Of a DNA stretch of 56,002 nt, positions 1 through 56,002 are shown piece by piece; the stretch's first letter is position 1, and every line of letters begins with the position of its first letter. Below the pieces are notes generated by a model. That model was not told where the DNA came from. It made no database searches and saw only the letters and a program-made list of their open reading frames with translations. Source of the DNA: Runella sp. (GTDB taxonomy: Bacteria; Bacteroidota; Bacteroidia; Cytophagales; Spirosomataceae); NCBI GenBank assembly GCA_023254175.1, contig JALQYJ010000125.1:1-56002 (forward strand), in the 5' to 3' direction. The position numbers were made by a program, and so were the translations under genes.

Positions 1-2
1 AA

Positions 3-1226
3 AACAAGAAATCGCTGGCGTTGCGTACTCACTGCCAAACTTCAGGCTGGTCGCTGACGGAGCAAGATCCGTTTAACAACGTGGCTCGTACGGCTATTGA
101 AGCGATGGCAGCGGCCTTGGGGCATACTCAAAGTTTGCACACCAATTCGCTCGACGAAGCCATTGCTCTTCCTACCGATTTTTCGGCACGGATTGCGCGG
201 AATACCCAATTGTATTTGCAAAACGAAACGGATATTTGCCGCGTGGTGGACCCGTGGGGAGGAAGCTACTACGTCGAATATTTGACCAAAGAACTGGCCG
301 AAAAAGCGTGGTCGTTGATTGAAGAAGTAGAGCAAATGGGCGGGATGACGAAGGCGATAGAGGCAGGCCTTCCCAAAATGCGTATTGAAGAAGCGGCCGC
401 CCGCAAACAAGCTCGCATCGACAGCGGAAAAGACATCATTTTAGGGGTTAACAAATTTAAACCTGATTCGGAGAAAGCGCTAGATATTTTGGAGGTGGAT
501 AATCAGGCCGTTCGGGAATCTCAAATTGCGCGGTTGAATCGTTTGAAAGCCGAGCGCGACCCCGAAAAAGTGAAAACGGCACTTGAAGCCATTACGGAGG
601 CGTGCCACCAACAAGGAGGAACGGATTTTGACTCTAATTTGCTTAGTTTGGCGGTAAAAGCGGCGCGATTGCGCGCAACTTTGGGAGAGATTTCGGAGGC
701 AATGGAAAAGGTTTTTGGAAGATATAAAGCCGTGATACGTTCAATTTCAGGAGTATATAGTGCGGAGGTTTCGGATGATGAAAATTTTCGTTTGGCTCGC
801 GAGATGGCCGACCGCTTTGCCGAACTTGAAGGGCGTCGTCCGCGCTTGATGGTGGCTAAAATGGGACAAGATGGCCACGACCGTGGCGCTAAAGTGATTG
901 CGACGAGCTTTGCTGATTTGGGTTTTGACGTTGACATGGGGCCGCTGTTCCAAACCCCCGAAGAGACAGCCCGCCAAGCGGTGGAGAATGATGTGCACGT
1001 AGTGGGGGCGTCGAGCTTGGCGGCGGGACACAAAACCCTCGTTCCTCAATTAATGGAAGAACTCAAAAAACTAGGCCGCGAAGATATTGTGGTGATTGCG
1101 GGGGGCGTGATTCCTCCCCAAGACTACGATTTCTTGTACAAAGCAGGGGTAAAAGGTGTTTTTGGCCCAGGGACTATCATCTCCATTGCTGCTCAGAAAA
1201 TTTTGAAGGAGTTGATGGGAGAGTAG
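3..1226 (+). CDS. scpA: Methylmalonyl-CoA mutase, large subunit, 3' part (5' end outside window)
   Basis: This is the adenosylcobalamin-dependent mutase that interconverts methylmalonyl-CoA and succinyl-CoA in propionate metabolism. The reading frame is open from the left edge, so the gene is cut by the window; about 407 C-terminal residues remain of the usual 700 or so. The first visible residues ([20 protein letters not shown]) belong to the catalytic TIM barrel. From about visible residue 278 the C-terminal B12-binding domain begins, with the DGHDRG motif whose His is the lower axial cobalt ligand, followed by SSLAAGH and the GGVIP nucleotide-loop segment. No in-frame stop precedes the first ATG or TTG, so any internal start would be an artefact. 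The small subunit and MeaB chaperone are not visible and may lie to the left. Confidence 0.95.
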
Positions 1227-1279
1227 AATTTTGGAATAAATATTAGGAAAATCTTTAATTTCGTATCGAGAAACTTTTT

Positions 1280-1819
1280 ATGATTACGAGATTAAAAGTA
1301 AACAGGTTTAAGAACCTCTATGATGTTGAGTTGTATTTTGGGGCCTTCATTTGTATTGCGGGTACAAATGGAGTAGGGAAATCGAATCTTTTTGATACAC
1401 TGAAATTTTTGGGAGAACTAGCAAATAAAACTTTACTAGAAGTGGCACTTTCTATTCGAGATGGGGTTAGGAGAAGTGCAAGTGCATTTATAGAAACTCA
1501 TGATAATAGAATATCCGTTAGTCAAGATCAAAATAAAGGTAGAAATACAAATCTTCAATTAAAAACGCTTCCTCGTACCAACTTTGTTGAGGCAAAGCTA
1601 TCTAAGCGAAAAATCAAAACAAGACCAGAAGTTCATCAATATGCTAGTGAACTTTCAGGGCGTGAATTGACTAATCTGAATGTCAATAGGCTTTCCCATT
1701 TAGTTGCTGAAAATATTTCTGATTTTGGGAAATTGCGCTCTCTGGAGGCATTTCAACATTTTGAAAGTCAGCTGTTAAGGCTTAAAAACTCTTCTTATAT
1801 TGCTTCTAACTTTGAGTAA
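1280..1819 (+). pseudogene. Remnant of an AAA/SMC-like ATPase (internally deleted)
   Basis: The 179-aa frame starts like RecF/SMC-type AAA ATPases (MITRLKVNRFKNL) and has a good Walker A motif, GTNGVGKSN, at about residues 29-37. After about residue 65 it jumps into sequence resembling a much later part of such proteins (SAFIETHDNRISV, LPRTNFVEA). There is no ABC signature, Walker B or switch region. Full members of this family are roughly 400 aa or more, so the product should not hydrolyse ATP. The segment is more AT-rich than the mutase and thyA on either side, which fits a degraded acquired defence or accessory gene. It could also be a short functional protein, but the lost motifs argue against that. 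Confidence 0.55.
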
Positions 1820-1847
1820 TTTGTGGTTTTTTTTCGCACAGGGTTTG

Positions 1848-1855
1848 TATTTTTG
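1848..1855 (+). promoter_or_regulatory. Candidate -7 element for thyA
   Basis: TATTTTTG matches the Bacteroidota -7 consensus TAnnTTTG and lies 20 bases before the thyA ATG. No TTTG stands at the usual 19-21 base distance upstream, so this is a partial match only. Confidence 0.35.
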
Positions 1856-1875
1856 ATGATTCAAATTAGATAACA

Positions 1876-2688
1876 ATGCAACAATACCACGACTTACTTC
1901 GCCATATTTTAGCCAACGGAACCCGCAAAACCGACCGAACAGGTACGGGAACAATAAGTGTGTTTGGTTACCAAATGCGTTTTGATTTACAAAAAGGGTT
2001 TCCGCTGGTAACCACCAAAAAAGTCCATACCAAATCAATCATTTATGAACTGTTGTGGTTTTTGAAAGGCGATACTAATATCAAGTACCTCAAAGACAAC
2101 GGTGTAAGTATTTGGGATGAATGGGCCGACGCCGACGGCAATTTAGGACCCGTTTATGGAAAACAATGGCGTAGCTGGGAAGCTCCTAACGGACAGGTGA
2201 TTGACCAGTTTATGGATGTGTTGAAACAATTGAAAAACAGCCCCGATTCTCGTCGAATTCTCGTTTCGGCTTGGAACCCTGCTGATTTACCAAAAATGGC
2301 TCTCAGTCCTTGCCATGCCTTGTTTCAGTTTTATGTTAGCCCCCCAACCCGCGACGGGAAGCCAAAATTATCTTGTCAGTTGTACCAACGTAGTGCCGAT
2401 GTATTTTTGGGCGTGCCTTTCAACATTGCTAGTTATGCGCTGTTAACAATGATGGTTGCTCAAGAATGTGGGTTTGATTACGGTGATTTTATTTGGACGG
2501 GTGGAGATACCCATATTTATCTTAACCATTTGGAACAAGTTGAGTTACAACTTAGTCGTGAGACAAGAGAACTGCCTACGATGAAGCTCAATCCCGACGT
2601 GAAGAGTGTATTTGACTTTACATTTGAGGATTTTACCCTCGAAAATTACAATCCGTGGCCAGCCATTAAAGCTCCTATTGCCATTTAA
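1876..2688 (+). CDS. thyA: Thymidylate synthase ThyA
   Basis: This folate-dependent enzyme methylates dUMP to dTMP using methylene-tetrahydrofolate. The 270-aa protein is full length and keeps E. coli numbering: Arg21 for phosphate binding, Arg126-Arg127 from the partner subunit, and the nucleophile Cys146 in SPCHALFQF. The downstream segments [18 protein letters not shown] and [10 protein letters not shown] bind dUMP. The ATG follows the pseudogene by 56 bases. The usual partner, dihydrofolate reductase (folA), is not adjacent. Instead a starch regulator begins 22 bases after the stop, so the two could be cotranscribed. Confidence 0.97.
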
Positions 2689-2710
2689 TTGGACTTAATA
2701 CTAAATTGAG

Positions 2711-4606
2711 ATGAAGAATTGGTGGTGCTGTTTTTGGGGACTCGTCTTGCCGATGATTGCCATGGGGCAAATTCGGCTGGAAGTGGTGTATCACGCGCCA
2801 TTTAAAACAGCAAACCAGCGGTTATTTTTGGCGAGTGACTTCAACAATTGGCAACCTGGTGATTCGAGTTTGGAGTTCAAAAAAGAGTCTTCAGGGTTAT
2901 ATTTTTTGAATCTATCCGATACCCTCACAAATTTCAAGTATAAGATAACGCAAGGGAGTTGGGGGTTAGTAGAGGGTGATAGCAGCGGTAAAAGTCGTCC
3001 AGATAGGGTATATTATCGTTTTTCTGAACAAAACCCGAAGCTAATCCAACTGAAGATTCAGGGATGGGAAGCCAGGGTAATGTACCGCTTTGTCATTAAG
3101 GAGATTCCCTCCAATACCCCCAAAGACGCGTCGATTTATATTTCAGGAAATTTCAACAATTGGCACGCAGGTGATGAAGATTTTCGGTTGAGAAAACAAG
3201 TAGATGGCACCTACCGCGTTACGGTTGCTTCTGATTTGCCAAGGTTAGAATATAAATTTACCCGAGGTGATTGGAACAGCGTGGAGGGCTATGAAAACGG
3301 GAAAACCCGCCCTAACCGAATTTTATACCGAGGTCAAATGATGAACAATGAAAATATTGAGGTAGCTATAGATAGTTGGGAAGATCTCTCGGGTACGTTT
3401 CGATCCATCTCCATCTATGATTTGTTGCTGTTGTTTTCTGCTTTTCAAAGCATTTTGTTGATTATTGCCATTACTTCAATGCAAGATTATAACCGACAGG
3501 CTAATCGCTGGTTGGTAGTATCGCTGGCATTCATGGCGATTATCGTAGCCATAAAAGTAGTAAGTGCCTACCGCGAAGTAGCCCAAGAATACACAAAACT
3601 CTTGCTTGTGCCTTATTTTGCATTGTTTCTGTATTCGCCCCTTTTCTACTTTTACCTCCAAAAACTTTTGTTTAAAATCCCCAAATTTCCACGGCATTGG
3701 TGGGGGCATTTTGTGCTACCAGGTATTCAACTTTTTGTATATCTTCCTCTGTTCTTCATGGAAAACAAACGCTTACAACTTAAAATTGTGAATCGTGAGC
3801 TTGACATTATTTGGCTATTTTGGGGCGCAGGTACGGTGGCGTTGTTTACCAATTTATATTATTGGCTGGTAAATTACCGAGCGATTCGTTCGTACCGAGC
3901 CTTAGCGGTCAATCAGTCTTCGTCAGAACATAATTTACAGTATTTATCCACTGTGCTTGGCTTGCAGTTGGTTTGTTTGATACTTTGGTTTTTTTCGGGT
4001 ATTTTATTTGGCATTGGGTACACGTTTGAAATTGAAACCAACACTCTTGTTTATAAGAGTATAGACACCATTTGGTTAGCGTTTTCAACCATTCCTTATT
4101 TCTTGGGGTATTTTGCCATCTACCAACCCGAAATTTTTAAAATACAGGCCAAGCCTCAACCCTTTTTGAAACCTACTGAGGAACCAACGGTTACTATTGC
4201 ATTGCACGATACACTAGCGCCCGTGTTGGAAAAAGAGGTAGATGCCCTAGAAAATTTGGGCGTATATAAGGCCAAACTCGAAACATTCATGCAGCAGCAT
4301 AAGCCTTACACCAATCCTGGATTGACGCTTAATGAACTGGCTCAAAAATTAAAGTTAGCTCCTCACTTGCTGTCAAAAATTATTAATGAAGGTTACAACA
4401 AAAATTTTTTTGACTTTGTCAATGAGTACCGAATCGAGGAATTTAAACAACGATTTGAAGACCCGCGCAACAAGCATTTTACCCTTTTGGCGATTGCCTT
4501 TGAAGTAGGTTTTAATTCAAAAACAGCTTTCAACCGCGCTTTCAAAAAAATGACGCAACAAACTCCACGAGAATACTTCTTTGAATCACGAATAGAAGAA
4601 GAATAA
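2711..4606 (+). CDS. Membrane-bound AraC-family regulator with two extracytoplasmic CBM20-like domains
   Basis: This appears to be a one-protein starch sensor and transcription factor. Residues 1-20 are a signal peptide. Residues 21-118 and 123-222 are two beta-sandwich domains of the CBM20/AMPK-glycogen-binding type, each with a FNNW motif and a YKxTxGxW...VEG...G...R signature. Seven hydrophobic segments follow at about 234-257, 266-287, 294-320, 331-350, 364-388, 410-437 and 450-474. The tail holds an AraC DNA-binding domain at 515-625 with helix-turn-helix motifs near 538-561 and 590-613. A cleaved leader plus seven helices puts the sugar-binding part in the periplasm and the DNA-binding part in the cytosol. 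It directly precedes the SusCD locus, so it is inferred to activate that locus when starch or maltooligosaccharide binds. The ligand is not shown by sequence. Confidence 0.85.
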   Translation: MKNWWCCFWGLVLPMIAMGQIRLEVVYHAPFKTANQRLFLASDFNNWQPGDSSLEFKKESSGLYFLNLSDTLTNFKYKITQGSWGLVEGDSSGKSRPDRVYYRFSEQNPKLIQLKIQGWEARVMYRFVIKEIPSNTPKDASIYISGNFNNWHAGDEDFRLRKQVDGTYRVTVASDLPRLEYKFTRGDWNSVEGYENGKTRPNRILYRGQMMNNENIEVAIDSWEDLSGTFRSISIYDLLLLFSAFQSILLIIAITSMQDYNRQANRWLVVSLAFMAIIVAIKVVSAYREVAQEYTKLLLVPYFALFLYSPLFYFYLQKLLFKIPKFPRHWWGHFVLPGIQLFVYLPLFFMENKRLQLKIVNRELDIIWLFWGAGTVALFTNLYYWLVNYRAIRSYRALAVNQSSSEHNLQYLSTVLGLQLVCLILWFFSGILFGIGYTFEIETNTLVYKSIDTIWLAFSTIPYFLGYFAIYQPEIFKIQAKPQPFLKPTEEPTVTIALHDTLAPVLEKEVDALENLGVYKAKLETFMQQHKPYTNPGLTLNELAQKLKLAPHLLSKIINEGYNKNFFDFVNEYRIEEFKQRFEDPRNKHFTLLAIAFEVGFNSKTAFNRAFKKMTQQTPREYFFESRIEEE

Positions 4607-4647
4607 ATGCTTTTTACCCCAATTATGGGTGCCATTTTAAGGCGTAG

Positions 4648-4684
4648 GACGTGCCACCTTCCAAAAGTGGTACGTCTTTTTTTT
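4648..4684 (+). terminator. Rho-independent terminator after the AraC regulator
   Basis: The 10-bp stem GACGTGCCAC/GTGGTACGTC has one G-T wobble, a 9-base loop and a run of eight T. It separates the regulator from the susC promoter, so susC needs its own start site. Confidence 0.8.
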
Positions 4685-4773
4685 GTAAGATTCTGATAAA
4701 TAGTTGTTTATAAAAAAAAGCAACTCTTTTCGCCATTATTGCAAAGTGGGACGACAAGCGGGGTTAAGTATGG

Positions 4774-4781
4774 TACTTTTG
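4774..4781 (+). promoter_or_regulatory. -7 element of the susC promoter
   Basis: TACTTTTG fits TAnnTTTG and is followed by GC. Transcription would begin near 4788, which argues for translation from 4861 and not from the in-frame ATA at 4792. There is no TTTG at the -33 position, as expected of a promoter that depends on an activator such as the neighbouring AraC protein. Confidence 0.5.
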
Positions 4782-4860
4782 CAAGAAGAAATTGATAAAA
4801 CATGATGTTTGCTCCATTTCAATCTTTCCAATTATCCAATTTAACTTACATCAAACCCCT

Positions 4861-7824
4861 ATGATGATTTCGATGTACAAAGTCCTTAGCCGAATGAAAG
4901 TTCGCCTAAATGTGATGATGTTGCTGTGGGCTTTTGTGTCCATATCAACCATGGCGCAGGATATCACTGTGTCAGGAAAAGTTCAAGAATCCAACGGCTC
5001 GGTGCTTCCTGGCGTGAGTGTGTTGGTGAAAGGAACCACACGTGGTACCCAAACGGATGCCGATGGTAACTTCAAAATTGCAGCGCCAAGCAGCGCAACG
5101 CTGGTATTTAGTTTTGTCGGAATGACAACGCAGGAAGTTGCCATCAACAACCGCACGCAGCTCTCTGTAACCTTGCAAAACGACAACAAACAGTTGGCTG
5201 AAGTGGTCGTGATTGGGTACGGAACGCAACGCAAAAAAGACCTAACGGGGTCTATTGCTACGATTACCACTGCCGACTTTAACAAAGGTAACATTGCCAC
5301 GCCCGACCAATTGGTAGCGGGCAAAGTAGCAGGGGTGCAGATTACCCCTAATGGCGGTGCGCCAGGCGCAGGAAGTACGATTCGTATTCGTGGTGGGGCA
5401 TCGTTGAATGCCAGCAATGACCCGCTCATCGTAATTGATGGGGTGCCTTTGGATAACACTACTATCAACGGCGCGGCAAATCCGTTGAGCTTAATTAACC
5501 CCAACGATATTGAGTCGTTTAACATCCTTAAAGATGCGTCAGCTACGGCTATTTATGGCTCGCGAGCGTCCAACGGGGTCATTATGATTACGACTAAAAA
5601 AGGGAAAAAAGGCGATGTGATGCGCGTAAACTTGAGCACACAAGCTTCTGTTGGACTCAAAACAGGGTTGGTAGATGTACTTTCGGGCGATGATTTTCGC
5701 GCACTGGTGAATCAATACGGTACCGCTACCCAAAAATCATTGTTAGGTACAGCAAACACCGATTGGCAAAGTGAAATTTATCGCGCAGCAGTTAGTTCGG
5801 ATAATAACTTGAGTATCACAGGGTCGTTCAAAAACACACCTTACCGTGTATCAGTAGGTTATACTAACCAAAACGGTATTTTGAAGAACTCAAACATGGG
5901 ACGTACTTCGGCTTCGGTGGGCTTGACCCCGATGCTTTTGGACAATCACCTTAAAATAGACATTAACGTCAAAGCTTCTACCATTAAAAACCGATTTGCC
6001 AACCAAGGTGCTATCGGTGCTGCTGCTGCTTTTGACCCTACTCAACCCATCTTTTCGGGTAAAGAAGCCTATGGAGGGTATTTTGAATGGGTAAATGCCG
6101 ATGGCAAACCTAATACCATTGCGACGCGTAACCCGCTCGGTTTGTTGAATTTGACGGACGACCGTTCGACGGTAAATCGTAGCATCGGCAATGCTCAATT
6201 TGATTATAAATTCCATTTCTTGCCGGAGTTACACGCCAATTTGAACGTCGGTTATGATGTGTCAAGAAGCGATGGTAAGAAAGTGATTCCAGCGTTGGCT
6301 GCTTCTAACTTTAGTAATGGTGGTGAAAAGACGGTGTATACGCAAGATCGTACCAACAAACTGTTGGATTTTTACCTTAACTACGTCAAAGACATTACCA
6401 AAAACACACGTCTGGACTTAATGGCGGGGTATTCTTACCAAGATTTTGTTAATTCTACAACGAGCATCACCAAAGACGAAGCTGAAACCAAAACGCGTAA
6501 CGATAGCCCCTACAAGACCCAAAATACATTGGTGTCGTTTTTCGGCCGTGCCAATTTGAACGTTCAAGACCGTTACTTGCTGACTTTTACCCTTCGTCGC
6601 GATGGGTCATCGCGTTTTGCCAAAGAAAACCGTTGGGGAACGTTCCCGTCGGCGGCTTTTGCGTGGAAAATCAACGAAATGGACTTCTTAAAAGGTTCTA
6701 ATGTGTTGTCAGATTTGAAACTACGCTTGGGTTACGGGGTGACAGGCCAACAGGATGTGGGCCAAAACTTCGCTTATTTGGCACGTTATACCCCAAGTAC
6801 AGCTACTGCACAACAGCTTTTGGGAACAAACTATTATACAACGCTCCGTGCTGAAGGATACAACGCTAGCATCAAATGGGAACAAACCATCACTCAAAAC
6901 GTCGGGTTAGATTTTGCTTTCAAAAAAGCTCGTTTATCGGGTAGCATCGACTACTACATCAAAAATACGTCTGACTTGTTGAATGTCGTTCCAGTGGCGG
7001 CAGGTACCAATCTTACCAACGAAATCTTGTCGAACGTAGGTTCTATCGAAAACAAAGGCTTAGAGTTGTTGTTGAACTACAATGCTATCAGCAAAGAAGA
7101 TTTCAACCTTGATTTAGGTTTTAATGCAACCTACAATGAAAACAAAATCACTAAGTTAACCTCTGCCAACGACCCTAACTATAAAGGTGTACTAGTGGGT
7201 GGAATTGCAGGTGGAGTAGGTAGTACGATTCAAATCCACTCGGTTGGCTACCCTGCTTCTTCGTTCTTCGTTGCTCAACAAGCATATGACGCTTCTGGCA
7301 AGCCAGTGGAAGGAGTGTACGTAGACCGCAATGGTGATGGCAAAATCACCGTTGACGATTACTATCACTACCAATCTCCCGCACCCCGTGTATTTATTGG
7401 TTTTAATGCCCAAGCTACCTACAAGAAATGGAGTGGAGGTTTTGTTCTTCGTGGCAACTTTGGTAATTACGTGTACAACAATATTCTGTCAACCAATGGG
7501 GTATTGCAAGCCTTCCAGGGGGCTAATAACTCTTTGGGCAACGTTGTACCAAATGTACTGACAACCTTGTTTGCTACGCCTCAGTATTTCTCAGATTACT
7601 ACATGCAAAACGGCTCATTTTTGCGAATGGACAACGCTTTTGCAGGCTATGATTTAGGAAATGCCTTTGGAGGAAAATCGACGGCACGTCTTTCTGCAAC
7701 CGTTCAAAACGTATTTGTGATTACAAAATATACAGGTCTTAACCCTGAAGTGAGTGGGGGAATTGACAATAATATTTATCCCATTCCACGCACGTTTACT
7801 CTTGGTTTAAACATCGGATTCTAA
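4861..7824 (+). CDS. susC: SusC-type TonB-dependent outer membrane transporter
   Basis: This is a 22-strand outer membrane channel that, capped by SusD, imports starch oligosaccharides using TonB energy. The 987-aa protein has a leader ending in STMAQ, a carboxypeptidase-regulatory-like domain (ITVSGKVQ to GNFKI), a plug with QLVAGKVAGVQI, the classic SusC segment NILKDASATAIYGSRASNGV, and a long barrel ending in an aromatic residue (LNIGF). The frame is open upstream to 4792, but the ATG at 4861 is preferred because the likely transcription start is near 4788. susD follows after 17 bases. Substrate specificity for starch is inferred from the GH13 enzymes and CBM-bearing regulator in the same locus. 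Confidence 0.95.
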   Translation: MMISMYKVLSRMKVRLNVMMLLWAFVSISTMAQDITVSGKVQESNGSVLPGVSVLVKGTTRGTQTDADGNFKIAAPSSATLVFSFVGMTTQEVAINNRTQLSVTLQNDNKQLAEVVVIGYGTQRKKDLTGSIATITTADFNKGNIATPDQLVAGKVAGVQITPNGGAPGAGSTIRIRGGASLNASNDPLIVIDGVPLDNTTINGAANPLSLINPNDIESFNILKDASATAIYGSRASNGVIMITTKKGKKGDVMRVNLSTQASVGLKTGLVDVLSGDDFRALVNQYGTATQKSLLGTANTDWQSEIYRAAVSSDNNLSITGSFKNTPYRVSVGYTNQNGILKNSNMGRTSASVGLTPMLLDNHLKIDINVKASTIKNRFANQGAIGAAAAFDPTQPIFSGKEAYGGYFEWVNADGKPNTIATRNPLGLLNLTDDRSTVNRSIGNAQFDYKFHFLPELHANLNVGYDVSRSDGKKVIPALAASNFSNGGEKTVYTQDRTNKLLDFYLNYVKDITKNTRLDLMAGYSYQDFVNSTTSITKDEAETKTRNDSPYKTQNTLVSFFGRANLNVQDRYLLTFTLRRDGSSRFAKENRWGTFPSAAFAWKINEMDFLKGSNVLSDLKLRLGYGVTGQQDVGQNFAYLARYTPSTATAQQLLGTNYYTTLRAEGYNASIKWEQTITQNVGLDFAFKKARLSGSIDYYIKNTSDLLNVVPVAAGTNLTNEILSNVGSIENKGLELLLNYNAISKEDFNLDLGFNATYNENKITKLTSANDPNYKGVLVGGIAGGVGSTIQIHSVGYPASSFFVAQQAYDASGKPVEGVYVDRNGDGKITVDDYYHYQSPAPRVFIGFNAQATYKKWSGGFVLRGNFGNYVYNNILSTNGVLQAFQGANNSLGNVVPNVLTTLFATPQYFSDYYMQNGSFLRMDNAFAGYDLGNAFGGKSTARLSATVQNVFVITKYTGLNPEVSGGIDNNIYPIPRTFTLGLNIGF

Positions 7825-7841
7825 TCGAAACTTGACAAAAA

Positions 7842-9437
7842 ATGAAACATTTCATTTCTAAAAATACTGTACTCGGAGGAATCGTACTGGCCTTGACGAT
7901 GTCCTCTTGTATCAAAGACCTTGACCGTCAGCCGTTCAATGAGGTTACGTCTGCCACGGTGTACAACGACCCTGCGGCGTACAAACAAGTTGCGGCAAAA
8001 TTATACGCAGGTTTGATGTTGACGGGGCAGCAAGGCCCTGCGGGCGACGACCGTACCAAGGACATCAAAGGCATGGACGAAGGGTTTTCGAGTTATTTGC
8101 GTAACTATTGGTATTTGCAAGTAATCCCGACCGACGAAGCCGTAATTGCGTGGAGTGATGCAGGTTTGCCCGAAATTAATTACATGAAATGGTCGTCAAA
8201 TAACCCCTTCATTCGTGGATTTTACAACCGTGTATTCTACCAAATTGCATCTTGTAATGAGTTTATTCGCGAATCTAGCGATGCTAAATTAACCGAAAGA
8301 GGGGTTTCTGGGGCTATTTTGACTGAAACAAAAGCGCTTCGTGCTGAGGCTCGTTTCTTGCGCGCATTGAGCTACTGGCACGCCTTGGATTTATTTGGAG
8401 GAAATGTACCTTTTGTGACGGAGAATGACGTAGTTGGTTCGGCACCTCCAAAACAAACAAATGCGAAAGATTTGTTTGCGTATATCGAATCTGAATTAAA
8501 AGCCATTGACGGCGAGTTAGTTGACGCTCGTAAAAATGAATACGCTCGTGCTGATAAAGCAGCAGCTTGGATGTTGTTGGCAAAATTGTATCTCAACGCC
8601 GAAGCTCAAGGGCAAGGAAACCGTTATGCAGATGCCGCAACGTATGCTAAGAAAGTCATTGACGCGGGGTATGTACTTCATTCAAAATACGATGACTTGT
8701 TCAAAGCAGATAATCACAGTTCATCAGAAATTATTTGGGCGTTGGTTGCTGATGGAACTCGTAGCCAAACCTGGGGTGGAATGACTTTCTTGTGTCATGC
8801 GCCCGTGGGAGGTTCAATGCCCGCATCGGCCTATGGAATCGATGGTGGTTGGGGTGGTGTTCGTGTGACGCCGTCGTTTGTAAAGCTTTTTGCTGACCCA
8901 ACAGGTAAGACCGACAAACGTGCGATGTTTTATACCGATGGACAAAAACTTGAAATCAATGAGCTAAGCACATTTACAGACGGTTATGCCATGCCTAAGT
9001 TTAAAAACGTAACATCGGCGGGTAAAGTAGGAAGCAACCTAACTCACCCTGATACCGATTTTCCAATGTTCCGTTTGGCAGATGCCTATTTGATATATGC
9101 GGAGGCTGCTGCACGTGGGGCAGGAGATAAAGCCTTGGCGTTGGAGTATGTCAATAAAATCCGTACTCGTGCTTATGGAAGTGCCGCTGGTAATATCACT
9201 TCTTCAGAATTGACTCCCGATTTTGTGTTGGCTGAACGTGCGCGCGAATTATCGTGGGAGGGAAGCCGTCGTACCGACTTGATTCGCTATGGCAAGTTTA
9301 CTGGAGCTTCGTATTTGTGGGCGTGGAAAGGTGGCGTTAAAGACGGTGCTGGGGTTCAGGATTATTTGAAAATATTCCCACTTCCTTCGACGGACTTAAC
9401 GGCAAATCCAAACTTGGTTCAAAACACGGGGTATTAA
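7842..9437 (+). CDS. susD: SusD-type starch-binding outer membrane lipoprotein
   Basis: This is the surface lipoprotein lid of the SusC channel. The 531-aa protein has a lipoprotein signal with the lipobox cysteine at residue 23 (LTMSSC). The SusD N-terminal pattern follows (NEVTSATVYNDPAAYKQV), then TPR-like helices (TETKALRAEARFLRALSYWHALDLFGGNVPFV) and the C-terminal RagB/SusD region (LAERARELSWEGSRRTDLIRYG). It is of usual length. It sits 17 bases after susC, and the SusE-like gene starts about 20 bases after its stop, so the three form one operon. Starch as ligand is inferred from context. Confidence 0.95.
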   Translation: MKHFISKNTVLGGIVLALTMSSCIKDLDRQPFNEVTSATVYNDPAAYKQVAAKLYAGLMLTGQQGPAGDDRTKDIKGMDEGFSSYLRNYWYLQVIPTDEAVIAWSDAGLPEINYMKWSSNNPFIRGFYNRVFYQIASCNEFIRESSDAKLTERGVSGAILTETKALRAEARFLRALSYWHALDLFGGNVPFVTENDVVGSAPPKQTNAKDLFAYIESELKAIDGELVDARKNEYARADKAAAWMLLAKLYLNAEAQGQGNRYADAATYAKKVIDAGYVLHSKYDDLFKADNHSSSEIIWALVADGTRSQTWGGMTFLCHAPVGGSMPASAYGIDGGWGGVRVTPSFVKLFADPTGKTDKRAMFYTDGQKLEINELSTFTDGYAMPKFKNVTSAGKVGSNLTHPDTDFPMFRLADAYLIYAEAAARGAGDKALALEYVNKIRTRAYGSAAGNITSSELTPDFVLAERARELSWEGSRRTDLIRYGKFTGASYLWAWKGGVKDGAGVQDYLKIFPLPSTDLTANPNLVQNTGY

Positions 9438-9459
9438 TCTTCAAAAATTGAAAAGACAA

Positions 9460-10770
9460 ATGAAAAAGTGGTTTCATAAATGCTTATTCGCGGTCGTTGC
9501 GACGACGATGCTGGCCTCATGCGAAAAAGATGAAATAAAGGCCGTACTCAATTCGGGGGCGGTGCCTGTGGTGGCGGTATCGTCGCAAACAGTGGTGCTA
9601 ACCAAAGAAAATGCGGACAAAGATGCTCTCACGATTTCTTGGGCAAAACCTGATTACGGTTTTGATGCGCCTGCCAATTATACCATCTTGATTGATAAAA
9701 AAGGAGGTGATTTTGCCAACGGAGCTTCTATTACGACAGGAACGGAGTTGAAAAAGACGTTTAAAGTTTCTGAACTCAACCCGATTTTATTAAAACTTGG
9801 GTTGAAAGCAGCTACGGCTGGCGATATTGATATCAAAGTTCAGTCGTTTTTGGGTGGAAGTACGATACTTTCCTCGACAGTTATGTCGGTCAAAGCAACG
9901 CCTTACTTGGACAAGTTAGATCTTTCAACCAACTGGGGAGTGGTAGGAAGTGCAACTACCAACGGATGGAACGGCCCTGATATGCCTTTTTACAAATCAG
10001 ATAAAGCCAATGTGTACGTAGCGTATGTAGCTTTGATGGATGGTGAAATCAAATTCCGTCAAGACAATAAATGGGATGTTAATTTGGGTGATAACGGCGC
10101 CGATGGAACTCTTGAACCTGGAGGTGCCAACATCGTAGTTAAGAAAGGAAACTATAAAATTACGTTTGATGCAGGTGCTTCTAAATATACCATTGACAAA
10201 TTCTCGTGGGGAGTAGTTGGTAGCGCAACACCAAGCGGATGGAGTGCGCCAGACGTACCGTTCGTCTATGATCCATCCTCTGATCAGTGGCGTGCAATTG
10301 CCACCCTGAAAGACGGTGAGATTAAGTTCCGTCAGAATGAAGATTGGGCAGTAAATTATGGAGACAAAGGAGCCGACGGTACGCTCGAAGCAGGAGGCGA
10401 CAATATTGTCGTTAAAGCGGGCTTGTATTTGATTACCGTTGATTTCAAGTCGTTGAAATACACCATTGTTCCTTTCAAAGTATGGGGAGTGGTAGGAAGC
10501 GCCGCACCGAATGGCTGGAATGGACCTGATACGAAATTTACACCTGATTTTGGCAATGAAGGAATTTGGAAATTAAATGGTATCAAATTAGTCGATGGAG
10601 AAATCAAGTTCCGCCAAAACGACGATTGGGCCGTAAACTACGGTGACGATAAAGCCGATGGTGTGATGGAAGCGGGGGGCGCAAACATTGCCGTAAAAGC
10701 AGGGACTTACGACATTGTCCTCGACTTTACGGTGATGGCAAAACCAACGTATAAATTGACGAAAAAATAA
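9460..10770 (+). CDS. susE: SusE/SusF-type surface lipoprotein with three starch-binding repeats
   Basis: The protein is predicted to sit on the cell surface and hold starch near the SusCD pore. The 436-aa product has a lipobox Cys21 (MLASC), a SusE N-terminal immunoglobulin-like domain to about residue 145, and three tandem domains starting with WGVVGSA at residues 159, 250 and 342. Each repeat, about 91 residues long, carries WGVVGSA...GW..P, then GEIKFRQ, W.VN.GD and ADG..E.GG.NI. The start is placed at the ATG at 9460; an in-frame TTG at 9448 would only add four residues before a good signal peptide. The three-repeat layout resembles SusF of Bacteroides more than two-repeat SusE, so the E/F name is loose. 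Confidence 0.85.
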   Translation: MKKWFHKCLFAVVATTMLASCEKDEIKAVLNSGAVPVVAVSSQTVVLTKENADKDALTISWAKPDYGFDAPANYTILIDKKGGDFANGASITTGTELKKTFKVSELNPILLKLGLKAATAGDIDIKVQSFLGGSTILSSTVMSVKATPYLDKLDLSTNWGVVGSATTNGWNGPDMPFYKSDKANVYVAYVALMDGEIKFRQDNKWDVNLGDNGADGTLEPGGANIVVKKGNYKITFDAGASKYTIDKFSWGVVGSATPSGWSAPDVPFVYDPSSDQWRAIATLKDGEIKFRQNEDWAVNYGDKGADGTLEAGGDNIVVKAGLYLITVDFKSLKYTIVPFKVWGVVGSAAPNGWNGPDTKFTPDFGNEGIWKLNGIKLVDGEIKFRQNDDWAVNYGDDKADGVMEAGGANIAVKAGTYDIVLDFTVMAKPTYKLTKK

Positions 10771-10814
10771 AATTTCATAAGTAATAAACTGACAACTAAT
10801 AGGTTGAAGTGTAA

Positions 10815-10845
10815 AGTACCGATAAATTTTTGTCGGTGCTTTTTT
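10815..10845 (+). terminator. Terminator after the susCDE operon
   Basis: The stem AGTACCGA/TCGGTGCT (one T-G wobble) with a 10-base loop is followed by a T run. It ends just before the esterase gene, so the downstream enzymes depend on read-through or another start site. Confidence 0.75.
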
Positions 10846-10861
10846 CTAACCCTCAGCCTTT

Positions 10862-11854
10862 ATGCAGTTATATTTATCCACGGTTATATGCTTAAAGCCA
10901 GTGAGTTATCTTAAAATTTATACCCGAATCCTTTTGCACTACGGCTTACTTTTGATAATTAGTATTCAGGTGAGTAGGGCGCAAGACAAATTGCCGACGC
11001 CATCCTCTGGGACCGTAAAGCGATTTGAAAATTTTGCTTCAAAATACGTTGCCGCTCGTAACGTAGATGTATGGCTACCTGCCAACTACCAAGCTGATCG
11101 TAAGTATGCAGTGCTTTACATGCACGACGGCCAAATGCTCTACGATTCGACTACCTCGTGGAACCACCAAGAGTGGGGAGTGGATGAGACAATTGAACAG
11201 TTGCGGAAAAACAAAACGACGAAATCGTGCATTGTGGTTGGGATTTGGAACGTAGGACAAGGGCGTCATGCGGATTATTTCCCTCAAAAACCATTTCAAG
11301 CGTTGTCGCCTGATCAAAAACAGTTTGTGATTGAACAACTACAAAAAATGGGGCGAACAGATAAGGTCTTTCAACCCGTTTCAGATAATTACCTACGCTT
11401 TATCGTAGAGGAGCTGAAACCGTTTATTGACCGTACGTTTTCTACCCATAAAAATGCTGAAAATACCTTTATCGCAGGTTCAAGCATGGGCGGGCTTATT
11501 TCCATGTATGCTTTTTGCGAATATCCCCATGTTTTTGGGCGAGCCGCCTGTTTGTCAACGCATTGGCCAGGGATTTTTTCGTTGGATAATAATCCCATTC
11601 CTGAGGCTTTTATCAATTATTTGAATACCCATTTACCGCCACCTCAGAGCGGACATAAACTGTACTTTGACTACGGTACCGCTACCTTAGATGCGCTCTA
11701 TGAACCCACTCAATTAAGGGTTGATACCATTTTAAGATCCAAAAAATACCAAGCGAAGCATTGGAAAACATTAAAATTTGAAGGTGCCGAGCATTCCGAA
11801 AAGGCATGGAGTAAGCGTTTAGCAATCCCATTTGCCTTTTTGTTACAAAACTAA
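10862..11854 (+). CDS. Exported alpha/beta-hydrolase, esterase D type
   Basis: This is a putative esterase of the PF00756 family (330 aa). The N-terminal hydrophobic stretch (residues 22-40, ending SRAQ) is a signal sequence. The nucleophile elbow is GSSMGG, and a likely acid (DYGT) and the catalytic His (EGAEHSE) follow at the expected places, with VLYMHDGQ near the oxyanion region. Relatives cut ester bonds on sugars or occur beside starch genes, sometimes fused to CBM20-like domains like those of the regulator here. The true substrate is unknown. The ATG at 10862 gives a long n-region before the hydrophobic core; a later start is possible. Confidence 0.8.
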   Translation: MQLYLSTVICLKPVSYLKIYTRILLHYGLLLIISIQVSRAQDKLPTPSSGTVKRFENFASKYVAARNVDVWLPANYQADRKYAVLYMHDGQMLYDSTTSWNHQEWGVDETIEQLRKNKTTKSCIVVGIWNVGQGRHADYFPQKPFQALSPDQKQFVIEQLQKMGRTDKVFQPVSDNYLRFIVEELKPFIDRTFSTHKNAENTFIAGSSMGGLISMYAFCEYPHVFGRAACLSTHWPGIFSLDNNPIPEAFINYLNTHLPPPQSGHKLYFDYGTATLDALYEPTQLRVDTILRSKKYQAKHWKTLKFEGAEHSEKAWSKRLAIPFAFLLQN

Positions 11855-11902
11855 TCCCCGCTTTCAACGCAAAATTTACAACAACCACTAACGGTTTTTC
11901 TA

Positions 11903-13741
11903 ATGAAAAGACATCATCTTTTAGCTTTTGTGCTACTTTCTTTTGCCAGCATGCTACACGCTCAGCGCGTCGAACCTGCCTTCTGGTGGGTCGGGATGAA
12001 AGAGCCACGTTTACAACTGCTTATTCACCAAAAAGACATTGGCACTACTGAGCCTCAAATGACGTATGCAGGGGTGAAATTGGCGAAAGTGATACGTGTG
12101 AAAAGTCCCAATTATCTTTTTTTAGATTTAACCATCGCGACAACTGCCAAAGCGGGTAGTTTTCCAATTACCTTTAAAAAGAACGGCAAAACGGTAGCGA
12201 CTTATTCGTATGAATTAAAAAATCGGGAACCCAATTCTGCCAATCGACAAGGGTTTACCTCGGCCGATGCCATGTATCTCATTGCACCCGATCGCTTTGC
12301 AAATGGTAATCCTGAGAATGACAACGTCGTTGGTATGACGGATTTGGCGGATAGAAAGGGAAAAGATAAACGGCATGGAGGTGATATTCAGGGAATTATC
12401 GAACACTTAGATTATATTCAAAAGCTAGGATTTTCGTCGCTTTGGATTTGCCCTTTACAGGAAAATAACCAAAATATGGGCTCTTACCACGGCTATGCCA
12501 TGACTGATTTGTACAAAGTTGACGCACGTTTTGGCAGCAATGAAGAGTACCGAAAACTGTCAAAAGAAGCCCAAAAACGAGGTATAAAGCTGGTGATTGA
12601 TTTGGTTCCTAATCACTGTGGTTCAGAACATTGGTGGATGAAAGATTTACCAACCGACGACTGGGTGAATTTTCAAGGAGACCCCAAAATGACTCATCAT
12701 GCTCGTGAAAGTGTCCAAGACCCCTACGCCAGCGAATACGACAAAGAACTACATGCCAGTGGTTGGTTTGTTCCAAGTATGCCTGATTTGAATCAGAAAA
12801 ACCCATTGATGGCCAATTATTTGATTCAAAATTCGCTTTGGTGGATAGAATACGCTGATTTACAAGGTGTTCGAGTAGATACGTATCCCTATTCAGATAA
12901 AGATTTTATGGCGCGTTGGTCACAGCGAATGATACAAGAATATCCCAACCTGAGTATGGTTGGTGAAGAGTGGTCAGCTAGCCCTGCGATTGTAAGCTTT
13001 TGGCAAAAAGGGAAAGTAAATGCCAATAGTTATGTGTCATCAATGCCAAGTATGTTTGATTTTCCACTTCAAATGGCCTTGATTGATGCCCTCAATGAGG
13101 ATGATAAAGTGTACAACACTGGCCTTCCCAAGTTATATCAAGTGCTTTCGCAAGATTTTTTATATGCTAATCCAGACAAATTGGTCATAATGGCGGATAA
13201 TCATGATATTACCCGTTTTTATACTCAAATCCATGAAAACTTTGATTTGTGGAAAATGGGAATTGCTTTTCTTTGCACAACTAGGGGTATCCCCCAAGTA
13301 TACTACGGTACTGAAGTTCTTATGACAAGCCCAGTAGTTAAAAATGATGATGGGATTAGGAAAGAGATGCCAGGGGGATGGGCAGACCATACAGTGAACG
13401 CCTTTACAGAAAAAGGATTGTCGCCTCAGCAGTTGGAGGCGAAACAATACCTGACAAGATTTTTTCAGTGGAGAAAAACCAATTCGGCGGTTCAATCGGG
13501 GAAATTAAAACACTTTGCGGCTCGTGATGGCCTGTATGTTTATTTTAGGTATAACGATTCGCAAAAAGTGATGGTGGTGATGAACAAAAATAAAGAGCCG
13601 TTAAAACTGGATTTAAGCAAATATTCAGAGATTTTGAGCGGAGTTTTGTCCGTAAAAAATGTAGTGACGGGAGAAATTAGTACGTTGGCGAATGGTTTGA
13701 CTATTAATGGCACATCTGCGTTAGTATTGGAGATAAAATAA
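11903..13741 (+). CDS. GH13 neopullulanase/cyclomaltodextrinase-like amylase (SusA-like)
   Basis: This enzyme is predicted to cut alpha-1,4 bonds of imported maltooligosaccharides in the periplasm. The 612-aa protein has a leader ending MLHAQ and an N-terminal cyclomaltodextrinase-type beta domain (about 22-110). The GH13 barrel holds all conserved regions: DLVPNH (233-238), GVRVDTYPY with nucleophile Asp326, VGEEW with acid/base Glu355, and ADNHD with Asp435. A C-terminal beta domain follows. It has no lipobox and no T9SS tail, so a soluble periplasmic location is inferred. The gene lies 48 bases after the esterase and 8 bases before the second amylase. Confidence 0.92.
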   Translation: MKRHHLLAFVLLSFASMLHAQRVEPAFWWVGMKEPRLQLLIHQKDIGTTEPQMTYAGVKLAKVIRVKSPNYLFLDLTIATTAKAGSFPITFKKNGKTVATYSYELKNREPNSANRQGFTSADAMYLIAPDRFANGNPENDNVVGMTDLADRKGKDKRHGGDIQGIIEHLDYIQKLGFSSLWICPLQENNQNMGSYHGYAMTDLYKVDARFGSNEEYRKLSKEAQKRGIKLVIDLVPNHCGSEHWWMKDLPTDDWVNFQGDPKMTHHARESVQDPYASEYDKELHASGWFVPSMPDLNQKNPLMANYLIQNSLWWIEYADLQGVRVDTYPYSDKDFMARWSQRMIQEYPNLSMVGEEWSASPAIVSFWQKGKVNANSYVSSMPSMFDFPLQMALIDALNEDDKVYNTGLPKLYQVLSQDFLYANPDKLVIMADNHDITRFYTQIHENFDLWKMGIAFLCTTRGIPQVYYGTEVLMTSPVVKNDDGIRKEMPGGWADHTVNAFTEKGLSPQQLEAKQYLTRFFQWRKTNSAVQSGKLKHFAARDGLYVYFRYNDSQKVMVVMNKNKEPLKLDLSKYSEILSGVLSVKNVVTGEISTLANGLTINGTSALVLEIK

Positions 13742-13749
13742 ATTTTTGT

Positions 13750-16533
13750 ATGAAAAAACTCATTTCTATTTTTCTTTGGCTGTTAGTGAGTCAATGGGTT
13801 TGGGGGCAGGCATTGGTGGTAAATCCAGAATTTCCAACGGCAGACGGAGAAGTTACGTTGACCTTTGACCTAACCCAAGCCAAAGACAGTCGTAAAGCCG
13901 CGTTAATGAATCAAGCCTCGGGCTTGTATATCTGGGCGTGGGGAGGGTCTGATGCCTCCAACCGAACGGCCGAGTTTGGGCCTGCGGGCCAATCTAGTTT
14001 TTCACAACCCTATGCGCCTGGATTGTTGACGAGGGTAAGTGATAATGTTTGGGCGATCAAAATCACACCTTCTAAATACTTAAGTGTACCCACGGGGAAA
14101 ACGTTACGATGGATGGGGGTTTTGGTAAAAAATGCCAACGGCTCGGGTCAAACCGAGGACTTTTTGTTCAACTTTTATACTTCAAATCAGTTGTTTGTAC
14201 GATTTTCAACTCCGACTGAGAAAACACTTTTTGTGGATGCTAATTCTTCGCTACGGGTGAGGGCGAGAGCTTCTATCTTGTCTCAATTGACGCTTACGCT
14301 CGACGGAACAACCATAGCTTCGGCTATAGACACGGCCATTACGACCACGATAGCCGTCGGAAATACGCCCAATCAACGAAGAACAGTGAAAATTGTGGCA
14401 AGTGCCAACAACCAAGAAGTTACCGATGAGTTTTCGTTTACTGTTAGCCCTACGCCTGCGGTGGTGGCTCTTCCTGCTGGACTGAAAAATGGCATTAATT
14501 ATACTTCTTCTACGTCGGCAATATTGGTGCTATTTGCTCCTAATAAGAAGTTTATTTACGTTACGGGTGATTTTAACAACTGGGATACCCGAACGGACTT
14601 TTTGATGAATAAAACTCCCGATGGACAAACATATTGGTTGGAAATCAAAAACTTAATTTCTCAAAAAGAATATGCGTTTCAGTACTTAGTTGACGGCGTA
14701 ACGCCGATTAGTGACCCGTATAGCGAGAAGATTTTGGATGCCTTTAACGATAAATTTATCCCTGCAACTAACTATCCTAACCTGATGCCCTTCCCCGCGA
14801 AAGCCTTGGGAAATAGCGCGTCGGTACTCCAAACTGCCCAAGTTCCTTATGTTTGGAAAACCACCAATTTCAAACGCCCCGCCAACGAAGATTTGGTGAT
14901 TTATGAGCTGCTTGTGCGTGATTTTGTAGATAGCCGCTGGTACAAAACCGTGGGAGATTCACTCAATTACCTCAAGAAACTCGGTGTCAATGCCATTGAG
15001 TTAATGCCTGTTATGGAGTTTGCGGGCAACGATTCTTGGGGATATAATCCCATTTTTCATGCGGCACCTGACAAAGCATACGGTACGCCCGATGATTTGA
15101 AGGCATTCATTGACAGGTGTCATGCCAACGGCATTGCGGTGATTTTGGATATGGTGCTTAATCAAGCCGATTATGAGTTTCCGTACGTAAAAATGTACTG
15201 GGAGGGCAACCGCCCGTCGACTGATAGTCCGATGTTTAATATTCAAGCAACGCATCCGTTTAGCGTGTTTTTTGATTTTAACCACGAATCAGCCGCCACC
15301 AAATCGTATGTGGAGCGGGTCAATGAATTTTGGCTGAAAGAATACCGATTTGATGGCTATCGTTTTGACTTATCTAAAGGATTTACCCAGGTGAATTCGG
15401 GAAATGACGTGGCTTTTTGGGGGCGTTACGATGCCAGCCGAATTGCGATTTGGAAGCGAATTTATGACCAAATTCGTAAAACTGACCCAACGGCCTACGT
15501 CATTTTAGAACATTTTGCGGATGACAACGAAGAGGCGGAACTGACCAATTATGGAATGATGGTATGGGATAATCAAAACGGAGCTTTTCGTGAAGCAGTA
15601 AAAACAGGAAAAGGGAATTTTAACCGACTTTCGTGGAAAAACCACGCGGGTTTTCAAAAAGCAGCGACCATTGGTTATATGGAAAGCCACGATGAAGAGC
15701 GAATCGTGTATGACGCCATCACAAATGGTAGCGCGGAAGTAAAAAGCGTAGCTACGGCCATCGAACGCACCAAGGCCGCTGCCGCGTTGTTTTTCTTAAC
15801 TCCAGGCCCAAAATTACTATGGCAATTTGGTGAATTGGGCTACGACGTGTCGATTGACCAAAACGGTCGGACGGGGGCTAAACCCATTCGTTGGGAGTAT
15901 TTGCGGGACAACAGACGCCTGCAACTCTACAATGTGTTTTCGGAGCTGATTCGTTTTAAAACGACGCAGGCCGTGACCAAAACGACGGATTTTAGCCTGC
16001 AAACGACAGAAATGATTAAACAGTTGATTCTCAATACAACGACGATGAAAGTGCAGGTTATTGCCAACTTTGGACTTACTGACCAAGTCGTTGCGCTCCC
16101 GGTAGGCCGTTGGTTCGACTTTTTTTCGGGCGACGAAATTACGGTAACTTCTTCTTTACCGCAGTACGCGTTTCGGGCGGGGCAGTTTCACGTACTGACT
16201 TCCGAAAAAGTAGCCGTTACGTCGCAAAATACCGTTTCGTGGAAAATTCAAACGATTACCTCGGCAGAATCTTCGTCAAAAGAGACAGCACTGCAATTGT
16301 CGCCTAATCCTACCCAAGATTGGTTAAATGTGGAGTGGGAGAGTGCCTATCGCGGGGAAGTAAGAATTGAAATTTTGGATATGACAGGACGGGCGGTTCG
16401 CTATTTTGTGCCCCAAAAATTGACCAACCAAATGCAGCAGCGTATTTCGGTGAAAGAAGTGCCTATGGGTACTTATTTCTTGAAAATAGCGGAAGGGTCG
16501 GTCTCCCAAACCCAACGCTGGATAAAACAATAA
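13750..16533 (+). CDS. Large GH13 alpha-amylase-family enzyme with T9SS type A sorting domain
   Basis: This appears to be the secreted or surface starch-degrading enzyme. The 927-aa protein has a signal peptide (WGQ at 18-20), two beta domains (about 21-235), and a CBM48/isoamylase-N-like domain (about 250-330, with GDFNNWDT). The GH13 barrel spans about 381-720: nucleophile Asp540 (YRFDLSKGF), acid/base Glu587 (ILEHFAD), Asp648 (ESHDEE). Region I reads DMVLNQ at 467-472, with Gln where most GH13 enzymes have His. Residues 848-927 form a T9SS sorting domain (LSPNPTQDWLNVEW to the C-terminus), so it should pass the outer membrane and be anchored or released outside. It may do the surface job of SusG, which is a lipoprotein in Bacteroides. 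Confidence 0.9.
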   Translation: MKKLISIFLWLLVSQWVWGQALVVNPEFPTADGEVTLTFDLTQAKDSRKAALMNQASGLYIWAWGGSDASNRTAEFGPAGQSSFSQPYAPGLLTRVSDNVWAIKITPSKYLSVPTGKTLRWMGVLVKNANGSGQTEDFLFNFYTSNQLFVRFSTPTEKTLFVDANSSLRVRARASILSQLTLTLDGTTIASAIDTAITTTIAVGNTPNQRRTVKIVASANNQEVTDEFSFTVSPTPAVVALPAGLKNGINYTSSTSAILVLFAPNKKFIYVTGDFNNWDTRTDFLMNKTPDGQTYWLEIKNLISQKEYAFQYLVDGVTPISDPYSEKILDAFNDKFIPATNYPNLMPFPAKALGNSASVLQTAQVPYVWKTTNFKRPANEDLVIYELLVRDFVDSRWYKTVGDSLNYLKKLGVNAIELMPVMEFAGNDSWGYNPIFHAAPDKAYGTPDDLKAFIDRCHANGIAVILDMVLNQADYEFPYVKMYWEGNRPSTDSPMFNIQATHPFSVFFDFNHESAATKSYVERVNEFWLKEYRFDGYRFDLSKGFTQVNSGNDVAFWGRYDASRIAIWKRIYDQIRKTDPTAYVILEHFADDNEEAELTNYGMMVWDNQNGAFREAVKTGKGNFNRLSWKNHAGFQKAATIGYMESHDEERIVYDAITNGSAEVKSVATAIERTKAAAALFFLTPGPKLLWQFGELGYDVSIDQNGRTGAKPIRWEYLRDNRRLQLYNVFSELIRFKTTQAVTKTTDFSLQTTEMIKQLILNTTTMKVQVIANFGLTDQVVALPVGRWFDFFSGDEITVTSSLPQYAFRAGQFHVLTSEKVAVTSQNTVSWKIQTITSAESSSKETALQLSPNPTQDWLNVEWESAYRGEVRIEILDMTGRAVRYFVPQKLTNQMQQRISVKEVPMGTYFLKIAEGSVSQTQRWIKQ

Positions 16534-16534
16534 C

Positions 16535-18532
16535 TTAAAGAGCTTCGATGTACAGCGCATTGCCGTCGGCGGTGCGCTGTATTTTTTTGCCGTTGATAGT
16601 CACCGTAAACTGTACTGGTTCAAAGGCTTCGGCAAACGTATCTTGGAATAAAAGCAACCGGTTGCCCGTTTTAGGATTTCGCCACACCTGCAACCACGGT
16701 TGGTTAAACTTAAATGCCCGGGCAAATTCCCCCGTATCGTTTTGCCAAGTGGCCTTTTGGAATTTTTGAGTAGAACGCTGGTAGTCGAAAGCATAACTTT
16801 CGCGTACTTGACTGCCATCCAAAATAAGTTGGTGCTTCGCAAAAAGCTCGTGCGCTTGCACCATCGCTGCTACGCCGAGGGCATCTTTTCCCATGTAATC
16901 TTCGCCTAAAGTGGGGCAAGCGGGCTGGTCGGGGCCTTGGTAGTCATAGACAAAAAAGCCTCCTGTGTTTTGTGAAACACAAGACAAATTACCGTTGATT
17001 TTGGCGTAACGAAGGGTTTGGTACGGGTCGTACGATTGGCCAAATATCCAGTAGTTGGTATAAAAAACGCGGGGATTGCACAAGTGAACAAAAACCGCAT
17101 CGCGCACCAAATTCATGGGGTACATCACTCGATTGTCCAGTTGTCGAATGTAGCCCTTAGTGCCTCGTCCCACCTTGAAACGTCGGGTGTGGCTTCGGCG
17201 TGCATCGGAAGGCTTGTCTTCGTATGGCCAGAAAAAGTTGATGAATTTTACCGTTGGAGGTGCCGTGAGTGACTTGATATTGAGCATATCGAGCGTGCGT
17301 AAGTACCAATTGACGGGCGCTTTCCAAACGTGGGCAGGTTGGTCGGTGGCATCACTGGTATTCACTGTACTGCTGGTATATCCGAAACCCGTCATAAGCA
17401 CTACTGGTGAAGGAAGCTGCACTTGCTGAATGTCTTCGGGGTGCTGGTGAAGGGTTAAGTAATCATCTATTTTTTTCTTATCTGCACTCCAATTATCATT
17501 GGCGTAGCCATCAAGTTTGAAATTTTTACCCTGAAACGTGAAGGTCAGCGGATCGCCAATCCACGAAAAAAAGAGCTTTCTGTGTTTTTTGTAGATTTTA
17601 TCCGATAACTCGTACATGGTTTTTCGAAAAGAAGGGTCGTTCATGTCCCACTGCCAACCGTCAGCGGCAGGGTTAGCAGGCTCAAAATCGACGGCAAAGG
17701 TAGACGAAGGCAGTCGTTGGGCCAACCAATCGGCAGCCTGGTCGAGCTGACGGGCATCAAATTGGGTAATGCCTCGACGGTTTTGGGCACTACTGTAGTT
17801 CATTAGTTCTGCCACTTCACCTGCGTACAAAAGTTTAAAACGGTCTTCGCCGATGTTCCAGCCTACTTTTCGCAAATTAGCCACGGGTTCATCGAGTGGT
17901 TTTGATTCCGAACCGTATTTTTTTTGAGGAGGAAGTTGAAAAACAGGCGTTTGTTTAAAAATCTTACTATCTCCTACGGGGCCATTGGTTGGCCACAGGG
18001 GTTGGGTATAAGCCAAGGCAGGCGAAGCTTGTTGTAAGGAGTCTTTTACCCAAAATATCACTTCTGAGATGGACGAATACTTAGTCTGTCCCGCCACAGT
18101 ATTCGTTTCGGAGGTGAGCCACGCTTCCGAATTGATGTTGTTGATTTCGGCAGTATATTTTACCAAATGAATCCAACGAGAAGGTTGAATTGGCAAGTCG
18201 CTGAGGCGTCGGGCGTCGGTGGTATTGACGCTACCATTGAGGGCATAATAGGTGATTCTACCTTTCTCTGGTTTAGCCTCATCGACGAGGTAGAGCCGTT
18301 GGTCATTGCGCCTAACAACGCGCAGTTGAAGCTGCTGGTCTTCGTAGTTTTTTGGGTCGGGTTCGTACTCAAAATAAACGATGGCAGCTTGTGAACGTGG
18401 TAATTCGGGCAGGAGAGGCGCAGAAGACGTAATGACAGGCTCAGGAGAACTAAATAGGTTATTTCTTTGATAATAAGCCACTAAGCTTATAACCGCTGCG
18501 AGCGTAATCCCTATTTTAGCCATACGTTTCAT
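16535..18532 (-). CDS. Exported 665-aa protein of unknown function, TIM-barrel glycosidase-like segment
   Basis: I do not recognise a named family. Residues 7-22 are a hydrophobic anchor or uncleaved leader. The middle holds AVDFEPANPAADGWQW and LFFSWIGDPLTF, patterns reminiscent of beta-strand ends in TIM-barrel glycoside hydrolases with acidic residues, but I cannot assign catalysis. The C-terminal part (VQFTVTINGKKI) looks like a beta domain. The ATG overlaps the MerR stop as ATGA, so translation is coupled to the regulator. Its stop lies one base from the stop of the converging T9SS amylase, with no terminator between. A carbohydrate role is an inference from the neighbour and fold hints only. 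Confidence 0.7.
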   Translation of the reverse strand: MKRMAKIGITLAAVISLVAYYQRNNLFSSPEPVITSSAPLLPELPRSQAAIVYFEYEPDPKNYEDQQLQLRVVRRNDQRLYLVDEAKPEKGRITYYALNGSVNTTDARRLSDLPIQPSRWIHLVKYTAEINNINSEAWLTSETNTVAGQTKYSSISEVIFWVKDSLQQASPALAYTQPLWPTNGPVGDSKIFKQTPVFQLPPQKKYGSESKPLDEPVANLRKVGWNIGEDRFKLLYAGEVAELMNYSSAQNRRGITQFDARQLDQAADWLAQRLPSSTFAVDFEPANPAADGWQWDMNDPSFRKTMYELSDKIYKKHRKLFFSWIGDPLTFTFQGKNFKLDGYANDNWSADKKKIDDYLTLHQHPEDIQQVQLPSPVVLMTGFGYTSSTVNTSDATDQPAHVWKAPVNWYLRTLDMLNIKSLTAPPTVKFINFFWPYEDKPSDARRSHTRRFKVGRGTKGYIRQLDNRVMYPMNLVRDAVFVHLCNPRVFYTNYWIFGQSYDPYQTLRYAKINGNLSCVSQNTGGFFVYDYQGPDQPACPTLGEDYMGKDALGVAAMVQAHELFAKHQLILDGSQVRESYAFDYQRSTQKFQKATWQNDTGEFARAFKFNQPWLQVWRNPKTGNRLLLFQDTFAEAFEPVQFTVTINGKKIQRTADGNALYIEAL

Positions 18533-18903
18533 GTTAATACCTCTTTCAAGTTTTCCAAGTACGTTTTTACCTTTTCTAACTGTTCGATGACCCTGTTTAT
18601 TTTATTTCGCTGACTTCTGCCTGATTCTATCAACTGACGAGCAGCGGCCAATTGGTGCCCTTTGTATTCGACTAAATACACGATTTCGTCCAAAAGCTCA
18701 ATGTCGCCTCGGTTGTAAATGCGGTCGCCACCGCGTTTTTCGGGGCGTAACATGGGGAATTGAGTTTCCCAGTAACGTAACTTTGAGGTATTTTCAAAAC
18801 CATAACGTGCGGCTACCTCGTTGATGTCGGAGATTAGCTTGGGCTCGGGATAAACGGGGCGTTCTCCCTTGTTTGGAAGCTTTTTCGACTTAGTTATTGC
18901 CAT
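18529..18903 (-). CDS. MerR-family transcriptional regulator
   Basis: The 124-aa protein has one MerR winged-helix domain (about 22-95): INEVAARYGFENTSKLRYWETQFP, then RIYNRGDIELLDEIVYLV and a short C-terminal coiled coil (INRVIEQLEKVKTYLENLK) for dimerisation. It lacks the cysteine-rich metal site of MerR proper and any large effector domain, and belongs to the short heme- and metal-free type common in Bacteroidota. It overlaps the 215-aa gene upstream by 14 bases and the 665-aa gene downstream by 4 bases, so it is the middle gene of a tight operon and may control it. Confidence 0.9.
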   Translation of the reverse strand: MAITKSKKLPNKGERPVYPEPKLISDINEVAARYGFENTSKLRYWETQFPMLRPEKRGGDRIYNRGDIELLDEIVYLVEYKGHQLAAARQLIESGRSQRNKINRVIEQLEKVKTYLENLKEVLT

Positions 18904-19537
18904 AATACTTCAAATAAGTGACCAATCGTTCAAAATTACTAAGCTCAGTTTCACTGCCAAACTTTGTAAGGTAATTTCGGTAAGTGGTCTCTAATTGGGC
19001 ATAACGCGGATTATCGTTGAGTTTGGCGGCAATCATCCCTTTGTAGCAGCGATGAACCTGATTATAAAGGTGTTTGGAAGGCTTCTGCGCTTGACCGTTT
19101 AAAATCTGGTCAATATCAGCAAGTCTCGTAACAGAATTTAAAAACCCGAAACCTGAAAGATTCATAAATTCCATGATGGAATCACAGGCATCGTTGAGAT
19201 CTTCGTCGTTTTGGATTTTATACCGAAAGTACTTTACGTTGTTGTAGTTGCCCGTCGAAATGATAAGGGTATTGACATCGGCTCGAAAATCTATGAGGTT
19301 GACATTCAAAAATTGCTGGGCAATCTGCTCAATTTGGTCATTGCGACATCCGATGTGCACTTCTACCCAGGCATCACGTTCTTTTTCGTATTCTGACACC
19401 GAAAAAATGACGTTGACAAACCCCGAAGATGTACTTCTCCGAAACTGTTTTTTATCCATCAACAAGTGAAATTCTGCTGATTCAAAAAAATCGTAAAGGG
19501 CATAATACAACTTAGCTTCGGTGGTTTTAATACTCAT
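18890..19537 (-). CDS. Conserved hypothetical protein (215 aa), first gene of the MerR operon
   Basis: I do not recognise this protein. It is predicted to be cytosolic, with no leader or membrane helix. The N-terminal half (about 1-115) is alternating strand/helix with FVNVIFSVSEYEKERDAWVE; the C-terminal half is helical (YNQVHRCYKGMIAAKL, LETTYRNYLTKFGSE). It starts at the ATG at 19537 and its last 14 bases overlap merR. The tight coupling to a MerR gene is the only functional clue. Confidence 0.75.
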   Translation of the reverse strand: MSIKTTEAKLYYALYDFFESAEFHLLMDKKQFRRSTSSGFVNVIFSVSEYEKERDAWVEVHIGCRNDQIEQIAQQFLNVNLIDFRADVNTLIISTGNYNNVKYFRYKIQNDEDLNDACDSIMEFMNLSGFGFLNSVTRLADIDQILNGQAQKPSKHLYNQVHRCYKGMIAAKLNDNPRYAQLETTYRNYLTKFGSETELSNFERLVTYLKYYGNN

Positions 19538-19693
19538 AGATAGAATAGTTTAAACGATAACCATTTCCTCACGGAACAAGTTTACGGTTTTATTAAAACT
19601 ATCCAAACGTGTTTTTGGGGCTAAAAGTACAATGGCTATAGATTATTTAAAGCTAGCCATTGAAAAAAATGGCATTAATTAAGGCCAATGCTG

Positions 19694-19701
19694 TACTTTT
19701 G
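19694..19701 (+). promoter_or_regulatory. -7 element before the TonB-receptor relic and coaX
   Basis: TACTTTTG followed by GC, 14 bases before the relic's ATG. It has the same core (GTACTTTTGC) as the susC promoter. Since the relic ends 11 bases before coaX, this element probably now drives coaX and its outer-membrane neighbour. Confidence 0.5.
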
Positions 19702-19715
19702 CGAAAAAATAGCCC

Positions 19716-19962
19716 ATGACTTTCACTCTAAAATCAATTATTTTTCTTTGTACTTTTTCTCTGGGTTTGATTATCAAAGGATTTACTCAAAATCCACTCA
19801 CCCAAACTCTCCGAGGCTACTCGTACGTGGTCGATTGATATTCAAAACTTAACAAATACTGAAAACGAAGCCTACAGCTACTACGATACCTATCAGCACC
19901 AAATTGTCCAGCAGTTTCAGCTGGGAATGATTCCAGTGATTAATTATCGCGTAGAGTTTTAA
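19716..19962 (+). pseudogene. Collapsed TonB-dependent receptor (only the two ends remain)
   Basis: From the ATG at 19716 a signal peptide and a mature start, TQNPLTQTLRG, are read, typical of receptors that open with a carboxypeptidase-regulatory-like domain; this frame stops at 19836. In the next frame from about 19822 reads RTWSIDIQNLTNTENEAY and, later, GMIPVINYRVEF followed by TAA, which is a typical receptor C-terminus. The two ends meet at about 19815-19822, so roughly 2 kb of plug and barrel are gone and the frame is shifted. It cannot make a transporter. Residual translation would give a peptide of about 40 residues upstream of coaX. Confidence 0.8.
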
Positions 19963-19973
19963 AACGCATCAAT

Positions 19974-20732
19974 ATGGATACTACGAAACTCAATGCGGCC
20001 GTCGATGTCGGGAATACTTTTGCTAAAATTGGATGGTTTGAAGGAGAAACTTTGATACATAAAGCGTCAAAAATTCCTATTGAAACGTTAGAAGAACACC
20101 TTCGGGCTAACCCGCCGTTGTCCGCTATTTTATCATCTACGAGTCAAGATACCACAAACTATGCCGATCTACTCAGAGGAACAGGAACAATTGTATTCCA
20201 GTTGACACCCACGCTGCCATTGCCTATTGAAAAAAACTACGATACTCCCACCACCCTTGGGGCCGACCGAGTAGCGGCGGCAGTTGGCGCCAAAGTACTT
20301 TTTCCCAATGACCATTGTTTGGTCATTGACATGGGGACTTGTGTTACGTATGATTGGGTAAGTGCAGCTGGAGTTTTTGAAGGAGGAATAATTTCTCCTG
20401 GCTTTCGTATGCGATTTCAGGCCATGAACGCGTTTACTAAAAGGTTACCTTTAATAGAAATCAATTTAGCCGATTTTCAGGTACCAAATTTGGTGGGTAA
20501 AAGTACCCACACGGCCATGGAAAGCGGCGCATTTAATGGCCTTTTGGCCGAAATACAAGGGTTTATCGAACGTTATCGTTCCGAACGAGGTGAATGTCAG
20601 GTGCTTTTATGCGGAGGTGATGCTCCTTTATTTGAAAATAGCCTCAAAAATCGCATCTTTGCGGCACCAAATGTAGTCCTAACGGGTTTAAATCGAATTT
20701 TACAATATAATATCAATTTACAAAATGCGTAA
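19974..20732 (+). CDS. coaX: Type III pantothenate kinase CoaX
   Basis: It phosphorylates pantothenate with ATP as the first step of coenzyme A synthesis. The 252-aa protein has the ASKHA-fold motifs of type III kinases: DVGNTFAKIG at about 11-20 for phosphate, TTLGADRVAAA for pantothenate, and DMGTCVTYD. The ATG at 19974 lies 11 bases after the receptor relic. The stop overlaps the next gene's ATG by 8 bases. Later CoA steps (coaBC) are encoded at 30.5-31.8 kb. Confidence 0.95.
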   Translation: MDTTKLNAAVDVGNTFAKIGWFEGETLIHKASKIPIETLEEHLRANPPLSAILSSTSQDTTNYADLLRGTGTIVFQLTPTLPLPIEKNYDTPTTLGADRVAAAVGAKVLFPNDHCLVIDMGTCVTYDWVSAAGVFEGGIISPGFRMRFQAMNAFTKRLPLIEINLADFQVPNLVGKSTHTAMESGAFNGLLAEIQGFIERYRSERGECQVLLCGGDAPLFENSLKNRIFAAPNVVLTGLNRILQYNINLQNA

Positions 20733-21993
20733 GCTTTTCCAGTGGAGTTGGGTAGTAGGGGCTTTATTTATTCAATCAAATGTTATAGCTCAAGGCTTAG
20801 GGAATGCCCCTTATTCAGCAATTGGAGTAGGGGAATTGATGAGCTCAGGTTATGCTCCTACTAATGGGATGGGAGAGGCTGGCGTAAGTAATGCTAATCC
20901 GTTGTATGTCAATTCGCTAAATCCAGCACTTTTGGCTGCCAATCGATACACGATGTTCGATGTGGGGGTTATGGGTCAGTATAAAGGGCTTCGTGATGCA
21001 AAAGAAGCACAGCGTGATTTTGGAGGAAATATTAGTTATCTAGCCCTATCTTTTCCTTTGGCACCAAAATGGTCAGCAGGAATTAGCATTAAACCTTATA
21101 GTTTTATCGATTACCAACAAAATTCGTACGCTCGAATCGGTACTTCAATTTATGAAGCCCAATATGTGTATTCGGGTAAAGGTGGCCTCAACCAAATTAG
21201 CTTTACCAATGGGGTGCAGCTTACAAAATCTCTTAGCGTGGGTATTGATGCCAATTATTTGTTTGGCAACTACAACAAAAGCGTTACTTCGCAAGTACGA
21301 ATCGGTGATAGCCGCGATTATATCGTGAGTTATGACGATCGTTATAACATGAAGGACTTAAACGTGAGAGGTGGAGTAGCTTGGCGTCAAAAACTCAAAA
21401 AAGACCATTTCCTTAATTTTGGAGCAACTTATAAGTTTAGCTCTGCCGTTTCTACCTTCCGAAATACAACTGTTGAGGTTCAAAGTAGCAATAATTCACC
21501 TGTTACTAACCCAGATACCGTAACTCAGACTAATTTGAAAGTAACTTTACCAACTATCTGGCGCGTAGGGGTGAGTTATGAATATCTGTATCGATTGTCG
21601 GTATCAGCAGATTACGAACGCCAATATTGGACCAAATACGTTGGGGTTGGAGGTACCAATGAAAACATGCGTGATGGCCAAAATTATCATTTTGGTATTG
21701 AATATATGCCAAAATATAACTCAACAAAATATTGGGATTTGGTGTTTTATCGTGCTGGATTTACCTATAAACAAACGCCTTTAGTGGTAGGTACAAAACC
21801 CATTGACGACATGAGTGTTTCTTTGGGAGTTTCTTTACCCGTTGGACGAAATTTTGTTAATCTAATCAATCTTTCGGTTGTAGCGGGGCAACGAGGAAGT
21901 ATTTCCTCCCAAACCTTTCGAGAACGTTATGCTCGATTTGTCATCGGGTTCTCTTTGAAAGATGTTTGGTTCCAAAAATTCAAAGTTGACTAA
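20725..21993 (+). CDS. Outer membrane beta-barrel protein, FadL/OmpP1-like
   Basis: The 422-aa protein has a signal peptide ending VIAQ, followed by GLGNAPYSAIGVGE and a region rich in Asn-Pro turns (NANPLYVNSLNPALLAA) typical of FadL/OMPP1-like barrels in Bacteroidota. Alternating strands continue to an end at QKFKVD. A role in uptake of hydrophobic compounds is possible, but the substrate is unknown. Overlap with coaX shows cotranscription, and a strong hairpin follows the stop. Confidence 0.8.
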   Translation: MRKLFQWSWVVGALFIQSNVIAQGLGNAPYSAIGVGELMSSGYAPTNGMGEAGVSNANPLYVNSLNPALLAANRYTMFDVGVMGQYKGLRDAKEAQRDFGGNISYLALSFPLAPKWSAGISIKPYSFIDYQQNSYARIGTSIYEAQYVYSGKGGLNQISFTNGVQLTKSLSVGIDANYLFGNYNKSVTSQVRIGDSRDYIVSYDDRYNMKDLNVRGGVAWRQKLKKDHFLNFGATYKFSSAVSTFRNTTVEVQSSNNSPVTNPDTVTQTNLKVTLPTIWRVGVSYEYLYRLSVSADYERQYWTKYVGVGGTNENMRDGQNYHFGIEYMPKYNSTKYWDLVFYRAGFTYKQTPLVVGTKPIDDMSVSLGVSLPVGRNFVNLINLSVVAGQRGSISSQTFRERYARFVIGFSLKDVWFQKFKVD

Positions 21994-22000
21994 TGCTTCA

Positions 22001-22028
22001 AATGCTCTTTTCGAAGAGCATTTTTTTT
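22001..22028 (+). terminator. Terminator after the coaX/OMP operon
   Basis: Perfect 9-bp stem AATGCTCTT/AAGAGCATT with the stable loop TTCG and a run of eight T. Confidence 0.92.
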
Positions 22029-22225
22029 CGACTTACCCTCTAATTTTTGAATAAAATAAAAAAGAGATGGTAATTATAAAAAATATTTTTTTGAGATAAA
22101 CGCTTTATTATCAGCATATTCGTATGCTTGCATACAAATTTTTGCTAAAAAAAATGAAAAAAAATCTCTTTAAAAAACAATTACTTTTGGAAAGTCTATC
22201 AAAAAAGCCTAATTTTACCGCCAAG

Positions 22226-22822
22226 ATGTTAAGGTGGGTTAATACAACATCTGCAAAGATGCAAATGGGAGATAAACTTTTATCTCCTATTTGTTTTATA
22301 GTACTTCTCACTATTGGAATGGCGTGCCAAGAGAAAAAAAGTGCTACGAAGTTTATCCCCTACAAAGGCCCCCTCGAAGAAGCTGAAAAATTGGAAGTTC
22401 TCTACAGCGAAGAAGGGTTATTAAAAGTTCGAGTAAAGACCGAAAAGCAAATTAAGTCGGGATTGGACGATAAAATTTTTCCTAAGCAAATCTTTGTCGA
22501 TTTCTTTGGCCCCAATGGCCAAGTCATGACAACATTGGTGTCTGACTCAGGAAGGTATGATTCCCGTACAGGAATGTATCGGGTGATTGGCAATGTGAAA
22601 GTGGTAAATACCTTGAAACAAGAACGATTGTTGACCGATGAGCTAACTTGGAACCCTAACACAAAAAAAGTATATACCGAAAAACCTGTGATGGTTGAAA
22701 ATCAGATGTCAGGGGAGCAAATGAAGGGGATTGGCCTGGATGCCAATCAAGATTTTACACAGTACAGTATTCGTCGGCCTACGGGCTTTTTCAATGCTCC
22801 AGCGGGGATGGCGCCGAATTAA
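22226..22822 (+). CDS. lptC: LptC-like lipoprotein (LPS export)
   Basis: It is predicted to pass lipopolysaccharide from the LptBFG transporter to LptA in the periplasm. After a lipobox (TIGMAC) the mature part is a single LptC domain with alternating strands (VLYSEEGLLKVRVKTEKQI, YDSRTGMYRVIGNVKVVN, LLTDELTWNPNTKKVYTEKPV). The frame is open to 22124. Candidate starts are 22154, 22226 and 22259; 22259 gives the neatest 23-residue leader, and 22226 is given here as a compromise. An inverted repeat sits in the leader codons. No lptA or lptB adjoins it; the OstA-like gene at 34-35.8 kb is a possible partner. Confidence 0.8.
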   Translation: MLRWVNTTSAKMQMGDKLLSPICFIVLLTIGMACQEKKSATKFIPYKGPLEEAEKLEVLYSEEGLLKVRVKTEKQIKSGLDDKIFPKQIFVDFFGPNGQVMTTLVSDSGRYDSRTGMYRVIGNVKVVNTLKQERLLTDELTWNPNTKKVYTEKPVMVENQMSGEQMKGIGLDANQDFTQYSIRRPTGFFNAPAGMAPN

Positions 22823-22847
22823 CTCTTTATAATAAATTTATTAAAGT

Positions 22848-22882
22848 AAAGCGAGGAAAAAAGATACCTTCCTCGCTTTTTC
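22848..22882 (+). terminator. Terminator after lptC
   Basis: An 11-bp stem AAAGCGAGGAA/TTCCTCGCTTT with a 10-base loop and a short T run, 26 bases after the stop. Confidence 0.85.
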
Positions 22883-22910
22883 TGTTTAGGTCTATCCCCC
22901 CGTTTCCCTG

Positions 22911-24617
22911 ATGAAAAGACGCATTTTTATTCAAAACGGAGCTGCGGCTCTTTCTACTTTGCCGTTTATTTCGCTTGAACCTTTTGCTGTTCAGGTTTCG
23001 AATAAACCTGCTTGGCTGGTCGAGTGGATTAAGAACTATGATGGCTCGATTGACAATTATCGTGCTTTGAAAGTAAGAGATTTAAGTAACCCTTTCGTGG
23101 GAGGGTACATGGACGAGGCCGATATTCCAAATCCCCATACAACGAGCGGTTTTATCATTACGGCCTGTATGCTAATGTCTTGTCCTGAATCCTCGCATTT
23201 TCAGTCAGCAGAATTGCTTAAAGAGGTAGAGGCAGCGGCAGCTTGTATGTTGAAAATGCAACATTCGGATGGGACGATTGATTTACTTTCAACCAATTTT
23301 CACTCAACCCCCGATACAGCGTTTGTTCTTGAAAACATAGTGCCTGCTTATCGGTATCTGAAATCTTCTTCATTGAAAAGCAGAGAAAAATCGCTTGAAT
23401 TGATCACAAAGTTCCTGAAAAATGCGGGAGAAGCGCTTATCGTTGGAGGCATTCATACGCCAAATCATCGTTGGGTAGTTTCCGCAGCGTTGACAAAGCT
23501 CAATGAAATTTTTCCCGATGCTCGTTATGTGCAACGAATCGAGCAATGGTTGGCCGAACACATCGATATTGACCCCGACGGACAGTACAACGAAAAAAGC
23601 ACAAATACTTATTCTCCCATCGTGAATCGGTCGTTGATTATCATGGCAAAAGGACTTCGTAAGCCCGAGTTGTTGGAGCCTGTTCGCCGCAATTTAGTGA
23701 TGACGATCTACTTTATTCACTCAAACGGTGAAGTAGTAACAGAAGCCTCAAATCGGCAAGATAAAGGTATTATCGCCAACATGTCGCGTTACTATTATTG
23801 TTATCGCTACATGGCTTTGCACGATAAAGACGGATTAATGGCAGCGATGTGCCGCCAAATTGAACAAACCAGCACGAAAGGCCAGTTGGCGGGTTATTTA
23901 GATTATTTTCTTGAAGATCCAAGCCTGTGGGACGAACTTCCTGCCAACAAACCACTTCCCACCAGTTATGCTAAAGCCTTTCCCTATTCGGGGGTAGTGC
24001 GGATTCGTCGGGAGAATTGGGATGCAACCATTTTGGCAAAAAATGCCGCTTGGTTGACCTTCCACAAAGGGAATTCGGTGCTTCAGGCGATGCGGGTGGC
24101 CGCTTCTTTCTTTGGGAAAGGCCAATTTCAAACCGAAAAAATTGAACAAGAAGGTAATACTTGGGTGTTAAAACAAACGCTTGATGGGCCTTATTTTCAG
24201 CCATTTACGGCTGATAAAATCGCACCCGACGGAGATTGGGACAAAATGCCTCGAAACGATAGACCCCAAAGCGAGGTACAAAAGCTGACATCAACAGTAC
24301 GTATTAAAGAAGTGGTGGGTGGCCTTGAAGTACAGGTTGAACTCACTGGAACGGAGGGTGTGCCTGTGTCGTTGGAATTAATTTTCAGGGCTGGAGGAGA
24401 GTTGTCGGGGGTAGTACCGTATGCGAAACGGGCAAATGCGTATTTGTTAGCGGGAGAGGAAGGTACATACACTCTAAATGGAGATAGCATTCGTTTTGGA
24501 AAAGGCCGCGCTGAGCACAAAGGCGTGGTGCTTCGTGGTGCTTTACCCCCTATCGAAGCCCCAACGGTTTATCTGACGGGTTTTACCCCGTTTACCCATA
24601 CCCTTAGGTTAGGATAA
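22911..24617 (+). CDS. Exported protein with alpha/alpha-toroid and beta-sandwich, lyase- or hydrolase-like
   Basis: The 568-aa protein opens with MKRRIFIQNGAAAL, a twin-arginine-like leader. The first half (about 35-330) is a chain of helices typical of an alpha/alpha toroid, with HTPNHRWVVSAALTKL, EKSTNTYSP and a run of aromatic residues (SRYYYCYRYM). The second half is beta-rich (about 345-568), giving the layout of heparinase II/III-like or other polysaccharide lyases. The catalytic residues cannot be assigned with confidence. It is followed after 38 bases by a Gfo/Idh/MocA oxidoreductase with a similar leader, so a shared sugar-acid or uronic-acid pathway is plausible but inferred. Confidence 0.65.
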   Translation: MKRRIFIQNGAAALSTLPFISLEPFAVQVSNKPAWLVEWIKNYDGSIDNYRALKVRDLSNPFVGGYMDEADIPNPHTTSGFIITACMLMSCPESSHFQSAELLKEVEAAAACMLKMQHSDGTIDLLSTNFHSTPDTAFVLENIVPAYRYLKSSSLKSREKSLELITKFLKNAGEALIVGGIHTPNHRWVVSAALTKLNEIFPDARYVQRIEQWLAEHIDIDPDGQYNEKSTNTYSPIVNRSLIIMAKGLRKPELLEPVRRNLVMTIYFIHSNGEVVTEASNRQDKGIIANMSRYYYCYRYMALHDKDGLMAAMCRQIEQTSTKGQLAGYLDYFLEDPSLWDELPANKPLPTSYAKAFPYSGVVRIRRENWDATILAKNAAWLTFHKGNSVLQAMRVAASFFGKGQFQTEKIEQEGNTWVLKQTLDGPYFQPFTADKIAPDGDWDKMPRNDRPQSEVQKLTSTVRIKEVVGGLEVQVELTGTEGVPVSLELIFRAGGELSGVVPYAKRANAYLLAGEEGTYTLNGDSIRFGKGRAEHKGVVLRGALPPIEAPTVYLTGFTPFTHTLRLG

Positions 24618-24655
24618 TTGAAGCAATTTTCTATCATACTAAACGCTTATACCGA

Positions 24656-25975
24656 ATGAAAAAAGAATCAACCGTTTCGAGGAGGGAGTTTGTTGGAAAA
24701 GCTGCCTCGGCTTTGGCAGGATTTACGATTGTACCTCGTTTTGTATTGGGCGGGACGCGTCCTGATGGCACTAAATACATTGCGCCAAGTGATGTTATTT
24801 CGTTGGGTTTTATTGGAACAGGTAAGCAAGGGCGTGGCCTTACAACCTCGTTTTTAAGTACCAATGAAGTGCGGATTGTGGCTTTAAGCGAAGTTTACAA
24901 AGCCAAAGCTCAACTAACGCTTGACCGAATTAAGGCACACTATGAAAAAAATACTCAGTTAGGTACTTATTCAGAGATTCCTGTCTATGTCGATTTTCGA
25001 GAGTTATTAGCTCGTAAAGATGTGGATGCTGTGGTGATTGCCACACCTGACCACTGGCATGCTGCCATGTCGGTAAAAGCCGCTGAGGCAGGGAAAGATA
25101 TTTATTGCGAAAAACCCCTCGCTTTGACCATTCGGGAAGGGCGCGCTATGGTAAATGCGGCACGGAAATACAACCGAGTGTTTCAAACGGGGAGTATGCA
25201 ACGTTCATGGCCAGAGTTCAGACAAACTGCTGAGCTAGTTCGTAATGGTTACATTGGTGAAATCAAAAGCATTAAAGTAAACGTAGGGCCACCACCTAAA
25301 CCGTATGATTTATCCGCTGAGGCCATTCCCGAAGGACTTGATTGGGACAAATGGCTAGGGCCAAACAGCTCCGTAGCATTTAATTCAGAATTAGCTCCTC
25401 CAATTACTAAAGATGTGTTTCCCAACTGGCGGAACTACAAAGAATTTGGTGGTGGAATGGTTACCGATTGGGGCGCTCACATGTTTGATATTGTGCAATG
25501 GGCACTGGATATGGATAATAGTGGTCCGGTAGAAATTATTGCTCCTGATGGAAAAGAACACCCGTTTCTGACTTATCGTTATGAGAACGGCATCACAATG
25601 ACCCATGAAAAGTGGGATTGGAGCAATGCCATTCATTTTGTGGGTACGGAAGGTGAAATAAAAGTGCAACGACGAAAGTTGGAAACAACGCCTACTTCGC
25701 TCAAGGATAAGTACATTGGTGAAACCGAAAAGCATGTCTACAAGAGCGAAAATCACTACAAAGATTTCTTGGATGCCATGCGCAAACGTAGCAGGCCAAT
25801 ATGTGACGTTGAAATTGGTCATCGCACTTCTTCGGTTTGTAACTTGGGCAACATCGCTTACGAATTGAAACGCACTTTGCAGTGGAATCCTAAAAAAGAA
25901 CAATTTAAAAACGACAAAGAAGCCAACGAACTCTTGGGACGTTCGATGCGCCCTGAGTGGGGAATAAAGATTTAA
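24656..25975 (+). CDS. Gfo/Idh/MocA-family oxidoreductase with Tat-type leader
   Basis: This is an NAD(P)-dependent sugar or inositol oxidoreductase-like protein (439 aa). The leader contains SRREFVGKAAS, a twin-arginine motif. The Rossmann fold shows GFIGTGKQGRG (about 51-61), and the diagnostic EKPLAL lies near 155. The C-terminal substrate domain has GGGMVTDWGAHMFDIVQWAL, with the His region typical of this family in Bacteroidota, and SVCNLGNIAYEL near the end. A periplasmic, tightly cofactor-bound enzyme acting on a glycoside is likely. The substrate is unknown. Confidence 0.9.
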   Translation: MKKESTVSRREFVGKAASALAGFTIVPRFVLGGTRPDGTKYIAPSDVISLGFIGTGKQGRGLTTSFLSTNEVRIVALSEVYKAKAQLTLDRIKAHYEKNTQLGTYSEIPVYVDFRELLARKDVDAVVIATPDHWHAAMSVKAAEAGKDIYCEKPLALTIREGRAMVNAARKYNRVFQTGSMQRSWPEFRQTAELVRNGYIGEIKSIKVNVGPPPKPYDLSAEAIPEGLDWDKWLGPNSSVAFNSELAPPITKDVFPNWRNYKEFGGGMVTDWGAHMFDIVQWALDMDNSGPVEIIAPDGKEHPFLTYRYENGITMTHEKWDWSNAIHFVGTEGEIKVQRRKLETTPTSLKDKYIGETEKHVYKSENHYKDFLDAMRKRSRPICDVEIGHRTSSVCNLGNIAYELKRTLQWNPKKEQFKNDKEANELLGRSMRPEWGIKI

Positions 25976-25983
25976 CTAACAAC

Positions 25984-26011
25984 AAAAACGGCGGGTTAAC
26001 CCGCCGTTTTT
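25984..26011. terminator. Bidirectional terminator between convergent genes
   Basis: AAAAACGGCGGG-TTAA-CCCGCCGTTTTT is a perfect 12-bp stem with A and T runs on both sides. It serves the oxidoreductase on the plus strand and the cytochrome c on the minus strand. Confidence 0.95.
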
Positions 26012-26012
26012 A

Positions 26013-26426
26013 CTATTTTGAAGGACATTTTTCTAAAGCAGTTTGGACGGTTTTTACGGTCGTAATTTCCGTTTCTTTCCCCCAAGTAGCATAGACATAG
26101 GTCATAATTTCGGCAATTTCTAACTCTTTCAAGTCAGGATTCGCAGGCATGGCTCGGTTATAGATTTTGCCATTGACGGTCATGGGTTGATGAACCCCAT
26201 TTTTAATCCAACATATCACCTGAGCTTTGTCTTTTAGGTAGTCAGTTGAAAGGGCAGGGTAGAGGTTTTCTAAACCTTTACCGTCGCGTTGGTGGCAATT
26301 GGCACAATGCGTTTGAAACAACGTAAAGCCTTCGGCTACGTATTGTTCGTGCTTAATGGCGCTTTCACCCTGACAAGAAAGGAACAAAACCACAAGAAAT
26401 GCTCCCAATAGAAATGTTATTTTCAT
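26013..26426 (-). CDS. Class I cytochrome c lipoprotein
   Basis: A small periplasmic electron carrier of 137 aa. Residues 1-18 form a lipoprotein leader (LFLSC). The heme motif is CANCH, with a likely distal Met ligand in YNRAMPANPDL and the last helix IAEIMTYVYATWG. It starts 6 bases after the SCO gene, so they are cotranscribed. The pair suggests a role around a copper oxidase, although no oxidase gene is in the window. Confidence 0.92.
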   Translation of the reverse strand: MKITFLLGAFLVVLFLSCQGESAIKHEQYVAEGFTLFQTHCANCHQRDGKGLENLYPALSTDYLKDKAQVICWIKNGVHQPMTVNGKIYNRAMPANPDLKELEIAEIMTYVYATWGKETEITTVKTVQTALEKCPSK

Positions 26427-26432
26427 GTATTT

Positions 26433-27077
26433 CTATTGTTTTTCGTTCTTGTATTCTTCTCGAAGCCTTTCAATATCAGCGATTAAGCGTTGAGTTCCTG
26501 CTTCGTCGGTGCCGTTGTACATTCCCCTGACGCGTTTTTGTTTATCGACCAACACAAACGCCCCACTATGGATGTACCCTCCAGGAGCGGTTGAATCGGC
26601 TCCTGCAACAACCAAGTATTGTTTTTCCCCAATTTCGTAAATTTTTTCCCGTTGCCCCGTTACAAACATCCACTGAGTACTAGTCACCCCTAAATCCTTG
26701 GCGTATTTTTTCAAAACGCTAGGTGTATCGTGGTCAGGGTCGATAGTGTGCGACAAAATAGCAACCTCGTTTTCTCCTTTAAACTTTTCGTACACTTTTT
26801 TCATTTGTTTTTTCATCACAGGGCAAATCGTAGGGCAGGTCGTAAAGAAAAAATCAGCGACGTAGATTTTGTCGTTGAAATTTTGTGCGGTTACAGTGTC
26901 TCCGTTCTGATTCACAAACTTAAAATCAGGGATGGTATGGTAAACGGTATCAACGACTTCTTTGCCATCCACTATTTTTTTGATGGTTTCTCGTTCTCCC
27001 AAAATAGGTAAACGCTCGGCATTCCCTCCGCAGTTCCAGAGGGCAAAAGCTATTAAGAGTACAATTAATTTATTCAT
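26433..27077 (-). CDS. SCO1/SenC-type copper chaperone lipoprotein
   Basis: SCO proteins deliver copper to the CuA site of cytochrome oxidase or reduce its cysteines. The product has a thioredoxin fold with the copper motif CPTIC (in FFFTTCPTICPVMK) and the distal His in GYIHSGAFVL. The chosen start at 27077 gives a leader reaching the lipid-type Cys16 (ALWNC); the frame is open ten residues further to 27107, almost touching the previous gene. The protein has 214 aa from this start. Confidence 0.9.
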   Translation of the reverse strand: MNKLIVLLIAFALWNCGGNAERLPILGERETIKKIVDGKEVVDTVYHTIPDFKFVNQNGDTVTAQNFNDKIYVADFFFTTCPTICPVMKKQMKKVYEKFKGENEVAILSHTIDPDHDTPSVLKKYAKDLGVTSTQWMFVTGQREKIYEIGEKQYLVVAGADSTAPGGYIHSGAFVLVDKQKRVRGMYNGTDEAGTQRLIADIERLREEYKNEKQ

Positions 27078-27109
27078 TCTAATAAAGTGGATAAATTTTG
27101 AAGACAAAC

Positions 27110-27541
27110 TTATTTTCCTAAGAATGTCTTGGCTTTATCCATACCCTCTCGCATTTTTTCACGTACGGCACTTATACGAGTTTTTTCGGCATCCATAGCT
27201 TTTAATGCTTCGTCACTGTTTAGTGCTTTGAGTGAATCGCCACGGTAATCGTGCATCCAATCCATCATTGCTTTGTCAGCGTCTTGGAGGGTGGAGCTAA
27301 TGGCTAACGCTTCGTCTTTACGTTTTTGGAGACTATCATTTGAGCTGATTTTCAACAAGCTATCCAATTTTGTTATTTCAGCGGATAACCCACTTTTGTA
27401 TTCCATAAGCTGGGTCATTTGAGGCATGATTTCGTCATGAATGACAAAGACTTCTTTTTCGGCGTTTTCAACGGCAGATTTGTCTTGTCCACATGAGCTT
27501 AAAAGAGCTAGGCAACACACGGCAACAATGATATTTTTCAT
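27110..27541 (-). CDS. Small lipoprotein of unknown function with coiled-coil character
   Basis: The frame is open up to 27685 but overlaps recN there; the ATG at 27541 gives a clean lipoprotein leader with Cys17 (ALLSSCGQ) and a 143-aa product. The mature part is almost entirely helical and charged (IHDEIMPQMTQLMEYKSGL, MDWMHDYRGDSLKAL). The WMHDY segment is a recognisable feature of small Bacteroidota lipoproteins of unknown role. It is followed at once by the SCO gene, so a link to respiration or copper is possible but unproven. Confidence 0.75.
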   Translation of the reverse strand: MKNIIVAVCCLALLSSCGQDKSAVENAEKEVFVIHDEIMPQMTQLMEYKSGLSAEITKLDSLLKISSNDSLQKRKDEALAISSTLQDADKAMMDWMHDYRGDSLKALNSDEALKAMDAEKTRISAVREKMREGMDKAKTFLGK

Positions 27542-27584
27542 TTTGTAATTGGTTTTATTGATTAATTGGATTGCCAATGGCCTG

Positions 27585-29276
27585 CTAAAACAAGCTCGTT
27601 TTCCCTTTTTGACGCTGATTAATTTGAGCTTGTAACATTTCTTTGGCGTTTTGAATGATTGCTTCGCTTGGTTTATTTCCTCCAATCATTTGTGCAATTT
27701 CTTGCACTCGTTCATCAAAGGTTAATTTTTTGATTCGACTAACTGTTTTTTCGGCCGAATTGTCTTTATATACAAAATAATGGGCATTGCCATACGTAGC
27801 GATTTGATGCAGGTGAGTAATGGCAATCACTTGGTGGTTTTGGGCTATATCGTTCATCATTTGCCCCATTTTAATTGCAATTTCGCCCGATACCCCCGTG
27901 TCAATCTCATCAAAAATGATAGTAGGTAGTTTGCGTTTACTTGCTAAAATGTACTTAATAACCATCATCAAACGTGAAAATTCTCCTCCAGAAGCTACGT
28001 TTTTGAGTTGTTGCGGTTTAATTCCCTTGTTGGCACTAAATAAGAAATCTACGTCATCAACTCCGTCTTCAGAAGGTTCAATCTGAGTTTGTTGAATATT
28101 CAAAGATGCGTTAGGCATGCCGAGGTCTAACAGATATTTTTGGACTTCTTTTTCGATTGGGTCAATAACTATTTTCCGCGAGTGAGAAAGCTTTTCGGCA
28201 CTCTTTTGAAGTTTAGCGGTTGTTTTTTCAACCGCTACTTGCGCTTTCGAAATGTCTTCGTCGAGGTTGAGTACACGACTTACTTTTACTTCCAATTCAT
28301 CCCGAATGGCAATCAGTTCGCTCAAAGATTTGGCTTGGTGTTTTTGCTGAAGGTGATAAAACAAATTAAGCCTTTCGCGTACTTCATCGGCCCGGGCATC
28401 ATCAATTTCAACAGAATCTTGTTCGTCATTGATTTCAGAAGCCAAGTCTTTCAGTTCAATATAAGCGCTTTGCGTTCTTTCGCGAAGCTGTTCGTATTGT
28501 GGAGCCAATTTACTAATTGAATTGAGGCTACTGACGGCATTTTTTAGCAGAGATAATGCCGACTGTTCGGGGTTGTCTAAGTAACTACTAGCCAATTGAA
28601 GCCGTTCTTTTACATCAGCGGCATTCTCTAAAATGGTAAGTTCTTGTTCTAATTGTTCTTGTTCGTCTGGGAAAAGGCGAACTTTCTCTAGTTCATCAAA
28701 CAAAAATTGATTATAGTCGGATTCTTTTCGGAGTTGGGTTGCTTCTGATTTAAGGCGTTCCAAAACTTGAATTGATTTTCGGTAGGCCTGATAATCAGTA
28801 TGGTACTGACGTAGTATGGCCTCGTTTTGAGCGTAAGTATCAACAATTTGCAACTGAAACTCGTTTGAACCCAATAGCAAAGTATCATGTTGCGAATGAA
28901 TATCCATTAATTGCCCCGTAATACGCCGAAGCGTTTCTAAGTTGACGGGGGTATCATTGATAAAAGCCCGAGATTTACCAGAGGGGCTTATCTCTCTTCT
29001 GACGAGACAAGTGGTAGAAAAATCAAGCTCTGCTTCTTCAAAAAGATGCTCAATAAAGTACCCATTCAAATCGAAGGTTCCTTCAATGATACATTTTTCA
29101 GAGGGATTATAAAGAACTTTAGTATCAGAACGGCTGCCAAGTAACAACCCAATAGCCCCCAACATAATGGATTTACCCGCTCCCGTTTCGCCTGTAATGA
29201 TATTGAGCTGAGGGTCAGGAATAAGCTCCAGAAGTTCAATTAATGCGTAATTTTTAATCAGTAGATGCGCAAGCAT
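27585..29276 (-). CDS. recN: DNA repair protein RecN
   Basis: RecN is an SMC-like ATPase that acts in double-strand break repair. The 563-aa protein has Walker A GETGAGKS (about 29-36), a long coiled-coil middle (about 150-370), the ABC signature VASGGEFSRLM, and Walker B TIIFDEIDTGVSG near 480. Its length is normal. The ATG at 29276 is preceded by 77 bases that separate it from the 75-aa Sm-like gene. The small lipoprotein gene begins 43 bases after its stop. Confidence 0.96.
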   Translation of the reverse strand: MLAHLLIKNYALIELLELIPDPQLNIITGETGAGKSIMLGAIGLLLGSRSDTKVLYNPSEKCIIEGTFDLNGYFIEHLFEEAELDFSTTCLVRREISPSGKSRAFINDTPVNLETLRRITGQLMDIHSQHDTLLLGSNEFQLQIVDTYAQNEAILRQYHTDYQAYRKSIQVLERLKSEATQLRKESDYNQFLFDELEKVRLFPDEQEQLEQELTILENAADVKERLQLASSYLDNPEQSALSLLKNAVSSLNSISKLAPQYEQLRERTQSAYIELKDLASEINDEQDSVEIDDARADEVRERLNLFYHLQQKHQAKSLSELIAIRDELEVKVSRVLNLDEDISKAQVAVEKTTAKLQKSAEKLSHSRKIVIDPIEKEVQKYLLDLGMPNASLNIQQTQIEPSEDGVDDVDFLFSANKGIKPQQLKNVASGGEFSRLMMVIKYILASKRKLPTIIFDEIDTGVSGEIAIKMGQMMNDIAQNHQVIAITHLHQIATYGNAHYFVYKDNSAEKTVSRIKKLTFDERVQEIAQMIGGNKPSEAIIQNAKEMLQAQINQRQKGKTSLF

Positions 29277-29353
29277 AAAGCATATCTCGGTTGAACCGCC
29301 GCGAAGTTAGTCAACTATTCAACAAAAAGGAATGCTTTTCGGTTTGCAAATCT

Positions 29354-29581
29354 TTAAAAATTAGCTGTTTTGTCGTAAATGACAGATTCAATTTGAGTAA
29401 ATGCGAGTGGATGTAGATACTTTCGATAGTCTCGAAGAAAAAGCAGTTGATTTTCGATACGTTCGCACTCCCCATAAAAAGTCTGATTGCTTTTGAGTAT
29501 CACATTTACTGTCTTGCCGATGAGGCCCTGGGCGTGCTGTTCCAACGAACCAAGTGGAATTTTAACCAATCTTTTACTCAT
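29354..29581 (-). CDS. Small Sm-like (LSm-fold-like) protein, 75 aa
   Basis: I do not recognise a named family. After a short N-terminal helix (LVKIPLGSLEQHAQG) the sequence follows the five-strand Sm pattern: GKTVNVILKSNQTFYGECER, IENQLLFLRD, then a short turn and LAFTQIESVIYD. This resembles how Hfq/LSm proteins end in a strand of the I..I type. It lacks the bacterial Hfq YKHA motif. The A of its start codon is the last base of the DUF4835 stop (TAATG), so translation is coupled. RNA binding is only a fold-based guess. Confidence 0.7.
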   Translation of the reverse strand: MSKRLVKIPLGSLEQHAQGLIGKTVNVILKSNQTFYGECERIENQLLFLRDYRKYLHPLAFTQIESVIYDKTANF

Positions 29582-30519
29582 TAGCGTATTAATTTACGGT
29601 AGGTTTCGGTTTTTGCAGGGTCAAGCTGCGAAAGTATAGTAAATGCTTTCTGACGATCGTCTTTGCTGGCTTCTGCCATTATTTTGTAAATTTCTTCTCC
29701 TTTTGCATCAAAAAAAGAGTTGATATATACCGCGCTAGGCATCCCTTTACTTGCTTGCTGTATAGTATTTAGCATACTCATGACCTGTTGACGAGCCGTA
29801 ATAGGGTTTTCAGTAAATTTATCCAATCCCAAGCGGTGATATGAATACATAGACTCACGAACAGGTAGCATGATTTGGTTATTCAAATTATCAATTAACC
29901 AGTAGCGATTTCGACGGTCGCCGCCTGTAGTATTCCATCCAGCTGGAACACCCGCAGGATTTACCCCTGTTGCAAGGTTAGCAGTTTGAAGTGCTTTTTG
30001 TAAATATAGATTTCCGCCAAGCTTGCTAAACGTATCATAATCTACGGCCAAAATAAGGTACGCATAAAATGCCAAGGTTTGCGTGAGCTCATCACTGTAG
30101 GTATTTTCATTATAATACATTGGGTTGCTTGGCAAGTAGCTGAAGTTAAAGTTACGATCAATAAAATTTAAAATAACTGATTCGTAACTCGTACCAAACA
30201 CAGGTCGTGTGGCTACTACTTGGGCGGTGCCTTCATAAACGCCCTGGGCAGGTGAGCGCACAAGGTTGATATTAATTTTGCAAGAAATGCGTTCTTCAGG
30301 ATTGTAATTGTCATTGGTCCAACGCCGCGCGTTTATGAAATCACCTATGACGGATCTTAATTGGTCTAGGTTGGCGTTGTCGGTATTTTGTTGTGAAACA
30401 AGCTGATTATAGTTGAGCGTAACAATGCAATTAAGTTCTTGAGCATGGCCATTGTGAAATGAAAGCAAACCACACAGGCTAATGATAATCAAGCAGCTAT
30501 ATTTTTTTATTGTAGTCAT
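29581..30519 (-). CDS. porD: DUF4835 protein, PorD-like T9SS-associated envelope protein
   Basis: The 312-aa protein has a signal peptide ending GHAQ, then ELNCIVTLNYNQLVS and the family-typical FNARRWTNDNY-like segment (INARRWTNDNYNPEERI), RPVFGTSYESVILNF, and GGDRRNRYWLIDNLNN. To my knowledge this DUF4835 family is annotated as PorD, a protein tied to type IX secretion in gliding Bacteroidota, but the assignment rests on recall. It follows coaBC by 30 bases and is coupled to the Sm-like gene. The T9SS cargo proteins at 13.8-16.5 kb and 33.2-33.8 kb fit its presence. Confidence 0.82.
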   Translation of the reverse strand: MTTIKKYSCLIIISLCGLLSFHNGHAQELNCIVTLNYNQLVSQQNTDNANLDQLRSVIGDFINARRWTNDNYNPEERISCKININLVRSPAQGVYEGTAQVVATRPVFGTSYESVILNFIDRNFNFSYLPSNPMYYNENTYSDELTQTLAFYAYLILAVDYDTFSKLGGNLYLQKALQTANLATGVNPAGVPAGWNTTGGDRRNRYWLIDNLNNQIMLPVRESMYSYHRLGLDKFTENPITARQQVMSMLNTIQQASKGMPSAVYINSFFDAKGEEIYKIMAEASKDDRQKAFTILSQLDPAKTETYRKLIR

Positions 30520-30549
30520 AAGGAGGATAATGAATTTCTAATTGACAAT

Positions 30550-31758
30550 TTAGTATTTCAACTTTGAAACCACAAGGGATAAAATATCTTGTGCTACATC
30601 GTTTTTAGATTTAAGTTCAAAACGATGCACGGTAGAATCTGATTCAATAACGGTTATTTTATTGGTATCGTATTCAAACCCTGCTCCTTTGTCGTTGAGA
30701 GAGTTTAGTATAATTAAATCTAAATTTTTTGAAGCTAATTTACCTAGAGCATTTTCAAACTCATTGTCTGTTTCAAGCGCAAACCCAATCATCAACTGAC
30801 CTTCTTTTTTGTGGCGACCAAGTGTAGCTGCAATATCAACTGTTTTGGTTAATTCAATGGTAAACTGTGCTTCTTTTTTCTTGATTTTTTTATCGGCGGG
30901 GTGAGCTGGAGTGTAGTCAGCAACGGCAGCAGATAAAATAACAATATCGGCTGTGGGGAAATCATTGGCGGTTACTTCGTACATTTCTTGGGCTGATTTT
31001 ACTTTGATAAGCCGAATGCTTGAATCAGGTACTGTTTGGTTTGTTGGGCCACTAACTAGCGTGACTTCCGCACCTGCAAATGCGAACGCTTTTGCAATAG
31101 CATAACCCATTTTACCAGTTGAGTGGTTGCTGATATAACGAACTGGATCGATTGGTTCTTGGGTGGGGCCAGCTGTTATTAGAATTTTCTTTCCTATCAA
31201 AGGTTCCTGACCTGAGAAATGTTTTTCTAAAGCGGTTACAATGTGTTCGGGCTCGGCCATGCGACCTGTGCCAATCAATCCACTTGCGAGTTCTCCATGT
31301 TCTGCTTTAAGGATATGATTTCCGTATCTTTTCAACGTGTCAATGTTTGCTTGTGTAGACCCGTGTTGGTACATATCGAGGTCCATTGCAGGAGCAAAAA
31401 ATACTGGACAACGTGCCGATAAGTAAACGGCTGTTAGTAAGTCATTACAACTTCCTATCGCGCATTTTGATAGTGTATTGGCAGTAGCTGGGGCTATAAC
31501 CATAATGTCTGCCCAAAGCCCTACTTCCACGTGGTTATTCCACTCGCCAGCTTCATTTTTTATAAATTCGACTAGTACTGGACGTTTGGACAGCGTGGCT
31601 AAGGTCAGTGGAGTTATAAATTCTTTTGTAGCTTCAGTCATGATAACTTGGACTTCGGCACCTGCTTTGATAAGTAGCCGAACTAGTACTGCACTTTTGT
31701 AAGCGGCGATACTTCCACTAATACCAACGACAACTTTTTTGTTTTTTAGAATAGACAT
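30550..31758 (-). CDS. coaBC: Bifunctional phosphopantothenoylcysteine decarboxylase/synthetase CoaBC
   Basis: It carries out two middle steps of coenzyme A synthesis. The N-terminal CoaC flavoprotein half (1-185) shows GSIAAYKS for FMN, the catalytic-His region NHVEVGLWAD and PAMDLDMYQ, where the usual Asn of PAMN is Asp. The C-terminal CoaB half starts at KILITAGPTQEPIDPVRYISN, with NHSTGKMGYAIA and SAAVADYTP. The protein has 402 aa, the normal length. A hairpin lies in the 82-base gap after rpoZ. Confidence 0.96.
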   Translation of the reverse strand: MSILKNKKVVVGISGSIAAYKSAVLVRLLIKAGAEVQVIMTEATKEFITPLTLATLSKRPVLVEFIKNEAGEWNNHVEVGLWADIMVIAPATANTLSKCAIGSCNDLLTAVYLSARCPVFFAPAMDLDMYQHGSTQANIDTLKRYGNHILKAEHGELASGLIGTGRMAEPEHIVTALEKHFSGQEPLIGKKILITAGPTQEPIDPVRYISNHSTGKMGYAIAKAFAFAGAEVTLVSGPTNQTVPDSSIRLIKVKSAQEMYEVTANDFPTADIVILSAAVADYTPAHPADKKIKKKEAQFTIELTKTVDIAATLGRHKKEGQLMIGFALETDNEFENALGKLASKNLDLIILNSLNDKGAGFEYDTNKITVIESDSTVHRFELKSKNDVAQDILSLVVSKLKY

Positions 31759-31781
31759 AATGGCCGATTAGAAGAATAAAG

Positions 31782-31815
31782 AAAGCCGCACAAATCTAAG
31801 GATAGGTGCGGCTTT
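31782..31815 (-). terminator. Hairpin between rpoZ and coaBC
   Basis: A 10-bp perfect stem AAAGCCGCAC/GTGCGGCTTT with a 14-base loop, followed on the minus strand by CTTTATTC. It could end part of the bamD-rpoZ transcripts (attenuation) before coaBC. Confidence 0.7.
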
Positions 31816-31840
31816 TTACTAAGTATCTTTCTGATGTTTG

Positions 31841-32155
31841 TTACTTGCTGTCGTCTTCGTCATTTGAACGCCAGTATAATTTATCTTCCATGAACTCTTC
31901 GATTGCAATGCTCGTAGGTTTTGGCTGACGCTCATAAAATTTCGAGATTTCGATTTGCTCACGGTTTTCAAACACTTCTTCAAGGTTGTCGATACCAGAA
32001 GCAAACTCAGCTAATTTGTTGTTGAGTTCTTCTTTGGTTTTTGAGGCAATCTGACGGGCACGACGTGAAATAATCGAAACAGACTCGTACAAGTTGCCAG
32101 TTTTGGCCGCAAGCTTGTCGGAGTCGCGTGTTATGATAGAAGGTGATGCTGCCAT
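31841..32155 (-). CDS. rpoZ: RNA polymerase omega subunit (Rpb6-like)
   Basis: This small 104-aa protein is the Bacteroidota form of omega. The core ITRDSDKLAAKTGNLYESVSIISRRARQIASKTKEEL matches the Rpb6/omega fold that clamps the beta-prime C-terminus. It is followed by an acidic tail ending NDEDDSK. It lies 30 bases after bamD. The bamD-rpoZ-coaBC order is a well-known conserved arrangement in this phylum. Confidence 0.9.
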   Translation of the reverse strand: MAASPSIITRDSDKLAAKTGNLYESVSIISRRARQIASKTKEELNNKLAEFASGIDNLEEVFENREQIEISKFYERQPKPTSIAIEEFMEDKLYWRSNDEDDSK

Positions 32156-32185
32156 ATATGTTAATTGATAAATGTTACGAATGAT

Positions 32186-33097
32186 TTATTTGTTTTGAGG
32201 TATCGTTGACGACGGAGTAGAAAGCTTTCCAGTATTAGAGGTTGTATTGGCTGCTTTTGTTGCTTTCTCTGCCTCCAAAATCGTTGTTAGCTCTTTTTGA
32301 CTCCCTTCATAGTATCGCTCGGCTTGGCGAACGTACCTACTCTTGGGGTACTTATCAATAAAAGCTAGGTAATATTTGTTGACATCCTGATAACGTTCTT
32401 TTTGTTTTTCAATAAAACTCAGTTTAGCGAGTTTGTATTGGGCGTCGACTCGAAGAAACGAAAGCTCTTCGTTATATTTTGAATCAGGAAATTCTTTTTG
32501 ATAGTTATTAATGGTTACTACCGCCGAACGAAAATTAGCAATGTTTGCTTCGCTTGTTTGGTAGTATAGCTTCGCTTTTTCATACGCCTTTTTTTCCAAC
32601 TTATCACGGAGTTCCAAAATCAAAGTAGTGCATTCTTCACGAAAAGTACTTTCTGGATAGGTATTGACAAAATCCTGAAGAGCCCCAATCGCCGTTAAAG
32701 TACTGGCTTGGTCTAGGTTAAAATTAGGCGAATCTTTGTAAAGGGAATAGGCGTGCATGTACAAAGATTCCTGCGCATATTCACTACGCTGGAATGTCTC
32801 ATAAAAGTTTTTAAACAAAAACTGTGACATATTGTAATTAGCCTGCTTAAAATTACAATAGGCATTGTAGAATTGAGCCAACTCTGCTTGCTGAGCGTCT
32901 TTGCCGTTCAAGAGTGGTGTGATTTCTTCAAAAAGTAGACCAGCGTGGTAGTAATCAGCTTTCTTATAATATTGGAGAGCTGCCTCGTATTTTTGCTCGA
33001 GGGTTCCTTCTTTTTGAAGTTTTGAAAATTTACTGCACGAACCCAAAACAAGGGCGGTCAAAAATAGCAGGGTGTATCCGAATAGGGTCTTATGCAT
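32186..33097 (-). CDS. bamD: Outer membrane protein assembly factor BamD
   Basis: BamD is the TPR lipoprotein of the BAM complex that folds outer membrane barrels. The leader ends in a lipobox with Cys21 (VLGSC). TPR helices follow, including YEAALQYYKKADYYHAGLLFEEI, YMHAYSLYKDSPNFNLDQ and AFIDKYPKSRYVRQAERYYEGS. The Asn/Ser/Thr-rich tail ends TIPQNK. The frame can extend to a GTG at 33106, but the ATG at 33097 is the better start and gives 303 aa. Confidence 0.93.
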   Translation of the reverse strand: MHKTLFGYTLLFLTALVLGSCSKFSKLQKEGTLEQKYEAALQYYKKADYYHAGLLFEEITPLLNGKDAQQAELAQFYNAYCNFKQANYNMSQFLFKNFYETFQRSEYAQESLYMHAYSLYKDSPNFNLDQASTLTAIGALQDFVNTYPESTFREECTTLILELRDKLEKKAYEKAKLYYQTSEANIANFRSAVVTINNYQKEFPDSKYNEELSFLRVDAQYKLAKLSFIEKQKERYQDVNKYYLAFIDKYPKSRYVRQAERYYEGSQKELTTILEAEKATKAANTTSNTGKLSTPSSTIPQNK

Positions 33098-33105
33098 AGC
33101 GGGCA

Positions 33106-33138
33106 CAAAAATACAAAAATAGCTTTATATCTCCCAAC
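33106..33138 (-). promoter_or_regulatory. Candidate bamD promoter
   Basis: Two adjacent TATTTTTG motifs on the minus strand (33106-33113 and 33114-33121) match TAnnTTTG. A GTTG at 33135-33138 lies 21 bases from the first. Transcription would start just ahead of the ATG. Confidence 0.45.
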
Positions 33139-33151
33139 GAAATATAAAGCT
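33121..33151 (-). terminator. Hairpin after the T9SS cargo gene, next to the bamD promoter
   Basis: A 10-bp stem AGCTTTATAT/ATATAAAGCT with an 11-base loop, followed on the minus strand by a T-rich run. It is placed to end the 207-aa gene's transcript, and it overlaps the -33 region of bamD. Confidence 0.6.
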
Positions 33152-33183
33152 AGAAAAGTATGCCTTCAGTAAAGAATTCAATA

Positions 33184-33807
33184 TTAGTGGCGAATCAATA
33201 ATTTTTTTGTTGCAGTTGCTTTTCCTTCAAGAAGCAGACGGTAGAAATAAACACCTGTAGGCATCTCACGGGTTGAGATACGTAACTGACGGTCGTTTTT
33301 GTCTAATTCATATTCTGCTACGCTGTTTCCAATTACATTGAAAAGCGTAATTTTCGCAATACCAACTGAGCCCGCAATTTGATAGTCAATTTCGGTGTAG
33401 TCGTTGGCAGGGTTTGGATACGCATTTAAAACTCTGATTTTGTCGCTGTTGAAAAGTAAATCTTCAGATTTTGTTTCATCAAGTGACGGACGAGAATCGG
33501 TAGCAGCTACAATTGCCGTTTCTTTAGTGGTGCGATTTTTAACAGTAGTTGTAGTACTTGTAGTAGCAGGGGTACTAAGCATTACTGAACGGTAAAAAGC
33601 ATTAATAGCCGCACTAGGACGTAACTGTATACTTCTATCTAGCGAACTTGGAATCTTCGTTAAAGTTGCTGCGGGTGTTTCCGCTGGCTTTTTACCGATA
33701 TTTAATCGGCTTTTGCTGCGACTGTTATCAGTTTGAGCAAATACATTACTAAGCGTCAGTAAACTGAGGCAAGTGAGTAACGTATATATGAGTATAGTTT
33801 TTTTCAT
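33184..33807 (-). CDS. Secreted protein with T9SS type A sorting domain
   Basis: The start at 33807 gives a leader ending NVFAQ and a 207-aa product; the longer frame to 33885 would overlap the promoter. The mature N-terminal part is short, Ser/Thr-rich and low in complexity (residues 25-120, including TPATTSTTTTVKNRTTKET). The last 85 residues are a sorting domain (NAYPNPANDYTEIDY, VIGNSVAEYEL, MPTGVYFYRLL, KKLLIRH). With almost no cargo domain, it may be a surface or matrix peptide. No enzymatic function can be seen. Confidence 0.85.
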   Translation of the reverse strand: MKKTILIYTLLTCLSLLTLSNVFAQTDNSRSKSRLNIGKKPAETPAATLTKIPSSLDRSIQLRPSAAINAFYRSVMLSTPATTSTTTTVKNRTTKETAIVAATDSRPSLDETKSEDLLFNSDKIRVLNAYPNPANDYTEIDYQIAGSVGIAKITLFNVIGNSVAEYELDKNDRQLRISTREMPTGVYFYRLLLEGKATATKKLLIRH

Positions 33808-33854
33808 AGCTGATATTGGACTTAATGAGCATAGATTGGGTCCTTGTGTTTGTG

Positions 33855-33886
33855 CAAAAATATATTGAAAAAAAATGAAAATCAAA
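33855..33886 (-). promoter_or_regulatory. Full Bacteroidota promoter of the T9SS cargo gene
   Basis: On the minus strand TTTG (33883-33886), 20 bases, then TATTTTTG (33855-33862), an exact match to TTTG-N19-21-TAnnTTTG. The expected transcription start is near 33848, which supports the translation start at 33807. Confidence 0.75.
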
Positions 33887-33971
33887 AAACTGTACTTAAA
33901 ATGTTGTTAAAAATTACTAATCGGTTGTACAATATATACGACGTAAATTCGTGAAAAAGTTTCGCACTTGC

Positions 33972-35753
33972 CTAAAGTTTTTTTGTTTTAGATTTAACTT
34001 TTGATTTTGGGAGTGTTTTCTTTACTGTCGGCATGAGCTTTTCTGGTACTTTTTCTATTGCTTTGACAGTATTGGGTGGATTAGGTTTAAAATTAGCTTT
34101 CGCAAAAATTCCTTCTTTGGTGGGTTTTTCTTGGTCTCTCCAATTAAAGCCTTCTAGTTGCTTTTCTTCGGCTTTAACATTTTGAGGAGGAATAAACTTC
34201 CCTTCTGGTTGACCCACAAATTGAATACGTTTTACTTGGTTTTGTTTAAAATTGAGGGTCATTTTGGCACATTCTACTCGATTCATCCCCATAGGTTTGA
34301 GTACATCATCAGCAATAAAATAGACACTTTCTCCGTTTCCTTCCACAAAAACTTTCTGCAAACGAGTACTATCGTCAAACGAGGCGGTGATGCGTCTTCC
34401 TTTGACCTGATTATAATTGAGTAATGTATCGCGAGCTATGATAAATGATTTTGCCCGTAAATACATCGTTCTTAGTTTTTGGTTAACTAGTTGTGCAATA
34501 ATCGAATCGGCTTCCATTTGGTATTGTTTTGACCAAATGATGGGCTTTTTTAAAAATGTAATATTAGAGTCTAATGAATTATAAATCAGTGAGTCACATT
34601 TACTTTGTAAGTCCCTTTTAAACAATAATACGTTTTTATAACCAATCAAATGACGAGGCTTTTGAGCTGATGACGTGTCACTTTTGTTGCTTTTCTGAGC
34701 CAGTTTTTGAGACTTTGAGGTACTAGAAATCGAATCCATTTTGATTTCAACTGAATACAAGGTGTCGGCCGTCATAAATAACGTATCTTTCGCAATGACA
34801 GTACGTGTCAGAGCGTGACCCCATACTTTGGATTTGCCTAATTTTCCGTCGTATTGTCCAAAATCTCCGTTCAAAATAGTTTCGTTATTCTTGGCAACCA
34901 ATTCTACTTTTCCTTTGGCAAAGCCTCTTTTATTGAGATTGTCGAAAGTGAGTGAATCTCCTGTAAGCGTGTAATCGGGATTGTCAATGGTGGTTCGTGT
35001 TCGAAAAACCGACTCTCCTGTCTCCGTATTATAAGAACCATTTTTGGCGACAACTGTCCCGTCTTTGCTCGTAACTTTTGTCATACTCCTAAAATCCGCC
35101 ACTTTGGTGAGAGAATTATAAACAAGGGTGTCGGTCGTTAGGGTATATTTTTTGTTTACCAATTTTACTTCTTTGTAATAGGTCGAAATTTTGGTGCGAG
35201 TATCATAATACCCTTGTTTACTGGTAAGGGTATTTTCGGCATCTACGGTTTTTCCTCGATTGGGGTAAAAGGCAATCCCGCTTGCCATATCGTACTCAAT
35301 TCGGTTGGAAGTAAGTGTTCGTTTACGGTCTTTAAGAGTAACGGTTTTTCCCGAAACTTTTGCTAATCGATTATTTCCATAATAAAATAGGGTGTCGCCT
35401 GTAATAGTAACAGTGTCTCCTTGCACAATTTTAACGTTTCCATAGGCTTCTAGGGCATTTGAAAATACATTATGAATGGCTAAATCGCAGTGCATGACGG
35501 CCCCTTTGTGCTGAAAAGTAACTCTACCCTTCACTCGACGAACTTCATTACCGTCGGTTTGTTTATAAAAAGTTATACTATCGGCACCTAGCAAATATAC
35601 CTTCTCTTCACCCACAACCGTTGGGGTTGGGCGTTGAGCGTTTGTTTGTATGGCTAGGAATAAACCCATGATAACAATGAGATATTTTATCCGTAATACG
35701 CACAAAACCACCGATGGGTTGCAAAGAAATATACGATAGTTTGAAAAAATCAT
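33972..35753 (-). CDS. OstA-like protein (LptA/LptD N-terminal domain type)
   Basis: The protein belongs to the LPS-transport beta-jellyroll group. A leader ends QTNAQ. The mature part (about 40-470) is built of repeating OstA strands: VRRVKGRVTFQHKGAVMHCD, LEAYGNVKIVQGDTVTITGD, LTSNRIEYDMASGIAFYPN. A Lys/Pro-rich tail closes the protein. It lacks the barrel of LptD, so it may bridge the periplasm like LptA, partnering with LptC encoded at 22.2 kb. The ATG at 35753 is preferred over a TTG three codons upstream; a later start closer to the hydrophobic core (LRIKYLIVIMGLFLA) is also possible. Confidence 0.85.
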   Translation of the reverse strand: MIFSNYRIFLCNPSVVLCVLRIKYLIVIMGLFLAIQTNAQRPTPTVVGEEKVYLLGADSITFYKQTDGNEVRRVKGRVTFQHKGAVMHCDLAIHNVFSNALEAYGNVKIVQGDTVTITGDTLFYYGNNRLAKVSGKTVTLKDRKRTLTSNRIEYDMASGIAFYPNRGKTVDAENTLTSKQGYYDTRTKISTYYKEVKLVNKKYTLTTDTLVYNSLTKVADFRSMTKVTSKDGTVVAKNGSYNTETGESVFRTRTTIDNPDYTLTGDSLTFDNLNKRGFAKGKVELVAKNNETILNGDFGQYDGKLGKSKVWGHALTRTVIAKDTLFMTADTLYSVEIKMDSISSTSKSQKLAQKSNKSDTSSAQKPRHLIGYKNVLLFKRDLQSKCDSLIYNSLDSNITFLKKPIIWSKQYQMEADSIIAQLVNQKLRTMYLRAKSFIIARDTLLNYNQVKGRRITASFDDSTRLQKVFVEGNGESVYFIADDVLKPMGMNRVECAKMTLNFKQNQVKRIQFVGQPEGKFIPPQNVKAEEKQLEGFNWRDQEKPTKEGIFAKANFKPNPPNTVKAIEKVPEKLMPTVKKTLPKSKVKSKTKKL

Positions 35754-35858
35754 GGATTGCAAAAAGTGGACAGTTTACTATACTGAGTTAGAAAACGTAC
35801 AAAATTAACTAAAAACGGCTTGGCCTTTCATTCTTAACATACATTAACGAAAACAAGA

Positions 35859-35895
35859 AAGCCAACAGTCAATCCTATATTTCGACTGTTGGCTT
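35859..35895 (-). terminator. Terminator after argC
   Basis: A perfect 12-bp stem AAGCCAACAGTC/GACTGTTGGCTT with a 13-base loop. On the minus strand it is followed by TTGTTTT. Confidence 0.85.
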
Positions 35896-35916
35896 CCAAT
35901 ACTCCCAATTCAATGA

Positions 35917-36894
35917 CTAGAACGAAGGGGCTTTTAACCGTAAACCGGCCTCTTCGGGAAGTCCAAAAAGTAAATTCATATTTTGAACAGCTTGGCCCGA
36001 TGCACCTTTGGTTAGATTGTCAATTGCGCTGGTAATCAGCAATTTATTTCCTTGTTTTTGTAATTGAATTAAACACTTATTGGTGTTTACCACTTGTTTT
36101 AAATCAATATCTTGGGTCGTTATGTGCGTAAACGGATGAGAGGCGTAAAACGATTGATAAAGTGCTACGGCTTCCTCTAACGTACCCGAAAAATGCGTAT
36201 AAACGTTGGCCATAATGCCGCGCGTAAAATCACCACGGTAGGGAATAAAATTGACATCCTGGGTAAAACCTTCTTGAAGGCTCGCCAAACTCATTTTTAT
36301 TTCCTTAAGGTGTTGGTGAGTGAACGCCTTATAAATTGAAATATTATTATTGCGCCAAGTAAAGTGGGTGGTTGCGCTTAACGACTGTCCAGCACCCGTT
36401 GAGCCCGTAATGGCACTGACGTGAATATCATCGGTTAAAAGCCCCGCCGAAGCCAACGGAAGCAGAGCGAGTTCGATGCTAGTTGCAAAACAGCCTGGGT
36501 TAGCGATTTTGGTTGCCGTTTTGATTTGTTCACGTTGAAGTTCAGGCAAGCCATAGACAAAGCCATTGGATTGGTCGCGGAAATCGGTACTGAGGTCAAT
36601 GATTTTTACGGCTGCTGGGACTAGATATTCTGTCAAAAATTTCTTTGACTCGTTATGCCCTGAACAAAGAAAAATCACCTCTAACCCTTCTAATTGGAGT
36701 AAGGTCACAATATCTTCTCCCGAAAAAGTCAATTCGGTGTCGCCCAATAAATCGGTATGTGTGGCATACACAGGTTTACCTGCTTGGCTTTTGGAGTGTG
36801 CCCAGCGAATTGAAGCGTGGGGATGATTGATTAAAATACGTAACAATTCGCCGCCAGTATAACCCGCAGCGCCGACAATTCCTATGTTTATCAT
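35917..36894 (-). CDS. argC: N-acetyl-gamma-glutamyl-phosphate reductase ArgC
   Basis: It reduces N-acetylglutamyl phosphate to the semialdehyde with NADPH in arginine synthesis (325 aa). The Rossmann motif is GIVGAAGYTGGELLRI at the N-terminus. The catalytic Cys135 lies in ANPGCFATSIEL. Later motifs include AITGSTGAGQ and the PYRGDFTRGIMANV segment. No other arg gene adjoins it; gldC is just upstream with a 28-base gap, so the two are probably cotranscribed. Confidence 0.95.
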   Translation of the reverse strand: MINIGIVGAAGYTGGELLRILINHPHASIRWAHSKSQAGKPVYATHTDLLGDTELTFSGEDIVTLLQLEGLEVIFLCSGHNESKKFLTEYLVPAAVKIIDLSTDFRDQSNGFVYGLPELQREQIKTATKIANPGCFATSIELALLPLASAGLLTDDIHVSAITGSTGAGQSLSATTHFTWRNNNISIYKAFTHQHLKEIKMSLASLQEGFTQDVNFIPYRGDFTRGIMANVYTHFSGTLEEAVALYQSFYASHPFTHITTQDIDLKQVVNTNKCLIQLQKQGNKLLITSAIDNLTKGASGQAVQNMNLLFGLPEEAGLRLKAPSF

Positions 36895-36922
36895 TGGTGA
36901 TAGGTGAGTTTTGGGGGCGTAC

Positions 36923-37264
36923 TTATTTCGCTGCCTGCATTTCCTTTTGGAGACGCTTGGTGAGGGTTAAACCAACTTCGTCAATTTGAGCAGCCATGAT
37001 TTCGTCTCCGGTGGCATTGCGTAAGGTATCGGCGACACAACCAAGCATTTCGATGCAAAAACGTTTCATTTCAAACACCTCCATATCTTTTGTCCAAAGA
37101 GGAATAAAGAGGGTTCCTTTGTGGAATTGGTCCCAAACGCCAACAGCAATGGCTTTGGTTTCTTCGAGACCTTCGTTTGGATTATCAGTAGCTTCCCAAT
37201 AAATTTTCTCTGGGATTCTTTCTGCGTCTTGTTCGATGGTGAACTTAATTTCTTTTTGTGACAT
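36923..37264 (-). CDS. gldC: Gliding motility protein GldC
   Basis: This 113-aa cytosolic protein is of the GldC family: KEIKFTIEQDAERIPEKIYW, then WDQFHKGTLFIPLWTKDMEV and MKRFCIEMLGCVADTLRNAT. GldC supports gliding in Flavobacterium but is not strictly required there. Its presence fits T9SS-based gliding or secretion in this organism. It occurs widely in Bacteroidota that do not glide, so motility is not proven. Confidence 0.92.
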   Translation of the reverse strand: MSQKEIKFTIEQDAERIPEKIYWEATDNPNEGLEETKAIAVGVWDQFHKGTLFIPLWTKDMEVFEMKRFCIEMLGCVADTLRNATGDEIMAAQIDEVGLTLTKRLQKEMQAAK

Positions 37265-37317
37265 GCGGAGGATGAACTTATTTTGGGGACATAAAATTAC
37301 GTAAATTTGCTAAAGAA

Positions 37318-37347
37318 AAGGTGTTAATAGTTGCCTATTAACACCTT
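37318..37347 (-). terminator. Terminator after lon
   Basis: A perfect 13-bp stem AAGGTGTTAATAG/CTATTAACACCTT with the loop TTGC. On the minus strand it runs into TTTCTTTAGC. Confidence 0.85.
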
Positions 37348-37378
37348 GAGGAACACAAAAACGTGCGTTTAGATTCCT

Positions 37379-39871
37379 TTAATTGACCGATAGCGATGAG
37401 CTTTCCTTCTTTTCATCGGGTAAAACAAACTGCATCGGATTTTTTACTTTTTCTGGCAATAATGCCACAGCGAGGACATCTTGAACCGTTTCTACGTAGT
37501 GAAACGTTAGGTTTTTGATATAACTCGCATTGATTTCTTCTACATCTTTACGGTTTTTTGAACACATAATGATGTCTTTAATACCTGCCCGTCCTGCGGC
37601 TAAAATTTTTTCTTTGATCCCCCCCACAGGTAGAACTTTTCCACGGAGGGTTATCTCGCCAGTCATGGCTAAATGCGGTTTGATTTGACGCTGAGTAAAA
37701 ATGGATGCAATCGAGGTCAACATCGTAATACCTGCCGAGGGTCCGTCTTTGGGGACAGCCCCTGCTGGAATGTGTATGTGGAGGTCATAATGATGGAAAA
37801 TACGGTAATCAATTTCCAATTGGTCTGAATGGGCCTTGAGATAGGAGAGGGCTGTTATGGCAGATTCCTTCATCACGTCTCCAAGCTGCCCTGACAGAGT
37901 TAATCCACCTTTACCACGGCTCAAACTTGATTCAATAAACAAGATTTCACCGCCTACTGAAGTCCACGCCAAGCCTGTAACTACGCCTGCTGTATCGTTG
38001 CCTTGGTAGAAATCTTTATCGAAAATTTCGGCTCCTAACCATTTTTCAATGTGTTCGGCCTTAATTGTTTTTGGATACTCTTCCTCTAACGCAATCGATT
38101 TGGCTACTTTGCGAACGAGTGTCCCGATTTTTTGTTCTAAATTTCGGACTCCTGATTCACGAGTGTAGTTTTCAATAACTTTTACCAGCGCTTTGTCGTC
38201 AACAGCAAAAGCCTTGGGGTCTAAACCGTGGTCTTTTCGCTGTTTTGGAATAAGGTATTTCTTTGCAATCTGTAACTTTTCTTCCACGGTGTAACCCGTC
38301 AACTCAATGATTTCCATACGGTCACGCAGGGCAGGATGTATGTTCTCCAACGAATTGGCCGTTGCGACAAACATCACCTTCGATAAGTCATATTCAACCT
38401 CTAAGTAGTTGTCGGTAAATGCATTGTTTTGCTCTGGGTCTAAGACTTCCAATAGAGCTGAGGCTGGATCACCACGAAAGTCAGAGCTAACTTTATCAAT
38501 TTCATCCAAGATAAAAACGGGATTAGACGATGTCGACTTTTTAATGTTTTGGATGATTTTACCTGGCATAGCTCCGATGTACGTTTTACGGTGCCCACGG
38601 ATTTCGGCTTCGTCGTGCAAGCCGCCCAACGCCATACGGATGTATTTTCGCCCAAGGGCTTTAGCCACCGATTTCCCTAAAGAGGTTTTACCCACCCCTG
38701 GAGGGCCATACAGGCACAAAATAGGCGCTTTTAGGCTATTTTTTAATTTTAAAACAGCAAGGTACTCAATGATACGCTCTTTTACTTTTTCAAGTCCAAA
38801 GTGGTCAGCATCAAGGATTTTTTGTGCTCTTTTTAAATCGAAGTTGTCTTTAGTATATTCCCCCCAAGGCAAATCAACCATCAATTCGAGGTAGTTGAGT
38901 GTGACGGGGTAGTCGGGCGCCATAGGGTTGATACGCTGGAGTTTTTGTGATTCCTTGTCAAAATGCTTTTTAACATTTTCTGACCATTTTTTCTTCGAAG
39001 CCCTAAAGCGAATATCTTCCAATTCGCGCTCGGGGGTTTCCAATCCCAACTCATCTTGTAAAACTTTGATTTGTTGGCGTAAGAAGTAATCGCGTTGTTG
39101 TTGGTCAATGTCCGAGCTCGCCTTAGATTGAATATCGCGTTTGAGTTCAAGCATTTGAATTTCGCGCATCATCAATTCAAGCAACTTGGTTGCTTGCTCT
39201 GAAATAGTGGCTTTTTCGAGCAGGTCTTGCTTTTCGGCAACCTCTGCATTAAGGTTAGATGATAAGAAGTGTGTTAAAAACGTTGGACTTTCGATGTTGT
39301 CTAACGCAATGCGAGCTTCTTGAGGGATGTCAGGGTTAAGACGGAGAATCTTGTGCGCCGAGTCGCGGAGTGTTTGAATGAGCGCCTTCGATTCTTTTTT
39401 GTTTTGATTAGGAAAGTAGTCTTCTACGGGCGTTACCTTCGCAATCATGTAAGGTTCTTCTCGGATATAATCTGCAACCTTGAAGCGTTGGCGGCCTTGC
39501 AAAATAATGGTGGTGTTGCCGTCGGGTAGGGTAATCATTTTAATAATATACCCCATTGTACCAATTTCGTGCAAATCGCTACTGGTTGGCTCGGCTTTAT
39601 CCTGATTTTTTTGGGCAATAACCCCAATAATTCGGTCGCCTTTGTACGCCTTTTTAACTAAACGAATCGATTTTTGACGTCCGACCGTTACAGGAATGAC
39701 CATACCTGGAAAAAGAACAGTGTTGCGAAGCGGAAGAATTGCAAGCTCATCGGGCATTTCAATGGGTTCATCGTCGCCTTCTGGCCCACCTAATGGCAAG
39801 ATTTCAAGGTTATCGATATCCGATTCAGCCAACATGAGTCGAGTATATAGTTCGTTTGGGTCAATTTTCAT
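37379..39871 (-). CDS. lon: ATP-dependent protease Lon
   Basis: Lon degrades misfolded and regulatory proteins in the cytosol. The 830-aa protein has the LON substrate-binding domain (about 40-240, [17 protein letters not shown]), coiled coil, AAA+ module with Walker A GPPGVGKT and Walker [11 protein letters not shown], and the protease domain with the Ser of DGPSAGI near 712 and the Lys of GGIKEK near 753. A negatively charged, Ser-rich tail ends SSSLSVN. A palindrome just before the ATG is shared in form with the groES upstream region. Confidence 0.97.
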
Positions 39872-39878
39872 ATTTGGG

Positions 39879-39893
39879 CTGTCATTTTGACAG
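39879..39893 (-). promoter_or_regulatory. Palindrome CTGTCATTTTGACAG before lon
   Basis: A 15-base element with 6-base arms and a 3-base centre, 8 bases from the lon ATG. It differs at three positions from CTGCCATTTTTGCAG upstream of groES. It is a candidate heat-shock operator or promoter element. Confidence 0.5.
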
Positions 39894-40164
39894 GAGTGAT
39901 TTGAAAAACTTAAAATAACAAAATTTTTTTAAACATTCTTTGGCTAAGCCAAGGAAGTTGAAGAAATCAATTTATAGTCAGACTGGAATAAATAAAAATG
40001 TAATAAAATTTTAGTTGAATTTTGTTATTTTAACAACGTAAGAACTATGACTAGTTGAGGAATAATGGTGCTAAATTACTTTTTTGTTTTCAAGGCATCT
40101 GTTAAAAAAATAATGATACTATTCGATAAAGTTGACACTTTCATGAGTAGTATTGGTAGAAAGA
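39894..40164. other. AT-rich intergenic stretch between lon and groEL
   Basis: No coding frame, RNA or clear promoter was found beyond the lon palindrome on one side and the groEL terminator on the other. It is strongly AT-rich and probably contains the lon promoter. Confidence 0.6.
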
Positions 40165-40190
40165 AAAGCCCCCGGAAGTCCGAGGGCTTT
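40165..40190 (-). terminator. Terminator after groEL
   Basis: Stem AAAGCCC-C-CGG/CCG-A-GGGCTTT with one C/A mismatch and loop AAGT. The minus strand continues TTTTCTTTC. Confidence 0.8.
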
Positions 40191-40220
40191 CGTTATTTTC
40201 TAAGATGAAACTGGCTAAGA

Positions 40221-41861
40221 TTACATCATGCCACCCATGCCACCACCGTGACTATGAGCACCAGCTCCAGCCCCAGCGTTTTCTTCTGGCTCGTCAGCAA
40301 TCATACACTCAGTGGTCAACAATAAACCTGCAATTGAAGCAGCATTTTCTAATGCCAAACGAGTTACTTTTTTAGGGTCGATGATACCTGCTGCGAAAAG
40401 GTCTTCGTACGTATCGTTTTTCGCATTGTATCCAAAACCACCTTTTTCGTCTTTAATACGGTTGATAACTACCGAACCTTCGCCACCTGCGTTAGCAACG
40501 ATGGTACGAAGTGGAGATTCTAATGCCTGACGGATGATATTGATACCTGTATTCTCGTCATCGTTGACAGCTTGAATGCTATCCAATGCAGATATAGCAC
40601 GAATAAGAGCTACACCACCACCGGTTACGATACCTTCTTCTACAGCAGCGCGAGTTGCGTGAAGGGCGTCATCTACGCGGTCTTTCTTCTCTTTCATTTC
40701 TACTTCTGTAGCCGCACCGATGTAAAGGATAGCGACCCCACCTGACAATTTCGCCAAACGCTCTTGCAATTTCTCACGGTCGTAGTCCGAAGTGGTTATT
40801 TCGATTTGCGCTTTGATTTGGTTAACGCGAGCCTTGATTTGCTCTTGGTCACCTGAACCATTGACAATCGTTGTGTTGTCTTTGTCAATGATGATTTTTT
40901 CGCAATGACCTAGGTAAGAAAGGTCAGCGTTTTCCAGTTTGAATCCACGCTCTTCAGCGATTACTGTACCACCTGTCAAAATAGCGATGTCTTCTAACAT
41001 AGCTTTACGACGGTCGCCAAAGCCTGGAGCTTTAACAGCACATACTTTCAATGCACCACGGATTTTGTTTACTACCAATGTAGCAAGCGCTTCTCCGTCA
41101 ACATCTTCAGCGATAATCAACAAAGGACGGCCAGTTTGAGCTACGCCTTCCAATACAGGTAATAGTTCTTTCATTGAAGATACTTTCTTCTCAGAAATCA
41201 AGATGAAAGGTTTCTCCAATTCGGCTTCCATTTTTTCCGCGTTTGTCACGAAGTATGGTGACAAATAACCACGGTCAAACTGCATACCTTCTACTGTCTT
41301 AACTTCAGTTTCAGTACCACGAGCTTCTTCAACAGTGATAACCCCTTCAGTTCCTACTTTCTTCATGGCGTCAGCAATCATGTTACCGATTTCTTCGTCA
41401 TGGTTAGCAGAAATTGTAGCTACTTGAGCAATTTTGCTGAAGTCGTCGCCAACTGTTTGTGCCTGAGAAGCAAGGTTAGCTGTAACAGCAGCAACCGCTT
41501 TGTCAATTCCACGCTTCAAATCCATTGGGTTTGCACCTGCTGCTACGTTTTTAGAACCAATAGCGTAGATGGCTTGTGCCAATACAGTCGCAGTCGTTGT
41601 ACCATCACCAGCAGCATCGGCTGTTTTAGAAGCAACTTCTTTCACGAGTTGAGCACCCATGTTTTCCATGGCATCTTTCAATTCAATTTCTTTTGCTACA
41701 GTTACACCGTCTTTAGTGATGGCAGGTGAACCGAATTTTTTGTCGATAATAACGTTACGGCCTTTTGGTCCGAGTGTTACTTTTACTGCGTTAGCAAGTG
41801 TATCAACACCTTTTTTGATTTTGTCACGTGCTTCTGTATCGAAGAATATTTTCTTTCCCAT
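40221..41861 (-). CDS. groEL: Chaperonin GroEL
   Basis: This is the 60-kDa chaperonin (546 aa, the usual length). It has the ATP site [12 protein letters not shown], the apical segment [15 protein letters not shown], the signature [18 protein letters not shown], and a flexible tail ending [11 protein letters not shown]. groES lies 115 bases upstream in the same direction. Confidence 0.98.
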
Positions 41862-41913
41862 TGTTTTACAATACGTTAATTGTTAATTTTTATTGATTAG
41901 TAAGGGTAGATGG

Positions 41914-41969
41914 GTTATTTGCTAAAGATTAATAGTAGTGTACTACTAACTGCTCGCAAATAACAGTTA
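41914..41969 (-). repeat. Nested inverted repeats between groES and groEL
   Basis: The outer arms GTTATTTGC (41914-41922) and GCAAATAAC (41956-41964) enclose the inner arms TAGTAGT and ACTACTA (41933-41939 and 41942-41948). A further pair, TAACTG/CAGTTA, overlaps (41947-41952, 41964-41969). The mRNA could form a long hairpin that affects processing or the relative yield of the two proteins. Confidence 0.6.
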
Positions 41970-41976
41970 ACTCCTT

Positions 41977-42255
41977 TTAAATAATAGCGAAAATGTCAGA
42001 TTCGCGCATGATGAGGTACTCTTGGCCATCAACAGTGATTTCAGTACCAGCATACTTTCCATACAAAATAGTATCGCCTACTTTTACAGTAAGAGGTTCA
42101 TCTTTTTTACCAGGGCCTACCGCAACTACTGAGCCACGTTGTGGTTTTTCTTTGGCAGTATCAGGGATAATGATTCCGAATGCAGTTTTTTCTTCGGCAG
42201 GTGCGGCTTGAACCAACACACGGTCAGCTAATGGTTTAACTTTTACTTCTGACAT
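41977..42255 (-). CDS. groES: Co-chaperonin GroES
   Basis: This 92-aa lid protein of GroEL has the beta-barrel start [13 protein letters not shown], a mobile loop around [14 protein letters not shown], and the end [12 protein letters not shown]. The order groES-groEL is standard. Confidence 0.97.
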
Positions 42256-42291
42256 GATTATCAGGGGTTTTTATGGTTTTACAATTGTTCG

Positions 42292-42307
42292 AACTTAGTA
42301 CTAAGTT
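42292..42307. promoter_or_regulatory. Perfect 16-bp palindrome upstream of groES
   Basis: AACTTAGTACTAAGTT lies 37 bases before the groES start, in its expected 5' untranslated or promoter region. It is not the CIRCE element (TTAGCACTC-N9-GAGTGCTAA). Confidence 0.5.
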
Positions 42308-42360
42308 TTATCGACACTACACTACTCATTTTCTGTGCCAGCAAAAAAAAGGATTATTAT

Positions 42361-42417
42361 CTGCCATTTTTGCAGTTTTTGCAGTAACAAGTTGGAAAAT
42401 TCTGACATTGTCAGAAT
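42361..42417. promoter_or_regulatory. Two further palindromes in the groES/hypothetical gene divergent region
   Basis: CTGCCATTTTTGCAG (42361-42375) resembles the lon element. ATTCTGACA-T-TGTCAGAAT (42399-42417) is a perfect 9-1-9 palindrome. Both lie 105-165 bases from groES, where an activator or heat-shock regulator could bind. The remainder of 42256-42585 is AT-rich and shows no gene. Confidence 0.5.
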
Positions 42418-42585
42418 AATCATTGGTAATTAGTTGAAATATAATAGAAAATATTTGGCATTAATACTTTTTTTTGTAATTTGGTTCAGTCGAAGTAGAG
42501 GAGTAACTAATTCTAAACCAAACAATCAATTCTTCACTTCTTTGACATTATTTGTGTGTTTTCATTCATTGACGGTTAAAAAGGT

Positions 42586-43305
42586 ATGAGAAAATTGAAT
42601 TATGACTGGCTCACCGATGGTTGGATAGACTTTGAGTATAAAAAATATTTGTTAATGGCTTATTTACAGGAAGTTAATAGGCGTTTTGATGCTTGTAAAC
42701 TGTACCCTGATTTACCCGAATTGGAAAAACATTGGGAGTATTCTGCCCAGTTACGTCAATCGAAAAAGCAGTTTTTTGCCTCCTTTCGAAAGCGAATTAC
42801 GGGGGTAAACTTCGAAAAAATGGAAATTTTGTATGAGCAGGTGGCACAAACGGAAGAATTGTCAGAAATTGACAGCATCTTGGAGTTTTCTCTGCCACTT
42901 TTTCAGAAAACGCTGACACGCGGGCAGTACCAGTCGGATGAGATTGAGGCTTCGTTGGTATTTACCCCCGTCGGAATCATGCCGTTGTACCTCAAAGAAG
43001 GATATTTGTTTATTTACCGAGCTCCCCAAAAAGCAACTGATATTTTTCAGTACACTTTTCGCTTGTTTGAAAGTGTGGACTTCCCAACGATTAAAACAAA
43101 GTACATAGAGTCAGTCCCCAAAAATGTCACGACTACTTTTGAGAATCTTAAATTGACATTGATTCGGAAGCACAACGAACTGCCTAATCCTGCCACGTAC
43201 TTGGTGGAATCGCCCGTCGATTATCCTGTCCAGGAAACGCTTTTGCCACTGGCTCAGAAAATGGTTTATCGTGTTGTATGCCAATCGGAACAACGTGTTG
43301 CATAA
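42586..43305 (+). CDS. Conserved hypothetical protein (239 aa), divergent from groES
   Basis: I do not recognise this protein. It has no leader or membrane helix. The N-terminal half is helical and rich in Lys, Arg and Tyr (DWLTDGWIDFEYKKYLLMAY, HWEYSAQLRQSKKQFF, SFRKRITGVNFEKMEILYEQ). The C-terminal half has strands (IMPLYLKEGYLFIYRAP). It shares a 330-base divergent region with groES, so stress-linked control is possible but only inferred. Confidence 0.75.
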   Translation: MRKLNYDWLTDGWIDFEYKKYLLMAYLQEVNRRFDACKLYPDLPELEKHWEYSAQLRQSKKQFFASFRKRITGVNFEKMEILYEQVAQTEELSEIDSILEFSLPLFQKTLTRGQYQSDEIEASLVFTPVGIMPLYLKEGYLFIYRAPQKATDIFQYTFRLFESVDFPTIKTKYIESVPKNVTTTFENLKLTLIRKHNELPNPATYLVESPVDYPVQETLLPLAQKMVYRVVCQSEQRVA

Positions 43306-43515
43306 ACAAAAACATCGAATCAGTGAAAGTTTTGAAAATGGTATCTGCCGAATGTGGCCTGATTTGAGAGTCAACGCCTCCCCATTTTTTTCTTTCTACA
43401 ATCCCCATTCCTACGAATTAAATTTCTATTAGAACTTCACTGAAAGTGACGATTTACAGTATTAAATATTTTACATAAAATAATTTCGTGGGGGGAGAGA
43501 ATTTATTGGGCATAA

Positions 43516-43549
43516 AAAAGCCCCGTAATGATTTGATTACGAGGCTTTT
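43516..43549 (-). terminator. Terminator after the peroxiredoxin gene
   Basis: Stem AAAAGCC-C-CGTAAT/ATTACG-A-GGCTTTT with loop GATTTG and one C/A mismatch. T-rich on the minus strand. Confidence 0.85.
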
Positions 43550-43568
43550 GTGTCGAATAAGTAAAAAG

Positions 43569-44036
43569 CTACAACGATTCGAGGGTGGCTTTGATGGCTC
43601 CGAAATCAGGTAGATTGCCTGCGCTTTCTAGCACTTCAGCATACTGAATTACTCCTTCTTTATCGATAACGAAAGCGGCGCGCTTGGCCACACCATTCAT
43701 TCCAAAAACGAAGTTTTCGCAGAAAACTCCGTAGTCTTGAATCATTTTTTTGTTGAAGTCCGACAACAAATCGAAGGTGTAGTTTTGCTCAGCACGAAAC
43801 TTTCCCAAGCTGAAAATCGAATCAATAGACACTCCCAATACTTCGGCATTGAGGCGAGTGTAGTACTCAATATTGTCACGCATGGTGCAAAGCTGAGTGG
43901 TACAGACGCCCGTAAATGCCAACGGGAAAAAGTGGATGATAAGGTTTTTGCCTTTGAAATCTTCAAGAGATACTTCTTTTTTTTCGGTGTTGAAAAGTTT
44001 AAAATCTGGAGCTTTGTCTCCTTTTTGTAATGCCAT
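43569..44036 (-). CDS. Peroxiredoxin (AhpC/TSA type)
   Basis: It reduces peroxides using cysteine thiols (155 aa from the ATG at 44036; the frame is open to 44096 but starts upstream of the promoter). The thioredoxin fold begins ALQKGDKAPDFKLFNTEK. The peroxidatic Cys lies in FTGVCTTQLC, with a second Cys five residues later, a C-x4-C pattern seen in PrxQ/BCP and some AhpE relatives. Promoter spacing supports the later start. The substrate and reductant are unknown. Confidence 0.92.
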   Translation of the reverse strand: MALQKGDKAPDFKLFNTEKKEVSLEDFKGKNLIIHFFPLAFTGVCTTQLCTMRDNIEYYTRLNAEVLGVSIDSIFSLGKFRAEQNYTFDLLSDFNKKMIQDYGVFCENFVFGMNGVAKRAAFVIDKEGVIQYAEVLESAGNLPDFGAIKATLESL

Positions 44037-44063
44037 GTTGATACGAGTTTGATTTTGATTGGG

Positions 44064-44097
44064 CAAAAATAGAAATACCATTTGAAAACTTGACAAA
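44064..44097 (-). promoter_or_regulatory. Promoter of the peroxiredoxin gene
   Basis: On the minus strand TTTG (44094-44097), 22 bases, TATTTTTG (44064-44071). The start would lie about 20 bases before the ATG at 44036. Confidence 0.5.
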
Positions 44098-44119
44098 TGA
44101 GTAAATGTTCGTAATTATG
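44089..44119 (+). promoter_or_regulatory. Candidate promoter of the ROK kinase
   Basis: CTTG (44089-44092), 19 bases, TAATTATG (44112-44119); each box has one mismatch to consensus. It overlaps the divergent peroxiredoxin promoter. Confidence 0.35.
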
Positions 44120-44165
44120 CCAAAAAAAAATCACCATTTTATTAAACACCAACCACTCACAAAAA

Positions 44166-45092
44166 ATGCAGACTATTTGGGGAATTGACCTCGGCGGAAC
44201 AAAAATCGAGGGAGTTGTTTTATCATCACCTTCACCAGACTCAGTTGTGATTCGAAAACGCATTGATACTGAAGCACATAAAGGTTATGAACACATTACA
44301 CAACAGATTGTACGTCTCATTCGTGAGTTGGAAAACGAGACGGGGTATAAAGCAAAAAGCGTTGGTATTGGTACACCAGGGACAGTTGAACCTTCTACGG
44401 GTTTAATGAAAAATTGCAATACCACTTGTCTTAATGACAGACCTTTGCGCAGTGATTTGATGAAAATGCTCGAAATTCCTGTCGAAATTGCCAATGATGC
44501 CAATTGTTTTGCCCTTGCCGAAGCCACGATGGGGATTGTTCCAGAGGTGGTTCCAACCTTTAACTGTGTTTTTGGTGTCATTTTGGGGACAGGCGTAGGG
44601 GGCGGTGTTGTGTTGAAAGGAAAAGATGGTCAAGCGTTTGTCCTTAATGGTGTTCAAGGAATTGGTGGAGAGTGGGGACACAATGAGTTGGAGGCCAATG
44701 GATATGATTGTTATTGTGGTAAAAAAGGCTGCGTAGAGCAGGTACTCTCGGGGCCAGCCTTACAGCGATTTTATGCCCAAATTAGTGGCGAACAAATTAC
44801 GATGAAAGAAATTATGAAACGTTATGAAGCAGGTAATGACCCTCTTGCAACCCAGACCGTTGACCGAATGCTGGAACATTTTGGGAAAGCTATTTCAGTA
44901 CTGATGAATATTTTAGACCCAGACGCAATTGTACTTGGCGGTGGTGTGGGTAATATTGATTTATTGTATACCGAAGGGGTGGAACGTGCTAAAAAGTATA
45001 TATTTAACAGCGGAAGAGTCGAAACCAAAATCCTTCGTCCTAAGTTAGGAGATAGTGCTGGGGTATTTGGTGCGGCCATGCTCGTTAGCTAA
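44166..45092 (+). CDS. ROK-family sugar kinase
   Basis: This is predicted to phosphorylate glucose, fructose or an N-acetylhexosamine (308 aa). The phosphate motif is IDLGGTKIEG at the N-terminus. The substrate motif GGEWGHN and the zinc-binding ROK signature CYCGKKGCVEQVLSGPAL are intact. The second phosphate motif (LGTGVGGGVV) and the adenosine region (AIVLGGGVGN) are present. A direct link to the starch locus 28 kb away would be glucose activation, but that is inference. Confidence 0.9.
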   Translation: MQTIWGIDLGGTKIEGVVLSSPSPDSVVIRKRIDTEAHKGYEHITQQIVRLIRELENETGYKAKSVGIGTPGTVEPSTGLMKNCNTTCLNDRPLRSDLMKMLEIPVEIANDANCFALAEATMGIVPEVVPTFNCVFGVILGTGVGGGVVLKGKDGQAFVLNGVQGIGGEWGHNELEANGYDCYCGKKGCVEQVLSGPALQRFYAQISGEQITMKEIMKRYEAGNDPLATQTVDRMLEHFGKAISVLMNILDPDAIVLGGGVGNIDLLYTEGVERAKKYIFNSGRVETKILRPKLGDSAGVFGAAMLVS

Positions 45093-45139
45093 TTGCAACA
45101 ATACTTTCTTAAATAGCGTAGTAAAGTAAATAAAAAGAG

Positions 45140-45556
45140 ATGAATTATTGGTTGGTTAAATCCGAACCCTTCGTGTATAGTTGGCATGACTTCGTGACGG
45201 CAGGAAAAAGTGTGTGGGATGGGGTTCGCAACTATCAAGCCCGTAACAACCTCCAAGCCATGAAAGAGGGCGACTGGGTTTTGTTTTATCACAGCAATGA
45301 GGGCATGGAAGTAGTAGGGATTGCCCAGGTATCAAAGGAGGCATACCCTGACCCCACTACCGACGACCCACGCTGGGTAGTGGTGGAACTTGTTCCTGTA
45401 CAACCCCTGGTTCGACCTGTGACATTGAAGCAAATTAAAGCAGATAATAGATTGGACCAAATAGCGTTAATTAGGCAATCTCGATTGTCGGTAATGCCAA
45501 TTCGGCCCGAAGAGTTTGATGTCATACTAAGTTTAAGCCAAAATGAAAGCACATAA
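45140..45556 (+). CDS. EVE domain protein (THYN1-like)
   Basis: EVE domains are PUA-related and bind modified bases in DNA or RNA. The 138-aa protein has the family opening MNYWLVKSEPFVYSWHDF, WDGVRNYQARNNL, GDWVLFYHSNEG and VVVELVPVQPL. Stand-alone EVE genes are common in bacteria; no restriction system is beside this one. It overlaps the next gene by 14 bases. Confidence 0.93.
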   Translation: MNYWLVKSEPFVYSWHDFVTAGKSVWDGVRNYQARNNLQAMKEGDWVLFYHSNEGMEVVGIAQVSKEAYPDPTTDDPRWVVVELVPVQPLVRPVTLKQIKADNRLDQIALIRQSRLSVMPIRPEEFDVILSLSQNEST

Positions 45557-47156
45557 GAAGATGTCCATGGTGGACAACCCAAAGTGGGGTTTTTGTATTT
45601 TTTTGATAGTATTATGGGGAATCCTCGGTGTTGAGATGAAAGCTCAAACTGTAAAACGGTTGGAGCTTCCAACGATAGGAGCCGGCGAGTCGTATCACAC
45701 GATTTCGCTCGGGCCTCGCGGGGTGATTTTGGTATCTCAAATCGCCAAAAATGCCTTTAATATACAGAAGTTGAATGCTAATTTAGAGCGCGATTGGAGC
45801 CTCAACGGAACTATCGAAGATAACCTCGATTTTATAAAATCATCTTACGATGGCCAATCGGTTTATTTATTGTTTACGCGTAGCCGTACTGATTTTTACC
45901 AAGTTGTAAAAGTAGGTTTGGCGGGATATATGGAGACATTTTATCTGTCGTCGGTCGATAAGTTTCAAATTACCGATTTTCAAACCCTTGGTTATTCGGT
46001 ATTTATGGCAGGAACCGTACGTGATGAACCCATGCTTTTATACACCAACTTGGCCTCAAAACAAAGTAAAGTACTGGCAGGGGTGACTCAGGCAAACACC
46101 GTTATTCAGTCGGTGGATGTGGATACTTTGCACCATTTAGTCAACGTGTGTTATGCCGCTCGTAAGGGCAAAGAAATTAAGATTATTTCCCGAACTTTTG
46201 ACGAATACGGACAAGCAGTAGGGCAGGTGACTATCAGCCCCGAACCCGATTATTCGTTACTGAATGGGCGCTTATTCATGCTCAATGATTCTACTAAGTT
46301 GATGATTGGGACGTATGGCTTTCGCAACATGCAAGGCAACAACAACAGTGCATCGCAAGGGTTGTTTTTGAGTAAAATCGTCTATGATGAAGTCGAATTT
46401 ACGCAGTACCACAGCTTTACGGACTTTAAAAATTTTTTCAATTTTATGTCAGACCGGGAGCAAGAGCGGATGCAACGGAAGATTGAGCGAAAACGAGAAA
46501 ATGGCGATGATGTAAAATTGAATTATCGTCTGTTGGTTCACGACATTATTGAACAGAACGGTAATTTGCTGATTTCGGGCGAAATCTTCTATCCCGAATA
46601 TAAAAATAATAATACGGGGCCTTATGGCACTAGTTCGTGGTGGGGCTCCCCGATGATGTCTTCTTGGGGGTATGGTGGAATGGGGATGTATCCGATGATG
46701 GGTCTCTTAAACCCTTATTATTGGGATCCGTGGTTTGGGGCAAGGAGAATGAATAATGGTCAGATATTCAACGGTTTTGTTTATACCCATGCTATTGTGG
46801 CAGGGTTTACGGCCAAGGGCGATCTGATTTGGGATAACTCGTTGCCATTTGAAAATGTGCGAAGCATGGAACTGAAGGAGAAAATGCGGGTGAAACCTAA
46901 TAATGATCAAACCGTTTCGATGTTTTATAGCAATCGTGGAGCTATCAAAGCAAAAGTGTTTGACCGCGATAAAGTGCTTGAAGACCTTCAGCCGATACCT
47001 ATTATGACGGCTGATTTGGGAGATAAAGTACGTCAAACTTCGACTGATGAGGTGATTTATTGGTATGATAATTTTTATTTGGCGTCAGGTTATCAGCGAA
47101 TTACGGGTGACGACGGCCGCCGAAGTGTGTTTTACTTGAATAAGATTTCGTTTTAA
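45543..47156 (+). CDS. Exported hypothetical protein (537 aa)
   Basis: I do not recognise it. A late leader (about residues 15-35, ending MKAQ) suggests export. The body is made of repeated beta stretches (SYHTISLGPRGVILVSQ, SVYLLFTRSRTDFYQVVKVG, HLVNVCYAARKGKEIKIISR) like a beta-propeller. Residues about 360-400 form a striking Gly/Met/Trp/Tyr-rich loop (WWGSPMMSSWGYGGMGMYP). The start overlaps the EVE stop, so a shorter start is possible but the leader supports this one. The function is unknown. Confidence 0.75.
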   Translation: MKAHKKMSMVDNPKWGFCIFLIVLWGILGVEMKAQTVKRLELPTIGAGESYHTISLGPRGVILVSQIAKNAFNIQKLNANLERDWSLNGTIEDNLDFIKSSYDGQSVYLLFTRSRTDFYQVVKVGLAGYMETFYLSSVDKFQITDFQTLGYSVFMAGTVRDEPMLLYTNLASKQSKVLAGVTQANTVIQSVDVDTLHHLVNVCYAARKGKEIKIISRTFDEYGQAVGQVTISPEPDYSLLNGRLFMLNDSTKLMIGTYGFRNMQGNNNSASQGLFLSKIVYDEVEFTQYHSFTDFKNFFNFMSDREQERMQRKIERKRENGDDVKLNYRLLVHDIIEQNGNLLISGEIFYPEYKNNNTGPYGTSSWWGSPMMSSWGYGGMGMYPMMGLLNPYYWDPWFGARRMNNGQIFNGFVYTHAIVAGFTAKGDLIWDNSLPFENVRSMELKEKMRVKPNNDQTVSMFYSNRGAIKAKVFDRDKVLEDLQPIPIMTADLGDKVRQTSTDEVIYWYDNFYLASGYQRITGDDGRRSVFYLNKISF

Positions 47157-47276
47157 TTTTTTTGGATAAATGACAAAGTAACTCTGCAACGGAATGAAAA
47201 ATTTCGGTTTGCAGAGTTACTTTTGTGTTTGAATCATCCTAAAAAGCCCTTCGTACAATGGGCTGACGACTATTAT

Positions 47277-48158
47277 ATGCAACTTCTGACTCCTCTTCAC
47301 TGGAAAGAATACGAACTGATTGACAGCGGAAATTTTGAAAAACTAGAACGCTTTGGGGCGTATGTGTTGGCACGACCAGAGCCACAGGCTATTTGGGATA
47401 AATCCCTTTCTGATAATGAATGGAAACAAATGGCACAGGCAACTTTTCTGCGTGACAAAGGTTCGCCAGAAAAAGGAGTGTGGAAACTTGCGCCCAATAT
47501 GCCCGAAAAATGGTGGACACAGTACCGCCACGGCGGCTTAAATTTGCGCTTAAAGTGCTCACTTACTTCCTTCAAACACGTTGGAATTTTTCCCGAGCAG
47601 GCAGCCAATTGGGATTATTTAGATACCAAACTGCGCGCGATGAAGGTGGAGCGCCCGACGGTGCTTAATCTGTTTGCTTATACAGGGGCGGCTTCGGTGG
47701 CGGCTCGCCAAGTAGGTGCCGACGTAACGCACGTCGATTCGGTAAAGCCCGTGGTGACCTGGGCGCGCGAGAACATGGAAGGCAGCGAAACGGACAACAT
47801 TCGTTGGATGGTGGAAGATGCCTTTAAGTTTGTGCAACGGGAAGTGCGCCGTGGTAAAAAATACAATGGCCTGATTTTGGACCCACCCGCCTATGGTCGC
47901 GGCCCGTCGGGGGAAAAATGGGTGTTGGAAGAGCAATTGAACGATTTGCTGAAGTCGTGCGCGGAACTGCTCGATAACCAAGATTTTGTTTTTATTTTAA
48001 ATTTATACTCGCTTGGTTTTTCGGCGTTGATGGCCGAAAACTTGGTGCTTGATTGCTTTGGCGAAGTACCTAATACCGAATGTGGAGAATTGTACCTACC
48101 CGACCGTGCTAAGCGGAAACTGCCTTTGGGTATTTTCTATCGTTTTGCAAGTGTGTAA
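47277..48158 (+). CDS. Class I SAM-dependent methyltransferase (RlmI-like)
   Basis: A likely RNA or rRNA cytosine methyltransferase of the RlmI/YccW-related type (293 aa from the ATG at 47277; an in-frame TTG at 47223 is less likely). Motif I is VLNLFAYTGAASVAA, with VTHVDSVKPVV after it, and motif IV LILDPPAYGRGPSG carries the catalytic Pro-Pro. The N-terminal PUA domain of RlmI is absent. The target is not shown by the sequence. Confidence 0.85.
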   Translation: MQLLTPLHWKEYELIDSGNFEKLERFGAYVLARPEPQAIWDKSLSDNEWKQMAQATFLRDKGSPEKGVWKLAPNMPEKWWTQYRHGGLNLRLKCSLTSFKHVGIFPEQAANWDYLDTKLRAMKVERPTVLNLFAYTGAASVAARQVGADVTHVDSVKPVVTWARENMEGSETDNIRWMVEDAFKFVQREVRRGKKYNGLILDPPAYGRGPSGEKWVLEEQLNDLLKSCAELLDNQDFVFILNLYSLGFSALMAENLVLDCFGEVPNTECGELYLPDRAKRKLPLGIFYRFASV

Positions 48159-48188
48159 ATTAAATCTCTCCTTCTCGAAAATTTTCAT

Positions 48189-48219
48189 TTTGAACTTACC
48201 CAAAAGCGTTATATTTTTG
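48189..48219 (+). promoter_or_regulatory. Full promoter of the TonB-dependent receptor gene
   Basis: TTTG (48189-48192), 19 bases, TATTTTTG (48212-48219), an exact consensus match. The start would be near 48226, inside the inverted repeat. Confidence 0.75.
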
Positions 48220-48233
48220 AAGAAATAACGCTT
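48204..48233 (+). repeat. Inverted repeat straddling the receptor promoter
   Basis: AAGCGTTAT (48204-48212), 12 bases, ATAACGCTT (48225-48233). The arms are perfect and flank the -7 element; the ATG follows 10 bases later. It is a candidate operator for a repressor, or an mRNA hairpin. Confidence 0.7.
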
Positions 48234-48243
48234 CTAGTTTTCG

Positions 48244-50790
48244 ATGAAATTCTCGCTATTTCTTTTGGGTTTTGGGGTAGTTAATGGCGTGGCAGCTCAA
48301 ACTACTGATACTACTTCACTTTCTAATCGTGTTTTTAAGCTGGATGAGGTCGTTGTCTCGGCTTCGCGGGTGAAAGAAAGCGTGCTTAGGTCGCCTGTGA
48401 GTGTCGAAAAAGTAACAGGGCAAGATTTTCGTCGCTCGCCCCAGTTGTCTTTTTTTGAGGCGCTCGAAAATAGTAAGGGGGTGCATCTAATTGTGCCAAG
48501 TTTGGGGTTTAAGGTGCTCAATGCGAGGGGATTTGCCAATACAACCAATGTTCGTTTTGCACAACTAATAGATGGTGTTGATAATCAGTCGCCCCACATC
48601 GGCGCTCCCGTTGGTAACGCTTTAGGACCAAACGACCTAGATATTTTGAGCGTAGAGGTGATACCTGGAACGGCCTCGGCTTTGTACGGAATGAATGCAA
48701 TCAATGGGTTAACTAATTTGCAAACTAAAAGTCCTTTTGAATACCAAGGGGGGCAACTGCAACAAAAATTGGGGGTAAATCATATAAAATCGGAAGGTGT
48801 TTCGCCCCAGCTTTTCAACGAAACGAGCATTCGCTTTGCCAAGGCCTGGAACGAACGTTGGGCGTTTAAAGTAAATATGACTTTCACCAAAGGATATGAT
48901 TGGCAAGCCAACGATAAAACTGATATTTCCCCCAAAATCAATGCTTCGGCAGGGCTTTTAGGTAGTGATAACCCCGCCTATGACCCCGTGAGTGGTTATG
49001 GCAACGAATCGTCGAATCGCCGTACCTTGTTGCTGGCAGGTAGAAGTATCGTGGTGGCAAGAACGGGCTACAGAGAAGCCGATGTCGTAGATTACCATTT
49101 CCAAAATCTAAAAGGAGATGCAGGATTCTATTTGCGTCTGACGAAGACAATCGAACTAAATTATACCTACCGTTGGGCGTATTTCAACAATGTGTATCAA
49201 CGCTCGAATCGCTTTCAATTGGCTAATTACCTGCTCCAGCAACATGCGTTTCAACTGAAAGGACGGGCGTTTCAAGTGCGGGCTTACGTGACTTCCGAAA
49301 ACACTGGAAAGTCATACAACTTACGCTCAATAGCCGAGAATATTGACCGTTCGTTTAAATCAGATAATCAGTGGTTTACTGATTTTCAAACACGTTTTGG
49401 TGAGGTGCAAAACCAAGGGCCGTTGGCCGATGCCTTGCGCCAAGCGCGAATGTTTGCCGACGCAGGTCGCCCACAACCACAATCAGATGTTTTTCAACAA
49501 ACGTTAGCTCGTTTGCAAGACATCAACAACTGGGATGTGGGGGCAGCTTTGCGGGTTAAAGCAAATCTGTACCATGCCGAAGGGCAGTGGAATTTGACCC
49601 AAGAATGGCTGTCGAACTGGTACAAAAAAATAGGTATGGAGCTATTGGTAGGGTTTGACCACCGAACGTACGCGATTGTTCCTGATGGAAATTATTTTAT
49701 CAATCCCGTGAGCGATTCTAAGAATTTGACCTATGGCAAAACGGGTGGTTTTCTGCAAGTGACGAAGGAGCTGTTTGGAAAAAAATTGAAACTAGGGGCT
49801 ACCTTGAGGGCCGATAAAGCCGATTATTTTGACCTAAAACTAAACCCTCGTTTCACTGCCGTACATTCTTTGACGGAGTTGCAGCATTTGCGGGCTTCGT
49901 ACCAAAGCGGCTATCGTTTCCCAAGTATTTTTGAAGGGTTTTCCAATATTAATAGTGGAAGAGTAAAAAGAGTAGGCGGTTTGCCCGTAATGTCGCAAGG
50001 AATTTTTGAGAACTCCTATATTAGTACATCCATCGATGCGTTTCAGGCGGCTGTTACGGCGGGGGTCAATAAATTGGGAGCTTCAAAGCAGGATAGCCTG
50101 ATAAAGAGCAATATGAGGCTTTTACAAAAAAACTCTTACACGTATTTGCGGCCTGAGTTTATTCGGTCTTTTGAAATAGGCTATAAAGGGTTGTGGCTAC
50201 AGAGACGGTTGTTTGTAGATGTCGATTTTTACTACAATCGTTACCGCGATTTCATGGCGCAAGTAGAGGCAAATATCCCCAATTTAACCCGTGCCGATTC
50301 GTTGGGTTACATTATGCTTGACCGTATGAAGCAGCAGCGCTACCGATTGTGGACCAACTCGAAAACGATTGTACGCAATTACGGGGCGAGCGTAGGGCTT
50401 CGGTATCGAACGAAAAAGGGGCTTGTGTTGGCAGGGAATGCCTCTTTTACCCAACTCGACCGAAAAGAAGCCAATGACGGTCTGGAAGACGGTTTTAACA
50501 CCCCCAAATGGATGACCAACGTACTAATAAGCCACGACCAGTTATTTAAACGCTGGGGGGCAGGGCTTGGTTACCGTTACCAGAGTCGGTTTTACTATCA
50601 ATCGTTTTTGGTGAATGGTGAGGTCCCAGCCATTCATGTGTTTGACGGTCAGCTGACCTATGCGTTTGCTAACCACAAAACAGACGTAAAGCTAGGAGGA
50701 ACCAATCTTTTCAATCGATATTATTATTCGATTCTAGGCGGGCCACAGGTGGGTGGTTTTTATTATTTGATGTTTACTTTCAGTTTCTAG
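48244..50790 (+). CDS. TonB-dependent outer membrane receptor, no N-terminal regulatory domain
   Basis: The 848-aa protein has a leader ending VAAQ, then LDEVVVSASRVKES, the TonB-box region. The plug includes VHLIVPSLGFKVLNARGFA, LIDGVDNQSPHIGAP and SVEVIPGTASALYGMNAING. The rest is a barrel ending in Phe (YYLMFTFSF). It has no carboxypeptidase-regulatory-like domain and no SusD partner, so it is not a SusC. The ligand could be a siderophore, vitamin or peptide. The tight inverted repeat on its promoter suggests control by a nutrient-responsive repressor. Confidence 0.93.
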   Translation: MKFSLFLLGFGVVNGVAAQTTDTTSLSNRVFKLDEVVVSASRVKESVLRSPVSVEKVTGQDFRRSPQLSFFEALENSKGVHLIVPSLGFKVLNARGFANTTNVRFAQLIDGVDNQSPHIGAPVGNALGPNDLDILSVEVIPGTASALYGMNAINGLTNLQTKSPFEYQGGQLQQKLGVNHIKSEGVSPQLFNETSIRFAKAWNERWAFKVNMTFTKGYDWQANDKTDISPKINASAGLLGSDNPAYDPVSGYGNESSNRRTLLLAGRSIVVARTGYREADVVDYHFQNLKGDAGFYLRLTKTIELNYTYRWAYFNNVYQRSNRFQLANYLLQQHAFQLKGRAFQVRAYVTSENTGKSYNLRSIAENIDRSFKSDNQWFTDFQTRFGEVQNQGPLADALRQARMFADAGRPQPQSDVFQQTLARLQDINNWDVGAALRVKANLYHAEGQWNLTQEWLSNWYKKIGMELLVGFDHRTYAIVPDGNYFINPVSDSKNLTYGKTGGFLQVTKELFGKKLKLGATLRADKADYFDLKLNPRFTAVHSLTELQHLRASYQSGYRFPSIFEGFSNINSGRVKRVGGLPVMSQGIFENSYISTSIDAFQAAVTAGVNKLGASKQDSLIKSNMRLLQKNSYTYLRPEFIRSFEIGYKGLWLQRRLFVDVDFYYNRYRDFMAQVEANIPNLTRADSLGYIMLDRMKQQRYRLWTNSKTIVRNYGASVGLRYRTKKGLVLAGNASFTQLDRKEANDGLEDGFNTPKWMTNVLISHDQLFKRWGAGLGYRYQSRFYYQSFLVNGEVPAIHVFDGQLTYAFANHKTDVKLGGTNLFNRYYYSILGGPQVGGFYYLMFTFSF

Positions 50791-50879
50791 TATTGACAAG
50801 GTTTTGAGAGGAATGATTGGGGGCATTTATTCGTTTTTTGACGTTGATTCTTAATTGCTTTTACTTTTTAATAGGTTTT

Positions 50880-50922
50880 AGGGATTTGACGTACCTTTGT
50901 ACCTATTAAAGGCTAAATCCCT
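50880..50922 (+). promoter_or_regulatory. Promoter region of the COG2509 gene with inverted repeat
   Basis: The -7 box TACCTTTG (50892-50899) lies between arms AGGGATTT (50880-50887) and AAATCCCT (50915-50922). GTAC-CTTT-GTAC (50891-50902) also overlaps the box. The ATG follows at 50928. Confidence 0.5.
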
Positions 50923-50927
50923 TTCAA

Positions 50928-52505
50928 ATGTATCAATCATTTCAACTTATACTGCCACCCGACGTGGCACTCGACGACGCTGCTTTTCAACAACATGTGG
51001 TTCGTCATTTGGGGTTACAACAAGCCGAAACCCTCACAATTCGCAAAGTAAAGCAGTCGATTGACGCCCGCTCGCGGCAGCTAAAAGTCAACGTGTTGGT
51101 AGAGGTGTATGCCGACGAAGCTGCTCCGCCAGCGATTGCCTACCAAAAATGCTACCCCGATGTATCCCAAAAGCCTACCGTGGTGATTGTGGGCTGCGGG
51201 CCTGCGGGAATGTTTGCGGCCTTGCGCCTGATTGAGTTGGGTTACAAACCCATCGTGCTGGAGCGCGGCAAGGACGTGCGAGCGCGTCGGCGTGATTTGG
51301 CGGCGATTAACAAAGAACACATCGTGGACCCCGATTCGAATTATTGCTTTGGCGAAGGTGGAGCAGGGACGTATTCTGATGGTAAATTATACACCCGTTC
51401 CAACAAAAGGGGCGACGTACGACGAATTTTGGAAATCTTGGTGGCGCATGGGGCTACCGAACAAATTTTATACGATGCCCATCCGCACATTGGCACCAAC
51501 AAACTCCCTCCGCTGATTGCCGACATGCGCGAAAGCATTTTGCAAGCGGGAGGAGAAGTGCATTTTAACACCCGAGTGGCCGATTTTATACTTGACAACC
51601 AGTCCGATGCGATGCGCGGCGTCATCACGTCCGAAGGCAAAGAATACGTGGGATTAGGGGTGATTTTGGCGACGGGACACTCAGCTCGCGATGTTTTTGA
51701 ATTGTGTCAACAACGGGGCGTTTACATTGAAAGCAAATCTTTTGCCATAGGGGTGCGGATTGAACACGCTCAAAGTTTGATTGATTCGGTACAGTACCAT
51801 TGTGCCCATAGAGGGCCGTATTTGCCCGCGGCGTCGTACAGTTTGGTGACCCAAACTCGCGTCAATGGCGTACAGCGGGGAGTGTTTTCGTTTTGTATGT
51901 GTCCAGGTGGGTTTATTGTCCCAGCAGCCACAGCGCCAGGTGAGTTGGTGGTGAATGGTATGTCGCCTTCGCGGCGCGACTCTCGTTTTGCCAATTCGGG
52001 CATGGTGGTGAGTATCGAAGAAGCCGATTTAAAACCATTTGCTAAGTTTGGGCCGTTGGCGGGCCTCGAACTTCAAAAGAAAATAGAACAAAAAGCCTGT
52101 GCTATCACGGGGGGGGGCCAAGTAGCACCTGCGCAGCGGGTGCAGGATTTTATCAAACAGCGTACGTCAGGCAGTTTGTTGGAAACTTCCTACCAGCCTG
52201 GGCTACAGTCGCTGGATTTGCGCGAGTATTTGCCGCCGCACATTGCTGAGCCGTTGCGGTTAGGTTTGCAAGATTTTGGAAAAAAAATGAAGGGATACGT
52301 CTCAAACGAGGCACAGCTGATTGGTGCCGAAAGTCGGACGTCGTCGCCTGTGCGCATCCCCCGCGACCGCGAAACGGCAGAACATATTCAAACCAAGCGA
52401 CTCTTCCCTTGTGGCGAAGGCGCGGGCTACGCGGGAGGCATCATGTCAGCGGCCTTAGATGGTACGTTTGTGGCGGAGTGCCTGGTAAAGCTTTATGGGA
52501 AATAG
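50928..52505 (+). CDS. FAD-dependent dehydrogenase of the COG2509 type
   Basis: This is an uncharacterised flavoprotein (525 aa). An N-terminal alpha/beta domain (1-85) precedes the FAD-binding Rossmann motif VVIVGCGPAGMFAALRLIE (about 86-104). GEGGAGTYSDGKLYTR is a family hallmark, and the second FAD motif LFPCGEGAGYAGGIMSAALDG lies near the end. The middle part holds ATGHSARDVFEL. No redox partner is next to it. A run of nine G within the frame lies at 52109-52117. The substrate is unknown. Confidence 0.9.
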   Translation: MYQSFQLILPPDVALDDAAFQQHVVRHLGLQQAETLTIRKVKQSIDARSRQLKVNVLVEVYADEAAPPAIAYQKCYPDVSQKPTVVIVGCGPAGMFAALRLIELGYKPIVLERGKDVRARRRDLAAINKEHIVDPDSNYCFGEGGAGTYSDGKLYTRSNKRGDVRRILEILVAHGATEQILYDAHPHIGTNKLPPLIADMRESILQAGGEVHFNTRVADFILDNQSDAMRGVITSEGKEYVGLGVILATGHSARDVFELCQQRGVYIESKSFAIGVRIEHAQSLIDSVQYHCAHRGPYLPAASYSLVTQTRVNGVQRGVFSFCMCPGGFIVPAATAPGELVVNGMSPSRRDSRFANSGMVVSIEEADLKPFAKFGPLAGLELQKKIEQKACAITGGGQVAPAQRVQDFIKQRTSGSLLETSYQPGLQSLDLREYLPPHIAEPLRLGLQDFGKKMKGYVSNEAQLIGAESRTSSPVRIPRDRETAEHIQTKRLFPCGEGAGYAGGIMSAALDGTFVAECLVKLYGK

Positions 52506-52692
52506 GGAAAGGGTAAGTGTGGAAAATGAGCGAGTGGCAAATTTGCAACCCCGATTGTAGTTGTACGGGTGTTGTGGCTAGTATTTATTTTGAAAATTGT
52601 ACAAGAAAATTACTAGTTTTTTGTAAAAAAAATAATAATAGACGCATAATACCGCTAAATTGCGCTTTCGTAAAAGTATTAGCAAGGTAACG

Positions 52693-53310
52693 ATGCCGTT
52701 TCACGATTTTACATATCACCTCGAACAACAACTGCGGTTGCCACTGCCGGGGCAAGACGCGCATCTTAAAATGGCCTCGGCCAATCGGTTGCGGTTGAAA
52801 GCCCAACCCAATGAGAAAACGCGCCGCTCGGCCGTTTTGATTTTGTTTTATCCTTACCGCGATAAAATCTTTGCCCCCCTCATTCTGCGTCCCAAATACG
52901 ACGGAGTACACGCAGGCCAAATGGCTTTCCCAGGAGGACGTTATGAGAAAACGGACGAAAACTTGATACGTACCGCACTACGCGAGGCTCAAGAAGAAAT
53001 TGGTATCAAAGCCGCCGATGTGCAGGTGCTGGGCAAACTGACGGAATTATTTATCCCTCCCAGCAATTTCTTTGTGCTGCCTGTGGTAGGCAAACTCCCC
53101 TATAAGCCAGACTTTTACCCCGATTCGCGTGAAGTAGAGGCCGTCCTCGAAGTGAGTCTTGACGAGCTACTCGACGAACAGGTGATAGGTTATACTCAGC
53201 TCGAAGTGCGCGGCGTCTCTATCGAAACCCCTTTTTATGATATTCAGGGGCATAAAGTGTGGGGGGCTACGGCTATGATGATAAGCGAGTTGACGACGCT
53301 TATTGGATAA
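52693..53310 (+). CDS. Nudix hydrolase, CoA pyrophosphatase type
   Basis: It is predicted to cut CoA or its derivatives to phosphopantetheine and 3',5'-ADP. The 205-aa protein (ATG 52693; the frame is open to a TTG at 52660) has the CoA-specific segment LILRPKYDGVHAGQMAFPGG followed by the Nudix box with REAQEE. The spacing of the box (one extra residue after GG) is normal for this subfamily. Nearby CoA genes coaX and coaBC are far away. Confidence 0.9.
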   Translation: MPFHDFTYHLEQQLRLPLPGQDAHLKMASANRLRLKAQPNEKTRRSAVLILFYPYRDKIFAPLILRPKYDGVHAGQMAFPGGRYEKTDENLIRTALREAQEEIGIKAADVQVLGKLTELFIPPSNFFVLPVVGKLPYKPDFYPDSREVEAVLEVSLDELLDEQVIGYTQLEVRGVSIETPFYDIQGHKVWGATAMMISELTTLIG

Positions 53311-53368
53311 TCTGCCACTTTTAACAACTTTTAAGACTGACGTTTCGTCGGCTTTCTACCGAATTTGC

Positions 53369-53376
53369 TAATTTTG
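53369..53376 (+). promoter_or_regulatory. Candidate -7 element for the DUF2723 gene
   Basis: TAATTTTG fits TAnnTTTG. A TTTC lies 22 bases upstream as a weak -33. The leader would be about 90 bases long. Confidence 0.35.
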
Positions 53377-53474
53377 GCACGGCTTTCGTGGGAGGATGCC
53401 AAAGTAGTAATTCAATGGTCATTATAACCTATTGATTGTAAACTCAAGACTTTTCACATTTCTACTAATTATTC

Positions 53475-56002
53475 ATGTCTAAATTTAACCGAATCAACAC
53501 CCTTACTGGCTGGCTCGTATTTGCCATAGCGCTAGTCACTTATGTACTTACCGTAGAGCGTACAGCGAGTTTTTGGGATTGCGGCGAGTTCATTGCATGT
53601 TCGTACAAACTTCAAGTTCCGCACCCTCCAGGAGCACCGCTATTTCTGCTTATTGGCCGCCTATTTTCGATGTTGGCCATGGGCGATGTCACCCAGGTAG
53701 CGTACTGGATTAACATGGTGTCGGTGGTATCAAGCGCTTTTACCATCTTATTTTTATTCTGGAGCATCACGTTGTTGGCCCGCAAAATTTTGGGTAAACA
53801 AGACGAAGAGCTTTCTATTGGCGAAATCATCGCTGTGGTAGGCTCAGGGCTTGTAGGCGCATTGGCGTACACGTACTCTGATTCTTTCTGGTTTTCGGCG
53901 GTCGAAGCCGAGGTGTATGGCCTTTCATCGTTCTTTACGGCCATTGTTATTTGGGCAGTGTTGAAGTGGGAGCGCATCGAAGATGAAGCCGCTGCCAACC
54001 GTTGGTTGATTTTTACTTTTTACTTGGTAGGGTTGTCAATCGGTGTCCACTTGCTCAATTTGGTGACCTTGCCTGCGTTAGCGTTGGTGTATTATTTCAA
54101 AAAATTCAAACCTACGTTTTGGGGTGGTGTGGCTGCGTTTGTAGGCGGTTTGGTGGTACTTATGATTATCAACTCGGGTGTAATCGTATGGTTGCCGTCG
54201 ATTGCGGGTAAATTTGAAATTTTCTTTGTCAACACCTTAGGTATGCCTTATTCGGTGGGTATCGTGGTGTTTTTGTTACTATTTGTAGGAGCCTTGATTT
54301 GGGGAATCCGCTCCACGGCCAAAAAAGAAAAAGAGATTTGGAACGTGGCGTTGTTGTCATTTACGTTTGTTTTGATTGGCTACGCTTCCTATTTCTTGGT
54401 GTTGGTTCGTTCTAACTTCAATCCGCCAATCAATGAAAACGATCCAAGCGACGTCATTAGTTACGTTTCGTACCTAAAGCGCGAGCAGTACGGTAGCCGT
54501 CCGTTGTTGTTTGGGCCTGTGTTTACGGCGCGTCCAATCAATTCGGAGCGCGGCGAACCGATTTATCGTAAATCAAAAGGCCGTTATGTCATTGCCGATT
54601 ACCGTCCAGAATATGTGTACGAGAAAAATCAACAAATGTTGTTCCCTCGTGTACATAGTAACCAAGGAAACCACCCGCAGTTGTACCGCGATAAGCTTAA
54701 TTTGGCCGAAGGTCAAAAACCAAGTATGGGCGACAACCTGTCGTTTTTCTTCTCGCACCAGTTGGGGCACATGTACTGGCGTTATTTCTTGTGGAACTTC
54801 GTAGGCCGTGAAAGCGACGAAGAAGGGGCAGGCGGACTCCGGCCGTGGGATACGAACGAAGGCTTGCCCGACGTGATGGCCAACAACCCCGCACGTGATA
54901 ATTTTTACATGATTCCGTTTATTTTGGGCCTATTGGGAATTGTCATTCAAGCTTTCCGCCGTCGTACTGATTTCTTGGTAACAGGCTTACTGTTCTTGAT
55001 GATGGGGATTGCGCTCGTGGTTTACCTCAACTCACCACCAGTAGAACCGCGTGAACGTGATTATATTTACGTAGGTTCGTTCTACATCTTTGCGTTTTGG
55101 ATTGGGCTTGGGGTGTTGTTTATTTATGATTTTTTGACCAAATTTTTGCCATCGGCGGCTACGCGGGCAGGGATTGCCACGGCTTTAGGGCTTTCGGCGC
55201 CGTTGTTGATGGGAGCCAAAGGATGGGACAACCACGACCGTAGCCACCGATATCACTCGGTTGATTTTGCCAAAAACTTGTTGAACTCTTGTGCACCAAA
55301 CGCCATCTTGTTTACGGGAGGCGACAACGATACTTTCCCACTTTGGTACGTGCAAGAAGTAGAAGGCTTCCGTACCGACGTGCGCGTTTGTAACTTGAGT
55401 TTGTTGGGTACTGACTGGTATATTAGTCAGATGAAGCGTAAAACCTACGAGTCGCAGCCGCTACCTATTTCATTGGAATACGACAACTTTGCAGCGGGTA
55501 AAAACGACATCGTACCTTTTTACGAAATTCCAACGCCAGCCGTGAAAGCCGGTATTGATTTGAAAGAATACATGTCGTTGGTAAAACAAAACAATGCGGC
55601 GATTCAGGTGCCATTGACGAGCGGAGAAATGACGAGCATTTTGCCATCTTCGGTATTGATATTGAATATTAATACTGACCAAGTACGTAAGATGAATATC
55701 TTGAAGCCAAAGTTGGAGCCGTTTGTAAAAGATACCATGCAGTGGAACATCGGTAAGCGTGACTTGTACAAGTCAGACCTTATCATGCTCGATATCATCG
55801 CAACCAACGACTGGAAGCGTCCGATTTATTTCTCGGGTACGTTGACCAACGAAAACTACCTCAACTTGAAAGAGTACATGCAGTTGGAAGGCTATGCGTA
55901 TCGTTTGTTGCCAGTACGTTTTGAAGGAGCTTCAGATGGTTACGTAAACACTGACATTATGAGCGAAAACTTGATGAAGAAGACCTTCTGGCGCGAGCTT
56001 GA
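53475..56002 (+). CDS. DUF2723/TMEM260-like multi-membrane protein (3' end outside window)
   Basis: Reading from the ATG at 53475 gives an open frame of 842 codons to the right edge. The start MSKFNRINTLTGWLVFAIAL begins a bundle of about ten membrane segments (to about residue 580). It includes the ERTASFWDCGEFIACSYKLQ segment and HPPGAPLFLLIGR, both characteristic of PF11028 (DUF2723). A large soluble region begins near residue 590 (FTGGDNDTFPLWYVQEVEGF). Its human relative TMEM260 is a protein O-mannosyltransferase, so a role in O-glycosylation of exported proteins is plausible but inferred. The acceptor and donor are unknown. Confidence 0.92.
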   Translation, partial: MSKFNRINTLTGWLVFAIALVTYVLTVERTASFWDCGEFIACSYKLQVPHPPGAPLFLLIGRLFSMLAMGDVTQVAYWINMVSVVSSAFTILFLFWSITLLARKILGKQDEELSIGEIIAVVGSGLVGALAYTYSDSFWFSAVEAEVYGLSSFFTAIVIWAVLKWERIEDEAAANRWLIFTFYLVGLSIGVHLLNLVTLPALALVYYFKKFKPTFWGGVAAFVGGLVVLMIINSGVIVWLPSIAGKFEIFFVNTLGMPYSVGIVVFLLLFVGALIWGIRSTAKKEKEIWNVALLSFTFVLIGYASYFLVLVRSNFNPPINENDPSDVISYVSYLKREQYGSRPLLFGPVFTARPINSERGEPIYRKSKGRYVIADYRPEYVYEKNQQMLFPRVHSNQGNHPQLYRDKLNLAEGQKPSMGDNLSFFFSHQLGHMYWRYFLWNFVGRESDEEGAGGLRPWDTNEGLPDVMANNPARDNFYMIPFILGLLGIVIQAFRRRTDFLVTGLLFLMMGIALVVYLNSPPVEPRERDYIYVGSFYIFAFWIGLGVLFIYDFLTKFLPSAATRAGIATALGLSAPLLMGAKGWDNHDRSHRYHSVDFAKNLLNSCAPNAILFTGGDNDTFPLWYVQEVEGFRTDVRVCNLSLLGTDWYISQMKRKTYESQPLPISLEYDNFAAGKNDIVPFYEIPTPAVKAGIDLKEYMSLVKQNNAAIQVPLTSGEMTSILPSSVLILNINTDQVRKMNILKPKLEPFVKDTMQWNIGKRDLYKSDLIMLDIIATNDWKRPIYFSGTLTNENYLNLKEYMQLEGYAYRLLPVRFEGASDGYVNTDIMSENLMKKTFWREL

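Follow-up and report, generated by a model that had tools for sequence, protein, structure and literature searches.

The window, by which we mean the whole stretch of 56,002 nucleotides of Runella sp. DNA that was analysed, carries a gene encoding a membrane-bound AraC-type regulator, hereafter SR, followed by a starch operon in the order susC-susD-susE-esterase-GH13-GH13 (Table 1). The position directly before SusCD and two GH13 genes, as given in a preliminary description of this DNA, was thus correct. The SR reading frame was open throughout, with many stops on its reverse strand, and no Rfam match was found between positions 2600 and 5000. The called susC ORF begins with a TTG codon about 10 bases after a TAnnTTTG box; because several SusC relatives align from residue 24 or later, the ATG at position 4861 is the likelier start.

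Table 1. Coordinates of the regulator gene, the candidate regulatory elements and the starch operon in the window.
Feature	Position	Strand	Remarks
SR, membrane-bound AraC-type regulator	2711..4606	+	631 aa, ATG start
SR signal peptide	2711..2770	+	residues 1-20
SR glucan-binding-like domain 1	2768..3076	+	residues ~20-122; W47/K78/W84
SR glucan-binding-like domain 2	3077..3388	+	residues ~123-226; W151/K182/W188/N202
SR seven-helix membrane region	3392..4144	+	residues 228-478; no Pfam family
SR AraC-type HTH_18 domain	4307..4579	+	about residues 533-623
Distal inverted repeat of the half-site	4648..4676	+	T run follows
Proximal half-site AAAGTGGGACGAC, candidate SR binding site	4743..4755	+	
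TACTTTTG, match to the Bacteroidota -7 box TAnnTTTG	4774..4781	+	
SusC-type TonB-dependent transporter	4792..7824	+	ORF as called
SusD, starch type	7842..9437	+	NF033071 E 7e-123, 411 bits, below model cut-off 725
SusE/SusF-like outer membrane lipoprotein	9448..10770	+	
PF00756-type esterase	10862..11854	+	
GH13 with cyclomaltodextrinase N- and C-terminal domains	11903..13741	+	
GH13 with CBM48-like domain and type 9 secretion tail	13750..16533	+	CBM48-like domain below Pfam cut-off

When hydrophobicity was averaged over an alignment of 20 sequences (the window protein and 19 relatives), a hydrophobic stretch was seen at residues 3-21 of the leader, as were seven further segments at residues 239-257, 267-285, 297-315, 332-350, 366-384, 415-433, and 453-471, with loop charges consistent with an N-out/C-in topology. 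In an alignment of 75 rows (the window protein and 74 of the 75 relatives fetched), 99% of the 74 rows not gapped at position 20 had Q at that position, and because this residue is nearly invariant, the mature chain probably starts near Q20. The two domains that follow were 32% identical within the window protein and matched each other at 99.9% probability (E 1e-35) in a profile-profile comparison, on account of which they likely arose by duplication. Between the seven segments and the HTH_18 domain lies a variable linker. HTH_18 matched residues 543-622 (E 1.4e-13; 51.4 bits for a curated cut-off of 33.6) and HTH_AraC reached 29.5 bits (cut-off 26.6), a C-terminal pair that places SR with the AraC/XylS-type regulators, and the HTH was present in all 75 aligned rows. 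Pfam scans of SR and of 20 relatives matched no 7TMR-DISM domain, although a distant relation to these receptors is possible. The leader, two tandem domains, seven hydrophobic segments, and AraC domain that the preliminary description had assigned to a single chain were confirmed, and the protein, which joins a predicted sensor, a DNA-binding output, and membrane helices, has the layout of a membrane-bound one-component regulator.

The two N-terminal domains had been described as CBM20-like. When SR and 20 relatives were scanned, every Pfam carbohydrate-binding family, CBM_48 and AMPK1_CBM included, stayed below its cut-off, and the best matches of SR below the cut-offs were X25_BaPul_like (E 0.11, 13 vs. 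27 bits) and CBM53 (E 0.18). Profile comparisons upheld their glucan-binding-like character, but a CBM20 identity was rejected, with no CBM20 Pfam match and weak fold matches at best; judged from sequence, the domains are nearer to the CBM48/AMPK type, to the X25 pullulanase type, and to the domain found at the N-terminus of PF00756 esterases. When compared with solved structures, a domain 1 profile of 18 sequences matched the alpha-amylase 8dl1 (E 0.00022) and, at best with E 0.06, AMPK beta, and a profile of 61 domains, including 13 from esterases, matched 8dl1 (E 0.0023) and AMPK beta1 (E 0.0074). The domain 2 profile alone gave three weak matches, to a branching enzyme and amylases (E >= 0.047). 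Resemblance of the ectodomain to solved CBMs is weak at this level. With hhalign, the domain profile matched the CBM48-like region in the GH13 enzyme of this operon at 96% probability over 46 columns, as against 0.6% for a SusE domain used as negative control.

In rat AMPK beta1, residues W100, K126, and W133 are described as contacting beta-cyclodextrin and as being required for glycogen binding (PMC2642990, PMC4032982). The FNNW, YK, and GxW motifs of SR aligned with these three residues in the 61-domain profile alignment; in the 18-sequence alignment of domain 1 with AMPK, both tryptophans aligned and the lysine did not. These contact-type positions were conserved in domain 1 (W 69/69, K 69/69, W 69/70) and in domain 2 (W 75/75, K 75/75, W 74/75) of the aligned rows. 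Domain 2 was present in 75 of 75 rows and domain 1 was absent from six, which did not form a single clade in the tree. N202 of domain 2, kept in 75/75 rows, may be the counterpart of AMPK N150, a position that the alignments stop short of.

An AlphaFold prediction of full-length SR from three sequences reached a pLDDT of 36, and that of domain 2 from six rows gave a poor model (pLDDT 62). When this domain 2 model was submitted to Foldseek, 33 of the 50 rows listed were starch-binding or starch-active proteins, among them beta-amylase, STBD1, CGTase, pullulanase, and branching enzymes; the best E was 0.047, with none below 0.001 among these 50 rows, and the others included a type 9 secretion plug protein, SpyCEP, and fungal lectins. 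The fold search is suggestive only.

The ectodomain family was also found at the N-terminus of at least 14 esterase-like proteins (L007 and 13 further loci), and the five bearing an SR-type domain that were scanned with Pfam were all PF00756 esterases. In one esterase (L116), this domain exceeded the cut-off of the Pfam X25 pullulanase domain (31.3 vs. 27 bits), which counts for a starch-binding reading of SR; the label CBM-like is used here because of this match and of the profile comparisons. Another esterase with an SR-type domain (L103) carries a secretion tail according to Pfam.

Relatives of SR were searched in 222 genomes of the family with a profile of domain 2 and the membrane region (E <= 1e-25). 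They were found in 73 genomes, so that the architecture is more than a product of chance, and domain 2 lay within the match in 72 of them, the copy of G002 being cut by a contig end. Named relatives were those of Runella defluvii (86% identity) and Runella limosa (84%). In a set of 395 genomes of the phylum, in which at most five candidates per genome were scored and copies may thus have been missed, the fused form was seen outside the family in two genomes (G047 and G387) of the same order and, within the family, in the window's own genome and in G020; the remaining matches listed were to the domain alone or to the membrane part alone. The SR copies formed one clade against CBM-less 7TM-AraC proteins (support 0.96, midpoint root).

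The gene neighbourhood was analysed at 75 SR loci (20 + 55, two of them from G175) of 7-20 kb each, the window excluded and some loci being cut by contig ends. A SusC (>=45% identity) was encoded near SR at 59 loci, SusD at 58, GH13 at 51, and SusC or GH13 at 65. The susC gene was next to SR on the same strand at 42 loci and divergent at 6. Near 22 control loci encoding CBM-less 7TM-AraC proteins in related genomes, SusC, SusD, or GH13 was found in no case. Among the ten SR loci without SusC or GH13, five (in G031, G104, G175, G192, and G187) belong to genomes in which the starch SusC is encoded elsewhere, with a copy of the site described below before susC or its operon, and in two (L155 and L176) the SusC next to SR is more divergent or is cut; no starch SusC was found for the other three (L055, L173, and L180). 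By genome, both SR and a starch-type SusD (E <= 1e-120) were present in 66 of the 222, SR alone in 7, SusD alone in 6, and neither in 143 (Fisher 7e-41, a value that treats related genomes as independent, with no phylogeny correction). A gene encoding a protein of ~915 aa located 5' of SR in some genera was considered and set aside as DNA gyrase/topoisomerase A (L054).

In an alternative reading, SR would control the starch PUL, but its ectodomain would be an E-set domain of structural function that esterases also have, the signal being sensed elsewhere, such as in a pocket of the seven helices, through the state of the membrane, or by protein contacts. The presence of the domain on PF00756 esterases, the lack of a Pfam CBM match above cut-off in SR, and the loss of domain 1 in a few rows are in line with such a reading, as are the many CBM-less 7TM-AraC proteins, which must sense something else. 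Moreover, in three genomes of genus g47 a CBM-less AraC protein of 375 aa, which has hydrophobic segments and resembles SR over its last 117 residues only (the HTH part), is encoded near the starch SusCD (L252, L259, and L260); a glucan-binding ectodomain is thus not a general need, which counts against SR as a starch sensor. However, the W/K/W triad is kept family-wide in both copies of the domain, and SR is tied to the starch PUL whereas the 22 CBM-less controls have no PUL nearby. We regard a purely structural ectodomain as unlikely and favour one that would bind starch fragments.

The upstream regions of susC were read in the window and at 11 other loci, and a common word, AAAGTGGnnCGA, was found. 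It is represented in the window by AAAGTGGGACGAC and is followed there by TACTTTTG, which fits TAnnTTTG, a sequence that we take to be the consensus of the Bacteroidota -7 box. A composite motif was then defined as AAAGTGGnnCGA, with one mismatch allowed, 19 or 20 bp, and TAnnTTTG. This motif, which is probably the operator of SR, was present at 53 of the 75 SR loci, namely at 10 of the 11 read beforehand and at 43 of the 64 unread ones, many of which are closely related to each other or to the read loci; at this threshold it was absent from the other 22. The gene following the motif was on the same strand in 53/53 cases, at a distance of 11-408 bp, and encoded SusC (41), GH53 (11), or GH13 (1). 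One of the 11 GH53 proteins (371-387 aa) was confirmed by Pfam and the others were 54-75% identical to it. A single match, inside an ORF, was obtained in the 22 control loci. Scans for the bare half-site with one mismatch in the window's own genome were uninformative (28 matches vs. 24 for the reversed control), and a sigma-70 scan of positions 4500-4900 found nothing. It was also observed that a gene of the GH53 family (beta-1,4-galactanase) heads the starch operon in several genera, including at L056, L245, and L176, behind the same operator.

When the exact pattern was searched in the 222 genomes with a spacing of 14-22 bp, 35 sites were found in 34 genomes, and two with the reversed control. 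Each of the 32 sites with a spacing of 19 or 20 bp belonged to an SR genome and preceded a starch-PUL gene; the three others had a spacing of 16-17 bp, two lying inside an ORF (in the SR-less G154 and G162) and the third, in G126, having no starch gene beside it. Four of the 32 properly spaced sites were located apart from SR. Three were on another contig than SR, directly before susC-susD-susE-GH13 (G104), before susC (G175), and before GH53-susC (G022), and the fourth was 52 kb from SR, before a GH13 gene (G164). In G104, SR (L141) has no adjoining PUL while the unlinked operon has the site, and linkage alone thus does not explain the motif. The unlinked PUL of G031 has a site with one mismatch, and the unlinked susC genes of G192 and G187 are preceded by a variant, AAGGCGG, with the inverted repeat changed alike to AAGCGG, a coordinated change that is as expected if one protein reads both elements.

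This inverted repeat of the half-site lies upstream of the proximal site. Of the 61 upstream regions that contain a proximal site, 17 had it in a strict form (8/10 pairs, 7/10 identities), whereas 20 draws of random windows gave 0.05 on average, and in these 17 strictest cases its right arm was 76-94 bp from the proximal site. A laxer form (6 pairs, 6 identities, 60-105 bp upstream) was found in 41/61, with a random mean of 1.5 and at most 4. Helical phasing of the two sites was considered and rejected: the distances in the 17 strictest cases, 76-84 and 90-94, are not clean turns. The Runella repeat, which folds as RNA (-17.6 kcal/mol, z -3.0) and is followed by eight T, might instead be the terminator of the SR gene and nothing else. 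We judge this unlikely, since the repeat has no T run in other genera (L046, L048, and L051) and also occurs before susC genes that are not preceded by an SR gene (L249, L257, and L258), and since a terminator scan of positions 4500-4900 found none. In Runella, a repeat that serves as a regulatory element may double as the terminator of the SR gene.

Five of the six genomes with a starch SusD and without SR (6 loci) had no site at up to two mismatches. The sixth, G005, an assembly of 570 contigs, has a starch SusCD and a perfect motif with no SR detected, as would be the case if the cis-element belonged to a different starch-gene regulator and SR were linked to these genes for another reason. 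By pattern matching, SR is indistinguishable from any other regulator that acts on this promoter. This possibility is nevertheless improbable, as 32 of 32 properly spaced exact sites were in SR genomes, four of them apart from SR, and as the sites were missing from the other five SR-negative genomes. At four loci of genus g47, L250 (G097), L252 (G101), L259 (G103), and L260 (G098), susC is preceded by an ECF sigma/FecR pair, and the operator site was absent from all four; G103 and G098 carry SR elsewhere, although their SusCD has the ECF/FecR pair. The starch SusCD of g47 has apparently moved to ECF/FecR control. Among the SR-negative genomes scanned with Pfam, the pair was found in G097 and G101, but the neighbour of susC in G222 encodes a fatty acid desaturase, so that a regulator swap may be confined to some of these genomes. 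At four second SusCD loci of genus g2 no site was found, and at one of them (L261) a hybrid two-component gene adjoins.

Taken together, these comparisons make it likely that SR, as a one-component regulator in the inner membrane, activates the starch PUL; it would sense imported malto-oligosaccharides and act at the susC promoter. The two periplasmic CBM48/AMPK-type domains would bind malto-oligosaccharides imported by SusCD, and the seven-helix region would relay this binding to the AraC domain in the cytoplasm. SR would then contact the half-site AAAGTGGnnCGA, which, because its end sits 19-20 bp before TAnnTTTG, would overlap the -33 region, as for class II activators. The distal inverted repeat, mostly 76-94 bp upstream, would act together with the proximal site, possibly by looping or dimerisation, and RNA polymerase would be recruited to the susC-susD-susE-esterase-GH13-GH13 operon. 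As a seven-helix protein with a cytoplasmic HTH is expected to sit in the inner membrane, its sensor would face the periplasm and meet imported malto-oligosaccharides; by analogy with the periplasmic binding of maltose by SusR, the signal is likely the imported ligand and not extracellular polysaccharide. The proposal of a one-chain membrane regulator with a glucan-binding-like ectodomain, tied to a starch PUL, was thus supported by linkage and co-occurrence, whereas its binding of polysaccharide outside was not retained. A repressor leaving its operator once starch fragments bind would suit a proximal site that abuts the promoter and an inverted repeat like that of a classical operator, but it is very improbable, as the spacing, in agreement with class II activation, puts the site over the -33 region and not the -7 box, and as AraC-type regulators are mostly activators.

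Several known systems share part of this organisation. SusR of Bacteroides thetaiotaomicron (BT3705) is described as a membrane regulator of the starch sus locus that binds maltose in the periplasm, with predicted sites that are direct repeats, their centres 67 or 77 bp apart, and with a DNA-binding domain bearing no significant similarity to other known factors (PMC3878776). As described there, SusR and SR have in common a periplasmic sensor, a cytoplasmic DNA-binding end, and a starch locus, and the spacing of SusR sites is comparable with that between the SR half-sites. Unlike SusR, SR has an AraC HTH_18 domain, a seven-helix region, and CBM48/AMPK-type domains, and, going by the description of SusR, its HTH_18 sets it apart from the SusR type of DNA binding. 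The HTCS of Bacteroidota (e.g., at L261) resemble SR in having a periplasmic sugar sensor and an HTH_18 output in one chain, often encoded beside SusCD, but the HisKA, HATPase_c, and receiver domains were all absent from SR in a Pfam scan. With the glycogen-binding domain (CBM48) of AMPK beta, the SR domains share the aligned FNNW, K, and GxW contact positions; they differ in being secreted, bacterial, in tandem, and fused to a membrane transcription factor, and the sequence similarity is weak. The CBM-less 7TM-AraC proteins of Bacteroidota (about 370-450 aa) have a membrane and HTH_18 core like that of SR (about 30% identity), but no ectodomain and, near the 22 tested, no starch PUL. Yet another one-chain AraC layout, with TPR repeats and HTH_18 in proteins of 597-674 aa, was noticed in related genomes (L066, L067, and L068).

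Membrane-bound AraC regulators with 6-7 predicted TM helices have been described in Saccharophagus degradans (e.g., locus 2491), where they are encoded beside polysaccharide enzyme genes and were proposed to sense polysaccharide in a cellulose/xylan context (PMC2386152). They are like SR in their AraC domain, predicted helices, and polysaccharide-gene neighbours, and the layout that had been called distinctive is, in its general form of a 6-7-helix membrane AraC protein, thus not new. Unlike for SR, the part of that description available to us mentions neither a carbohydrate-binding ectodomain nor an operator (PMC2386152). In the open-licence literature, we found no paper on a fusion of glucan-binding domain, 7TM region, and AraC domain or on its operator; what is new here is the candidate operator, probably that of SR.

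The PUL regulators that we found described are mostly from gut Bacteroides, for which SusR, HTCS, and ECF/anti-sigma are the types named (PMC3878776). With SR, a different bacterial family is provided with a regulator family for its starch locus, together with a likely ligand and a candidate operator of exact sequence. Tentatively, and with less confidence than in its role as an activator, SR might be a receptor-like factor in which AMPK-type glycogen-sensing domains, mounted on a seven-helix core, switch a promoter directly from the membrane via the distal repeat and the half-site 76-94 bp apart; it would then represent a fourth class of starch-PUL control beside the three named above, with g47 having moved to ECF/FecR. 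If the regulation proposed here is right, a membrane-anchored AraC protein would read a sugar outside the membrane without a kinase or sigma-factor relay, and the starch-responsive promoter could be used as a tool.

Elsewhere in the window, four of the ORFs at positions 16535-24617 (665, 215, 422, and 568 aa), downstream of the operon, had no Pfam match at E 1e-5. A 179-aa piece of a RecF/SMC-like ATPase (1280-1819) is flanked by the genes for methylmalonyl-CoA mutase and thymidylate synthase. The minus strand carries an SMC-type ORF of 563 aa at 27585-29276.
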